The notes under the pieces were generated by a model that ran no database searches, had not been told where the DNA came from, and saw nothing but the letters and a program-made list of their open reading frames with translations. The translations under genes and the position numbers were made by a program. From positions 1,529,696-1,593,695 of the forward strand of contig NHZP01000010.1 in the NCBI GenBank assembly GCA_003313425.1: a DNA stretch of 64,000 bases. The letters run 5' to 3'. Shown here piece by piece: positions 1-64,000 of this stretch. This DNA is from Pseudopyrenochaeta lycopersici. Lineage: Eukaryota > Ascomycota > Dothideomycetes > Pleosporales > Pseudopyrenochaetaceae. Numbering within the stretch: the stretch's first letter is position 1; each line of letters begins with the position of its first letter.

Positions 1-1846
1 ACCATCCTCAAATGCGATCCCTGTTGGCCAAATAGGGATGTTAAGCTCTACTACCGTTCCGCAGGGTACCTTTTCTTCCTTATCATAGGGAAGCCATAGT
101 TCCGTTGGCACTTGTCGATCCCGTTGTTTATTTGAAAGCATAGGATCTTGACTAAGACGACGTTTAGACGCACGCAAACGACCAGTAGGGCCATTGTGCT
201 TGTACAAATTGAGGTCGTCGACCTGATCGAAGGAGGTACCATGCGGCTGCTTATCCAGGGGAACGTTTAGGCTTAACAAAGGCTTTCCATCCTTGTCAAG
301 CTTGCGTATAATAACATAAACATCCATGTCATCATTATCCTCTGTAGACATAAATAACTTTACCTTAGACGGTCCAAGGATCTCTGTGTACTTATCAAAC
401 GTGTAGGTAAAATGTACACCGTCGTCTTCCAGTTGAGTAGCAGTGTAAGACGCTGTTGCATGCTTTTGAGACAATTGATAGGAGAGACTTCCTTTGCCAG
501 AATCAAGATACATAGTATGGTACTCAGTACGAGCAGGCGGATAGTCGTCTTCAGGCCGGTGGGTAATAGGAGGACGATCCCCAAAGCGTAGGAGGGAGAC
601 TCGAACCTTCGGAGTGTTCTCCCATCCGTTGTTCTTGCCCAAAAGATAGTGGTCGAGAAATCTCTGGAGATCATCGTTATTGTCTGGCTGATAAAGATCA
701 TGCCATTCCTGAGTTGCATGGATGCGAAGCCTAGAGTCTTAGCTACGCCAGAACAGCAGGTGAAGGTCTTACCACTTGTCCTTCGATGACGCATACTTCC
801 AGCCCCTGAACGAGCCTTCTGTATGAAGACCTGTCGAATAACTCATGAGCGCATAAATCGGAACATCAATCTTTGTGACATCCGGGTTCTTGTCTTCCCA
901 ATATGCGTTCATGTGAGGATACTTGCTGAGCATGCCCGCGATGTCCTCATAGTTACCAGTTCCTAGTAAGAGTGGGTAATTAGGCCATTGACTTGCTAAT
1001 ATTCTATAGAGATGAACATGCCTTGCATCGTGGCCGACAGTAGCCCCCAAAAACTCGAGTCAGGAATGCCACCTCGACAGAGAGTTTGGCGATAAAAGTC
1101 ACCGGCGCCCTCCCAGGGAGCAATGGCCTTCAGATGAGGTGGTTTCTCAGCAGCGATGAACCTGTTGTATAATCAGACACCAATATCTGTCTCCCTAGGC
1201 TAGTGAAATCATATACCATTGCATGATGCCAAGCCAGGAGTTTCCGACAGTGGCAACATTTTCGTTGCTCCATGGCTGCTTGGCAGTCCACTCGATGAGA
1301 TCATAGCCATCTTGTGCTTCCTAGAGCTGTATTCAGCTGCTGTGTATTTCTCGGATGGTCTAAAAAGTGACAGACCTGAGTACCAAATTGATACATATCA
1401 CCCTCAGAATGGAAAGTGCCTCTGGCATCGGCCTGAACCACGGCATATCCACGAGCACACCAATCCGCCGGGTCTGGCGCCTCAAACTTCTCTAATCCAC
1501 TGGTTTGAGTAGCAGGGACGCCAATATAGGCGTAATCTCTGGTATGTATAAGACCAGTACCAGTTTTTCCATATGGACTCCAGGGAACTAGGGCTGGCAG
1601 GCGCTTGTGCTCCTTGGAAGCGGGACGGAATATATCAACACGAAGGATCGTCCCGTCTCGCATCTCTACGGGAACATCCTTATCCCATATAAGGGCCTCG
1701 CGTAAGGGAAGGCGAGAGAACCCTTGTCTCCAGCCCCTGGGCAGAAGGACACGTTTGTTCGGCTCGTACTCGGTCCATATGTTCCCAAAAGTGCGCCTTG
1801 TGGGCAGGAAGGGAACTTCGAATCCCTTGATATTATGGGTAGTCAT
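1..1846 (-). CDS. CocE/NonD-family serine hydrolase, C-terminus cut by window start
   Basis: The model is complement(join(<1..730, 773..962, 1022..1161, 1217..1320, 1376..1846)), 545 codons with no stop, so the C-terminal end lies left of the window. The start is the ATG at 1846, which opens a conserved-looking N-terminus (FEVPF, then DGTILRVDIFRP). The nucleophile elbow GNSWLG puts the candidate catalytic Ser at about residue 185, followed after an intron by FIAAEKPPHLKAIAPWEG, typical of X-Pro dipeptidyl-peptidase (S15)/CocE hydrolases. A later HATQEWHDLYQ segment and a beta-rich C-terminal part fit the family's jelly-roll domain. Frame closes at all four introns (1321-1375, 1162-1216, 963-1021, 731-772); the third has a GC-AG border. 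Fungal relatives are usually annotated as hydrolases of unknown ester or amide substrate. It is transcribed away from the regulator at 2999. Family call is firm, substrate unknown. Confidence 0.88.
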
Positions 1847-2998
1847 TTTGAGATTGAATTGTTAGGAATGATATATGAAGATGAAAGGATTTGCAAACGA
1901 TGCAAACGTTGGCTCAGTATATTACTACAATAATCGGCGACAAGCCAAGGTTTTTAAACTATCGCCCTCGGTGTTGACCTAGAGCCCGATGTGTCCAAAC
2001 GTGCCTTCTGTCCGAAATGATAGTAACTAACCTCAGTCTTGATACTAATGCACTAGTGGGTCAATCGACGCGAGCTGGCCTATGCAAACATGATGCACTA
2101 CGCCCAATAAGGAAATCATGTTCGCCAAGCTAATGCCACCCTCATGAATTTCATATCTTGGCAGTTTTCACTTTCGCTGGTTCACGAGAAATCCTAGTAT
2201 CCGGGTTTTATATCAATCTAACTAGTCAAACGGACGAGCTGCGGTGGCTTTAGAGCTAATTCGAGGTTGCTGCAAGTGTTCAAGCCCTAGCACACAACAG
2301 AAGACTGCTAATGCCTGATACGAGATGGGTTGATGAGGAGCGAATGTATGCTCAGGCTGAAGTCTAACGTGTTCCACCAGAAGCGACCAGCGTCGTAAAA
2401 TTATTGCAGGGGCAGTATCTTAACTATCTAAGATTGCTGGGATAAGCGTAAGTTGGATGCGCATATCTAGAAGAAAGTACACTTAACCCGAGTTTATATA
2501 ATGCCCACAAAGGCTTAAACGCGCGCTCTACGCAAGTATAGTATGTATTAACCGCTTAACAATAGTGCCTGTACGTGACTAAAACGCGAAAGAGCTACGT
2601 AGCAATGTATTTATTATTTACTTCGTACGTTGTAGTTTGGTAGAACGGATTCACTGCGCTAATTGTAGTGGGGCTATCAGCTCGCTTGTATTATTTACTC
2701 GCTTGTAGAATGCGTTACCCCGCAATGCGGTTCCACATTTCTCCACTTCTCATCTTAGCTTCGTAGAATAACTTTCTAAGCAGCCGGGGTACCGTGAATT
2801 CCGGGGCTGTTATTATCCACTCATCTGTGTCAAATGCCAACAGCGTGCCCGAGACTTAAGCGGAAGTTCACGGAACGACGCCACGGGTTCCATACGGTCC
2901 GGGTAACTGGCGAGGAGTATAACACCGGTGACATCCGCCCACTCGAGCATTTAGATGACAGCTTATCCTTCCAGAACTGCAATTTCAAAAACGATACA
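1847..2998. other. Intergenic region between divergent hydrolase and regulator genes
   Basis: About 1.15 kb with no supported gene. It must hold both promoters. A CCG-N5-CGG everted pair is present at 2720-2730, and two CCGGGG copies sit near 2784-2809. An in-frame upstream ATG at 2834 could extend the regulator by 55 residues, but the peptide shows no domain. Confidence 0.6.
2720..2730. promoter_or_regulatory. CCG-N5-CGG everted repeat, candidate Zn2Cys6 site
   Basis: The sequence reads CCG CAATG CGG, 279 bp (start to start) upstream of the zinc-cluster regulator ATG. Zn2Cys6 proteins bind paired CGG triplets; everted CCG-Nx-CGG spacing is known for Leu3-like members. Autoregulation is an inference from position only. 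Confidence 0.3.
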
Positions 2999-5258
2999 AT
3001 GGATCGAACAGCAGACCATACGTGTCCTATCTGTTCCTTAACCTTTACACGCAGTAGCCACCTCCAACGACATTACGATACTCGTAGGATAGGGACTTGA
3101 ATTTTTTTCGCATGTGAGCTTATGGCTAATTTCCCTCAGATATTGCCCATAAAGCGTGGAAATGTGATTTCTGCGCGTCACATTTCAAGCGTAGGTGAGT
3201 CTACACATTTCCGATGTCGTTGTACGCAAATAACTTCTGGGTGTAGCGACGCTCTACGCAAGCACTGGAAAACTTGTTCACTACGAAAGCTACTTGGAGA
3301 GGCCATACCAGCACAGCTACCACCGGGACGGAGAAGACGATCTTGCGATCGCTGCGCTGCCAATAAACAAGGTTGCGATCAAGTTCTCCCATGCGGTAAC
3401 TGCGCCGCAAAATCCTATGCATGCTCGTACGAACGAGCATCTAGTATCAACACTAGTTGGAACAGTACCACAAGCCTCTTGGATGTTGAGACTTGGAATT
3501 TCCAATTGAGTCCGATTGGGTTTGGCAATTTTCCAGCTGAGCTATCTAACAACCGTAATGAACAACGATTTCGTATAGACTATGGCCGGCGTAGTGAAAA
3601 CACGTACGATAGGTCTCAGCCCAGTCATTTACAAATTGGTTTCATTGTCCAGCTCACAAATTGCTCCGGCCTCTATCACGTCTTCAATTACACTACACCG
3701 GATGAACGCGCCCAAAGCTCAATTGAAAGCAATCCGTTCGATTCGATGATCGACTGGCAAAATCCACAGTGGCTCGATGCAGGCATAGAATCCTTCAATG
3801 ATCCGAATAACTCTAGTTTCATTGAAACATCTCGAATGGGTTCCTGGATCTCTCATCCCTTGTTCTCGCAGTCCACAGCACTTTGGAGTACCATACAAGG
3901 AACCCCATTGTTCAGGTCCTCGGCGCCTACTGCACTAGATGCACAATGTACGCAGGATCACTCATATATCGAATTTTTTAATCCGTTCAAGCTAGAGAAA
4001 TATCTTCGGCTATTCTGGAGCCGATGGTCTCTTCATTGCCCTATTATACACAAACCCAGTTTTGATGTTAACAAAACCCCAACCTTCATGATCCTCATCA
4101 TAGTGTTGATAGGCTGTCTCATGTCGAACAATCCGGAAGACGCATCGAATGCGAGAAAATGGCTGGAAATTGCGGAATGGACAGTGTTTCAGCAGCTGAG
4201 CCTTTGGTCTACGTTCAAGCAGTCACCTGGAGAGGATTCTGAAACCCTATTACGCGATAGACTAAGGTTGTTACAAAGCGCGCTTCTCATCTGCACAGTG
4301 CAACACTGGGAAGGTCTCAAGGAGTCCAAAGAAAGAATTCGAGATCAACGGTTCCCAGCTGTCGTTGCTGTAGGTTCCTAGAATCGTGCTGGTTGACACT
4401 TTACTTATAGAATTGATAGGCTGCAAGAAACCTTGGATTCGATCGAGCAAACCACAGTGCCGATCTTGATTTAGATCAGAAGTACATTGACTGGCCTCGA
4501 TATGTGATTAATGAGGAGCTAATTAGGTGAGTGTTATGTTGCCTGATAGTGACCAATGTGCTGAGGTACTAATCTAGGACTTATACTTATATATTCCTCT
4601 TCGATAATCAATATGCGATATTCCACGGTATACCGCCTCGAATTAAGCTCTCAGAGCTGGACATGCCTCTCCCTTATCCTGAGCCTTGTTTCAGGGCTTC
4701 TACCGGGGAAGAGCTTTTATTGATACTGCAAGAACTGGGAGATCAGCCTATCCGGAACAATACGATTCGCAATCTCGTTGAGCTACTCTGTTCCGAACAT
4801 GACCGCCATAACAAGCTTCAAGACATGGCTGGTATGTCAGTTCTTGGTCTCGTAATATTAATCGTCGGTTAGTAAAACTTTTGAGCTGAAGAATAGACGC
4901 TCCACAATAATTCTAACTCTACTCAGCCATCCAAGCCGCAATACTCTGTCAATCAATGTCTCTTTGTATCTCGCCATCTACGATTTCTGCGTTGCGCGGT
5001 AGCCTAAACAGATGGAACACAGCTTGGGAAAGGCGACTCAAGGTATCAACCAATCTGCTAGGATCTGATATATCTATATCTTTAGATGACCACTTGAACG
5101 CAGATGGCTGGCTTCGACACGCTCCTGAATACTACCGGGTCGCAACACTCATGCTCGATAAAATGAGCTCTAACGTTGGAAAACCTAAATCTGGCAGGAC
5201 AGTGGCATGCCCTTCCTCTGTAAGCCAATTGGAGGAGGTATTAGAACTGGTCATATAG
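2999..5258 (+). CDS. C2H2 plus Zn2Cys6 fungal transcription factor
   Basis: join(2999..3083, 3140..3194, 3247..4369, 4420..4526, 4578..4831, 4927..5258) gives 651 aa with the frame closing at every junction. Splicing creates two zinc fingers: C9/C12/H25/H29 and a C2HC variant C37/C40/H53/C57, the second formed across an intron. They are followed by a basic run and a canonical Zn2Cys6 cluster C80-x2-C83-x6-C90-x5-C96-x2-C99-x6-C106. From about residue 290 comes a fungal-specific regulatory domain (FNPFKLEKYLRLFWSRW; later AARNLGFDRANHSADLDLDQ). Proteins with this double DNA-binding head are nuclear regulators. It sits between the CocE hydrolase and the monooxygenase/oxygenase pair and is the obvious candidate pathway regulator, which is inference. 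The C-terminus looks short, so a lost or further 3' exon is possible. Confidence 0.88.
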
Positions 5259-6403
5259 GGATTGCCATCCACGTCACCGAGATGACAGAGCTACAGAGCT
5301 TGGAAACTAACATCGAAATCACTCAAGACACCTGTGCCGCCGATTTTGTGTCCGGAAACGGACTAATGCTAATATTCTTGAATCATGTCAGATTGAAGAG
5401 TCAAAAGTATCTGTTATAATAGGCGCGACATGTCCATATTTCTTAAGCCAAATGTCGAGTTTTTTTCGGTTACCAAGCCCAAAAGCAACGGTATTCTTCT
5501 CCTTACTTGTAGAGTTTTGGAGAACAGTTGACAAAAAAACTACCAGATCAAACGGAGTGAGTCATCCAATCTACTTATTGGTCGACGGCGTTGCAACAAG
5601 GCATAGTTTGATCATGTTTGGAATGCGCTAAACTGCTTTCCGGAACCGGCACAACAGTCAACTGTCCCTTAGGATCAAACTAAATCTGCAAAGTTATTAT
5701 CATTTGTAAACTGGATAACAACACGGTGGACGGATTTCTTTAACACGGTTGGCCCAAAGTCAAATGGTGTCGCTGGCAAGTCCCACCTAGTAGAAGCTTA
5801 TTGGCTCAGGAATTAATTATTGCATGATAGCTGTCGCGAGGCACATAAAAGCACCTCTTCTTCTATAGTATATATATAATCTTATATCTACATATATATA
5901 ATAGACATGGATAATTATAACATACTCTCCTTATATCCGCGTCTCTTTGTTCTTTACATAAATATCACCGTTCGATAGTGACACACGTCTAGTGCAACAA
6001 ATAGTTATAGAACTTCGGAGAATACGATTTTCTACGGTAATATTATGTTAAAGACGTTCAGTATGCTACAGAAGCTGTGCATGTTTAAGCAGAGTCCTAA
6101 CGCAGGCGCAAAACCAACTTTGGAGAGGATCACTTGGAGGGTTCGCAATTGGGCATATACTATGAGCTCAGTCGAGAATAGGGGCGGGAAGGACCTGAGC
6201 ACCAATCGTCGGTAGTTCCCCTTTAGGAAATTTATGATCGTCGACAATTGAATTGATTTTGCTGTGCTTCCGTTGGCCAAACAGATTACACGTGAAGATA
6301 TGGCTTTCTTCGCTAATTGATACATGCACTGTGTTAAATGGATGGTTCGGCCACGATCCAAATCCATTAGGGGGCTTGGGTGGCTATTGGATAATCGCCG
6401 GAT
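5259..6403. other. Intergenic, no supported gene
   Basis: About 1.1 kb. ORFs of about 100 aa exist on both strands at 6032-6564 but show no recognisable domain. A run of TATATATAAT-type sequence lies at 5868-5902. The stretch from about 6200 may be the degraded flank of the hAT element that follows. Confidence 0.5.
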
Positions 6404-7391
6404 CTAAGCCAAACTGGTCTCGGAGGTTGACGGCACCGCACTATATTTGGTCTCTGAAGAGCGTGCTATCATGTCTATCATGCTGGCATGATACCAAGAG
6501 TATAGACTTAGACATTGCACGGCTTGAATTATATCTTGCTCAAGATGATTACGACGCTTTGTAGCCATAAGTTCCATATGGCTGAAGACTGGTTCAGGCT
6601 TATCGCTCATTGCTGGGATAGATAGCATGTCAAACGCCCATCCGCGCAAGATGAGGATATTCATTCAAGCTAATTGTACCCCATTATTAAATTAGGCAGT
6701 TGTTAATATTAATAATTGCTTAATCGCAGAACTAATCGCACTAATCCTAAAGAATAGCCCTGCAGGCATCTAAGAAGACCTTGCTAGGATATTGCTAATA
6801 ATAAGTAACAACCCTGTGTAGCTCACGTTGCTTCTGTAGTAAGATAGCTTCTAATATAACTTATTATACTAAAGCCTATATTATAACTTAATATTAAACC
6901 TAGGATTTCTTGCCTAATAAAAGGCTACGTATAACTTAAATAAAGTACTGTTACTATAAGGTATGTAGGAGAGTTCTTGCGTAATATTCTCTTATCTTGT
7001 TAAGCCTAAGTTTAATCTAAGTCTTAGAATGCTATTAGATATTAGGAGTTATGGCTGGCGCGTCCTTATAGCTGTCGTATGCTTTAGCAAGGTGCTTAAC
7101 GATACACTTAAGGTCTAGCATGGTATTGAAGAGTCCACCAGTCTTGCCATCTCCCGGACGGCCTTGAAGGTCCATGCTAGCCTCCCAGCATGGTTCGAGG
7201 AGCTTCACATACTGGGTAAGGATAGTATAGTCTTCCTTGGCCAGTATATTCTGCGTGATTCCATTACGAGCCGCATGGAAACTGTTGCCATGTTTCTTGG
7301 TCTTCTTCTTTGGTGCGGCTTCCAGCTCAGTTTAGGTACGCGGTATAGAGTGGCCAGGCAGTCTATCCCCACTCGACTCCACAATAGTTAA
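6404..7391 (-). pseudogene. Decayed hAT-family transposase
   Basis: Read on the minus strand, 7080-7330 gives KKTKKHGNSFHAARNGI and KLLEPCWEASMDLQGRPG, then LFNTMLDLKCIVKHLAKA, the middle part of fungal hAT transposases. At 6470-6640 comes WAFDMLSIPAMSDKPEPVFS followed by an ECL-like SLYSW segment, the hAT C-terminal dimerisation domain (usual form SIPAMSxEPERVFS). Between them (6665-7060) the DNA is AT-rich with stops in all frames, fitting RIP-type decay. The N-terminal BED finger was not found. No terminal inverted repeats or 8-bp target duplication were recognised. It lies within the gene island, between regulator and monooxygenase. Confidence 0.82.
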
Positions 7392-8167
7392 ACTTCAATT
7401 ACTTGAACTAATTTGGCTCGCTAATAGATCTAAGTTGAAAGTTAGAATAGTAGTAAGAGTTAACACTACTAATAACGTCGAAGCTTCATCTGAGACAATT
7501 GTTGAGTCTCTACTAATGTCTATTGGTAACAATAGTTCTAGCAATAGCCCTGTAATAGTGCAGAGCCCCACTATGCCAAAATGGCCAAAGGTACATTAAT
7601 ACTAGCTCAACTGCTAGTATCAGGCTCTGCATCTAATATATAGGTGAGCTGCAACGTTACCATCTTAGTATCCGTTACAAGCCCTAATAATAGATGCTTA
7701 GCAGGATATCTAGCACGCGCTGCTTTAATATTTAGATACTAGCGGGATTCTTGCGGCTTAAAGTTTATCTTACTAAAGTTAAAATAGGCAAAAATTTAGG
7801 TTTAGAAGAAGATATTATAAAGCTTTAGATATAAATAACTGAAATAGTAAGTTTAGAGTTTTGTCTTTATGAGGGGGTGGCTAACTAAGAAAATAGGAGG
7901 TAATAGCGTAAGCTACGCTATTGTATATAGATCGATTGCTAAATCTACTATTTATCTGGATTCAGTTATCCAGAGCCATATTAGGATAGATCCTCCAAAG
8001 CTGCGTTATCTGTTTAATACGCTGGACATATGTTTAAGTATGTATCAAATCAGGGCAAAAGTATACAAAATCCTCCCTAATCCATTTGAGGGTTAAACCA
8101 TATTTAAAGACTTTGCTATATAGCTAATGTATCCGATAATTCAACAAATTTCTATAGATAATTTGGG
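7392..8167. other. AT-rich decayed DNA, no supported gene
   Basis: About 780 bp of AT-rich sequence, probably the 5' part of the hAT element or another old repeat. The short ORF at 7869-8096 resembles nothing recognisable. Confidence 0.5.
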
Positions 8168-10200
8168 TTATCCATTCTTGTGAACACCCCGAACAGGTTC
8201 CGTGAGATAGTAAGCTAAATCCCCACCTGTCATCTCCGGCTCAGTCCTTCCATTCCCAAGAAATTCAAATCGGTTAGCGCTCAGGTATTCGATCTCATAA
8301 TCTTCCCATCGCGGTTCTTCTAGCAGCTCTCTAAAATGCACTGAAGAACCCGGCCATGGCCCCCAAACTTCTCCATCTGATTTGCCGTTCTTATACCTGC
8401 GTAGAGCATCAGTGCATATTCTCTGTCATTTGTACGATTGAAAAAGGCATCGCTAAGGTTTGCGATCGACGAATATAACGAGCATAGAGTGGTGCTTACC
8501 ATGATCGACAACTCGAGGTCCAAACCATGTCGTTCATTACGGCATCCTTGTATTGCTGGAACTCGTCGACAGCTGCGGGAATTGGATGAAGGGACTTGAT
8601 ATTCTGCCTTTGAATCTTGCGAACTGCTTCAAAGGCATATTTTAGTGTTGCCTCCAGGGAAGGTATGACGGAGCCGTTCGCTATTGGAAAGTTGGGTCCT
8701 CCGGCAACTGCGTTACGAAGAATTAGTGGGTAAAGAGCATAATAGGAGCGTATAAGTCCATACTAAAGTAGTTTGGAAATCCTGAGACTGCAATAGATAA
8801 GTAAGACCGAGGTATATTGGCCCAGACATGTCTCAGATCTTTACCATGCTTGCCCCGGAGGTTGAAGGATGGACGGTAGCTCGTGTCAAAACCTGTAGCA
8901 CAAATGATGATATCGGCCTTTATTTTGCCGCCACTCTTGGTTATAACACTGTCAGAAGTGATCTTATCAATACTATCTCCGATAACAGTGACGTTGTCCT
9001 CAACCAAGGCTTCTAGGTAACCAACGCCTGGAGTGAGTCTAGAAGAGGTCAATACAGCACATATCATTGTTCAGTCTTTACTCACCTCCGGCAGCCGACT
9101 CCGAACTTAGGAATCAATAATTCTGATAAGCCTTCTTTCTTGGAGAGAACAGCATGCATATCATGCGAACAATTCTTGAACAATTCCGTCTGTAAATCAG
9201 AATCCTTGTAATGCAATGCATAACCCTTGAGCATTGAAGTTTCGATCGCCTTTCGAACGTGGAGAAGTTTCTCCGGGTTATCGGCATATTGCTTCTTTTG
9301 TTCCTCTGTGTAACGCATCTCTGGATTTTCAGGGATGTGTTCAGACGCAAACTTGGGAGTAATCCAAGTTGGTGATCTGTTAATAGAGAAGAGATGTTTG
9401 ACATCTGCAAGACCTCTCAGTTACGCAACTTCAATACCTATGTTTATTCTTACCTTTCTGTATTCTTGGGACGATTTGTATGGCAGATGATCCCGATCCT
9501 ATCACCACCACTGTTTTGTCTTTGAAGCTAACGGAGTTGTCCCAAATAGCGGAATGAAGCAAGGTTCCTTGGAAACTATTCAACCCGTTTACCTCGGGCC
9601 ATTTCCATTTACTGTTCGAGAGTAAGCTTATATAGGAAAGGGAAGCTGGTTTAATCACGAACTTCAAAAATCCTCCAGCGTTGATCAGAACCTCAGCTTC
9701 ATCCACAATCATCTGTTTTGTGACAAGGTCTTCAACATTCAAGACCCACTTTCCTTTTACATCGCTCCAGACAGCCTCGTGCACCTGATGTCTTAACTTG
9801 AGGTAATCAAAGACACCATATGCCTGAGCTCGGCCTTTGTAGAAATTGAAAATCTCCTCAGCCTCGACGTACATGCGTGACCAGTTCGGATTGCCCTCCC
9901 ATGAATACGTGTAATTGTGGGCAGGGATATCACAAGAGCAGCTATGACGGAATATTAGTCTCAACACAAACTTTGTGGCTTTTTACAGTACCCAGGGTAT
10001 CTGTTCTCCAACCAGGTCCCTCCCACATCGTTGTTCTTCTCATACAACGTCAGTGAGACCGGTTGGCTTCCTAGGACCTCTTTGAAGAGTTTGACAGCTG
10101 CGATACCCGAGATCCCAGCACCGACTACAACAACTCGTACAGGTCGAGGCTGTCCGATCCAGTGTTTCGAGTAATGATAAGGCTCAGAAGTAGACACCAT
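8168..10200 (-). CDS. Baeyer-Villiger / flavin-containing monooxygenase
   Basis: complement(join(8168..8396, 8500..8707, 8764..9038, 9086..9404, 9454..9611, 9663..9941, 9992..10200)) encodes 558 aa; frame closes at all six introns. Visible signatures are the FAD-binding GAGISG at residues 27-32 with GGTW at 60-63, the Baeyer-Villiger fingerprint FxGxxxHxxxW at 176-186, the NADPH-binding GSGSSA at 201-206, and ATGFD at 369-373. Such enzymes use NADPH and O2 to insert oxygen next to a ketone, giving an ester or lactone; soluble, cytosolic. Length is normal for fungal stcW-like members. It is divergent from the oxygenase at 11027 across an 826-bp shared promoter. A ketone substrate made by that oxygenase, and hydrolysis of the ester by the nearby hydrolases, is inference. 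No damage is seen. Confidence 0.93.
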
Positions 10201-11026
10201 TGTCAGGGCGCAATTTTGAACAAATTGGTTAGGGTATGCAATATATTATCCAAAGCATGGGAAAAAGTTTATATGAGCGATCCCTCTGTGCTTATGTAGT
10301 GTTGCCTGTGTAGTAGCCATGCCTGCTTGAGCTAACCCACATCAGATGCAAGATCGAGCTATTCGGGCGTTCACCTTTCCAACAATTGATTAAGTATGCA
10401 CATGACAACAACTGAGACTTAGTGGCCTCATACCGCATGTTCTTTCCGGGCTCTGCGGGCCAGGGCCTTCGAACACCACAAGATTAGAACACCTAATGCT
10501 AACATTAACGCTGCGCGCCACTAGCTGCAGGTCGATTAGTAAAGTGTGCGGATCTGACGTCAACTGCACCACACTTCGCATTGTGAAATTTTTAATCGGC
10601 TCTGCGGGGGACGCAAGTTTTGTCAATATGGTGGGGATTTTCCGAAGGGGATTTCCGATGTCAATCTCCACACAACATCAATCTATTAGACATGATTTGT
10701 CAGCTGATGGACCAATCGCATGCCCAGCATTGACAACCGGCCTAATGCAGGTCTTGTAACTCATGTTGCATCCAAAGACAGGTCGATAATGCTTTGAGCG
10801 TGGTATTCTCCGGAAAACGGGTGTCTTAGTGCGGGGTATAATTGGGATGCTCTGACGGCAGTAAAACCACTTATCGAAATGCGGAGAAATAAAATATAAA
10901 TATCTACCACCGGCATTGACACGAAAGAGATATTAGTATGAGACACAACTTCAATCCAAGTCCTTTCTAAAACAAACTTAAGCTTTTTGCCTATTTTTTT
11001 TTCCTGAAAACCTCTTATAGTCGACT
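10201..11026. promoter_or_regulatory. Shared divergent promoter, monooxygenase/oxygenase
   Basis: This 826-bp region separates two divergently transcribed enzyme genes. A TATA-like AATATAAATAT-type stretch lies at about 10891-10903, some 130 bp before the oxygenase ATG. Minus-strand TATA-like sequence lies at about 10235-10250 before the monooxygenase. The motif GGCTCTGCGGG occurs twice in the same orientation (about 10449 and 10598), giving CGG pairs with 5-6 bp spacing, a plausible Zn2Cys6 target. A CCAAT box is near 10711. The small ORFs here are not genes. Confidence 0.5.
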
Positions 11027-12616
11027 ATGGGAGACACAGTACCTAGAGCACTGGCTGGAAGCATGCAGGAAGCAAAATCGAGGTTGAAGTCGAACTGGCC
11101 GACAACATCTGACCTTAGCGGCTCTTCAAATCCAGGTCGGTTTGAAGCTGAGGCTGGTAATCTCGTCGTCTATGGTCAAATTCCTGCACAGATCGATGGC
11201 ACCTTTTACCGAGTCGGACCCGATCGCTATATGCGGAAGGAGAAAGCTGTTCCTATTGATGGGGATGGCTCAATTTCTGCTTTTCGCATCCACGAAAGCC
11301 GCATTGATTTCAAGATGAAATACGTCAAGACAGAGAAACTTCGGCTCGAAATACGTGCTGGGAAACCCCTTTTTGGTGCCTTCCAGAACCCATGGGATCG
11401 CCATCCTTGTATCAGAGCTGCCGTCGATTCGTCCGCGAACACCAACGTCATCTATTGGGCGAATCATCTCCTTGCACTGGAAGAAGTTGGAAATCCTTAC
11501 CAAATTGATCCAGACACTCTGGACACTATAGGCTATGATCCCTTTTATGATCAGGTCAAGTCCAAATCGTTCTCCGCTCACCCCCATGTTGATCCTTTCA
11601 GTGAAGAACTAGTCACATTCGGGTTCGCGGCGAAAGGAACCGGCTCTGATGATGTTATTACATGGTCTATTGGTAAGGATGGCAAAAAAACAGAAGAGTT
11701 TTGGGTCAAACAGCCATTTCCAACACTGATTCACGACTGTGGTGTCACGGAAAATTTCATTATCCTTATGTCTTGGCCATTTGGTCATGATATTGAGCGT
11801 ATGAAGAAAGGCGAGCATCACTGGATGTACCGGTATGACCGACCAGCCCCTTTTATTGTCGTGCCTCGCAGGAAGGCATCCCCTCCTGCTGGCTGGGAGC
11901 ATGGTGAAAGTCGAGTTTACTACTGGCACAATTGCGTCAACATTCACTCTGCGGGAGCGTGGGAAGAGAATGGGAAGTTGTATCTCGAGGCATCGAGAGT
12001 GCACGACAATCACTTCCCTTTCTTCCCCGATCCTGAGGGGAAGGTCCCTTCGTCAACCCCTAAGGCGGATTTTGTCCGTTGGGAGATTGATCCTGCGAAA
12101 CCTAGTGACTCTTGGCTTGGAGACCCAGAAGTCATAGTTGATATTCCATCAGAATTTCCACGTATAGACGAGCGATTCATGACCAGAAAGTACAAAATCA
12201 TATTCATGGCTGTTTTCTTGCAGAACGAGAACACATCATCCGACAACATCTACCATGGATTGAATGCGCTCGCCATGATCAACAAGGAGACTGGGGAAAC
12301 GCAATATTTCTACCCTGGCAATCATGCGACGGTGCAAGAACCGACATTTATACCACGATCAGACGATGCGCCTGAAGGCGACGGCTGGATTATGTCGGTG
12401 GTGGACCAACCAGATGCTCGTGGGACTGAACTAGTTTTCATCGACACCAAGGACTTCAGCAATCCGATTGCAATTGCAGAGCTTCCATTCCACGTGAAAT
12501 CGCAAATTCATGGGAATTGGGTAGACACAAAAACAATAGGCACAAGGAAGCCGCTTACCTATTTCCCAGAAGGCGAAATCAAGCTTTTCAACAAAGGGCC
12601 ATTAGAACCTCTCTAA
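11027..12616 (+). CDS. Carotenoid/lignostilbene-type oxygenase (RPE65 family)
   Basis: An intronless 529-aa ORF, a usual length for the family. These nonheme-iron enzymes cleave a C=C bond of carotenoids, stilbenes or related phenylpropenes into two carbonyls. The four iron-binding histidines can be placed: H185 in SAHPHVDP, H236 in LIHDCGVTE, H301 or H307 in WHNCVNIHSAGAWEENG, and H495 in QIHGNWV close to the C-terminus. The N-terminal GTFYRVGPDRY and DGDGSISAFRI segments are also family hallmarks. The lack of a membrane segment or transit peptide and the fungal context favour a lignostilbene-dioxygenase-like or secondary-metabolite enzyme. It is divergent from the Baeyer-Villiger monooxygenase. 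The family is certain; the substrate cannot be read from sequence. Confidence 0.94.
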   Translation: MGDTVPRALAGSMQEAKSRLKSNWPTTSDLSGSSNPGRFEAEAGNLVVYGQIPAQIDGTFYRVGPDRYMRKEKAVPIDGDGSISAFRIHESRIDFKMKYVKTEKLRLEIRAGKPLFGAFQNPWDRHPCIRAAVDSSANTNVIYWANHLLALEEVGNPYQIDPDTLDTIGYDPFYDQVKSKSFSAHPHVDPFSEELVTFGFAAKGTGSDDVITWSIGKDGKKTEEFWVKQPFPTLIHDCGVTENFIILMSWPFGHDIERMKKGEHHWMYRYDRPAPFIVVPRRKASPPAGWEHGESRVYYWHNCVNIHSAGAWEENGKLYLEASRVHDNHFPFFPDPEGKVPSSTPKADFVRWEIDPAKPSDSWLGDPEVIVDIPSEFPRIDERFMTRKYKIIFMAVFLQNENTSSDNIYHGLNALAMINKETGETQYFYPGNHATVQEPTFIPRSDDAPEGDGWIMSVVDQPDARGTELVFIDTKDFSNPIAIAELPFHVKSQIHGNWVDTKTIGTRKPLTYFPEGEIKLFNKGPLEPL

Positions 12617-14097
12617 GGTTGAAGTACAATGTTTGCAGTCGGGGGTAGGCGGCTCAGTAGTCAAATAGACGTGAACGTGCATCACTGGCTAAAAGAATCT
12701 GTCAACTATATTGTAGATATTCGCTTCTGCATATGACTTGCATTCAACTGCTAGAAATGCATTTTCAAATATTTAGGCTGAGAGACTTATCGCGTTGGAA
12801 TCATGGTATTAGCACACAAGTCCAGTTTCTCAGTATCTCGTTCATAAATACTTAGATGTGCTCGAAGAGGACATGGCTGCTTTAGTGCAATCTGAAAGCC
12901 GTACTTGTAAATCACATAGCGCGCAAATTAAGGCCATCCACTCGTATCTAGCTCTATGTACTAATAATAGCCCGACTACTAGCTATTCGAACTATACACA
13001 GGAACTTTGCACGGTACTACTAGAAGTTTAAGCACTCGGACGCCAATCTATGATTCAAGTGCGGCCGGGCCAAGGTACTAGAGCACATCGTCCTCATTCA
13101 TGGCATTCAGTAAATGGCCGCGCCGACCAATCACCTATCCAACAAATCAGATAGAGAGGATTAGGGATCTAGCTGAGCTGGTACTACAACCACATGTCGC
13201 TGCTCGAGCTAATAGAATTCTACCCCAAAATCTGCACAAGGTAGCACACAAAGTCTTTGCAATCCTAGACACAGCAGTAGGCAGCCGCAAGTGACTGCCT
13301 AGACTTCTCGCTAAATCAGCGCACCTACTGCTATTGAACCCGCTAGGTGTCCTGGAATTCTACCGCATAGTAAAGGGGCCGCTGCGAAGGCTACCGTACC
13401 CACAAAATCAATGAATCATCGTCTCTTCTCCCCGTCCCCCGTCTCCACCCCTTCCCTCCTATGAGCCAAGAGCTCCTATATACGAAAAAAGGGAAAGCCT
13501 ATACGAAGCAACAACTAGCGATATTCACCCGGCGGGATACATAGCACAAAAGGGCACTGTTGCTATGCTAAACTAGGACTAAAATATCAAAATTTAGGCC
13601 TAAATTAATAATGCCGTGCGAGTAATAAGCATTGAGGTTTCGTAACGTTCCCTTTACGAAGAACCGAAAGTTTCGGCATGTGGGGCAATCAATTCTGACG
13701 ATCGAGAGTGGAGATTTCGGACATGCCCCTCCATCGGAAATGCTCCTCTACTAGCTTAGCCTGCACCGACCAAATATTTCGGTTCCTGCTTTGGCTCATC
13801 GCGAATTCCCCTTCAAAGAGGAGGGTCTAATAATCAAACTAACACTTTAGTGGATAGCGATACTCCTAACAATAGTGTCGAATATGGTTCACGTTATCGC
13901 TTCTGAAGCTGTGCGACTTCCAGATCGATCCCTAGCCTGCAAATCCACATGCATCTACTACCTGCACATTCTTGACGATTAGAGTATATATTTTCCATAT
14001 AACTGACATTCCCTACTGGAATCTTCAACTCAATTTCACATATCAACCAAGAAGCTATAAGATATCCATTTCAAGATCTCCACGAACTATTTTTAAC
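12617..14097. other. Intergenic, no supported gene
   Basis: About 1.5 kb. The 64-aa ORF at 13100-13294 has no recognisable domain. The region 13600-13800 holds several TTTCGG/CCGAAA motifs, including a CGAAAGTTTCG palindrome near 13668. A TATA-like stretch is at about 13984 upstream of the next gene. Confidence 0.5.
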
Positions 14098-15060
14098 ATG
14101 CCTTTCAAAATCGACCCAGAGTTCGCAGAGGCAACCGAGCCTATTGCTCGGATCCTCGCCTCAGCCACGAAGGCTCCTGCCTTCGATGTTGAATCTAGAG
14201 TCCAGGGCATGGCAGCACTTGGGTCTATGGCTCCTCCACAGCCATTAGCCCAAGGAGTCGAAGCCACCGAATATTGGTTTTCTTCGGGCGATGGTACATC
14301 AATCAGACTGCAGCGTCTATCTCCAGTTGTAGGAGAACAGGCGGGTGAAGCGGGGCCTTGTATAGTGCATTTCCATGGTGGTGGCTACTTCGGTGGGACC
14401 GTCGAGATGGTAACCCCATCTCTTTCCTATTTAGTCGCTGCAACTGGTGTGAAACTATTCTCCGTGGATTATCGACTTGCTCCCGTGCACCAACATCCAG
14501 TTCCCGTGGAGGATTGTTACGCAGCCTTAACTTGGGTGCTACAAAATGCAAAAAAATTCAACATAGATCCCAGTCGAATTGCAGTTATGGGAGAGAGCTC
14601 TGGAGGCGGCCTTGCCGCTGGTACCGCACTGTTGGCTCGAGACCGTGGCCTAATGCCACCTCTCGCCAAGCAAATCCTTGTCTATCCTATGCTAGACGAC
14701 CGCTATGACCGAGATCTTAGCAGCATATCAAAATATGTTATTTGGGACAGCGATGATAATAAGACTGGCTGGAAAGCATTATTAGGAGAGAAGTTTGGTA
14801 CAAATGAGGTGCCAGTTTATGCTGCACCCGGCCGAGTAGAGAACGTTGATGGTCTACCGTCTACTTATATGGATTTGGGATCTCTTGATTTGTTCCTAGA
14901 AGCGGATCTCATCTATCTAACTAGACTCGCAGCTGCCAATATCGAGACAGAACTGCATGTGTACCCAGGTCTTCCTCATGCCTTTGAAGCTCTAGGCCCG
15001 GGGGTTCCAGCTACGATAAGAGCGTTTGAAAATCGAAAGCGCGCAATCCTAAGCTTGTGA
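14098..15060 (+). CDS. HSL-family alpha/beta hydrolase (esterase/lipase)
   Basis: 320 aa counted from the ATG at 14098 (MPFKIDPEF); the open frame extends upstream to 13972 but with no domain, and fungal homologues begin like this. The oxyanion-hole motif HGGG is at residues 93-96, the nucleophile S167 is in GESSGGG, the candidate acid is D264 in GSLDLFLEAD, and the histidine is H294 in GLPHAFE: a complete triad of the hormone-sensitive-lipase (GDSAG) esterases. No introns or signal peptide are seen, so it is likely cytosolic. It is the last normal-composition gene before the repeat block. Paired with a Baeyer-Villiger enzyme, an esterase of this type would hydrolyse the ester product, as in bacterial acetophenone catabolism; here that is inference. 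Confidence 0.92.
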   Translation: MPFKIDPEFAEATEPIARILASATKAPAFDVESRVQGMAALGSMAPPQPLAQGVEATEYWFSSGDGTSIRLQRLSPVVGEQAGEAGPCIVHFHGGGYFGGTVEMVTPSLSYLVAATGVKLFSVDYRLAPVHQHPVPVEDCYAALTWVLQNAKKFNIDPSRIAVMGESSGGGLAAGTALLARDRGLMPPLAKQILVYPMLDDRYDRDLSSISKYVIWDSDDNKTGWKALLGEKFGTNEVPVYAAPGRVENVDGLPSTYMDLGSLDLFLEADLIYLTRLAAANIETELHVYPGLPHAFEALGPGVPATIRAFENRKRAILSL

Positions 15061-15188
15061 TTAAGAGGCCCTACTATAGAGCTAGAATATTTAATACACA
15101 ATATAGATCAAAATCTATAACGTACCTTATAGGTAACCTACTTCCTGAGGAAAATATTGTAAGCTTAACCTACCTAATACAGTACTAG

Positions 15189-16520
15189 GTCAAAAGTTTT
15201 GGTTGCCAAGCTCGCCCCGCCCATCACCAACAGCGCACCTGTATCACAACCACATAGAAAAATCGCCTCAAACGCGATAAATAGCTTGATTTTTTAAGTA
15301 GAGTAGATAGCTCGGTTATTAATACTTATTTGCCTGCCATATGCTTTTTTGCAGACATAAATTCTGCGTAGCATACTTAGAATTAGTAACTTAATAAGCC
15401 TGCTAGGTATACTCCTCTAGTATCTTTTTAAGGCCCTATAGAAGCTATCCTACTACTCTTTAGCTATATTATAGCTGTTATATTATAGACAGAATCTACT
15501 TATACGCTTCTTAAGGTACTACTAAAGGTACTTAATTAGATTAAGATCTAGTAAGTAAGGTAGCTAGATAATAGTATGAATGCCTTGCTTAGCTAGCTAC
15601 CTCCTTACCCTTCTTAATATATAGATGCGCGTATTATCTTACATAAAGAGCTGCGAATGCTAATAGCAAGGTAAGAGACCTTTTATTAAAGCATTAATGT
15701 AACTTTAACTAGAGTAGTTACCTCGTAGAGTATTTAAATCGCGCTCTATTATAATAAGCCTATTCCTCCTTAGCTACCCTTATTTATTAAGCTATATAGC
15801 GGCCTATACTATCTACGCAGGTACCTTACTTATCTTAGTAAGAGTAATTATCTCTGTTTTCTATTTTTCCTATAGATATTAAAAGTACTACTCTTAGTTA
15901 TAGCCTAAGCCCTTCTAAATTAAGCACTCGTCTAAGAACTTAAGTGTGCGGCGATACTACAGAAAATGTAAGTACCTCTAACAGAACGTACGCCGCTGCT
16001 TAGCATAATCTATAGACAGATTTAGGCACTCCTTACAGCAATAATTAGTTAGGCCTTAGCTCTTAAGTGTCTAGTACAGTTTGCTGCGACTAGGTGGCTT
16101 TAAGGAGGTGCCTTCTAAGTTAACAACTACGCCTGCTTAAGCTAGGTCTGAGTACTTAATCTTTAGCTGCGCGCGCACTTTCTAATAGATAATCCTTTTT
16201 TAATAAGGTAATAGGATTAGAGGACGGCCAGCGCGAGGTGCCTCATCGCGTGTTGCGCGTTTTTTACCCAGTCTAATGGTAGTGCGGATGCAGTTAGGTG
16301 AACGCTTGAACTCAGCAACTAGCTCTGCAACTAAGACACCAGCCTTAGCTTTGGAGATAATTACTTGTCGCTGTAAGGGCGTTAAATTAGGCCCTCTACA
16401 GGTATTTCCTGAGATTTCTGCGCCAAATTAACGATGTGGTGGCATTGTGGGTGGCAGTTGAAGAAAAAGGGTTGTGCGACGAGTGTCATGTGAGCTCGCT
16501 TAGCAACCAAAACTTTTGAC
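15189..16520 (-). mobile_element. Tc1/mariner-like DNA transposon, RIP-decayed
   Basis: A terminal inverted repeat beginning GTCAAAAGTTTTGGTTGC starts at 15189 and its inverse ends at 16520, delimiting 1332 bp, a usual Tc1-like length. Reading the minus strand from about 16400 gives LTPLQRQVIISKAKAG, then LVAEFKRSPNCIRTTI and later AGRP, the N-terminal helix-turn-helix part of a Tc1 transposase. Further on stop codons accumulate. The right part near the inverted repeat is less mutated than the middle. Confidence 0.75.
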
Positions 16521-17114
16521 GCGTGACTGTATAAGGCCTATCTAATACAATACTCTTCTAAAAGTTTTGGCCGCGCACTTATAAGCTACCTAACTAATAT
16601 TAAGCTAATAGCAGAGGCCTATATCGTGCTAAAATTAAGAACGTGCTACTGTAATATTGTAAACAACGCACTGTAACCTCGGATATAGGCCTAATACACA
16701 AAATATTTCGCATAGCGTCAGGGTTTCTCCCTTCTATTTAGGAGGTAACTTATATATTATAATAAGTCTAATATAATATAAATACGCACTTAAATTAAAA
16801 ACTCTCTTATATAAAGTTATTTAGTATACTTCTAAATTTATTACTAGTTATATAGTTTTAAGATAGTTATAACGTGTCCTACAAGCTATTAAAGATCTAA
16901 TTAAGTAGTTATAATATAAAGTAACTAGTATTAACTAGTAATTCTTTAGAGTATTCTGTAGACAGGTAGTACTAGAGAGGGGGTTAAATATAGAAAGTAT
17001 AAATAGTGTGCTGTTGCACAGGGTACCTAGGCAATCAGGTAATGATAGGTTTCCTTTGTAAGCGAAATTTAGTGATAAGACTTGGAGATGCGAGAGATCT
17101 TAACATCATGCACC
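16521..17114. other. AT-rich decayed sequence
   Basis: No gene is supported. A stretch near 16655-16690 (AAACAACGCACTGTAACCT) is shared, with a few changes, with 27813-27837, so it belongs to a dispersed repeat. From about 17000 the sequence is less decayed, just before the LTR. Confidence 0.4.
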
Positions 17115-17289
17115 TGTTAGATAGAATGCTCAAATGCGATGAGGTATGTTAATAGGTTTTTCATTGTATTGATCATTAAGTTCTTTGCTATTTTTGTCCT
17201 TTTTTATGTAGTGTGTGTGTGCTAAGTAGTTACACCCGAGCTTTGTGCTATAATACAGTATCGCGTACAATCGCTGCTTATATCTAACA
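17115..17289 (-). repeat. Copia LTR, 175 bp
   Basis: Bounded by the 9-bp inverted ends TGTTAGATA and TATCTAACA. On its inner side (17292-17297) the plus strand reads CCCCCT, i.e. a minus-strand polypurine tract next to a 3' LTR. The matching 5' LTR was not seen. Confidence 0.75.
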
Positions 17290-17883
17290 TACCCCCTTAG
17301 CTTAGAAACCATTTTAAGCTAGACAAGAACTACTTCTATTGTCTTTTAGTAAATCTTAAGGTCGTGCACAAGAGCATTAATCGCTGTCTAGCTACGCTTG
17401 TTCAATCTCTAGCTTCTTAATTTAGCTTTAGATCTCTTTAAGGCGTGCTACTATTATTTCTCTGCTTCCCATAAGTTCTACTAGGCCTATTTAGCTTAGA
17501 AACTGTGTCTATTTATTAGCTAGTAACGCCTTTATAAAGCTATTAGCTAGTATGTTAGCTAATTAGACATAGATAACCTAAATACTTCTTCTTAACACCT
17601 CCTATCTTAGCTAATAATTATAAATGTTTACATGCTAGAGCTTAGTTTACAGTCGTAAGACTTTATTATTAATTAGCTAGATAGTTTAAGTGTTATCGCA
17701 CTATATTGTGATTATGTCCTTACGTAGATTAATTTATAGTTCCTTAAGTAGTCGTAATAGAAATATAGCTTCTTTTACTACTTATAAGAGCGTAAGAAGC
17801 TTAGCTTCTATAGTTAATATTATAACTATATCTTACTTACTTACTTTCTAAGTAATTAAACTACTAAATAACTTAATTATATA
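17115..17883 (-). mobile_element. Ty1/Copia retrotransposon relic, 3' end only
   Basis: Minus-strand translation of 17330-17880 gives the Copia RNase H tail: VVKEAIFLLRLLKELQIN, TIQCDNTQTIQLINN (where the consensus has CDNxGAIxLxxN), then LADILADSF.KAL (consensus DMLADxxTKAL), allowing for RIP stop codons. The polypurine tract and 175-bp LTR follow. The element is cut at 17883, where TLH copy A starts. This is a different family from the Copia at 28566. Confidence 0.72.
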
Positions 17884-18282
17884 TCCCAGGCCTTATAAAC
17901 ACCTAGAACTATAAGGTCTCCCTCTTTTTTCTTTTGCCCTGTGCGTTCGCTAATCTTACTAAATAGAAAGAGGATACCTAGAAGAATGCGTCCCCCCCTT
18001 ATTTCCTTAACTAAACCGTTCTTAGCTAGTTCTCTAACCTAGATTAGCTAGTACCTACGCGTAACGCGTTAGAGTATAAATTATATTCCTAGACGCGTTC
18101 TATATAATAGAATAAATAAGAGTAAAAGTATAGTATGCCTACAACGTAGTAGAGAGAGCTGCTCGCAGCCTACTAAGGCCTTAACTTAAACCTACTAGTA
18201 GAGGTCCCTCTCTCTTAACTAAACAGCCTGCCTATCGCGGAGCTAGGTTCCCCTTAGGACGAATTTCTCTGCTATAATTACG

Positions 18283-18480
<198 letters not shown>

Positions 18481-18668
18481 GCAAGCGCTGCGGCTTTCTA
18501 AGCATAAGCTGTAAGTGTATACAGAAATATATAAATAAGCAGCACAGTATAAAGCTTACACGCTAGTCCTCTGTCTCTACAACCTTGCATACTAGGAGCA
18601 CGCTACGCAGCTATAGAGGCTAGTTAAGATACAGACTTTTTTCCGTGAACGGCGCTACGTCTAGTACT

Positions 18669-18775
18669 TTGTAGTACAGGCAGAGGTACAGGAGTAGGCA
18701 CAGGAGTAGGCACAGGAGTAGGCACAGGAGCAGGCACATAAGCAGGCACAGGAGCAGACGCAGGATCAGCATTTA
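18669..18775 (+). repeat. 12-bp minisatellite in TLH copy A
   Basis: Units of CAGGAGTAGGCA / CAGGAGCAGGCA encoding a Gln-rich QEQAQ-type repeat. Several units carry TAG where copy C (45521-45614) has CAG, i.e. a RIP-type change in the same repeat. Confidence 0.85.
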
Positions 18776-20690
18776 GGGCAGTAATAACAGTAGAGAAAGC
18801 GGCTAGACCCTAAGGAGAGGCTTACTAGCTTATTAGCTAAGTAGGAAACTACTAAGCGTTAGGATAATAAGGCAATTAGCTAAATCGCTAAAGAGGCCTT
18901 AGCCTATAACTATACTAGCTAGTTAAAACAGATGTAATAGGAGTATTACCTTAAAGCCTACCTAGACTAGAAGCAGCTCGCCTACACTATATAACTACTA
19001 GGCGATGACGAGCTAGTATTATAATGTACAGTATGCCGCGTTAAGGAGGTAGTTAAGCAGGCTATTAAGGGGCTTAGCTTACTATTAATTAAGATGTTGC
19101 GCTAGCTACGTAGTATAATACTATAGTAGTCTAATTTTTACCCTCTAGGTTATATATAGAAGATAGAAAGCTAACGTCGCGCAGCACAGCTCTAGGCACG
19201 ACTTATTTGCTACTACCTGCAGTTAATTACTACTAGAGAGAAAAAGAAGGAGGAGGAAGACGTAGAGGACAGACTCTAGTATATTATCTGCCTATTCCCC
19301 TAGTATAGAGAGTAGAAGCAGGAAGTAGTAAAGCTCTAGAGACTGCTAACTACTACTAATAGAAGTAGTTACGTAGCTAAATAGTAGAAGGCTATCCTAA
19401 GCCTATCTAAGGTACTATTCTACTAGGAGGTATACTATTAGCTATTTTATAGTAGTATAATCTACTTCCTTACTACGCTAGCTATTAACCTAGATACAAA
19501 CTAACTACGCGACGCCTTATAGTTCTTAACGTTTCTTAGCTTAATTATCTACTGCGTCTGCGTCCTATTAGCTAAAGCTTTCCTCCTATCTACTTAGCGC
19601 GCAGAGTAGGGTACTACTAAGATAGCTACTCTACTATATTAGTAAGCGCGCTATCTTATTAATAGCTTGCGTAGCCTAATAAGTATTATAATTAGTCTAC
19701 TTACCTATGCTAAGTATATCTCTCTACGTACCTTAGGCTGTATTATAGGCAGTATATAGTAGTTTCCTAACTACTAGACGTTCTTCCTTAAAGGCTACCC
19801 TATTAAGCTAGAGCGCTTTTACGGTATATTATAAGGGCTAGTAGTAAAGGTAGAGTAGATCCTTTAGGGGGAACTACTTTAGGTAGAGGAGTAGGCACAG
19901 CAACGCTTTACTAACCTAGTAGCTATCTAAGATAATATAATAATAGCATAGTAAGCAGGCTGCTTCTTAATACTAGCTTAGCTTAAAGAGGATAGGAACT
20001 AGGTTCTTGCGCGGCTCGCGAGCGTGCTAGCTGCGCAGTAACTATATATATTAAGAGGGGAGCAGGAAGGCGAAGAGGGTAATTAAGGTAGCTAAGTCTA
20101 CTAAGCTAAGGCGTCTATACTACAGCATAAGTAGTAGGTGCAGCAATATCTCTAGCGCGTGGGACGCTTCTTTAAGCTACTCTGTCTCGCAGTCTATATT
20201 ATAAGCAGGTAGCTAGCGCGTACGCCTAAGCTGCTATTAGTTTAGTAGCGTAATAGAGTGCTCTAAGATTATAACTTCTACATAATTAATAAGTAGGTTA
20301 CGCTAGTTACCTGCTACTATAAGACGCAGGCGCAGTAGGATTAGCCTAGAGTAGTTCTGCGCTTCCTACTAGAGGTAGTAGGGTAGTTAATTGCAGCGTA
20401 CCTGCTCTACGTACGGCTGCTGCGGGCAATACTACTAGCTAGCTAAGGTAAAGTAGCTTTAGCATTAATAAATAACTACCTCTAGGTAGATAAGGATAAG
20501 CTCTAGGATATAGATAGGCTTACGCGTGCGTTAGTAGTTAAGTTAGTAGAGCTTCTAGGCACGCGGCTAATAATCTAGGAGTATTAGTACGCAGCTATAG
20601 GTATTAGGCGCGAGGTAGTAGGACAGTAGTTTGCAGCAGGCTATTATTAGGAGAAAAAGAGTCGCAGTAGTTACTAGGCGTTTGCGCCTA

Positions 20691-20870
20691 GCTATATGGA
20701 CGCGCGCAACTATGCGCCCTAAGACTATAGTTGCGCAAACGTAATTAGCTGCAGCTGCTAGCGCGTGACTATAGTTGCGCGAACATTAAGATTATAGTTG
20801 CGCGATCCTACGTTACAAACCCCTAACTACTATAACAACTACTATAACAATAATAGCGCGTACGCACGTA
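20691..20870. repeat. Short repeat with ACTATAGTTGCGC motif
   Basis: The motif TATAGTTGCGC occurs three times (about 20725, 20769, 20797), with an inverted partial copy (GCGCAACTAT) near 20706. It lies exactly at the TLH copy A breakpoint and may be the end of an unidentified transposon. Confidence 0.5.
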
Positions 20871-21230
20871 AGAGAGAGAGAGAGAGTAATGCAAGATCTA
20901 GCAGAAATTAGAGGAGAAGGAGAAGAAGAAGAAAGAGAAGAAGAAAATATCGCGATTTTTATATAATTACTTGCCTACAGCGTACTCCTATGCTGTAAGT
21001 ATCGCTGCGCTGTCTATAGCCTTAACTAGTACCTAAAGAAGTACTATAGTATGTATGTAGCTGCGCGTAGAGCGCTGCTTGCGTTATATAAGGATTTTAC
21101 GCTCCGCGCGCTAGCAGAGGTAGCCCTACTAGCGCCCTATAACGTGTTCTACCACCACGCGCACGTCCCTATAGCTCGCACGCGTTCTACAAAATCTATA
21201 CCCTCTCTATCTTAATATATAATAGTGCTA
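20871..21230 (+). pseudogene. Fragment of a TLH 5' region
   Basis: The stretch with CTACAGCGT, GCTGCGCTGTCTA and AGTACTATAGTATG aligns in order with 45045-45130 of copy C, with RIP-type changes. It lies immediately beyond copy A, so it is a second, separate TLH fragment. Confidence 0.5.
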
Positions 21231-21379
21231 TAACTCTAAATTTTATATATATTATAAATATATATAGTAGCCATAATTTAAAAAAAGAACTAGTTATATT
21301 AAGCTTTTACTTTTAAAGTTATTTAGCTTTTATTATTTAGCTTAAATTAGCTATCTTATATCTTATATATAAACAGCTT

Positions 21380-24300
21380 TTCTTTTCTTTTCTCCTACCC
21401 CGCTGCACCCCTTTAAATTACTACCGTTACCTCCGTTACCTCCGTCTCTACATTATTCTGGCCTTAGATTGTAAAAATCTCCTCTATACACCTTACTGTC
21501 GCCCTGCAAAGTCTGCACTTTTCGTCTGTGTAGTTAGTTAGACACCCTGTACAGAATATGTTTCTGCCGTTTCCCTGTACGTAGCATAGACTTTTTAAAC
21601 TATTTAAAAGGTTGCAGTCCTGTTACTGCCCCTTTTACATCCTGTTACTGCTCTTTTTTATAGCCCTTATAGCCCTTCATCGCCGTTCACCTTCTTAACT
21701 GTCTCAACTACCTAACTTCTCTCTTACTATTAGTGAGCTCTTATTTGTAATATACTGTACAGCCTGTATAACCTACCGTCCGCTTACCAATTTTCGTGTA
21801 AACCATCTTGGCGCCCTGTATTAGCCATATTTACATTGCGCTTCTGTATATTTATACTTTACTGTCCTATTTACAGGTGTTAACTTGTTACAGGTCTCTC
21901 GCGCGTCTCGCCGCAGGCGCCGTCCTTCCTCTATATCAGATCCTCTACTACCGCAGAGGCCTTATTAAACTAAGCCGCAAACTTAACCTTAACTGCAGCT
22001 GTAACCGCAACCGCCATCCTTATTATAGCCTAACTCGTCGTTACCCTCTCTATATAACAGTCTTGCGGACAAAGACTTACTTATAGTAGAGCTAGGCAGT
22101 TCTGTTTCTAATAATAGGGTAGAGGACGAAGACCTTATTACTACTGTAAATATAATAGCTTTACTAGTTCTAACAGTACTACAGTCTATTCCTCTACTAC
22201 AACAGCCGCTAGATAGTACCTACTATAATCTTAGTAGTATACAGACTTCTTACCTATTCTGCGGCGCCTTTTACTAGCTAGCAGAGCAGAAACTAGACTT
22301 AAGCGCCTCTAATCCGCAGTTTATGTCCTACTGCTTAGCTAGAGAGGTAGAGCTCCCCCATTTTAAGCCGCTACTAACTTTCCTTTATACCCTCCTTCGT
22401 AATTCTACTACTACAGCCTGTTATTTCCGTAAAGAGCTCCGTGCTTATAACTTAGCTTTCGCGTTTACTTCGCTAGACTGTACGCCTACTAGCTGCAGCG
22501 CACGCGGGGCTAGTGTATAGGTTTTCTAGATACACAGGGCGCTCTACTACTAAAACAGTTCGCTACAGGAGTTACCTAGAATACTACTACAGTACGCTTA
22601 GCTATATTTCTATAATCTATAGTATGCTGCAGACGTCTGTTACTAGCAAAATTCACAGCTCCAGCTACCTATATTACGCGGCCTTACAGATATGTTATAT
22701 ACGATCTAGAATCCATACATCTCTATATACTGTACAGCCTGTAAGCAGCTGTAACAGTCTGCTTTAGATACCCGTATTATTCTTACTAGTAGTCTTACTT
22801 TAGCCCTAGAAACAGGTGCTAATTGCCGCCGCGAGAATATCTCTACTAGCGACGAAGTTACTCTCATTATTCTAGATACTGCAGCAGCTAAGTTAGTCCG
22901 TCTACTTATGCTAGCTGCCCGCAATTTATCTTCGTTTTATCATATAAGCGCCGCTTATGCGTCTTATATGCCGTTACACTACGTTCTTATGTTTCTGCAC
23001 GGAGACTGTAGCTAGACCCTAGGCCTAATACTTCTTAACTGTAAGAATACCTGTAAGAGGACGTCTCTTTCGCAGCAGACTTATTATTAGTATTACTTAC
23101 ACCCGCGCCCTAGCCAAACTACTGTCCTGTTTTAGTATTATCAGCTGTTTCAGCAGTATATTATTAATGTCTGGGTAATCTGTGATCAGGCCCGGCTTGA
23201 GTGGGTCCGAAATAACTAGACATAGCTCCGCGTGGAGGTATACAGTAGTGTTGCAGATACTATTCTGCAGAACAATAGTTCTACAGTAGCAGTTAGGCGC
23301 TGTACTATATTACCCTCTTCTTACTTAGGAAGCTCGCGGTTTATAAGTTAGTGCTACTAAGACTCTATAGTAATTATTTGCTGTTTTAGGCGCCCTACGC
23401 TATTTATTACTTTTACTGCTAGCTCTTACTAGCTAGAAATTGTTCGCGAGCTCTATGCAGGCGAAATAGGCCTGAATTAGCCTAATCTAGTCTGCCGTGC
23501 GTTTTGTTTAAAGGTTGAGCGGCTGCTTACGCTCGTAAAAAGCCGTGCTACGTTTAGTACTTATCTTAGTTATGTTTACACGATTAAGTACTAGAAACGC
23601 GGGCTTCTACATATCTACCTTCTGCTCTTTCTTACGCTACAGGACTGCGAGGCCTTTACTAACCCTGTTACGATTAATGCTACTATCTGTGCGGAGATCC
23701 TACTACCGCAAGATAATCCTGACGGGTTACTTACTAAGGTTGTTCAGTTATTTATGCTTTATGGGCCTTGTAGTAAGTATAATCCTAGGGCGCTATGCAT
23801 AGTACTTTAGTCGCACAGTCTTCTGCCGCGGTGCTTAAAGAACTTTCCTAAGAGGTACTGCCCTACTACTATTATCTATAAAGACAGCTATCTAGAATAT
23901 TAGCGCTGTAATAATAGCTGTACGCTAACTGTAAGGTGCAAGGGGCGCCTTATTACTCTTAATAACTGCTGGGTTGTACCGTACTATCTACTGTTCCTCT
24001 GTTACTTTCGGGCTTATATTAACGTAGAGGTCTGTGGTACAATACATGCGATTAAGTATGTACATAAGTACATTTATAAGAGTACTAACCGCGCAGTACT
24101 ATCTGTTGCAGATAAAGATGAGGTATAGCAGCACTTAAACGGCCGGTATATAAGTCCGTCTGAGGCTATTTGGCAGTTATTTAAGTTCCCTGTTTATGCA
24201 GAGCGTCCTTCTGTTATCTCGCTAGCTATTTATTTACTTAATTAGCAGCTACTTTACTTTCTAGAAACGGCTTCTATAGCAGACCTTACACGCTGTCTAG

Positions 24301-26400
24301 AGCTATCTGTAACTACGCTTACAGCCTTCTTTTAGTATAACCAGGCGTATAGTAATAGCTGTACTGTCCTATACTAGGACTTTCCGTCCCGCTTTATATG
24401 GCACCAGCCAACGCGCACTTAGCGTCCTCGGCAGCGAGGTTTTGCGATTAGCTGCATGTACTTTTGTAGTCCGCTGCAGGGTAAGCGGTACTATCTGCGG
24501 CTTCTCCTTACTATTGTTCGCGGGCCAACTTCTTATACTAACCTTCGCACATTTAATAGTGTTGTTCATGCAACCTTTTAGGCTGCTGCTGCTGCTCGCG
24601 GCCTGCTACAGTATAATAGGGACTGGGTTGCCTATTTCCAGAGTGCTATTCTATTTACTACTGGCTTAGTTTTGCGGTCCTTTTTTATTACTACTCTTCT
24701 TACTGGACCTGTTACTAACCCTCTTGCTATCTAGACTACCTTCCGTACAGATATATGCGACGATCTTCCTCCTGTTGTAGCAGCACTTACTGTCTCTGCT
24801 AATGCGGACGCCTACCTTAATTACAGTCTTTACCTTATTACTAGTCTTCTTGCTAACTCTAGAAAGCACCTTTCTGACTTCTCTTTGCTGTTATAGTAGT
24901 ATAACTGGGGCTTGCGGTCTAGTAATCAGCTTCTAGCTGCAGAGCTAGCTTATAACGTTAAAGCAAAGGATACTGTCTTTTAGGATACGTTTAACGGCCT
25001 AAATTCTAATTAGTCTGCTGTATTTAACGCTGTTACAACTACTATTCGCGATACGCCTACTACTACACACTTTTTCGTCCAGGGTCTAGTAGGTACTGGA
25101 AAGACCTACCTCTAGCGCTGCCTCTGCGCCTACTACTATTCTCTTAGAAAGGCTATTTTATGCGTTACGTCTTCTAGAATCACTGCTGTCCTTCTTCCTG
25201 GCAGCCGCACTGCCTACTCTCGTTTCTAGATCCCGCTAGATATCTATAAGGATACAATCTGCCCTGTCTCTCCAGCTTCTAATCTTAGTTGTTTACTACG
25301 TGCGGCTGTGCTTATTATCTGGGATAAGGTGCCTATGCAGCACCGCTACTGCTTTAAGGCAGTTCATTAAATACTTTAGGACGTCCGTAATTTAACTGCG
25401 TTATTTGGCGGCCTGCCTATAGTCTTCAGCGGTGACTTTACTTAGATTCTGCTAGTCGTTCGTCGTGGTTAGCGGCCCGCTATTGTATCTGCCTACCTTT
25501 AGCAGTCCTCCCTTATCTAGCTAGAATTAACTATCCTCTATTTACGCTAAAACATGCAAGTACTTTCTAGCGTAGAGAACACCCGTTTTGCAGCCTGAGC
25601 GCGCACGCTAGCTACGCCGCAAACAAACAGATCTATTATTCTTCCCTCTTAGTTAACAGTCTTCTATAGTCTAACAAACTTTCTTACTTATATTTACCCG
25701 CTAGATTGTTTCCAGCGTGCTGTTACAGACTAGCAGGCGTTTAGCGGTCGCGCTATACTTGCCGTACGTAATAATAGTGTAGCTGCAATTAATTATAAGC
25801 TGTTACAGGTGTTTCCTAGTAAAGCTGTAGAGTTGCTATCTATTAATACAGCTGAGGTTGAAGATACTACTAATTAGAATGTCCCGCCTGCGGAGCTTTT
25901 GCAGTTGTTTGAACCGCCTAGTCTCCCGCCGTCGCAGTTACTGCTAAAGATTGGCGCCCCAGTAATTCTCTTACGGAACTTGTACCTAAAGCAGGGCCTG
26001 TGTAACAGAACTTATTTAGTTATTACTTAGATCTCTCCTTATTGCCTTAAAGCGCGGATCTTATCTAGTGAATTTGCAGGCTAGTTACGTCTTCTTTCCC
26101 GTATAAAGCTTACGTCTACTAATAGGGAGTTACCCTTTACAGTCACTCGTGTTTAGTTTCCTATCCATTTGTCCTTTACAATTACTATAAATAAGTTATA
26201 GGGCTAGTTACTATCTACCGTTAGGGTTGACCTTTAACACGCAGTCTTTACGCACGGCCAGCTTTACGTTGCGATGTCTCGTGTTACTACCGCAGTAGGC
26301 CTGTCTCTTCTTCTACCTCCTATAAGTACAGTACCTCTATCCTCTGCTATAGACCCGTAAGCCTCCTGTACTATTTTAAATATTATATATCTAGAGGTTC
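21380..26400 (+). mobile_element. Helitron with decayed Rep/PIF1-helicase gene
   Basis: Read through stop codons, the plus strand gives a RepHel protein in order. The rolling-circle (HUH) region near 23560-23640 reads KRGLLHIYLLLFL where the consensus is KRGLPHxHxLL. Then YISPSEAIWQLFKFPVY (24150), CMYFCSPLQGKRYYLRLLL (24455), and the PIF1 helicase: Walker A GLVGTGKTYL at 25082, FSGDFTQILLVVRRG at 25427, and C-terminal GQLLSTVRVDLQHAVFTHGQLYVAMSR near 26200 (split here by TAG stops). Order and spacing match Helitron transposases. Ends (5' TC, 3' CTRR hairpin) were not placed, so borders are approximate. Confidence 0.85.
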
Positions 26401-26589
26401 TTTTATAGTATCTTTCCTTTTACTGTAAACAGTCCCGCTCACTCTTACTTTACTGCCTTACTTTCTTCTTATTTCTACCTGTAATTTATCTTTACTACTT
26501 TTACTGCTGCTGCTGCTGCCTGCTCTAGAGGGGTATAAAAGGCTTCCCCCCCTCTGTTTTTACTTCGTTTCTTTCTTTATACTAGCTAA

Positions 26590-27407
26590 ATATAGCTTCC
26601 CCTGCGGTCTCTCTAGTCAGTTCGCCCGCCCCCTCGCGTGTGCCCTCGCCTTAGCCCTCGCCTCTGCCCTCGCCTAGTGCCGTCGCCGCCGCCGCTGCTG
26701 CTACTGCTGCTGCTGCTGCTACTACTGCTGCCGCCGCTACTCGCCCCGCCTCCCGGCGTAAGTCGTTCGCTGTTTTTACAGTATTTGCGGTCGTTAACAG
26801 TGCTGTAGCCCCCTCTCTGTCTGCCCGCGCCCGCGCCCACCCTGCTGCCACCGCCGCTGCCTGCGCCCTCGCCGCCCTCCCCCGCCTCTACCGCGTGGAT
26901 TTGCGGCCTAGTCAGTTAGTTGACTTTACTAGTTAGTGTTATAATACGCAGCTGTTTTACTGTATTGTTAACTACTTTTTAGGCCGCACTTTAAATCATG
27001 AGGCCGTCCTGGCCTACGTCGCTAGTGTCCCCGCCCCCGCCCCCTGCTCGTCTTGCGCCTGCAGAGGCAGACTGTTTGCGTCCTGCCAGGTCGTAAACGG
27101 TTTCCTCTGCGGCAGTTGTACAGGCTGCTATTATGGCAGTGAGGGTGCTTGTTACTCCCTGCGCTGTATGTCTGGAAATCTACGTTTACTACTGCATCTA
27201 ACTGTGTTTACAGCCTCCCCCGCTACTACTACTACTACCACCACTACCACCGCCGCCGCCGCCCCTGTGCCTTGGTCCCGCCGCGTTGCCTCCCGCCGTG
27301 CCGCCGCTGCTGCCGCTGCCGCTGCCTCCTCTCCTAGTGCTGCTACTGCTGCTACCGCTCCTGTTTCTCGCTGTCGCGGTACGTTTTCCTTCTTTTTACT
27401 GCCCTAA
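26590..27407 (+). pseudogene. DUF3716-like gene remnant linked to the Helitron
   Basis: GC-rich block following the helicase. Plus-strand translation around 27040-27170 gives CSSCACRGRLFASCQVV then GFLCGSCTGCYYGSEG, a cysteine pattern like the fungal DUF3716 domain, which is common next to transposons. Upstream are Ala-rich low-complexity runs (26640-26890), downstream Thr/Ala runs (27220-27400) ending at a stop near 27407. Interrupted by stops upstream, so a remnant; whether it was part of the Helitron protein, a second Helitron gene or captured host DNA cannot be told. Confidence 0.5.
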
Positions 27408-27852
27408 TACTGTATTAACAGTTTTAGCTCTACGCCGCGTTATCTGCTTACTCTATAATTTGGCGGATAATTTAGAGGTGTTAGTAGAGGAGGAGGAGGA
27501 CGACAAGCTCTAGGTTTTTTTTTTTAGGTGTATAATATAATTACGGGTGTATAATATAATATTTAGGGGTTCTTTTTATGCCTTTACGCTCTGTAACTGT
27601 GATATCTATGATTTACGGTGCTATGTTTTGCTTATTAACACGCTAAGGGAATATCCCACTAACTAAGGCCTGCTGGCCTATTCACTTGCATATTCTTTAA
27701 TATTTTTAAATCTATTAAAAGTTAAAGTACTAGAATTTAAAATAGATTTAATATATAAAAACTAAAAAATACTAAGTTTTTAAGTTATAAAATAGTTTAT
27801 ATACTAAGCTATTGTTGCAAACAACGCGCTGTGACCTGGGGTACGGTAGGCT
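27408..27852. other. AT-rich spacer
   Basis: No gene. A direct repeat GTGTATAATATAAT occurs at about 27529 and 27546. The piece at 27813-27837 matches 16655-16690, marking a dispersed repeat. Confidence 0.4.
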
Positions 27853-27963
27853 CACGTGCGCGCTGATGTAGGAGCTTACCCTGGAGAGACACGTACTTCT
27901 GTGTGCATTCAAGGGCGCGCTCACGTGCGCGCTCACGTGCACGCTCACGTGCACGCTCACGTG
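27853..27963. repeat. CACGTG (E-box) array
   Basis: CACGTG palindromes occur at 27853, 27922, 27934, 27946 and 27958; the last four are spaced exactly 12 bp apart. Units read GCTCACGTGC(A/G)C. Confidence 0.9.
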
Positions 27964-28565
27964 CAAGCTAATAGGCAAGCTCACGCAGGAGACACCTGAA
28001 GGTAGACTTACGCACGCGTACACGCTGCTCACGCTCCTACCGTATAATGGCCCCTGTAATAGGCCGTGCTCAGCTCTCCTTTATATAGCTAGCTCTCCTA
28101 AAGCCTCCTAGACAAAACAGTGGTCCATCTCATAGATTACCTGGGTAACTGTTGCTAAGCTCTCCCTTTTTCCTCTACATAAGTATATTCCTAGAAAGAA
28201 GAATATTATTACTAATGCGTTGTTACGTTATCTAAAGCTAGAAGGATAAGAACAGCTAGATAAGACTAAAGATAACCTTAAAGATTTTATTAAAAACCTA
28301 GTTACTAACCTTAAGTTTACCTTACCTACTAAAATAAGTAAGGTACTAAATAAGTAATACTTAGATAAGTCTAAAGTAATTACTTAGTTCTTAATAAGAT
28401 TTAAGAAGCCTAAAGGCTTTATAAGGGTATAACTTTAAGCGTAGAAAAAGAGAGTAATAAATTTCTTTATGCGAGAAGGCTATCTATTCTAAAAGTCTAT
28501 AAGGAATATAGCTATTTATTAAGTTATAGATAATCCTAATTTTAAGACTATACCTATATAGAAAG

Positions 28566-28688
28566 TGTTAGCGGGCAGCAGGCAGGAGGAACTAGGTTGA
28601 TTCCTATCAAATGAGACACAAGGGAACTATATACCCTGTGGATGCTTATATAACAGAGCACGTGAGGAGCTAACTGTGTTGGCTAACA
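28566..28688 (-). repeat. Copia LTR (left, 3' LTR)
   Basis: 123 bp, bounded by TGTTAGC and GCTAACA, preceded by target duplication GAAAG. Confidence 0.95.
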
Positions 28689-31600
28689 CACCCCCCCAGC
28701 TTGAGTGAATGAAGAGCAATGAAAGCTGTAAATGAAGGTCCTTAAGCATCTGCCTCTACTGTAGTTGGTAGTACCACCCCCCCAGGTCCTGCAGACTGAG
28801 AGCAGTACTCTCTAATTCCTCTCAAATCCTTGATAGGTTACTTAGTCCTAGCTAGCGTACGAAGTTAGTATGCTTCTATCAACTAAGGATCTTTGTAAGG
28901 CCGTCAGCTAGCATCTCTATAGTAGCCTTCCAGTCTACCTGCAGTCTGCCTTCTGCTACCTCCTGACGTAACTAATAATAATGTACGTCCACATACTTCA
29001 GCTTTGTCTAAAGCTTATTAACTACCTTTGTCACAATTAAGACAGTCTGCTAGTTATCACACTACAGTGCTAGTGTAAACTTAGGGTTAAATTAAATAGC
29101 TTAAAAGAAGCGTTGTTACTATTCTATCTCTAATCCTGCAAGGGATAGAGATAGCAGCTTAGCCTTAGTAGTTAATTTTGTAACTAATTATTAGACTGTT
29201 ACCTTCTAGTTAATAGGCAGTCTATATAGTTTAAAGATGTAGCCTTAAGAGCTTTAGCAAGTTTTAGGCTTATCTGCGAAGGCCGCATCTAATACACTAT
29301 AAAAGAGAGGTTCTTAGCCTAGCTCCTGCTAAGCTAGTAATGTAATACTAGTTATGCTGTGCTGGATGTCCCCTAATGCTTAAATAGCTAGGTGCTTTGT
29401 GCCTATTAGGTATCTCTATATATAGTTGGCAGCGTGCAGGTGCTTTTGCCCTAGATTCTGTAGGTAGCGTGCAAGGATTAAGTGCGCTCTTGCGACGTCT
29501 AGTCGCGTTAAGGTTAAGATATACGCTAGTAAGCTAACTAGTTACTAATACTTTTGTGTTTAAGCAGCACTTAGTTCCTCTATTAAAGGTAGGAGGACGT
29601 TGTCCCTTAGTAGCATATCTAGGTATCTTATATTTCCCTTAAGATTAAATTTTACTGCAATCTTATTAATAAATAAGTCCTGTGCTAGGTAGATTAATTA
29701 AGTAAGCTCCTTACAGATTACACGGATACTAAGGAACTACTTTAGCTCGCCTAGCTTACAGATCTTATACGTTCTAAGTATCTGTTGCTTAAACGTCTAA
29801 TAGTAGCTTATATTAAGCAGATAGACGAGGACAACAATATTATCTATATAGAAAAAGACGATTAGATAGTTATTTATATATAGGCACAGTACTCCTAGCA
29901 CAGGCCTTAACCTAAGCTTTTTTAAGGTTAATAAGAGCTCTTAGTACTATAGTAGTAGTGCTTTCTTAAGGCTATAGAGCACTTACTAAAGCTTAAGAAG
30001 CTTGCTAAACTTATCTGTAAACTCTTTAGGCGTATAATAGTATATCTTACGTAGTAGTTAAGCGTTAAGAAAGGCGTTTAGGGTATTAAACTAAAATATC
30101 TTTAGGTTAAATGCTGCTGCTAGTGCTATAAGAGATTAAAAGACCTTAATAGCTAACGTTATAGTATACATCTTACCCTATACCTCCTGCAGGTCTCTTT
30201 GTACGTATATACGCGCCTTAAACTTATATAGGTACCTGTCTTTATTAAACTTGTATAAGAATACCTATATTAAGGGTAGAACCTTAGTATCTACTGTTGT
30301 TGCAGTAACCTCTGTACGCTTGAAGTAATCTTTTAACTAGCAGCTGTTAAGCTCTGCTTGTACTGACTCTCTAAACTTAGTACTAAATAGATAATCCTTT
30401 ATATCCTTCTATTATTTTAGCAGTTCTAGCAGTTAATTATAATGTAGCCTTAACCTAGGCATCTTACCTGTAAGCTTTAAAGGAGCTGTTAGATTTAATG
30501 CTACTGCGAATGCTCTGTAGTATGGAGCTAGGGCCTAGTTAGCTAGCCTCCTAGCTCTCTTCCCTTCTATAATATTGCTACTACTTCTAATAGTAGGATT
30601 AGCTATCTTTAGTGCATTATTCTGCTGACGATCTGGTATATAGTCGTCTGTATTACTCTATCCTCTAGGCTACTTAGATAGTAGCTTTCGTAGTTGGCCT
30701 CGCCTGCCTGTTGCAGCTGGCCTAAGTGGTCCATCTGGTCTACTTGTAACTGTAGATGTGTTATCCTTATAATGTGTCTGTAGCTTATCAAGCAGCTGTT
30801 CTTGAACCTGTTCCTTAGTGCCTTAATCTTCAGCACTAACTTATTCTACTAGCTTTATAGCTTAGTCTAGTTCTCTATCGTCGCCTGCCTCCTGTTAAGG
30901 TAGTATAGTACTATAATCTAATAGTTCTAGTGTTAGTAGAAAGCCCTAGTCCTTATAGAACTCTGCTACTGTGTTATTTTCAGCTATCTCTGTAGAACAA
31001 GCTGTCTTATTATTAAGCTGATGCCTCTAGTTCTGTAGTATCTCTTAATTAGCCTCTATCTCCTGTACCTAAGGTATATTAAGATAGTTAATATCTTCTT
31101 ATATAATAGCTTCTCTCTTAGCTTTCTTATAGATGTTAAAAAGGCTGTTCTTCTAAAATATTACGTCTCTTACGCGTATTACCTAGCTCTTCTTTAGCAG
31201 CTAGATACAGAAGATATTTATTAAGTCGTACCCTATAAGGTATCCTATAAATATATAAGACTTAAGCTTATCTACTTTCTTTAGCTTCTTATTTAGGATA
31301 TAGGCTTTACAGCCTATCTGTAAGAAGTAGTAACTAAAGGCTGCCTGCTATAGACTAGCTTATATGGCGTCTTCTATGCGATTGACTTAGTAGGCGTAAT
31401 ATTAATAATTTAAGCTACTGTAACTACTAGCTTATTTAACAGCGACTTTAGCAGTCCTGCCTTAATTTAAAGTAATCTTACTCTTATTATAATTACGTTC
31501 CTTACTTACTCTGCGGCTCCTAGCTGTTTAGGCGTGTTAGGGGCTTAAAGCTTAACCTTAAGGCTAGCCTACCTTGCGATCTTATAGAGCTGTAAGCTAT

Positions 31601-33842
31601 ACCTGCAATTACTGTTAACCTTAAGGATAACGATAGTATATCTATACTAGCGTTTAATCTTGTTTATTAGCGCTCGCAACGCTGCTATTACGATAGGTAG
31701 TGTTTTATTTGTAAGAGTTGTCGCCTTATGCTACCTTAAGAACTCGCATACAGTATGTAAGAGGTAACAATCTCTGTTATAGTATGTTTCTCTTGTTAGG
31801 ATTAGCTGTACGAGATTAACTATAATCCTATAGAAAGGCCTTATAGCTTAATTATCTAATTAACGCCTACTAACCTAAGCTGTTAATTTTAACTTAATGC
31901 AGGTCTTGTATTCTCGCAGCTGCGGTGCTTAAGCTCCTTGCTTAAGGTTAATTCCTCGTACGTTCGCATTTAAGTAATTAATTGCCTCCTTGCTCGCGTG
32001 TGCAGACATCTTATAAGCTTTAACATAAGATGCGGTAATTAGACGTCAATCTTCCTGTAAGACCTTGTACGCTCCTTAAAGAGCTGTTGCGAAGCTACTT
32101 AGTGCTGGACGATCGTTCTTATTAGCATCAACAATCTAGTGTCCTTCTCTATACCTAAGTAGGCATGTGACGTTTAATAGATACTGCTTATATATAACAT
32201 CTTATCCTAAGTTAAACTAAATGCCTATCTCTTAGTATCTTAAGAGGCTTACAACGTTTATAAAGAAGCCTTCTATAAGGGCTATATTAGTTAGCTTAAT
32301 CTAACTTATTCTAGATAGTTAATTAACCTCAAATATAACCTCTCTCTAGGCCTGTATTGCTAGGATTAAGTCTCTTGTAAGCACTGTTTCCTAGGCTGTA
32401 GCCTGCCTTATCTCTTACTAGCTAAACCTCCTTAAATTGCATATATAAATATTTAAGCCTAGGTTAAGGATCTATTAATTAATAATTGTTAGCAGCGTTT
32501 TTAGTTACACCTAAGTAACGGAGAAGGAGCTGTAGGTCGCAAAACTGCCCCCCTAGCTCTCCTTTCCACTGTTAAGGCTTATTAGCTTATCTACGCCCTT
32601 AATTTTCTTGCTGTGACGAGCGAGGAGCTTATTAATCCTTCTAACCTGCTCTAGGTTCTTTAAGGCCTTAGCTATCCTATCCTATACAGCTTTAATAAGT
32701 TAAAAGCTCTCTAGTCTCTTTAGATAATCTAGAAACAGGTACTAGCACTCCCTGTACTAATGTATACTATCGCAGAGACATTCTAGCTTATAAGCTAATT
32801 TTAATAATCTCTACTCCTTCTAGTCTTTCTAGTCTATTTTATTTAAAACACTAAGTATTGTAAACGTGCTAAGTAACGTTATACTAGGCCTAATTCGTTA
32901 ATAATAGACCTTAAACTAAGCTATATAGTCTACTAGAGGTTAAATCTTATTCGTGTTATCTAAGGTCTCCTTTTTAATAAGGTTATAGTGCGACGACGTA
33001 GCCTATTTAGGGGTAATTATCCTAATAGATGTTAGGAAATCCTCTTAAGCTTAATAACCTGTTGTTTTAGGGAGACCTGCCTCCCTACTCTAGTTAGTAA
33101 TATAAATCTAGTTATTAAGCTATTACTTAAGATCTTAACTCTAAGGACTGTCCTGCAGAGCTTAATATTTAATAGTTAGCTCTCTACTTCGTAAGGCAGC
33201 TGTTAGCGCAAACTGCTTCTTAAGAGTGACTAGTTAATTATACGCCTTATCTTTTCTGCTAATAAGGTAAAGGTATTAAGCAGTAATTATATGGCTGATG
33301 TTAAGAAGGAGCTTACTATCCTTCTACTTAAGTTTTATATACTCTGCTCTTTTATATCTCTAGTCTTAAAGGAGATTACTGTATAATGCCTTTTTAGCTG
33401 CGTCTAGCTAGCTAATCTCTGTTGCTTCTAGCTGTATATCGCTAGGTAATAGTCTAGTTAGTTCTCTAAGCTTTAGTAGCTTATCCTTTAGTTTTAAGAT
33501 GTCGTAGTACTTCTAAATGCTATCTACAACAGCTTTCTCTTGTTATAGCTGGAACTACAACTCCTAGTTAGCTAGTTTATCTAGTAAAACAGTTACTTAT
33601 GTAACTCCTGCGTTGTTGTACGATATCGTGATCTCAGTAATTAATCACCAAACTGATCTCTATGCGGAGAGCAACAGTTCTAGTTAAATAGCGACACTTG
33701 TTAACTATATAGGTCTTTAACGCTGGCCTAGCTGTTAATAGACATAACAGGTAAAGGTAAACGTAGTTATTATTAGTTACACGTCTAAAGCTATATTTGT
33801 GTAGAGTTGCGTAGCTTAGGAGGTGCAAACTGGGCTTATAAC

Positions 33843-33965
33843 TGTTAGCGGGCAGCAGGCAGGAGGAACTAGGTTGATTCCTATCAAATAAGACACAAGA
33901 GAACTATATACCCTGTGGATGCTTATATAACAGAGCACGTGAGGAGCTAACCGTGTTGGCTAACA
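33843..33965 (-). repeat. Copia LTR (right, 5' LTR)
   Basis: 123 bp, almost identical to the left LTR, bounded by TGTTAGC and GCTAACA, followed by target duplication GAAAG. Confidence 0.95.
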
Positions 33966-35529
33966 GAAAGTATATTAATAGATTAGTTATAGAAGAGTAA
34001 ACAGCGTCTATTTAATACTTACTTAATAATACTAGTAGGAAAGGATATATAAGAAGGTGCAACGCACAACTATATTATATAAATAGTACTAGTAAAGATT
34101 ATTAAGTTATAAGTAAGAGATACTAATAAATACTTACTATTACGCGCTATAGGAATGAGTTACTATAGACGTTATTTACATACTATATTATTAAGGAAAG
34201 AAATTTATCGTAATTATATAAGAATACCTTAGTAGATAGCTAGAAGTATAAGTAATAGCTAATAATAAGTTATCTACTATTGCTAAGTTTTTATATAAGG
34301 AAATCTTATATTACTAGAGTATAATAAGGATACTTACTATAGATAGTAGACCTAATTTTAGAAAGGTAGTTAAAGCCCTTACTAAGATTTATTATATTAA
34401 GAGGATCTAAGTATTAGTATATAACCTTTAGGCTATAGGAAAAATTAAGGGTAGTTATAAGCTAATATATAACGCACTAGTAAAGCTTCCTAGACCTTAA
34501 GTTAATAATCTTCTAATAGTGTTATAGGTAGATAGAATTTCTACTTAAAGTTAGACTAGATATTCTTCTTATTAGTTAGTTACTAGTTAGAATCTAGTAC
34601 TTCTAATTAAGCTTACTCTTCTAATATAGTAGATATTACTATTGAGATAAGTAATATTAAGAGGCTAGTTATTAGCAGTGCAAGCTATACAGCTAGATTT
34701 AAGAGATTAATTTCTTAAGAACGCAGTATTAAGAACTAAGCGCTTATAACGCGAAAAGAAGGAATATTAAGATAATTATAGAGAGATTTATTAAAAGGAA
34801 ATTAAAGAAGATAACTTTATATTAATATAGGACTTAGCTAAAAATATTAATATATTAAGAGATAAGAAGCTTATAAGTAGATAGCTAGGACTATATAAAG
34901 TCTTTTATACTAACTAGAATAAAGGTAACTATTAACTTATAGACCTTAACAGCACGCGATTTAGAAATACTACCCTAAGATAAAGACTTAAACTGAATGT
35001 ACCTTAAGATAAAAGTAAGGTTACTTAGGAGTATTAAGGTTATATAAAGCTATAGAATCCTTTATTATAAGATACTAAAGCTAACTTTTTACTACCGCCT
35101 ACTTAATCTAATAACTCTTAAGATAATAAGTTTATAGTTATTAAAAATCCTAACTAAGACGCGATTTAGTTATAAGAAATAGAGAATAATCCTCCTATAA
35201 ACTTAGATTTATCTAAAGATATAATATAGCTAACTATGCGCAGCTATCCTATTATTATACTAAGATCTTTAATAGAGACTAAGAGATAATAATATATTTA
35301 AATACCTAATTTAGAAATTAACTCTAACTTAGAAGATAAGCTTACTTAAGCCTAGGGGATAGGCTTTTATCTTAAAGTAGGGGAGGGGCTGTATTTCTTT
35401 TATTAAATTTTTATATACTTTTATATATTTAGTATTATATATACGCAGCGCAACCTCCTAAGCATATAAAAATAAGTTAAAATTAAACGAAATATTATTT
35501 AGAGTCGCTAGGAGGTTAATCTCCTTATT

Positions 35530-35895
35530 ACGTTCTCCGCCTTGGTTACCCCAGCCTTGGTTGAGTCCATCTGGAACAACGAAAATGGCAGTGTTGTTGG
35601 CAATGGCTTTGAGGCCATAGAAGGGAAGTGCGCCTCCACGGTTAGGATCTTCTCCGTTGACGATTTTCTGAGCACTGCCGCCCAATTGGTGCCAGGTAAA
35701 GATAAGACGATACGGTTTGTTTTGATCGTAGTTGTCCGGATTGTTCAGGAAATAGTTCCGGTTTTTTCCATTCACCTGCATCGAGTATTGCTTGCTCGTG
35801 AGGGTTTTGGCTTTCCCACATCCAGCTGAGTTCGCGCTTGAAACGGTCGGCACTGAGGCCAGAAACAGGCATACGGAGTTGAGTAAACCGCGCAT
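35530..35895 (-). pseudogene. Secreted feruloyl-esterase-like (CE1) gene, truncated by a transposon
   Basis: The minus-strand ORF starts at 35895 with a clear signal peptide (MRGLLNSVCLFLASV ... SSA) followed by AGCGKAKTL, PYRLIFTWHQLGGSAQ, and FVVPDGLNQGWGNQGGE. This is the N-terminal part of the CE1 / PHB-depolymerase-like feruloyl esterases that release ferulate from plant cell walls. After the NQGGE segment (about 35530) the sequence changes abruptly to AT-rich Gypsy end, and the catalytic Ser, Asp and His regions are missing. The surviving ~120 codons show no stop codons and normal base composition, so the break looks recent compared with the repeats. Confidence 0.85.
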
Positions 35896-37010
35896 AGTGA
35901 TTCAAAAAGAATGTGAAGCTGTTGAAAGCCACAATGCCAAAAGACAATGATGTTGTCTGAGATATATATTCGAAATCTGATGATGTTCACAAGAACATGT
36001 TCCCGACGCACATTACCCCTCTTCTCTTGCTCACCTACACAGCTTACCGATATTCTCATCCGAGTCCACAATGTTAATTGAGGTTGAAGCAAGCTAATCA
36101 TGATTGGAGGTGAGTCCATGCCTTGTAAATTCGCTTGTGACCATTATAAGCGGCGGCAGTACTAATTACCCGCACCCTACGCTAACATCTTTCACAGGAA
36201 CACATATCCAATGAAACGGCGTCCTGCCTTGGCCGTCATCTGCCCCAGATTGATACATCCGCCACAAGATTAACATTGTATAGGGTTTTTCTGATCTATT
36301 TGGGGATTCTGTCAGAGAATCCTGTTTCTGCAAATCAAACATCTAAGCTGTCGCCAAGTGCGTTCCAAGAGTGCATTTGACAGACTTGGCCTTTCTTCTT
36401 AGCGGCTTCGGCTGTGGGCATAGTCGGAAACTTGAATCCGCTGCTCAATGTTCATGAGTGTAATGCATTCAATTGAAGAAGTTTTGCGTGAAGTTTGTTG
36501 TATTTGTTGACAGGTCTAGAAAGTACAGTGATATCTGATCGGAGAGACCGAAATTCTAGACTTCTGGTGAGACTGAGAATATTAGATTAACCGTCGGCCA
36601 GACTGAAGAGCTGAAGTTGAGGCTGTAGATATAAAGACTAGGCTGCGCTTTAAAGAAAGAGGGAGAGACAACTCAAAATAGAGATAATTGCAAGTCCATT
36701 GAGAATTGCATCACATGTGCCACGTATTGGAGTACTCATACCAATAGTATTAACAGCATGCATTGTCAGACGATTGCAAACTTCTTCAACCCTGCTTTGT
36801 CTAGGGCTTGGTCAGAGGAGGGTAGCCGCCCTCTCTAAAAGAAACTAGATCCTAAATTATTTATCCGTGCCAAGGATCAGTTTACCAAGCAGATTTGGCT
36901 GCGCCGACACTCGCCTACGGCGAGTGCCTGCAGCCCCCACGATAATACTGACCAAACGATAAATCTTCAACCACTTTCTATTACTCGGCCCTGCCATTAT
37001 TCTACGAACA
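35896..37010. other. Normal-composition island, former esterase promoter region
   Basis: About 1.1 kb of undecayed unique-looking DNA between repeat blocks. No gene is supported. It contains the stem-loop at 36897-36935. Confidence 0.5.
36897..36935. other. Strong stem-loop
   Basis: Perfect 8-bp stem CACTCGCC/GGCGAGTG with a 3-nt loop (36908-36926), inside an outer 6-bp stem GGCTGC/GCAGCC. Could be a terminator-like or transposon-end hairpin. Confidence 0.7.
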
Positions 37011-39099
37011 AAGACAGTGTATTTGTTCGCTTTGCCTATGTAAAATTTAGCGTAGGCACGGACACTAGAGTGTATTTGTTTGCTTTTTTAGAGTTAATTT
37101 ATTCACTATTCCTAGGGTTAATAATTAATGTAACGCTTATAGAATGTGCACAAAGTATATCTAAATTATATATTAGATTTCTAGAGTAAACAGAGATAGA
37201 TTAGGTAAGTAGAATATAGATAAAGTTTAGGTACCGAAGTTCGCGATGTTAGGAGACACTATTAATAAGATCTGTAGCACGACGAAGGAAGTTAAGCGTA
37301 GGTCTAAGTCTAATATTTACTCTAGAGGATAGAATAATTTAAGCAAAGTTAGCTAGCACAACTAAGGAGCTGGAGTAGGACTCTTCAGCGAAGCATGAGC
37401 TTGCGATTCCTCAACACTGCTGTTAACGCTGTTATTGTCTTCGCTATCTTAAATTTCTTCTACCTCGTAGATTATTGCTAGCGCCTCTACCTTAATGCTT
37501 AGCGTCTTCTTCTTACTAATAGGCCCGCTAGTAATTCCCTCTAGCCCTAACTAGCTCTTAAGCGCCTTACTAGCAGCGCAGATATCTAGGTACACCTTTT
37601 TTACTAACTTAATCTAGATATGCAACTAGCCTACACGAAGGGTCCGTTCAATCCACTAATTAGTAATCTCGTCGTGTAGTATTAGGGTTAGAATGCCTTA
37701 GCCTAACTCCTAAATAATTAAGTACTAGCGTATTACTTGCCCTAAACGTTGTCTAAACACTAGCTTAGCCTTCTTAGTAGTATTAGGGTTAACTAGTTCT
37801 AACAGCGCTGTAATTACCTTAGTGCAGACAGAACCTTTTCTGTACTAATTTCGCGTCCTGTTATTACTAGAGATAAAGTTATTATACTAGATCTGCGCTA
37901 TTTTATTAGTATATGCTTAGCCTAGAAGAGTAGATGCCTATTAAGACTTGATATAGACAGCTGCCAGCTCTTCCTCGTACCGTGTGCATATGTTCCAGGC
38001 GAAGCAGAAGTCTCTATTAGCATCGTTGCGCACATCTAGCAGTTGCAAGCGCTTTGCACCCACATAACTCTTACTCTAGCTGCTAGCGAGCTCGCTGCCG
38101 CTCCTAAAGGGTAAGCCGCGCTCTCGCTAAGCTTGCAGGAACTAACTAGCGTAGTACTAAGAGGCGTAGTTTCTAAGCACGCACGCTTTCTCTAGAAGGC
38201 TACAAGCTGTAAGGTAGAGTGTTTAGGTAGAGCTGTAGAAGTCCGTGCTGTTAGAGATAGACTACTTAATAATCTAGGTAACAACTGCCTCGTCCTGTTA
38301 CGCAATAGAGGTGTAGGCAGCCTACTCTTAAATAGAAGCCTTATTGTTAGGTGCTACTAGGCTAAGAGCAAGCTGCTTCTTTATCTTTAAAATTACGAGT
38401 TTCTTACTACGTTCCTGCTCAGCACGGCGGTTATTATTTATGACAGTAGTAGTGCGCAGAGGGGGGTCTTCTAGCTGTTCGTCTGATTTGCTAGGCTCTA
38501 AGTAATAAGGGCTAGGTAGATGCGTCTCTTCGGTGTCTATTCAAGCGCGCTTTAGCGAATAGGCTAGCACAGATAGGGGTGGCCGCTTTCTATATTACAA
38601 GGGTAGAGTAGAGGGCTGTTATAAAGGGGAAGTAGAGGGCTGCTGCGCAGATAGCAGCTCTTCCATCCCGTCTTGCGCAAGCGACTCGGCCGCGCAGACA
38701 AGGCGATTCCAGGCATTGTTAGATAGAGTGTTATTAGCGAGCGTCTCTCGCAGCAACTAGATAGCTGACAGTATAGAGTAGGCAATAAAGACAGGCTTGC
38801 AGACGCTAGTATTGTTAGGGATTAGCTACCCAGCGCTGTGCAGGCAGAACAACGTGCTATACTGCGAGCCTGAAACCGTAGCCTGGCAAAAAAAACAGCT
38901 TCTAGTAGTCTTTATTTAGTAGCTTGTACCTGTAGTTATAAGCAAAATCAGCCTTAATAGCTAGAGGAAAGCTCTAACAGCTACTGTTAAACTGCTCTGT
39001 AGCTTTATTTAATAGAGCTGCCTAGTGCATTTCTAGTTTTTATACTAGTAATAAGGTTAAGAGCTAGGTTCTTAACGCAGGCTATAGGGAAGAGGGTGT
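37011..39099. other. RIP-decayed repeat, unclassified
   Basis: Begins with a terminus-like sequence: GTGTATTTGTTCGCTTT at 37017 and a near copy at 37072, around an inverted pair GCCTA/TAGGC. Minus-strand reading of 37600-38030 yields stretches such as FCFAWNICTRYEEELAAVY and LILHDEITNQWIERTLRV that look coding, but no family was recognised. Confidence 0.45.
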
Positions 39100-42000
39100 A
39101 GTATTACTAGGCTCCTAACGCGTTCGCGCTACGGCACTAAAAGTTAGGCTGTACACAGATATAACACGATACCCTTACTAACTAGCGTTAGCGGAGCTAG
39201 AAACGTAATTAAAAGAATACGTTAATTAATATAGAGAGGAAAAGCAAACAGACCAACGGACGTGTTATATACAGCCTGCCTGTGTACCTCCTGCTCCTTA
39301 TACTATAGAGACATTCGCGCAGCTGTTTAAACACCTGCCTAAGCTTCAAGTAGTCGTCTATAAGCTATGTGCTAGCGCTATACTACTAGCGTAGGTTATT
39401 ACGCACCTTAAAGAGCGCTACCCTAAGGTAGCAGTCGCTACGCGGAAGCACCTAGCAGTAATTATGCATGCGCTGCCTAAGCTTGCGCAGGTTCTAGGAG
39501 ACGTTCGTGTGCTAAAGCTGGCTAAGGAGCCTATCGCTAGCCTTAAAATCTAAGAGGACGGGCTGGTATACTTGTTAGAGAGATGTTAGTATACCTGCAT
39601 CTTAGTGCAAGGCATACAGAAACACTGCAAGGATAAGTATAGCTAGGTAAACAAATAAAAGTAAGGGGGGGATATAAGGCAGAAGAGTAAGTATTTAAGT
39701 AACTAAATATAGCGAGACAGCTAATCCTCCTAGCGCCTGTTTAGAGCTGTTAGCTAGCCGGCGTATATTATAGTTAAGATAAGTGTTAGGGGTACGAACT
39801 AAGAAGACATCTCCTAGAGAGTTAAGGCAGATTACTAGTACTAGCGGGAGAAGTAAGCGGCAGCAGCAGCGTAAGAAAAGATCTAAGAGAGCGTCTATTC
39901 ATAAGCTAATCTGTAGCTAGCGTTAACTAAATAGGTTTCTTACTTAAAGCGCAGCCCTAGGGCAGCGCTTCTGCGCGCTAAACGGCTAGCAGGTAGAGAG
40001 GTAGATGCGCATAGTAAAGAAGAAGACGCATTAGATAACATAGGCTTACGCGATGTTTATAAAGCTATAGAGCGGCTAATATAGAAAGCCTTTAATAGTA
40101 GCTAGGCAGAGGTTATAGGCAGACTTACGCTAGAGATTATAGAGCGACGCGAGGCGGGCGCAGAGTTAAATAAGCGGCCCTTCTACGTAAGGCATTAAGT
40201 CCGCACGATTAAGAAGTACAGCTAGAAGCTAGTAAGCATCCTCTACTACTTGTAGCGCACAAATAGTTAAGCTAACTGGCCGCTATATAAGCTTACTAGC
40301 ACGTAAGACGCGCTTCTGTAGTTACTCTAGTAAATTACGCGCTCCGCTAACACTACAAAGAAGAGGCGGCTAGAAGAGCGATGTCTGCGTCTTTAGATCG
40401 CCCTGCTTAACTACACGCTGCTAGACGATAAGCATGAGAGCGTACTACTGAGCGGGGTAGCTGTCCTCAGCCTCAAGCCTAATTACTACAGCGGTGGGTA
40501 GGTTCTGGCGCACGAGTTCTCGCTAACACTATCTACTCTAATTACTACCTTAAAAGCGCTTATAGTGTATTATGCCTGCTGCTAGCAAGATAAAGCGCTT
40601 TAGAAAGACCCTAATACTACGCCTACTACCTATAAGCTAGTTAGGGATATAGCTAAACAGTTTATAACGCTGTCTAACTTTAAAGGCACGCCTAGTCTTA
40701 TAAATTAAATGCTGCGCTTGCGTACGCTAGCTAGAACACAGGCAGGGCGACGTAACGCTTCTGGCATCGTGTTATAGGATAGAGACTATCTTCTTATTAA
40801 CAAGCAGAGTTTTTTGCTAGCCAACCTCCAGTCTATAGTTAAGGGGCTGTGCGAGACGGCGCAAATATAGTTACTTAGGGACGTCCTACTCTTAGATCTA
40901 GACGACACGGACTGCGTGCGGCCTAGGAGTACTACGCTTCCAGAGGTGTCTGTAGATAAACTTATTAACTAGCTAGCTGAGCTAGCTACGGGCTAGAGCT
41001 TTCTAAAGCACCCTAGCAACTAACTAGATAGGTAGTAAGACTAGCTTCTAGACTAGGTATTAGAGGAGGCCCTGCTAAGGGAGAGATTTATCTGTAGGAT
41101 AGATAGTATGCAGTAGCTAGAGCAGACGCTATAGCGCGACGACGCTGTAGCTAGATACATAAAGGGTGTGCGTTAATTTAAAGAGAGCCTCTTTACCCTC
41201 GTGTACCTCTCTACTAGTGCACCCGCGCGCAGGACAGAGATTACCTTAATATAGTGCGAGAACAGCGCAGATAGGGCTAGGTGCTAAGGGGTGTTTATAG
41301 AAGGTAGTCTAGTATCCTTTACTACTACGTACTATAAGGGGTACAGCTTTAGTAAGCGTGTTAAGACTATCTACTACTACGTTCTCTAGGAGGTAAGTAA
41401 GCTAGTAGTATACTTTCTTAGGCTCGGCTAACTGTTTATAGACGATCTCTAGATGCTGCATAACAGCGTTGCCTACTCTACTACTTTCCTCTAGGAGCCA
41501 GAACTAGAGGAGCAGTAGGAGGATAAAAGCGACAGCGAAGAGAGCGACAACAGAGACGAGTACAGCGATGCTAACTATAAGAAGGTATAATTAGCTAACC
41601 TAGACGGGTACTAGAGTACTAATTGTATACGCTGCGTCTTACGCGAGCAGACCTTCTAGTACATAAGCGCCGCCCTTAGCACCTACGCCTAGCGGCATGC
41701 CTACCTGGCCATCTACTAAGAGCTAGCTAAAGATAGACAGGCACGCGACTAGCTAGAAGTGCTCTACTAGAATAAAGCGCCTATAATAAGCTATGCGCGA
41801 GCGTTATAGTTAGGTTATAGCCTTTAAACTAAGGAAGGTAACTACGGCCACTCTATAATAGAGTCTCCCTTTTAGACTATAGTTAAGCAGGAAGAGTTCT
41901 AGCGCGTAAGTATGGACTAGTATTACGTGCTGGAGTTTGCCTCCGCCTGGGAGGACGGCCTTATGCACCCTAGTGTCCGCGCGGAGATAATAGCGCAGCA

Positions 42001-43750
42001 AGAGAAGTAGGCGCTCTAGCGCTGGTTATCGCTCGCGATAGTAGACCTTAAGGTAGAGTTTAGGCGACTCGCTAGGCGGCTAGACGCTGAGTATTGTAGT
42101 AAGCAGGAAGAAGGCCTTAGGGCTGTAATACAGCGACGGCTACGCGTGCTGGTTGTGATAGCTACTAGCACAGGTAAGAGCATGCTGTTTATGCTGCCCG
42201 CGTCTATCTTACTGGGCGGCGTTACTATTATTATTACTCTGTTAAACGCCTTGCGAGACAATCTACAGGACTGCTGCGACCTGCTCAGTATTCCCTACGC
42301 TAAGTAGGACAGAAGAAGACCGCCTTACTAGGCTTAAATTGTGCTAGTTACTCTAGAGAGCGCGGTTACGAAGGGATTTAGTAGGTTTATTAATAAGAAG
42401 CGCATGCTATATTAGCTAGATCATATTATAATAGATGAGTGCTACGTGCTGCTAGAGTTAACAGAGGACTAGCAGCTAGACATCCTTAAGATAACGGAGA
42501 TAGTGGAGAAGGGGACGCAGGTTATCTACCTAACTATAACCTTACTGCTAACGCTGCAGCTCGCCTTCTTCTAGACTATAGGGCTTGATGCCTAGACTAT
42601 AACTATATACCGCAACGAACGCACTACGCGGGCGAATATTACGTACTAGGTGCTAGAGTATACACGAGGCACGCTAGATAAGGCACTTATTAAGCTTATA
42701 GCTGCGAAGAGGAGGAAGTACAGACTAAAGGCGCAGATTATTATCTATTATCTAATAGTAGATAAGACTAAGTAGCTTACGAAGCTTCTGTAGTGCTCTG
42801 CCTACTACTGCTAGATAGATATAGACGAGGAGAAGGCACGTATAGTGCGAAGCTTTACCTCAGGCGTAGAGAAGCTCTGCACAGCTACTAACATACTAGG
42901 CCTTAGGCTCGACGCTGCAGGCGTCTAGGTAGTAATCTACGTTGCTATGTGTCTCCTGTTACTCTAATATATGCAAGAGAGCGGCTAGGCTAGGCGAACA
43001 GGGCTAGGCAGTAAGTTAATTATTCTAAGAGTGTGCTATCTAACAAAAGAGGGGAGGGTAAAGAAGGCGCTTAGCTATAAGTTAGAGCGCCCTATAAAGG
43101 AGTTCCTAACTACTAAATTATACTAGAGAATTGCGATAGACAGGCATATAGACAGCAGATAGAATAGGTAGTAATGCGAGATAGGAGAGTTAAAGTGTAA
43201 TCTATGCGAGCAACACCCTTACAGTACTAAGCAGTAAGGCGTTGAAGAAGAGCGGGAAGAGCTAGAGGCGACGCATGCTAATACCGCAGCGGCTGCAGCA
43301 GAGGAGCAGCGCAGAGAGCTTAAGTAAGCTATAGCTATAGAAGAGCAGAGAATTAAGATCTAGCAGCAGCGAAGGATAGAGTAAGTAATATACGAGCTAG
43401 AGCGGCTAGAGCAGCACTTTTAGCGCTAGAGCAACGCGTGCGCTATCTGCATAGTTACTTAAGCGGACCCAGCGCGCCATAATTAGAAGGATTGTTTAAA
43501 GGCTAACAAAGCGCAGATTAAGTTAATAGAAGCTAAGGTTAAATCTATATACTATATAAAGTAGGAGAAGTATACACAGTGTTACTATTGCTAGGCGCCG
43601 TAAGCTATCTATAATAAGTAGGAGGAGATAAGTGTACAGGGTGCATTTAAGACATAAGGGATGGGTTTTCCTTACTAGTATAGCGGGGTGCTTTAGCAAG
43701 CAGTAGCTGCGCTGCTTACCTTTTAGTAACTAACGTGCACGCTATAGCTA
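39100..43750 (+). pseudogene. Telomere-linked helicase copy B, RIP-decayed
   Basis: Reading through stops gives the full TLH order. Around 41210 STSAPARRTEITLI (compare GGAPARATELVTV of copy D), near 41690 a WRH-like segment, then GYS..TKEGNYGHS at about 41820 (compare GHGSRMAGGIYGR of copy D). The helicase follows: Walker A ATSTGKSMLFMLPAS (42163), IIIDECYVLLE (42430; DECH became DECY), VIYLTITL (42520), TNILGLRLDA and MQESG.ARRTG (42970). A Cys-rich tail ends near 43640. The 3' flank resembles that of copy D. Confidence 0.82.
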
Positions 43751-44730
43751 GAGTAGTAGATATAAGACGCCGCGATTGTGTATAGCAGTAATAAGGCCTA
43801 GCTTTATAAGTAGCTTAGACTAAAGATTAAGATAGGCTAGAGAGACGCAAGCTAAATATACTGTTTTTTATATACTTAGGAGGAGGGGTATGTGCACTTA
43901 TATAAAGCAGACTAAGAAGGCTCTACTCTATATAACTCTAACCCTAAACCTTAGGTTAGGATTAGGAAAAGGGTATTATAGACTAACTTACGGCTAGGTT
44001 AGAAGTTAGAATAGTAGAAACTAACTTACGTCTCTATCAGATTAGAAGTTAGAAACAAGTTAGTTAGGTAGCATACAGAGTAATAATATATATTAGGTGT
44101 TTATAGTATTTATAGTATATATTAAAGGAACTAGTAGCTTAGTAGAGGAGAGAGGGTAGACTAGATTACCTACTAGAGAACAGGAGAGTATAACTAGAGA
44201 CTAACTTTTACTTAATAGTTAAGTAAAAGTTAGAATATATAAAACAGACACAGGAGGTTCCCCTAACTTATAGAAGTCCCCTAACCTGTAGAAGGCTCCT
44301 TAACCTATAGAAGACTGCCTAACCTGTAAAAGTCCCCTAACCCGTAAAATACCCCCTAACCTATAGAAGACTCCTCTAACCTATACAAGAGAAGCATATT
44401 AGAAAGAAGAGGAGAAAAATAGTATAGTATAAGAATGCAGCAGAACCTATATAAAAGTATAAAAAAAGATATTAAAGGAAATAGAGTAGGTAGTTAGCCT
44501 ATTAGTGTAGAACGCGGAGCATAATAAAGAGGTTAGTAGTAGGCTGTCTAGTACAAGAAAAGAAGCTAAGCGTAGTAAGATAAAAGAATAAAGGTAAGGA
44601 AGAAAAGGTAGGTAGAGGGCCTATTAGGTGTTATAATAAGAAGAGAGGGCAGCTGTAAAGTATAGAAGAAAGAAGAGGTAGTATAAAGTTCTGTTTAGAT
44701 TAGAACTAAAATTAGAAAGATAATACTAAC
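43751..44730. other. 3' flank of TLH copy B
   Basis: No gene. The stretch at 44500-44660 (GTAGAACGCGGAGCATAA; GGGCCTATTAGGTGTTAT) matches the copy D 3' flank at 57418-57475 (GCAGAACGCGGAGCGTAA; GGGCCCGTAAGGTGTCAT) with RIP-type changes, showing B and D are closely related. Holds the CCTAACC minisatellite. Confidence 0.6.
44262..44395. repeat. About 21-bp minisatellite with CCTAACC core
   Basis: At least six units of the form CCCCTAACCTGTAGAAGAC. The core resembles the telomere C-strand CCCTAA, in the opposite orientation to the telomere repeats at 61964. Confidence 0.85.
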
Positions 44731-45520
44731 CAGGCCTTATGAACACCCAGAACTATGCGGTCTCCCCCTTTTTTCTCTTGCCCTGTGCGTTCGCTAATCT
44801 TACGAAACAAAAGGAGAACACCTAGAAGAATGCGTCCGCCCCCTTTATTCTGCGACTAAACCTTTCTTAGCTAGTTCTCTAACCTAGATTAGCTAGTACC
44901 TACGCGTAACGCGTTAGAGCATAAATCGCGTTCCTAGACGCGTAACTACGCGTTCTATATAATAGAATAAATAAGAGTAAAAGCGAGAGGGAACAAAAGA
45001 GAGAAAAAGAAAGACTATCTATAATGTTTACCTTTCTCCCATCCTACAGCGTCCTTGTCTGCCGCCAGCATACCTGCGCTGTCTACGGCCTAGATCAGCA
45101 CCTAGAGCGCCAGCATAGTATACCTGCAACGCAGCGGAGAGAGCTGCTCGCAGCCTACTAAGGCCTTAACTTAAACCCGCTAGCGGAGGTCCCTCTCCCT
45201 TAACTAAACAGCCCGCCTATCGCGGAGCTAGGTTCCCTACAGGACGCATTTCTCTGCTGTAATCACGTCGCTAGCAGTAGCAGTAGCAGTAGTAGTAGTA
45301 GCACTACTACTAGCAAGCGCTGCGGCTTTCTAAGCATAAGCCGTAAGTGTATACAGAAACATATAAACAAGCAGCACAGTATAAAGCTTACACAATAGTC
45401 CTCTGCCTCTGCGACCTTATACTAGGAGCACGCTACGCAGCTATAGAGGCCAGTTAAGGTGCAGACTTTTTTCCGCGAACGGCGCTACGTCCGGTACTTT
45501 GTAGTACAGGCAGAGGTACA

Positions 45521-45614
45521 GGAGCAGGCACAGGAGCAGGCACAGGAGCAGGCACAGGAGCAGGCACAGGAGCAGGCACAGGAGCAGGCACAGGAGCAGG
45601 CACAGGAGCAGGCA
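45521..45614 (+). repeat. 12-bp minisatellite in TLH copy C
   Basis: Seven to eight near-perfect units of CAGGAGCAGGCA. The same array in copy A has TAG in place of some CAG. Confidence 0.95.
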
Positions 45615-47811
45615 TAGGAGCAGACGCAGGATCAGCATTCGGGGCAGTAACAACAGCAGAGAAAGCGGCTAGACCCTAAGGAGAGGCTCACTAGCTTGTT
45701 AGCTAAGTGGGAAACTATTGAGCGTCAGGATAACAAGGCAATTAGCTAAATCGCTGAAGAGGCCTTAGCCTACGACCGCACTAGCTGGTTAAAACGGACG
45801 CAATAGGAGCAGCACCTTAAAGCCTACCCAGACTAGAAGCAGCTCGCCTACGCTGTGCGACCGCTAGGCGACGACGAGCTAGTATTACAATATACAGTAC
45901 GCCGCGTTGAAGAGGTAGTTAAGCAGGCTGTCAAGGGGCTCAGCTCGCTATCGATTAAGACGTTGCGCTGGCTACGTAGTGCAACACCACAGCAGTCTGA
46001 TTGTCGCCCTCTAGGTCGTATGCAGAAGATAGAAAGCTAACGTTGCGCAGCACGGCTCTAGGCACGACTTATTTGCTACTACCTGCAGTTAATTGCTGCT
46101 AGAGAGAAAGAGAAGGAGGAGGAAGACGCAGAGGATGGATTCTAGCATATCGTCCGCCTATTCCCCTAGCACAGAGGGTAGAAGCAGGAAGCAGTAAAGC
46201 TCTAGAGACTACTAACTACTACTAACAGAAGCAGTTACGTAGCTAAACAGCAGAAGGCTATCCTAAGCTTATCTAAGGCACTGTTCTGCTAGGAGGTATA
46301 CTGTCAGCCGTTTCATAGTAGTATAATCTACTTCCTCGCCGCGCTAGCTATTAACCTAGATATAAACTAACTACACGACGCCTTGCAGTTCTTAACGCTT
46401 CTTAGCTTAATTATCTACTACGTCCGCGTCCTAGCAGCTAAAGCTTTCCTCCTATCTACCTAGCGCGCAGAGTAGGGTGCTACTAAGACAGCTGCTCTAC
46501 TACATTAGCGAGCGCGCTATCTCGTTAATAGCTCGCATAGCCTAATAAGCATTATAATTAGTCTACTTACTTACGCTAAGTATATCTCTCTACGTACCCT
46601 AGGCTGTATTGCAGGCAGTATGTAGTAGTCTTCTAACTGCTAGACGTTCTTCCTTAAAGGCTAGCCTATTAAGCTAGAGCGCTTTTACGCTATAGCACAA
46701 GGACTAGTAGCGAAGGCAGAGCAGATCCTTTAGGGGGAACTGCTCTAGGTAGAGGAGCAGGCACAGTGACGCTCTACTAACCTAGCAGCTATCTAAGATA
46801 ATATAACAACAGCACAGTAAGTAGGCTGCTTCTTAACACTAGCTTAGCTTAAAGAGGGCAGGGACTAGGTTCTCGCGCGGCTCGCGAGCGTGCCAGCTAC
46901 GCAGCGACTATATATATTAAGAGGGGAGCAGGAAGGTAAGGAGGGTAATTAAGGCAGCTAAGTCTACTAAGCTAAGGCGTCTATACTATAGTATAAGCAA
47001 CAAGTGCAGTAATATCTCTAGCGCGTAGGACGCTTCCTTAAGCTACTCTGTCTCGCGGTCTATATTACAGGCAGGCAGCCAGCGCGCAGGCCTAAGTTAC
47101 TGTTAGTTTAGTAGCGTAATAGGGTGCTCTAGGATTATAACCTCTACATAATTAATAGGCAGGTTACGCTAGTTACCTGCTACTATAAGACGCAGGCGCA
47201 GTAGGATTAACCTAAGGTAGTTCCGCGCTTCCTGCTAGAGGCGGTAGGGCAGTTAATCGCAGCGTACCTGCTCTACGTACAGCCTCTGCGGGCGATACTG
47301 CTAGCTAGCTAAGGTAAAGTAGCTTTAGCATTAATAAACGACTACCTCTAGGTAGACAAGGATAAGCTCTAGGATATAGATAGGCTTACGCGTGCGTTAG
47401 CGGTTAAGTTAGTAGAGCTTCTAGGCACGCGGCTAATAATCTAGGAGTACTAGCACGTAGCTGTAGGTATTAGGCGCGAGGTAGTAGGACAGCGGTTTGC
47501 AGCAGGCTATTGTTAGGAGAAAAAGAGTCGCGGTAGTCACTAGGCGTTTGCGCCTAAGGTAGACGGTAGCAGTAACAGCGAGGAGGACGGAGAGGATCCG
47601 CTTAAGGTACAGAGTGGGCGTTTTACAACAACAGGACTAGTAGCCTATACTATACAGGCTAATATAGTATAGGGGCTAAGTATTTATTCAATTAACGTCT
47701 TCCGCACGTTAAGCTATAGCTGGCACGCCTTCCTTAGCTTCCTTCTACATACAGAGGCGAGTAGAAAGAGGAAGCAGGAGCAGAGCAGCCTAAGCGATAG
47801 AGACGAGACGC

Positions 47812-47955
47812 AGCAGTTCCAGCAGACGCAGCAGTTCCAGACGCAGCAGTTCCAGCAGACGCAGCAGATGCAGCAGTTCCAGCAATTCCAGCAATTCCAG
47901 CAGTTTGAGCAGTTTCAGCAGTTTCAGCAGTTCCAGCAGTGGCAACAGTGGCAAC
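47812..47955 (+). repeat. Gln-rich TTCCAGCAG repeat
   Basis: Interleaved units TTCCAGCAG, ACGCAGCAG and TTTCAGCAG encode QQF/QQT repeats inside TLH copy C where the ATP-binding motifs should be. Confidence 0.9.
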
Positions 47956-48636
47956 TGAGGCAGAATTAAAGGCAGTAGTTAATAAGTCGCATGTTATTAT
48001 TACAGCAGACTCGTGGCAGACAAAGCTGCACAGGCTAAAGGATCTTCAGCTGCTACCGTGCCAGCAGGTACTACTTACAGCTACGTTACCGCCGTCGCAG
48101 GAGAGGCAGCTACAGGAGGTAATGTTAATGCGCGGAGCAACAATTATCCGCGCAGAGACAACGCAGCGACGTAGGACGCAGTACACAGTAGTTCGCTGCA
48201 GGCGTAAGGTAGAGCTACAAGATACAGCTGTAGAGCTCGCGCGCAGGCTGATGGATAAGGCAAGGTTACTTAGTAGCGCGCAGGTAGCAGAGGTAGCAGT
48301 AGGACGAGAGGTAGCAAGAGCAAAAGGGGTCGTGTACTGTCGCAGCAAGGCGCTGTGTGAGCAGCTAGCAGGGCGGCTAGGCTGCGTAGCGTACCACGCA
48401 GGCATGCCCGGGCGCGCAGAGGTGCTAGAGAGGTAGAGGCAGTCAGGAGGGCTAATCACGTGCACGTCAGCGCTCAGAGTAGGAGTAGATATCGCGCAGG
48501 TACTCTTTACGCTGCATGTAGAGAGGCCGTGGGGGATAGTTGATTTCGTGCAGGAGAGCGGGCGAGCGCGAGGGGCAGGCAAGGCAGTGATTCTAGTAGT
48601 GCAAGGACAGCAGTGGCAGAAAGCTGAGGGAGAGGC

Positions 48637-48818
48637 AGAGCTAGAGGCAGAGGCAGAGGCAGAGGCAGAGGCAGAGGCAGAGGCAGAGGCAGAGGCAGAG
48701 GCAGAGGCAGAGGCAGAGGCAGAGGCAGAGGCAGAGGCAGAGGCAGAGGCAGAGGCAGAGGCAGAGGCAGAGGCAGAGGCAGAGGCAGAGGCAGAGGCAG
48801 AGGCAGAGGCAGAGGCAG
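48637..48818 (+). repeat. GAGGCA hexamer array
   Basis: About 30 perfect tandem copies of GAGGCA, encoding (Glu-Ala)n in TLH copy C. It is open in several frames on both strands, which makes spurious ORFs (poly-Leu/Cys and poly-Ser/Ala) on the minus strand. Confidence 0.98.
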
Positions 48819-49244
48819 AGGAGCAGCAACTGATGAACGATAGCGAGGTGATGGACGCGTTTATCAGCACAGTAGGTTGTCGAAGAGCAGTAATAAGTTA
48901 GTATATGGACGGCAGGCGATTATCTTGCAGACAGCTACAGGCAAGAGCAAATACAGGAGTAGACGGCGCAGCAGACGGCGCAGCAGAAGGCGTAGAGATA
49001 GCGTTCTGCGATAACTGTGAGGAGCAGGAGTATAAAGGGCAGAAACAGTGGCAGGACGAGGAGCAGCTACAGGCGAGGCAGGAGCAGGTAGTACGGGCGA
49101 AGCTCGATGAGCTATCGCAGACAACGTGTCCATACTGCTGGGGTATGTTGCATGAAGTATTCAGGAGGGAGGAGGGTAAGGTAGCAGTACAGCAGGAGGA
49201 AGAGGAGGAGGAGTATGAGGCAGGGCAGCAAGAGGAGGAAGAGG

Positions 49245-49385
49245 CGGAGCAACAGACTGAGCAGCAAGCTGAGCAGCAAGCTGAGCGGCAGGCCGAGCAG
49301 CAGACCAAGCTGCAGACTGAGCAGCAGACCGAGCAGCAGGCTGAGCAGCAGGCCGAGCAGCAGGCCGAGCAGCAGGCTGAGGAGG
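49245..49385 (+). repeat. 12-bp Gln/Glu-coding repeat
   Basis: Units GAGCAGCAGGC(T/C) encode EQQA repeats near the C-terminus of TLH copy C. Confidence 0.9.
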
Positions 49386-49860
49386 AGCTTGAGCAGAGAG
49401 AGCGCGAGGCGGCAGTACATAGTCTGTGGCAGTGTCCGCGACTTGGGCAGGAGGGGTTGCAGGAGATAGAGGAGCTGCGGAAGAGGGTGCGATATAGCAG
49501 GGAGGTTTAAACATGCTGGAAGTGCGGACTGCCAGAGCGTCTCTGCGGTAGAGAGCAGGGTAGGAGGCAGGTAGATTGCGCATGGCCGAACGTAGCGATA
49601 GCAGTACTATATGGGCTACAAGCAGCAGCAGAGGCAAAAGTAAAGCTAGAGGTAGGTAGAGGAATTCAAGATAGTAGGCTTTAGGAGGTAGGATATCGAG
49701 GGCAGGTAGATAGTAAGGAGGAGCTAGGTAGATGGATAGGAGAGGTATATCAAGATAGGCGGATTTTTAAGCATATTACTAGTAAAGGAGTAGCTAGTAT
49801 TATATATAGTATCTTAGAAGAGGAAAGAAAGAAATAGATATAATTTATATAGTATTTATA

Positions 49861-51660
49861 AAAGAATAGTTAACTAGTTTAAATAAGAAAAAAGAAGAAG
49901 AAAGTAAAGTAATTTAATATAAGATATTAGAAAGAGAGTAAATAATAGATAGCTGTATTTAATAAGAAAAAGAAGAAAGAGAGTAAAGTAATTTAATATA
50001 AGATATTAGAAAGAAAGTTAAGAATAGCTAGCTACTTTAAATAATATATAGAATAGCTATAATTAGGTTAATTTTTAGAAAAATTAAGTTTATATATAAG
50101 TTTTAGTAGAAAATACTATATAAAACTATTCTAGAAATATAGTAGTATAACTTTTATAGTAGTATAACTTTTCTAGTAGTATAATAAACGGTTATTAAAA
50201 TATAATAGTTAAAAGATAAAAAGAAAAGAAGAAGAAAAGTATTAGACTTAATAATTAATAATATTATAGTAAAGAATAGTTTTTAAAGTAAAGTAAATAA
50301 AATAGTAGTAAAGAAGAATATAGTAAGTAAAGTTATAGTAAGTAAAGCAGAAGTAAGTAAAGTAGAAGATAAAATAGTAGTATATAAGATAGTAGGAAGT
50401 AAGATAGTAGAAAATAAGATAGTAAGTTAAATTATAGCTAAAGTAGTAGTAAGTAAAAGAGTAGATAATATAGTAGTAGGTAATATAGTAGATAAAGTAG
50501 TAGATAGGAAAGTAGTAGGTAAAGTAGTTAATAAGTAAGTAGGTAAAATAAAAGTAGATAAAGTAGTAGTAAAAGAAGTAAAAGTAAATAATAGGTTAGT
50601 AGTATTAATAGGAAAAAAGAAGAGAAAAGTAAAATAATTAAAACATAGTATAAAGACGAGTAAATAATAAGTAATTATAATTAAAAGAAAGAGGTTAAAA
50701 AGAGTAAAGTAATAAAAGATAAGTTAAAAAGTGGAAAGTAATAAAATAGAGGTTAAAGAAGAATAGATAGTAAGTAAGTAGTGTTACTTAGAAAAAAAAA
50801 GATAGTATAATAATATAAAAGAGTATAGTATATAGAGTTATTATAAGTAATAGAGTAGATAGTATAGTAGAAGTAATATTATAAAAGTTCCGAATTTAAT
50901 AAGAATAAAATAGTAGGAATAGTTTTAAAGTTAATAAGAATAATAAAAGTAAGTAGTAAGTAGTTAAAGACTAAGTAGTAAATAGTATTATAAAAAAAAT
51001 AAAAGTAAAGTAATATAATATAGTAGAGAAGAATAGTAAGTTATAAGTAATAGAGTAGGTAGTATAGTAGAAGTAGTAAAATTAAGATTTAGCATTTTAA
51101 GAAAATAGGACAGTAGAAATAATTTTAAATTTATTAAGAAATATTATTTAAAGTTAGTATAAGTAGATAGTAGTAGGTAGAAAGTAGTTTTATGTTATTA
51201 AGGTTAAAAAAAGGAAAGTAATAGAATATAGTATAAGAGTAGAAAGATAGTAGGTATATAGTTTATAGTTTTAGTTAGTTAAAAAAGAGATTAGTAATTT
51301 AATATAGTATAGAAGGAGATAGATAGTAGAGTTTTAGTTTGTAGTTTTATAGAGTTAAGAGTTAAGAAAACAAAGTAATAGTATAAAAGTAATAGTATAG
51401 AAGTAATAGTATAAATAGTAAGGTTTTCGTAAGTAGTATTATAGAGAAAAGAAAAAGAAGAGTAAAGTAATTATATAAAGTATTAAGGGAGATAAATAGT
51501 AGAGATTTGGTATCTAGTTTTATAGGAGTAAGAAAGAAGAGAGTAAAGTAATATAATATAGTATAGAGAGAGAAAGATAGTAGGGATTCGCTAACCAGTT
51601 TTATAGAGGTAAGAAAGAGGAGAGTGAAGCGATAGGATATAGTATAGAGGGCGAAAGATA
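49861..51660. other. C-poor AT/purine-rich tract after TLH copy C
   Basis: About 1.8 kb made of degenerate AGTAGTA / GATAGTA-like units with very few C on the + strand. No gene. Similar in position to the C-free tract that follows copy D. Confidence 0.75.
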
Positions 51661-52161
51661 GTGGGGATTTGCTAACCGCTTCTAACAGCAAAGACCGAAG
51701 GGATTAAGGTCGTTTTTGGGGTTAATCCCCTGAAAAACCCTAGCAGTTGGGGCCTTAATCCCTAAGGTCGATAATATCAATGGGATTAAGGTCTGAACTT
51801 GCGTGGATTGCGCTGCAACTTCACAGTCTAATGCATCTAACTCCGTTGCGTTGATTGAACCAACTTTCATGACGATTGGACAAGTATGTCGTGAGATATT
51901 TAATGAAAAGTGTAATGGTTTTCGTGGTTGTTAGGGTAGGCCGTGCGCGTTTGAGTTGAGTAACAATGCCAAGATTAGGGTTTCGAGACACCATACAAAG
52001 TGCCCGGGGGAGAGTCCGACAGCGTGATAGACAAGGCATCACAAAAAGAAAGTTCATTGAAGTACAGTAATTTCCGTTAGAACGACCGCGAGGATTGCAA
52101 CCATATAAGGAAGAGAAAGGGCAATTTTATAGAGTATATATTGTCTATGTAGATTAATACA
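51661..52161 (+). promoter_or_regulatory. Upstream region of intact TLH copy D
   Basis: 500 bp of undecayed sequence. GGGATTAAGGTC appears in direct (51699, 51781) and inverted (CCTTAATCCC, 51753) orientation, giving a clustered palindromic motif about 400 bp before the start codon: candidate regulatory sites. A TATATA stretch is at about 52134-52140. The + strand loses CpT dinucleotides from about 51866 onward, which may mark the transcription start zone. Confidence 0.4.
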
Positions 52162-55100
52162 ATGGAGCAGTTTACCAGCATTTTTGAGTATTTGCCAGCA
52201 CAGCGCATCGCCGTATGCAAGAGCCACCAACAGGGTGTTATTAAATCCCAGTTGAAGACCCATTTAGACACCAAGCATCAGGAATATGTTCGCAGGACAC
52301 GTTGGGAAATCGTCGAGGTAGTACAGGCAGAGGCATCATTGCAACAATGGGCCATGACCCAAGACGAGGTTGTTTACCCCAGCCCAGAGTCCAGCCCGTT
52401 GCCCCATTTGCCGGTGTACCACGACGGATTGCGTTGCCAGCAGTGCCCGTACGTTAATCGTAGCATCAAACGTATCCAAGAGCATTGTCGACAAGAGCAT
52501 GGTTGGAAGGGGGACAGTCGGCCGAAGCCAGGGCGTCCGTCAGGCACGCGAACCATGTGGGCAACCGTGTCATGCCAAAAGTTCCAAAACACCAGTAAGA
52601 TGGGCCGATTGTTTGAGGTCAGCGCAGCCACAGAGGCCCAGCACACAGGCGACGCGGACGTGGACGTAAGCCGGGCGATTGAGGAGTCGTTGGTCCAGGC
52701 CACAGCCCAGTTAGAGGAGTTGGAAGAGAAGAAGAATTCCACCATCCAAGCCAACGACGACCGGTACGATTTTAGCAAGTGGTTGGATCGAGCGGGTTGG
52801 GCCCGACATTTGAAAGGGTTGAAGCGTGATTGGTTGTTAACAATGGCGACAAAGCCCACGACCAAGGAGCGCGCATTGTACGAGGTATGTTGGGCAGCAC
52901 GCATGGTCATGTGGCGGGCACAGCAGGCGTCCAAGGCAAGTGTGGTCGGGTTACCAGCCATGATGTACATCAATCGGCGAGAGTTTGGTGGCAAGGGCAA
53001 CGAGAAGCCGTTCAATGCGCAGCAAACAGGAAAAACAATGGTCAGGTACAGCAATTGGTGGTTGGAGATTATTTCATACATTTGGCGGACCCACGAGTTG
53101 CCCGTTGTCAGCAGCCGCAACGACGACGTGGAGGTGGAAGGAAAGAGACCGCCGTATCACATCAGTGGCAGGCAGGATATGTGGTTGCAAAAGATCAAGA
53201 TGATCGTAGGGCGGGACCAGGAGGAGGATTGGTTTGAGGAGATGGAGTCGGACGGCGAGGGCGACGAGGAGAGGTTGGACGAGACGCAGGAGGAGGAATT
53301 AGAGGGCCATGTGTTGCAGTTCATGTTAGCATTGTTGGACCATTTTTTGGGCGACAGTGAGTACACGAGCGCGTTGATCAGTGGTATGGCCGTGTTGGGG
53401 ATCAGCGCCGAGGACGGTTGGTTGAGCCCGTTGGTATACACGCCCAAGCAGGCCGCCATCGTCAACACATCACGCATGTTGGTGTTGTACAAGTCGACCC
53501 AGTTGCGGCAGCAAGAAGTAGGCAAGTTAATGGCCGAGGGTTGGGGAGCAGAAGATGCAAAAGCCATGGCACCAAGCCATTTCCATTTGGTGCAGGAGAT
53601 GGCCCAGCGGTTTATGACGTTGACCGATTACAATGGCAAGCCAACGCCCATTGATTATATACAGCGGTTGAAGGCATTTGGATTCCACATCCGGTACAAC
53701 ACGAACGCAGAGGGAGTGGTCGATTGGAACGGCGATACGTTGTTGTACCGTAACATCCGGTTCAGCATGCCGCAAATGCGGTCGATGATCCACGGCACAA
53801 TGGCCAGCACACGACAACAGATTGTAAGGGATTTAATGTTGTTGCAGATAGACGACGAGGGCGCGATAGCCAAAGACACAACGGCGTTGCCAGTCATCGA
53901 TTGGGCAAGGTTGGTCGACAATGCAGCCGAGCAGCGGGTTGGGTGGAGTTTCATGGAAGACCCGCGCAACAAAAATGCCACAAGCGTAGATGATCCCAAG
54001 CAGTGGTTAGCGCAGCGGGTACAGAAGGAAAAGGCCATACAAAATAGTTTTATCGACGTTGAGGTGACACGGGCGGCGTTACCCAGAGGTGGAAGCGTGG
54101 TGTGGTTACGGGACCGCATACAGGCATACGGGCAAGCCATGAAAGAAGCCCGACACAAGTTGGCAGCGTTAGTCCATATGACAGGAGGTGCACCAGCGCG
54201 GGCGACGGAGTTGGTGACGGTCAAATACAAAAATAGCGCGAATGGTGACAGTCGAGGAATTTTTATCGAAGATGGGTTGGTAGTGTTTGTTACCAAATAT
54301 CACAAGAATATCGGACAGTCAGGCAACGGTAAAGTAATCCACCGATATTTACCACGCGAAGTAGGCGAATTAGTCGTTTATTATTTGTGGTTCGCCAGCC
54401 CGTTTTGGCACCAGATCGAGGGGGCGGTTCGTGGCAAGGCGGTAGACACGAGCGCATATATGTGGGAGCCCCAGCCGGAGCAGGGTTGGCAGAAACCCGA
54501 GAGGAAAAGAAGACGCGGTGCCGAGAGCGTCCAGTGCCGCAGCAAGAGCGCAAAGAGAGACAGCAGATGCCGCAGCGTCGGTCGAGCGAGCCAGGATTCG
54601 TGGGAAGAGGGGGCCGAGTCGGGTGACGATACAGAGCAACCAGACGACCAGCAGCGCCCCATAGAGTTGTGGAACACCAACCGGGTCAAGCACGCGATGC
54701 AGAAAGCATCGTTGCCGCATATGGGTGTCAAGTTAAATGTGCAGGCGTGGAGACATGGCACCAAGGCGATGTACCGTCGATACATTCACAACCGGGCCGC
54801 GGTCAAGGCATTTTTAGACGCCGACGAGGACAGTGACGGTTCAGAAAACGAAGATGAGTTTTTCGACATCCAGACAGGTCACGGCAGCCGCATGGCCGGC
54901 GGCATATACGGACGACCCGTCACGGAGGCCATGTTCAGCGTCGAGGCGAAGAGGGTCGGGTTACGTTTGGCCAGCATGGAGTGGCATGCGTTTTTGCAGA
55001 TTCCGTCCACCATGTCGATGAAACCGCGGAAAGGCACGCAGGCAGCAGCAGCCCGTAAAGAAGCAGTAGAGGAAGAATACCGTCGGTGGAAGATGATGCG

Positions 55101-56967
55101 GTTGGTGGACGTAGACGCCGAGTTGAAGAATTTGTTGGGGGACCAGGCCGAATTCCGCAGCGTCCAAAGGCCAGCCATCCAAGCGATTATGCAGCACAAG
55201 AGCCCAGTAGTAGCCATCATGGGCACAGGGGCCGGCAAGAGCGTGTTGTTCATGTTGCCAGCGTCGGTGTCCACCGGGGTGACGATCGTGATTGTTCCGT
55301 TGGTTGCATTGCGGTTCGACATGAAAGAGCGGTGCGAGCAGTTGGGCATTGTCAGTGCAGAATGGAACAGTCGACGGCCGCACGAGTCCGCGCAAGTCAT
55401 GTTTGTAACGCCCGAGGCAGCGGTGGGCGAGATGTTTGGCGATTACATCACCCGACAGCGGTTGATAGGACGTTTGGATCGGATTGTGGTGGACGAGTGT
55501 CATGCCGTATTAGATTCGTTGGACGGTTTCCGTAGCCGGATGTTGAAGTTGAGAAGTTTGGTTCGAGTGGAGACACAGATGGTGTATTTAACGGCGACAT
55601 TGCGGCCCAGCGAAGAGCAGCAGTTCATCGACGTGATGGGATTACCGTCCAAGAGGCAGTGCCAGTGGTTCCGCGGACAGACGACGCGTAAGAACATCCG
55701 ATATCGAGTACATGCGTACGACACAGCCGACGAGCAGCAAGCAGTCCAGCATTTGGTGGAGGATTTGAAGAATAAGTACCCGTTGCCCGGCCAGGTTGTT
55801 GTGTATTGCGGTTTAGTGAAGCGAACAAAAGACATGGCCAAGAAGTTAGGGGCCGTTTGTTACCATCGGGAAGTTGGCAGTATCGAAGAGAAGAAGGAGA
55901 TTGTCAAACAATTAACCAGTGGACAACAGCAGGTGTTCACAGCGACCAACGCGTTAGGGTTAGGGATCGATGCGCCGACGATCCGCGCGGTAGTTCACAT
56001 AGGCACAATCCGCAAGATGCGGCATTACGCACAAGAAAGTGGCCGGGCAGGGCGTGATGGTAAGCCGAGTGAGGCAATCATCATGCGAGGGTATCGGAAA
56101 ACACGACAAGGGAGGGTGTATGGTAAGTTTGGCAAGGACGTGGAGGCAGAGATGCAGGATTTGATTGCGGGAGAGGGGTGTATGCGGAAGGTGATTGACC
56201 AGGCGATGGATGGGGCGGATGGAGTGGATGGGGTGGACACGCGGTGGGAGTGCGAGGAGGATGAGGAGCGGTGTCAACGTTGCGCGAGGCCAGGGGTAGG
56301 GAGGGCGCAGGAAGAGGAGTGGGTGACAGCAGAAAAGATGGAGTTTGAGCAGCAGGGCAGGGGGCGGAAATGGTTGGCGGAGCAAGAGATGGAGCGGCAG
56401 TGCAGAGAAGCAGCAGAGGTGGAGGCATTGGTGGAGTTGATGGAGGAGTGGCGGGTAGGGTGTCAGTTGTGCCGGGCGTGGGGGGAAGATGGAAGGGGAC
56501 ATGAGTTGGAGGATTGCGTTCACGAGCAGGCGGAGAACGCGCGAGAAGGGTGCGAGAGGTTCCAGAAGGATTGGATTTATGTTAAGTTTTCATGTTGTTA
56601 TGATTGTAAATTGCCGCAGGCGTTATGCAGGAGTTTTGAGATGGATATCATGGATGGGGGGTACAGAAAAAAGGCAGGGAGAAGATGTCAGTACGAGGGC
56701 GTGTTGATGAAGACATTGGTAGTGGCGTTAATGCGGGAGGTGTTTAAGGTTCCGGAGTTTTTTCACGGGGCGATAAAAGAGGATGGGGTTGCGGGGGGGT
56801 TGGGGTTTGAGGAGGACGAGGAGGACGAGGAGGACGAGGACGAGGTTGTTGGGGGGACATTCCGGGCGATCGTGCAATGGGGGAGCGGGAGGAAGCGATG
56901 GGGAGGGATTGAAGGGAACAAGTTGAGTTGGATTATTGGGAGGATTGTTGGGTGTTTGAAGGGTTAG
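52162..56967 (+). CDS. Intact telomere-linked RecQ-type helicase with recombinase-like centre (TLH copy D)
   Basis: Intronless, 1601 aa. N-terminus: two zinc-finger-like segments, C19-H22-H34-H39 and C92/C95/H107/H112, like the OrsD/DUF3505-type head of fungal TLH proteins. Centre (about 670-920): R680 in APARATEL, a VTKYHK strand, WRH at 863-865, and GH at 906-907 with Y916, resembling the catalytic layout of tyrosine recombinases. Helicase: Walker A GTGAGKS at 1021-1027, DECH at 1111-1114, TAT at 1144-1146, QESGRAGRDG at 1291-1300. C-terminus: Cys pairs (CQRC, CQLC, CCYDC) and acidic runs. Such genes lie next to telomeres in many fungi; a role in telomere maintenance or survival is assumed from family. 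It is the only undamaged copy among four. Leu is encoded only by TTG/TTA, because + strand CpT is absent. Confidence 0.9.
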   Translation: MEQFTSIFEYLPAQRIAVCKSHQQGVIKSQLKTHLDTKHQEYVRRTRWEIVEVVQAEASLQQWAMTQDEVVYPSPESSPLPHLPVYHDGLRCQQCPYVNRSIKRIQEHCRQEHGWKGDSRPKPGRPSGTRTMWATVSCQKFQNTSKMGRLFEVSAATEAQHTGDADVDVSRAIEESLVQATAQLEELEEKKNSTIQANDDRYDFSKWLDRAGWARHLKGLKRDWLLTMATKPTTKERALYEVCWAARMVMWRAQQASKASVVGLPAMMYINRREFGGKGNEKPFNAQQTGKTMVRYSNWWLEIISYIWRTHELPVVSSRNDDVEVEGKRPPYHISGRQDMWLQKIKMIVGRDQEEDWFEEMESDGEGDEERLDETQEEELEGHVLQFMLALLDHFLGDSEYTSALISGMAVLGISAEDGWLSPLVYTPKQAAIVNTSRMLVLYKSTQLRQQEVGKLMAEGWGAEDAKAMAPSHFHLVQEMAQRFMTLTDYNGKPTPIDYIQRLKAFGFHIRYNTNAEGVVDWNGDTLLYRNIRFSMPQMRSMIHGTMASTRQQIVRDLMLLQIDDEGAIAKDTTALPVIDWARLVDNAAEQRVGWSFMEDPRNKNATSVDDPKQWLAQRVQKEKAIQNSFIDVEVTRAALPRGGSVVWLRDRIQAYGQAMKEARHKLAALVHMTGGAPARATELVTVKYKNSANGDSRGIFIEDGLVVFVTKYHKNIGQSGNGKVIHRYLPREVGELVVYYLWFASPFWHQIEGAVRGKAVDTSAYMWEPQPEQGWQKPERKRRRGAESVQCRSKSAKRDSRCRSVGRASQDSWEEGAESGDDTEQPDDQQRPIELWNTNRVKHAMQKASLPHMGVKLNVQAWRHGTKAMYRRYIHNRAAVKAFLDADEDSDGSENEDEFFDIQTGHGSRMAGGIYGRPVTEAMFSVEAKRVGLRLASMEWHAFLQIPSTMSMKPRKGTQAAAARKEAVEEEYRRWKMMRLVDVDAELKNLLGDQAEFRSVQRPAIQAIMQHKSPVVAIMGTGAGKSVLFMLPASVSTGVTIVIVPLVALRFDMKERCEQLGIVSAEWNSRRPHESAQVMFVTPEAAVGEMFGDYITRQRLIGRLDRIVVDECHAVLDSLDGFRSRMLKLRSLVRVETQMVYLTATLRPSEEQQFIDVMGLPSKRQCQWFRGQTTRKNIRYRVHAYDTADEQQAVQHLVEDLKNKYPLPGQVVVYCGLVKRTKDMAKKLGAVCYHREVGSIEEKKEIVKQLTSGQQQVFTATNALGLGIDAPTIRAVVHIGTIRKMRHYAQESGRAGRDGKPSEAIIMRGYRKTRQGRVYGKFGKDVEAEMQDLIAGEGCMRKVIDQAMDGADGVDGVDTRWECEEDEERCQRCARPGVGRAQEEEWVTAEKMEFEQQGRGRKWLAEQEMERQCREAAEVEALVELMEEWRVGCQLCRAWGEDGRGHELEDCVHEQAENAREGCERFQKDWIYVKFSCCYDCKLPQALCRSFEMDIMDGGYRKKAGRRCQYEGVLMKTLVVALMREVFKVPEFFHGAIKEDGVAGGLGFEEDEEDEEDEDEVVGGTFRAIVQWGSGRKRWGGIEGNKLSWIIGRIVGCLKG

Positions 56968-57109
56968 GGTCACGTGAGTGGCATGAGACCCCAGTGGGAT
57001 CCGGAGTGACATTTTCAAAACAGTACAGTATAACGTAATAGAGGCAGTAGCAGTACAGGGTTTGTAAGGGTGTAAGGAGTGTTTTTGATAGTTATTTGAT
57101 AAGAGTTGG

Positions 57110-57400
57110 GGTTAATGCCCGTACAATAATCCCAGGGAAGACGTAAACACCCGTACAAGAATTTGCAGGGGAGTAGAGGGAAGCCCGTACAAGGATTTAG
57201 GGGAGAAGGTAGATGTTCGTACAAGGATTGCAGAGAGAAGTGGGATGCCCGTATAAGAATTTACAGGAGAAGTTGGACGTCCGTACAAGGATTGTATGGA
57301 GTAGTTAAATAAGGGAGGGAGAGAGATTTGAAGAGTTGAATGAAGGGAGGGAAAGAGATTTAAAGGAGAGGAGGGGAATGCCCGTATAAGAATCCCAGGG
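57110..57400. repeat. CCCGTACAAGGAT minisatellite
   Basis: Seven or so degenerate units, 27-35 bp apart, of CCCGTACAAGGATT..AGGGGAGAAG, starting 150 bp after the TLH stop. Probably 3' untranslated sequence. Confidence 0.85.
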
Positions 57401-58030
57401 GAGAGGTAACCCGTCCGGTGCAGAACGCGGAGCGTAACAGAGGGATGGGGGTTTGGGCCCGTAAGGTGTCATAAGAAGAAAGGAGGGGAAAGAGGGAGAG
57501 AAGGGGTACCCGAACCCGAAGGGCAGAGGAAACCCGTAGGGTGTAATAGAAGGGGAGGCGTAAAAGGTAGGGTAAGTTCCGGCCCCAGCAGGGGCGGAAG
57601 TTACGGGCAACAAAGCGATATAAAAAACAGGGGTAAGTAAGGTAGGGTGGAGAGGGCAGCAAGGATGGAGGGCAAGAAAGGGTTGCAGAAGCAAGGTAAG
57701 AAGGTAGAGAGTGGGCGGACAGTAGGTAGACGTTAGGTGCAGGTAGGAGGAGTTCCGGCGCCGTCAGGGACGGAATTTGGGAGTAGTAAGGAATAGTAAA
57801 GTTCCGTTCGGGCCGGAACCGAAATCAGAAAGGTAGCCCCGACCCGTTCAGTAGTATGTTGTAGCCGTAGAGAAGAGGCCCGTAGAGAAGACGAACAAGG
57901 CAGGTAGCCAGTTAGTGTAAGAGGAAAGGAGAAGAAGAGGGGAAACCGTCCGGTGTAGGAGAAATGAAGGGTTAGGCGGTGAGCCCGTCCGTGCAGGAAA
58001 AGAAGCCGAACACAGCGGGTTGGTAAGGAT
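57401..58030. other. TLH 3' flank with dispersed hairpins
   Basis: Three hairpins with arms GTTCCG/CGGAA(C) at about 57576-57600, 57748-57776 and 57801-57820, and three CCGTCC(G)GTG motifs (57411, 57947, 57985). Matching sequence follows TLH copy B. No gene. Confidence 0.65.
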
Positions 58031-59810
58031 ATAAAGTAGAAAGAAGAGTTTGGATTATATTAGTAAAAGAAGGTTTAGGTTTTAAAGTAAGGCAGATTAG
58101 GAAAAAGTATAATGTTTTAATAAAGTAGATTGCAGGGGAAGAAGGCGAAGAAATGAGGATTAGGGTTTTAGAGGTAAAGAGAAGGTTAGAGTGGTAGGAA
58201 AGAGGTAAAGGGGAATGTTAAAAGCGAAAAAAAGGGAGAAGAGAGTTGTAGAGAAGAGAAAAGGGCGGTGAGAGTTGGGAGGACAGGTAAAGATGAAGTT
58301 AAAAAAGTTGTGAAAGGGAGGTAAGTAGAGAAAACAGGAGAAGGTAGAGAGAGTAGAGAAAGTAGAGTAGGAGAAAAGAGAAGAAGAGAAAGAAGAGAAA
58401 AGAAGAGTAAGATAAGAGTAAAAATAGAAGAAGGAAAGGGTAAAGTGGTAAAACGAGTTAGTTTGGTAAGAAAAGAAGAAAGGCAAAAAGGGTAAGAGTA
58501 AGTAGAAGAAAAGAGTAGTTTAGTAGTTAAAAGAGGGTTATAAAGAAAGAAGAGAGTAAGGGAGAGGTAGAGGGTAAGGGAGAAAGTAGAAGTGAGGGTT
58601 GTAGGGGCGTAGAAGGGTAGGGGAGAGGGTTAGAGTTAAAAGAAAGAGGTAAGGGGGAAGGTTAAAGAGAAGAAAAGAGAAGAAGAGGAGGAAAGAAAAG
58701 GTAGTAAGTGTTAGAAGAGGGGAAAGAGGTTGAGAGAGTGTAAGAGTAAGGGTTTGGAAGGTTAAAAGAGTTAGAGTCGTAGGAAAGGATAAGAAGGTAA
58801 GTTGAAAGAGAAAAAAGAGAAAAGAAAAAGAGTTGCAGGAAAGAGAAAAGAAGGTTAAAAGTAGAGGGAAAAGGGAAGGTAAGAGTTAGAAGGAGAAGTA
58901 GAGAGAAAGTAAAAGAAGTTTAACAAGGGAGGTAAGTTGTAAAAAGGAGAGAGTAGAGAAAGTAGAGTAGAGAAGAAGAGAAGAGGAAGGAAAAAAGTAA
59001 GTAGAGAGTAGGTGCAAGTGTGAGAGAGAAAGTAAAGAAAAGTAGAGGGGTAAAGTTGTAAAAGTCGTAGAAAAAAGAGAAAAGAAGAGTAAGAGAAGAG
59101 TAAAAAAAGGAGAAGGAAAAAGAGGAAAGAGTAAAAGGATAAGTTTAGTAAGAAAAGAGTAAATAGAAGAAAAGAGGGTTATGGTTTGAGAAGAGAGTAA
59201 GGGAGAGGGAGAGGGTAAAAAAAGAGAGGGTTATGGTTTTGAGAGAAAGAGAGTAAGGTTTAGAGAGGGAAAAGTAGGGAAAAGTAGAGAGTAGGGGAAA
59301 AGGAGTAAGTTAAAGAGAGAAGGTAAAAAGAAGTGTATAGTAAAGTAAAGGAGAAAAGAGAGAAGAGTAAAAAAAAAGTAGAAATAGAGAAGGGTTAGTT
59401 TAAGAGAGAAAGAGTTTAAAAAGAGAAGAGAGTTTTGTTAGATAGAAAAGGGAGAAGGAGGATAGAAGTGGGAGTAAAGGGTAGGAAAGAGAGGAGAAAG
59501 AAAGAGAGTAGAGGGTGAGGGAGAGTAAGAGTAAGGGTGAGGGAGAGTAAGAGTGAGGGTGAGGGAGAGTAAGAGTGAGGGTGAGGGAGGAGGAGAGGGT
59601 TAGGGTTTTAGAAGAAGGAGAGGGTTAAGGTTTTAAGAGAAGTAAGGGAAAGGGGTTAGAGAGAGGGAGAGAGAAGTTAAATAGTAGAAAGAAGAGTAAA
59701 AAAAGGATGAGGAAAAAGTAAGGTGTTTAGAGAAAGTAAGGTAGTAAGGAAAGAGTAAAGAAAGAGAAGAAAAAGAAGGGTTAGTTTTTTAAGAAAGGAG
59801 GGAGAGAGTA

Positions 59811-59907
59811 GAAGTTGGGAGAGAGTAGAAGTTAGGAGAGAGTAGAAGTTAGGAGAGAGTAGAAGTTGGGAGAGAGTAGAAGTTGGGAGAGAGTAGAAGT
59901 TGGGAGA
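59811..59907 (+). repeat. 17-bp tandem repeat
   Basis: Six units of GAGAGAGTAGAAGTT(G/A)G. Confidence 0.95.
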
Positions 59908-59933
59908 GTTGGGGTTGTAGAAGTAAAAGGCAG

Positions 59934-59938
<5 letters not shown>

Positions 59939-59990
<52 letters not shown>
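59939..59990 (+). repeat. GAA microsatellite
   Basis: About 17 perfect AGA/GAA triplets. Confidence 0.95.
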
Positions 59991-59993
<3 letters not shown>

Positions 59994-61249
59994 GGAGAGA
60001 GTGTAAGGGAAGAGAGGTAAACAGGCGGAAAAGTAGAGGTTTAAGAAGAGTAGGAAAAGAAAAGAGAGGTAGGAGTTAGGAGTAAAGAGTAGAGGAGAGA
60101 AAGTAGAAGTAAAGGGATGTAGGGGTTGAGAAGGGTTAGAGTAGTAAGAAAGGCAGGGAAAGAGTAAAAGGGGGAAGAAAGTGTAAGGGAGAGGGTTAGA
60201 GTTGTAGGAAAGGTTAAGGGGGTTAGTTAAAAAAGAGAAAAGAAGAGTAAAAGTAGAGGAAAAAGGGAAGGTAATAGTTAGAAGAAGAGGTAGAGAAAAA
60301 GTAAAAGAAGTTTAGAAAGGAAGGTAGGTTATAAAAAGAAGAGAGTAGAGAGTATGTAGAAGTGTGAAAAAATAAGTAAAGAAAAGTAGGAGGAAAAAAA
60401 AAGTAGAGAGGTAAAGTTGTAAAGGTAGTAGGAAAAAGAGTAAAAAGAAGAAAAGAAGAAAAGAGGAAAGTAAGTAAAAAAGAAAAGAAAAAAGTTGAGG
60501 AAGAGAAGAGGAGGTGGAAGAAAAGGGTTGTTAAGAAGTAAAAGGGAGAGTTAAAAAGGAAGAAAAGAGTAAGGAAGAGAGGGAGAGGTTAAAAGGAGTA
60601 AGAGTGTAGTAGAGTAAGAAAGGGAGGGTTAGGGTTGTAAGAAGAGAGAAGTTTAAGTTTAAGGTAAAGGAAGGAGTTATAGAGAAGAAGGAGAGGGGGG
60701 AGGAAGGAGAAGAAAAGGGTAAAGAGTAGGAAAGAGAGGGTAAGCAAGTAAGGTAAGGTGTAAAGAGTTGGAAGTAGGGGTAAAGAAAAAGAGGGGAGGT
60801 AAAAGGTAAGAAAGAGAGGTAAAAGAGAGGGGGGGAGTTAGGTAGTAGAGGAGAGGAGTAAAAGAGAGAAAAGGGTAAAAAAAGAAGGGGTTGTAGTAGA
60901 GTTAAAAGGGAGTTAAAGGTGTAGGAGAAGTAGGTGTGAAGTTAGAAGAGTAGTAAAGGGTTAAGAAAGAAGGTAGTGAGGGTAGGAGAAAGGAAAAGAG
61001 GGAGAGGGTTAGGGTTTTAGAGGAGGAGAGGGTTAGGGTTTTAGAGGAGGAAAGGGTTAGGGTTTTAAGAGAAAGAGAGTAGGGGAAAAAGAGAGAGGTA
61101 AAGAGAGAAAGTAGAAGAAAAGAAGAGTAGAGTAAAGTAAAGAAGAGAAGAAAGGATAAGAGTAAGGAAAAAAGTAGAAGAAGTAAAGAAAAAGAGAAGA
61201 GAGTTTTGTTAGAAAGGTAGAAGGAAGAGTAAAGAGTAGGAAAGGGAGG

Positions 61250-61730
61250 GAGAAAGAAAGAGGGAGAGGGTAAGGGTAAGGATGAGGGAGAGTAAGAGAG
61301 AGGTAGAGGGTGAGGGAGAGTAAGAGTGAGGGTAAGAGAGAGGGTAAGGGAGAGGTAGAGGGTGAGGGAGAGTAAGGGTAAGGGAGAGGGAGGGTAAGGG
61401 TAAGGGAGAGGGAGAGTAAGAGTAAGGGTAAGAGTGAGGGGGAGTGAGGGTGAGGGAGAGGTAGAGGGTGAGGGAGAGGGAGGGTAAGGGAGAGGGAAGG
61501 TAAGAGTAAGGGTGAGGGAGAGTAAGAGTAAGGGTAAGGGAGAGGGAGAGGGAGGGTAAGGGTAAGGGTAAGAGAGAGGTAGAGGGTAAGGGAGAGTGAG
61601 AGTAAGGGAGAGGGAGGGTAAGGGTAAGGGTTAGGGTTTTGAGAGAGAGAGAGGGTTAGGGTTTTAAGAGAGAGAGAGGGTTAGGGTTTTAAGAGAAAGA
61701 GAGGGTTAGGGTTTTGAGAGAAAGGTAGAG
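61250..61730 (+). repeat. Degenerate telomere-like repeats
   Basis: First GGGTAAGGG / GAGGGAGAG units, then (61625-61720) four copies of a ~32-bp unit carrying GGGTTAGGGTTTT. Shorter clusters of the same unit are at 59590-59640 and 61007-61070. They look like variant telomere sequence mixed with purine-rich spacer. Confidence 0.8.
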
Positions 61731-61963
61731 AGTAGTAAAGTAAGAGAAGAAGAAGGGGAGGAGAGGAAGGAGTAAGAAGAGTTAAGAAGAGAGTAGTTAA
61801 GTAGGTGGAAGTAGAGGGAGTTAGAGAGGTTTAGGGGTTTAGAAGAAAGAGAGGTAAAGTAAAGGGAAGTTTTTTGGAGGGAGGGTGTTTAAAAGAGTTT
61901 AAAAGGGTGAAAAGAGTGAAAAGGAGGTAGAAGAGAGAAGGGGGAGGGGTGTTGGGGGGTGGA

Positions 61964-61983
61964 TTAGGGTTAGGGTTAGGGTT
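61964..61983 (+). repeat. Internal telomere repeat (TTAGGG)3
   Basis: Three exact TTAGGG units plus TT, on the + strand, so the chromosome end lies to the right. Non-telomeric DNA continues directly after it. Confidence 0.97.
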
Positions 61984-62213
61984 CCTTTCACTAGAAAGTT
62001 GTCAAGTGGTCAGGAGCCTTGCGCTTCTGATCCTAGACACTTTACACGTATGCGTTGCCTACGACTGGAGGGAGTAGCGAAGCGTTAGTCTCTTTAGAGG
62101 CTAGGGGCAATGCACGCTTAAGTAACCCGGCGCACGGACGTAGCGCGAGATCATCTGATCTCCGGGTTGCCACATTTTTTTGGTCTCTGACCTAATTGGC
62201 CTGTGGATGCAGG
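61982..62213 (+). repeat. Structured repeat copy 1 (RNA-like fold)
   Basis: Shares long identical blocks with copy 2 (63581-63821), separated by diverged parts that still pair. Helices here: CTTTC/GAAAG; AAGTG/CACTT (62004, 62038) enclosing AGGAGC/GCTTCT; TGCGTTGCC/GGCAATGCA (62051, 62106) enclosing AGTCTC/GAGGCT (62087, 62097); AACCCG/CGGGTT (62124, 62163) enclosing GCGC/GCGC and AGATC/GATCT; GGTC/GACC (62182, 62189). Begins directly at the telomere repeats. Whether it acts as RNA is inference. Confidence 0.75.
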
Positions 62214-62307
62214 GATGCACGGAGGTGATGTAGGTGCGCGATTGGGTTGGGAGCGTTGGTTTACTTGTGCACGGACGTGTCACTGCGGCGCGGCTGTCTG
62301 CGCGTTG

Positions 62308-62314
62308 TATAAAT
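62308..62314 (+). promoter_or_regulatory. TATA box
   Basis: TATAAAT, 81 bp before the chosen ATG at 62389. The leader that follows can form a hairpin (GGTGC...GCACC around CCACG/CGTGG, 62316-62345). Confidence 0.5.
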
Positions 62315-62388
62315 GGTGCTCGTTCCCACGGGTCTCGTGGCACCGGAGGTTCTTCTTTTCCTCACTCTTTGAGTGTGCCTTATTATGG

Positions 62389-63268
62389 ATGCACGATGGA
62401 ATGTCTGCACACTTGTTTTCGAGTCAGGGAGCTGACGGACGGTGGAGCTCTATGTTTACGTCTTGTTTGCAAGGTGGGGCGTTGTACGCTGCTACTGTCG
62501 TTGCTGCTGGGACAGCTTTACTTGGGAAGCGGAGGCGTAAGCCCGGTAGTGATCCGGGTCTCTCCAGAGTAGGTCTCTGTTTGGCGCTTGTGTAGCATGA
62601 TAATGCTGACTCCTTCGTTTTTGCAGGTTCCGAAGGTACAGAAGGTCGATAAATTGCTCGAAGGGCCCGCGAAGTGGTTCCTAGAACGTCTGTCAACTAT
62701 ATCCACGAAGTGGGGGTTTCTTAGATCTTGTGGGAGCGAAGAAGTCGCTTTGGTGGAGAGCTTTTTACGTGCCAAGGTGGACCTTGCAGAGTATAACGTG
62801 GTGCGAAATTTAGAAGGCCTGTCTGCTCCCTCTGTTATGGGAAGCCTCATGTATGGAGCGGATACACTGAGATGTTATCCCTCTGTATTCACGGGGGAGT
62901 ACCCGCCGTTGAGTGTCGGCGATGGTTGCGGGCCCAGTGAATGCTGCCTCTATGGATATTGTGGAAACCCCGGACTGTCCGGTTTTGGATCCGGTGGTGG
63001 TGGATGCGCTTATGTCGACCCTGCTTGGCTGGAGCCCCCGGAAGGGTTTTGTTGTTATGCTAGTAGTTTTGTACTTCCTGGCCACTCTGACAGTGTGGCT
63101 TCTGATTACGATTCCGCTGATTGGATGTCATTAGCACCAGAACCCTTTAACAGCGATGAAGGAGAGGGTGGTCTTGGTCTTGTAGAGATGGAGGACTGGG
63201 AGCTGGGGGCTCTTACGGATGTGTTGTATGATCGTAGTGGGGATCTGTTGTTAGGGGAGTATTCGTAG
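62389..63268 (+). CDS. Hypothetical membrane-segment protein between structured repeats
   Basis: join(62389..62568, 62627..63268), 273 aa, not recognised. The intron 62569-62626 (58 bp) has GTAGGT at its 5' end, a GCTGAC branch-like site and TTTTTGCAG at its 3' end, and the frame is open across it. Residues about 31-47 form a hydrophobic helix (GGALYAATVVAAGTALL) followed by basic KRRRK, as in a membrane anchor. The middle (KVDKLLEGPAKWFLERL) looks amphipathic; the C-terminus is Gly- and acid-rich. The first ATG after the TATA box was chosen as start. Another frame (62913-63134) has an even stronger membrane-like segment, so a different splice form is possible. It sits in a 1.6-kb unit between two copies of the structured repeat. 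Confidence 0.5.
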
Positions 63269-63580
63269 GTATGGAATTATTGTAGGGTATGTCTATTTTA
63301 TGGTTGACTTATTGTGCAGTTGGTCTACCATTGTGTACGATCTGTTTTGATGGACTGGATTATGTAGAATACCTATGTTGTATTCGCAAGATTTTTCATT
63401 TTGGGTGTGAGCGCCCTTGGATGGAACACCATCTCCAAAAGAAAAAAAAAATGCATAAGTCCATTTTTGCTGTGGCTGGGGGGGCACGCCGAGTCAGGTT
63501 GGCTGTGGCTCGGGAGAGTCAGCTGTGGCGCGGATTCTGCGCGCACAGACCAGAAATCAACTTTCGAGTGCTATATATGA

Positions 63581-63821
63581 TTCCTTTCACTAGAAAGTTG
63601 TCAAGTGGTCAGGAGCCTTGCGCTCCTTACCCTTGCCACTTTACAATTAAGCAGGGCCGGCGAGTGGAACGAGTAGCGAAGCGGTAGTCTTGAATAAGAC
63701 TAGGGGCCTCTGCACTTAGTAAGCAACACAGCGCACGGACGTAGCGCGAGATCATCTGATCTGTGGGTTGCCACATTCTTCAGATTTTTTATCTGATTGG
63801 TCTATGGATATGGAGGCAGGG
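63581..63821 (+). repeat. Structured repeat copy 2 (RNA-like fold)
   Basis: Helices matching copy 1 with changed sequence: AAGTGG/CCACTT (63603, 63636) around AGGAGC/GCTCCT; GCAGGGCC/GGCC-T-CTGC (63651, 63705) around AGTCTT/AAGACT (63686, 63696); GCAAC/GTTGC around the invariant GCGC and AGATC hairpins; CAGAT/ATCTG (63781, 63791). Invariant blocks include GAGTAGCGAAGCG and GCGCACGGACGTAGCGCGAG. Confidence 0.75.
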
Positions 63822-64000
63822 AGTGTGCAGGACCCTGCTAACTAGGACTAACACATCTTGGCGGGGCAAGGGTCTGGGAGACAGATTGAGATATATAAGA
63901 GAGGGGAGCGCCCTCCTATCTCTAATATCAACGGAGGTGTGCTTTGTTCGGTTCAGTTGTAGTCACTACATAGTGAACGTATTGTACGTAAGTAGTAGCG
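63822..64000 (+). promoter_or_regulatory. Likely promoter of a further unit
   Basis: TATATAAG at 63892-63899 lies about 70 bp after structured copy 2, mirroring the TATA box that follows copy 1. A small GAGGG/CCCTC hairpin follows. Cut by the window end. Confidence 0.4.

Follow-up and report, generated by a model that had tools for sequence, protein, structure and literature searches.

Fungal telomere-linked helicases (TLHs) have been described, for example, from the TLH regions of Fusarium oxysporum (PMC12857005; also PMC8381367; both in excerpt). The gene unit analysed here resembles them in its helicase domains, in its many near-identical copies near contig ends that are directed to the telomere side, and in having tandem repeats upstream and telomere repeats alongside, but differs by a strand free of CT dinucleotides, a trait not mentioned in the accessible part of the F. 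oxysporum account (PMC12857005). Dinucleotide-specific depletion in ascomycete repeats is otherwise familiar from repeat-induced point mutation (RIP), which in this genome, however, strikes CpA and CpG of either strand and disrupts ORFs, whereas the present unit has lost CpT on one strand and retains an intact ORF. At the RNA level, CpG in viral RNA is read by ZAP/KHNYN (PMC12709174, in excerpt), and RNase MC1 and cusativin are likewise dinucleotide-reading (PMC9266746, in excerpt).

A DNA strand without CT

From the window, i.e., the whole 64-kb stretch of DNA that was analysed, the following unit with its adjoining elements can be deduced:

51682..51865, + strand: conserved 5′ end of the unit, putative promoter (12–13 CT in 184 bp, 10.9 expected)
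51866..52161, + strand: leader, putative 5′ UTR, CT-free except for 1 CT (52145)
52162..56967, + strand: intact ORF of a predicted 1601-aa telomere-linked RecQ-type helicase (PF00270, PF00271, PF12013; 0 CT)
56968..57999, + strand: 3′ flank still containing C (0 CT; CC o/e 2.68)
58000..61955, + strand: purine-rich flank, almost without C and also AT-poor (25 C, 0 CT)
61956..61984, + strand: interstitial TTAGGG tract, seen in the sequence, right border of the CT-free domain
61985..64000, + strand: subtelomeric tandem satellite with a unit of about 1.6 kb, outside the domain (CT normal, 139 versus 116.5 expected)

Practically complete absence of CT over about 10 kb, with 52145 as the sole site, had originally been predicted and proved correct. 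On the + strand, 51866–61983 holds this one CT, compared with 207 expected from the product of base frequencies and 233.9 expected over its 1174 C via P(T | previous base not C) = 0.199 (binomial log10 p = –110.8), and 500 block shuffles of the same interval gave a mean of 223 and a minimum of 194; the count is not near the expectation of 207–234. Most expected CT values given here rest on base composition only. AG on the same strand is not depleted (1619 versus 1265 expected), so the loss is one-stranded, in agreement with the strand specificity claimed before. Outside the domain, none of the 2-kb windows of the 64-kb stretch nears such a depletion, the strongest being that of TG in RIPed DNA (o/e 0.12). 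We know of no precedent for a near-complete one-strand absence of a dinucleotide over 10 kb of nuclear DNA, coding as well as non-coding, and a literature search, with subscription papers and preprints mostly outside its coverage, found none.

The absence spans leader (1 CT versus 11.1 expected), ORF (0 versus 185) and the flank at 56965–57999 (0 versus 24.5) alike. Since C is nearly absent beyond 58 kb, with just 25 C within the 3955 bp of 58000–61955, the statistical weight sits in 51866–58000. AT is likewise scarce past 58 kb (o/e 0.13 overall, 0.08–0.12 per 2-kb windows), and 94% of the 598 T between 58 and 62 kb follow G or T, as in TTAGGG. Several 24–25-bp repeats contain GGGTTAGGG. Within the ORF, which has about 20% C, CT is missing from all three codon phases: the 104 leucines are encoded by TTG (77) and TTA (27), while CTN as well as GCT, ACT, CCT and TCT codons are at zero, just as the earlier reading of the codons had it. 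Codon shuffles of the ORF produce 64.5 boundary CT on average, with a minimum of 48 in 1000 shuffles, versus 0 in the real ORF. Searching Rfam gave no match at gathering thresholds.

The left border is sharp: directly after CAACTTTC, within the conserved unit, CT ceases about 297 bp ahead of the ATG. The sequence common to the copies starts at 51682, after variable tandem repeats, and inverted repeats are present in the putative promoter stretch at 51693–51769 and 51745–51799; position 51866 is perhaps close to the putative transcription start. In the copies with the 5′ end read, the last upstream CT is found 295–298 bp before the ATG, plus one at –17; L025–L027 have a CT at –262 (51900) and none at –17 (52145). 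The ATG probe missed the RIPed L028 as well as L010, L011 and L021, in which one probe base differs and which were judged by CT-free runs and the list of point differences, and L030 begins within the leader. The 3′ end is covered in the window copy only, the other loci extending at most 1.5 kb past the stop, and over this distance they are CT-free except at 57813 in L017, L018 and L021. An unrelated insertion with ordinary CT follows 56495 in L025–L027.

The predicted right border held only in part: CT does return at the edge of the TTAGGG tract, but this tract is interstitial, being followed by the satellite of about 1.6 kb, and is not the chromosome end. Since the satellite on C92 also starts about 5.0 kb after the TLH, judged by coordinates, the unit may be constant. 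In each of the three stretches of about 1.6 kb examined beside telomeres, CT on the G-strand is undepleted (L046 80 versus 86 expected, L066 82 versus 84, L065 15 versus 11); with these and the satellite undepleted, a general process on the telomere G-strand is disfavoured.

Helicase copies, RIP and paralogues

The ORF, intact at 1601 aa as had been stated, bears DEAD (PF00270, E 1.7e-17), Helicase_C (PF00271, E 6.7e-12) and N-terminal OrsD-type (PF12013) domains, and its product is, judging from fungal RecQ-like relatives and its position, a TLH. Named TLH matches are mostly from Pleosporales (Parastagonospora, Paraphaeosphaeria, Pyrenophora, Alternaria and Bipolaris), among them P. nodorum, P. 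sporulosa and P. tritici-repentis of the first three genera, respectively. The window also encodes a carotenoid oxygenase sharing 83% identity with one from Paraphoma chrysanthemicola; together with the TLH matches, this makes a pleosporalean fungus the most likely source.

A protein search of the genome (62.7 Mb, 188 contigs) resulted in at least 33 matches, 30 of which made loci and were counted, the three without locus being left out. The un-RIPed family comprises 23 stretches, corresponding to about 21 gene copies as two copies are each split in two. Most copies are less than 20 kb from a contig end, contig ends not necessarily being chromosome ends, and the window copy adjoins the TTAGGG tract and the subtelomeric satellite. 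Extending the count to other TLH genes, as proposed with the original prediction, showed 0 sense CT in 23/23 un-RIPed stretches, located on many contigs, and normal CT in all five paralogous TLH stretches. Conserved Ala, Pro and Leu at CT-containing codons of paralogues are spelled by other codons in the window copy. An assembly or base-calling artefact is excluded by the 0 CT in all 23 together with these alternative codons for conserved Ala and Pro. With CT normal also at positions 1–15000 of the window, a genome-wide CT bias was rejected for the regions read.

With indels and the noise close to contig ends set aside by judgement, about 13 point differences among the un-RIPed copies are credible, and the domain contains 12. 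Three of these 12 involve CT (51900, 52145 and 57813), versus about 1.5 by chance at a CT-creating fraction of 0.122. Purging of CT cannot be seen over so short a time, and the acting force is either slow or spares these three non-coding sites.

The claim that ordinary RIP is insufficient is corroborated by the RIPed copies L024 and L028, which change at CpA and CpG and almost never at CpT. Compared with the window, L024/L028 show C>T at CA in 74/157 and at CG in 38/79 cases, and G>A at TG in 73/173 and at CG in 17/65 cases, while G>A at AG, equivalent to CpT of the – strand, accounts for 1/213 changes in L024 and 3/493 in L028; the ORF offers 471 AG, 337 TG and 350 CG. RIP has broken both ORFs (27 stops in L024, 64 in L028), whereas the ORF of the window, with CA at an o/e of 1.58 and TG at 1.05, gives no sign of a two-strand CpA loss. 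L024 carries 51 and L028 95 CT, of which 51/51 and 94/95, respectively, are CTA or CTG, as RIP of CCA and CCG yields; L024 and L028 thus descend from a CT-free copy, and their RIP-made CT was not cleared. Removal of CT seems to stop once the gene is dead.

Of the five paralogues, L031 (47% aa identity, no stops) has 203 CT versus 197 expected, L034 257 versus 207, L036 127 versus 98, and L037 and L038 123 versus 98. Part of the CT in L034, L036, L037 and L038, all of which carry some stops, may be RIP-made. ORF and 5′ flank of L031 are ordinary in CT, whereas its 3′ flank has 1 CT in about 1393 bp versus 47 expected. The CT-free part of this flank begins inside a perfect 15-bp hairpin, which itself starts about 40 bp past the stop codon (bases 43–45 of the printed flank for the stop, 87–119 for the hairpin). 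This flank is partly an array of 19-bp repeats, and its non-repeat part alone shows 0 CT versus 22.1 expected. Relatives of the latter on C11, C1 and C50, all RIPed, are 83–88% identical, differ mostly by C/T and G/A and have 50/53 CT as CTA or CTG; on account of these features, the three and the L031 flank look derived from a CT-free flank. Ancestry is less clear for the RIPed flanks of L034, L036 and L037, having 8/28, 6/28 and 6/21 of their CT as CTC or CTT, respectively. Flanks of the window copy and L031 have short blocks in common (76–92% identity), and a CT-free 3′ flank probably predates the family of the window gene. A CT-free gene body was found, among the families read, only in the window family.

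No orthologue DNA was found with the protein query against viral and genome contigs. Two of three alignment queries for orthologues were without match, the third leading to four distant helicase loci (27–31%). Among protein homologues, where pairs are not independent, exchanges of Leu with Pro, His, Gln or Arg make up 6–7% of the Leu changes in two TLH clusters, 13% in the cluster of the window copy and 19% in that of the CT-normal L034; the two clusters with few such exchanges may avoid CTN too.

Replacement of CT and possible causes

At fourfold degenerate Val, Gly and Arg codons before T, the window ORF (n = 70) has A in 12, T in 16 and G in 42 cases, while the same codons elsewhere in the ORF end in C 80, T 49, A 57 and G 91 times. 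The 16/70 ending in T fits mere avoidance of C (24.9% predicted, p = 0.78), whereas conversion of C to T fails at these sites (46.6% predicted, p = 6e-5; 40% predicted, p = 0.003). The pyrimidine share before T is also lower than in two paralogues (16/70 versus 41/90, p = 0.004). At conserved fourfold sites with C before T in the paralogue, the window copy has T in 1/11 (L031) and 1/9 (L034) cases; at C sites that changed but do not precede T, the counts of T are 12/37 and 1/16. Setting aside conserved Leu (56 in L031, 49 in L034), T has taken the place of C in 27/84 (32%, L031) and 19/95 (20%, L034) of the paralogue CT steps, which is within or near the range for other C contexts, as the T share of changed first bases at CA, CC and CG is 17, 28 and 29% (L031) and 15, 30 and 30% (L034). 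Simple deamination of C to T is a poor fit, since the C preceding T was replaced by G, A or T and T is not overrepresented.

The protein carries no clear load and is little altered. In the alignment with L031, CTC->Phe amounts to 0/25, CTT->Phe to 1/5 and GCT->Val to 0/15; with the more distant L034, the values are 2/33, 2/23 and 2/27, respectively, given without background rate. Ser is shifted somewhat to AGY (56/82 versus 98/181, p = 0.03), and CTA and CTG Leu codons of the paralogues are mostly TTA and TTG in the window copy, as either model predicts. Compared with L031, T is raised from 14.9 to 19.2% and C lowered from 26.6 to 20.1%. Folding of the ORF gave –1232 kcal/mol versus –1288 ± 20 kcal/mol for CT-free codon shuffles (n = 25), i.e., the ORF is less structured; yet a structure rule gives no absolute dinucleotide rule, and avoidance of RNA structure was rejected. 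Avoidance of branch points or splice sites was set aside, as it could not give an absolute dinucleotide rule either.

The reading preferred here, at a probability of roughly 45%, is purifying selection against CpU in a telomere-directed sense RNA, with TLH mRNA and 3′ flank forming one transcription unit. A rule acting on sense RNA is suggested by the restriction to one strand, the start near a plausible transcription start, the extension over leader, ORF and flank, the indifference to the replacing base, the spared protein and the lapse in dead copies; the borders fit a putative transcript. The CT-free L031 flank with its three RIPed relatives and the weaker folding of the ORF relative to CT-free shuffles speak for this reading as well. 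A transcription start near 51866, a single RNA across the domain and selection on that RNA as the force are what we infer. A cellular factor would recognise or cut CpU in this RNA carrying both TLH mRNA and telomere-directed flank, and functional copies would retain only CU-less sequence via whatever base change came available. In at least one further TLH type, that of L031, the rule would be confined to the DNA past the gene, the CU-free RNA beginning at the hairpin, while in the window family it would include the whole gene. A CpU-reading factor is, to our knowledge, not known. The demand on such selection would be heavy, with about 200 sites to clear, including about 5 kb of flank of a multi-copy gene. 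Also to be counted against it, CT variants persist among copies, the L034 alignment shows a few CTC->Phe and GCT->Val, and the L031 ORF, in the same orientation upstream of the CT-free flank, is CT-normal, so that two separate RNAs would be needed. A wider proposal, which is rather doubtful, is that chromosome ends make long CpU-free, telomere-directed RNA under a fungal CpU-reading surveillance or decay, from which TLH units would escape by recoding their whole 10-kb RNA.

The main competitor, possible though on balance improbable, is transcription-coupled damage, in which the displaced, G-rich non-template strand is attacked at CpT in active copies and error-prone repair drains CT mutationally. 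Repair of this kind would turn C into T, G and A, as after uracil excision and bypass, in line with the mixed outcome observed. Strand and borders match a plausible transcript here too, RIP-made CT persists in the RIPed, presumably silent copies, and a strongly hypermutable CpT could, by estimate rather than computation, still leave a few polymorphic CT in young copies. However, the outcomes at CT resemble those of C in other contexts, the 1601-aa protein is without clear amino-acid footprint, TT at codon boundaries is not in excess (72 observed versus 74.8 in CT-free shuffles), and there is no candidate enzyme; a search of the genome for PF08210 (APOBEC_N) gave no match, the control genomes being without match as well.

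Two causes had originally been offered, strand-biased CpT deamination on the non-template or telomere G-strand and selection that keeps CU out of a long RNA; the latter is the better fit, albeit unproven, while the former, as plain C-to-T change on the telomere G-strand, is disfavoured. Plain deamination of CpT to TpT in single-stranded DNA, during resection or break-induced replication, would indeed act on the very strand affected, and both the bulk shift against L031 (T up, C down) and the Leu codons turned mostly to TTA and TTG point in its direction. Nevertheless, it appears quite improbable, as T before T at fourfold sites is too rare (16/70 versus about 47% predicted), the distal satellite and the three telomere-adjacent stretches are undepleted in CT, and the left border is a fixed point without gradient. 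From the footprint of an ssDNA deaminase, the one-strand, context-specific loss of C is present, replacement mainly by T is not.

Equally improbable is an inherited composition, with the flank stemming from degenerate G-strand repeats of telomere type, CT-free from the outset, and the ORF being a separate codon-usage oddity. The scarcity of C at 58–62 kb, the TTAGGG-like preference of T for positions after G or T and the 24–25-bp repeats with GGGTTAGGG would agree with such an origin, but the ORF combines 20% C with 0 CT in three phases, far below the minimum of 48 boundary CT in codon shuffles, and flanks containing C are CT-free too (0 versus 24.5 expected in the window copy, 0 versus 22.1 in L031). 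RIP can practically be dismissed as the cause, for although it occurs in this genome and the unit is a repeat, its changes here fall on CpA and CpG of either strand, hardly ever on CpT, and disrupt ORFs.

Relation to known dinucleotide and deaminase systems

Either an undescribed mutagenic activity tied to chromosome-end transcription or a dinucleotide-specific RNA surveillance in fungi would be indicated by the unit, and both readings are relevant to the way in which telomere-linked genes remain active and undamaged despite RIP. APOBEC/AID deaminases read the 5′ neighbour and give a C-to-T excess. The unit shares with their targets the confinement to one strand, as in single-stranded DNA exposed in R-loops or break-induced replication, but depends on the 3′ neighbour and shows no excess of T. 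MazF is a bacterial endoribonuclease, and ACA-less mRNAs avoid its cut site; the likeness is an RNA without the site of an endoribonuclease, the difference being a trinucleotide and a bacterial system. With ZAP/KHNYN, provided that the RNA reading holds, the unit would have in common that a dinucleotide is selected against in RNA, whereas it concerns another dinucleotide, a fungal nuclear gene, total depletion and no known reader. If the wider proposal on CpU surveillance held, the CpU-free unit would be a nuclear and self-encoded counterpart to the suppression of CpG in viruses.

Composition of the flank and satellite beyond it

On the + strand, the C-poor 3′ flank at 58000-61954 is strongly depleted of AT (36 observed against about 267 expected) as well as of C, and T is mostly preceded by G or T, giving a TTAGGG-like pattern. 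Telomere-like repeats may be the ancestor of this flank. An interstitial TTAGGG tract immediately precedes position 61985, the start of a satellite with many matches on contigs C61, C65, C81 and C101 of the same assembly:

61985-64000, subtelomeric tandem satellite, unit of about 1.6 kb

Hairpin at a flank border

In L031, a paralogue of the telomere-linked helicase (TLH) with a CT-normal ORF, the border of the CT-free 3′ flank coincides with a hairpin located a short distance past the stop:

L031:1382-1414, perfect 15-bp hairpin

At this position, a palindrome is kept in the aligned RIPed flanks of the TLH paralogues L034, L036 and L037 and also in that of the window, from 44117 on.

RIPed DNA and spared TLH copies

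The subtelomeric DNA at 15000-51000 is RIPed, having lost CA/TG and gained TA, and encloses the following feature:

39305-43207, older TLH relic

Despite RIP signatures in the genome, the family of the TLH at 52162-56967 comprises more than 10 un-RIPed copies, each several kb long and about 100% identical. At three loci, L025, L026 and L027 (contigs C28, C56 and C170), the helicase is truncated at the identical base, corresponding to window position 56495, by the same unrelated insertion. Upstream of the TLH copy at another locus, a weaker CT-poor stretch is present (L011:570-1019, 3 CT versus 12.7 expected).
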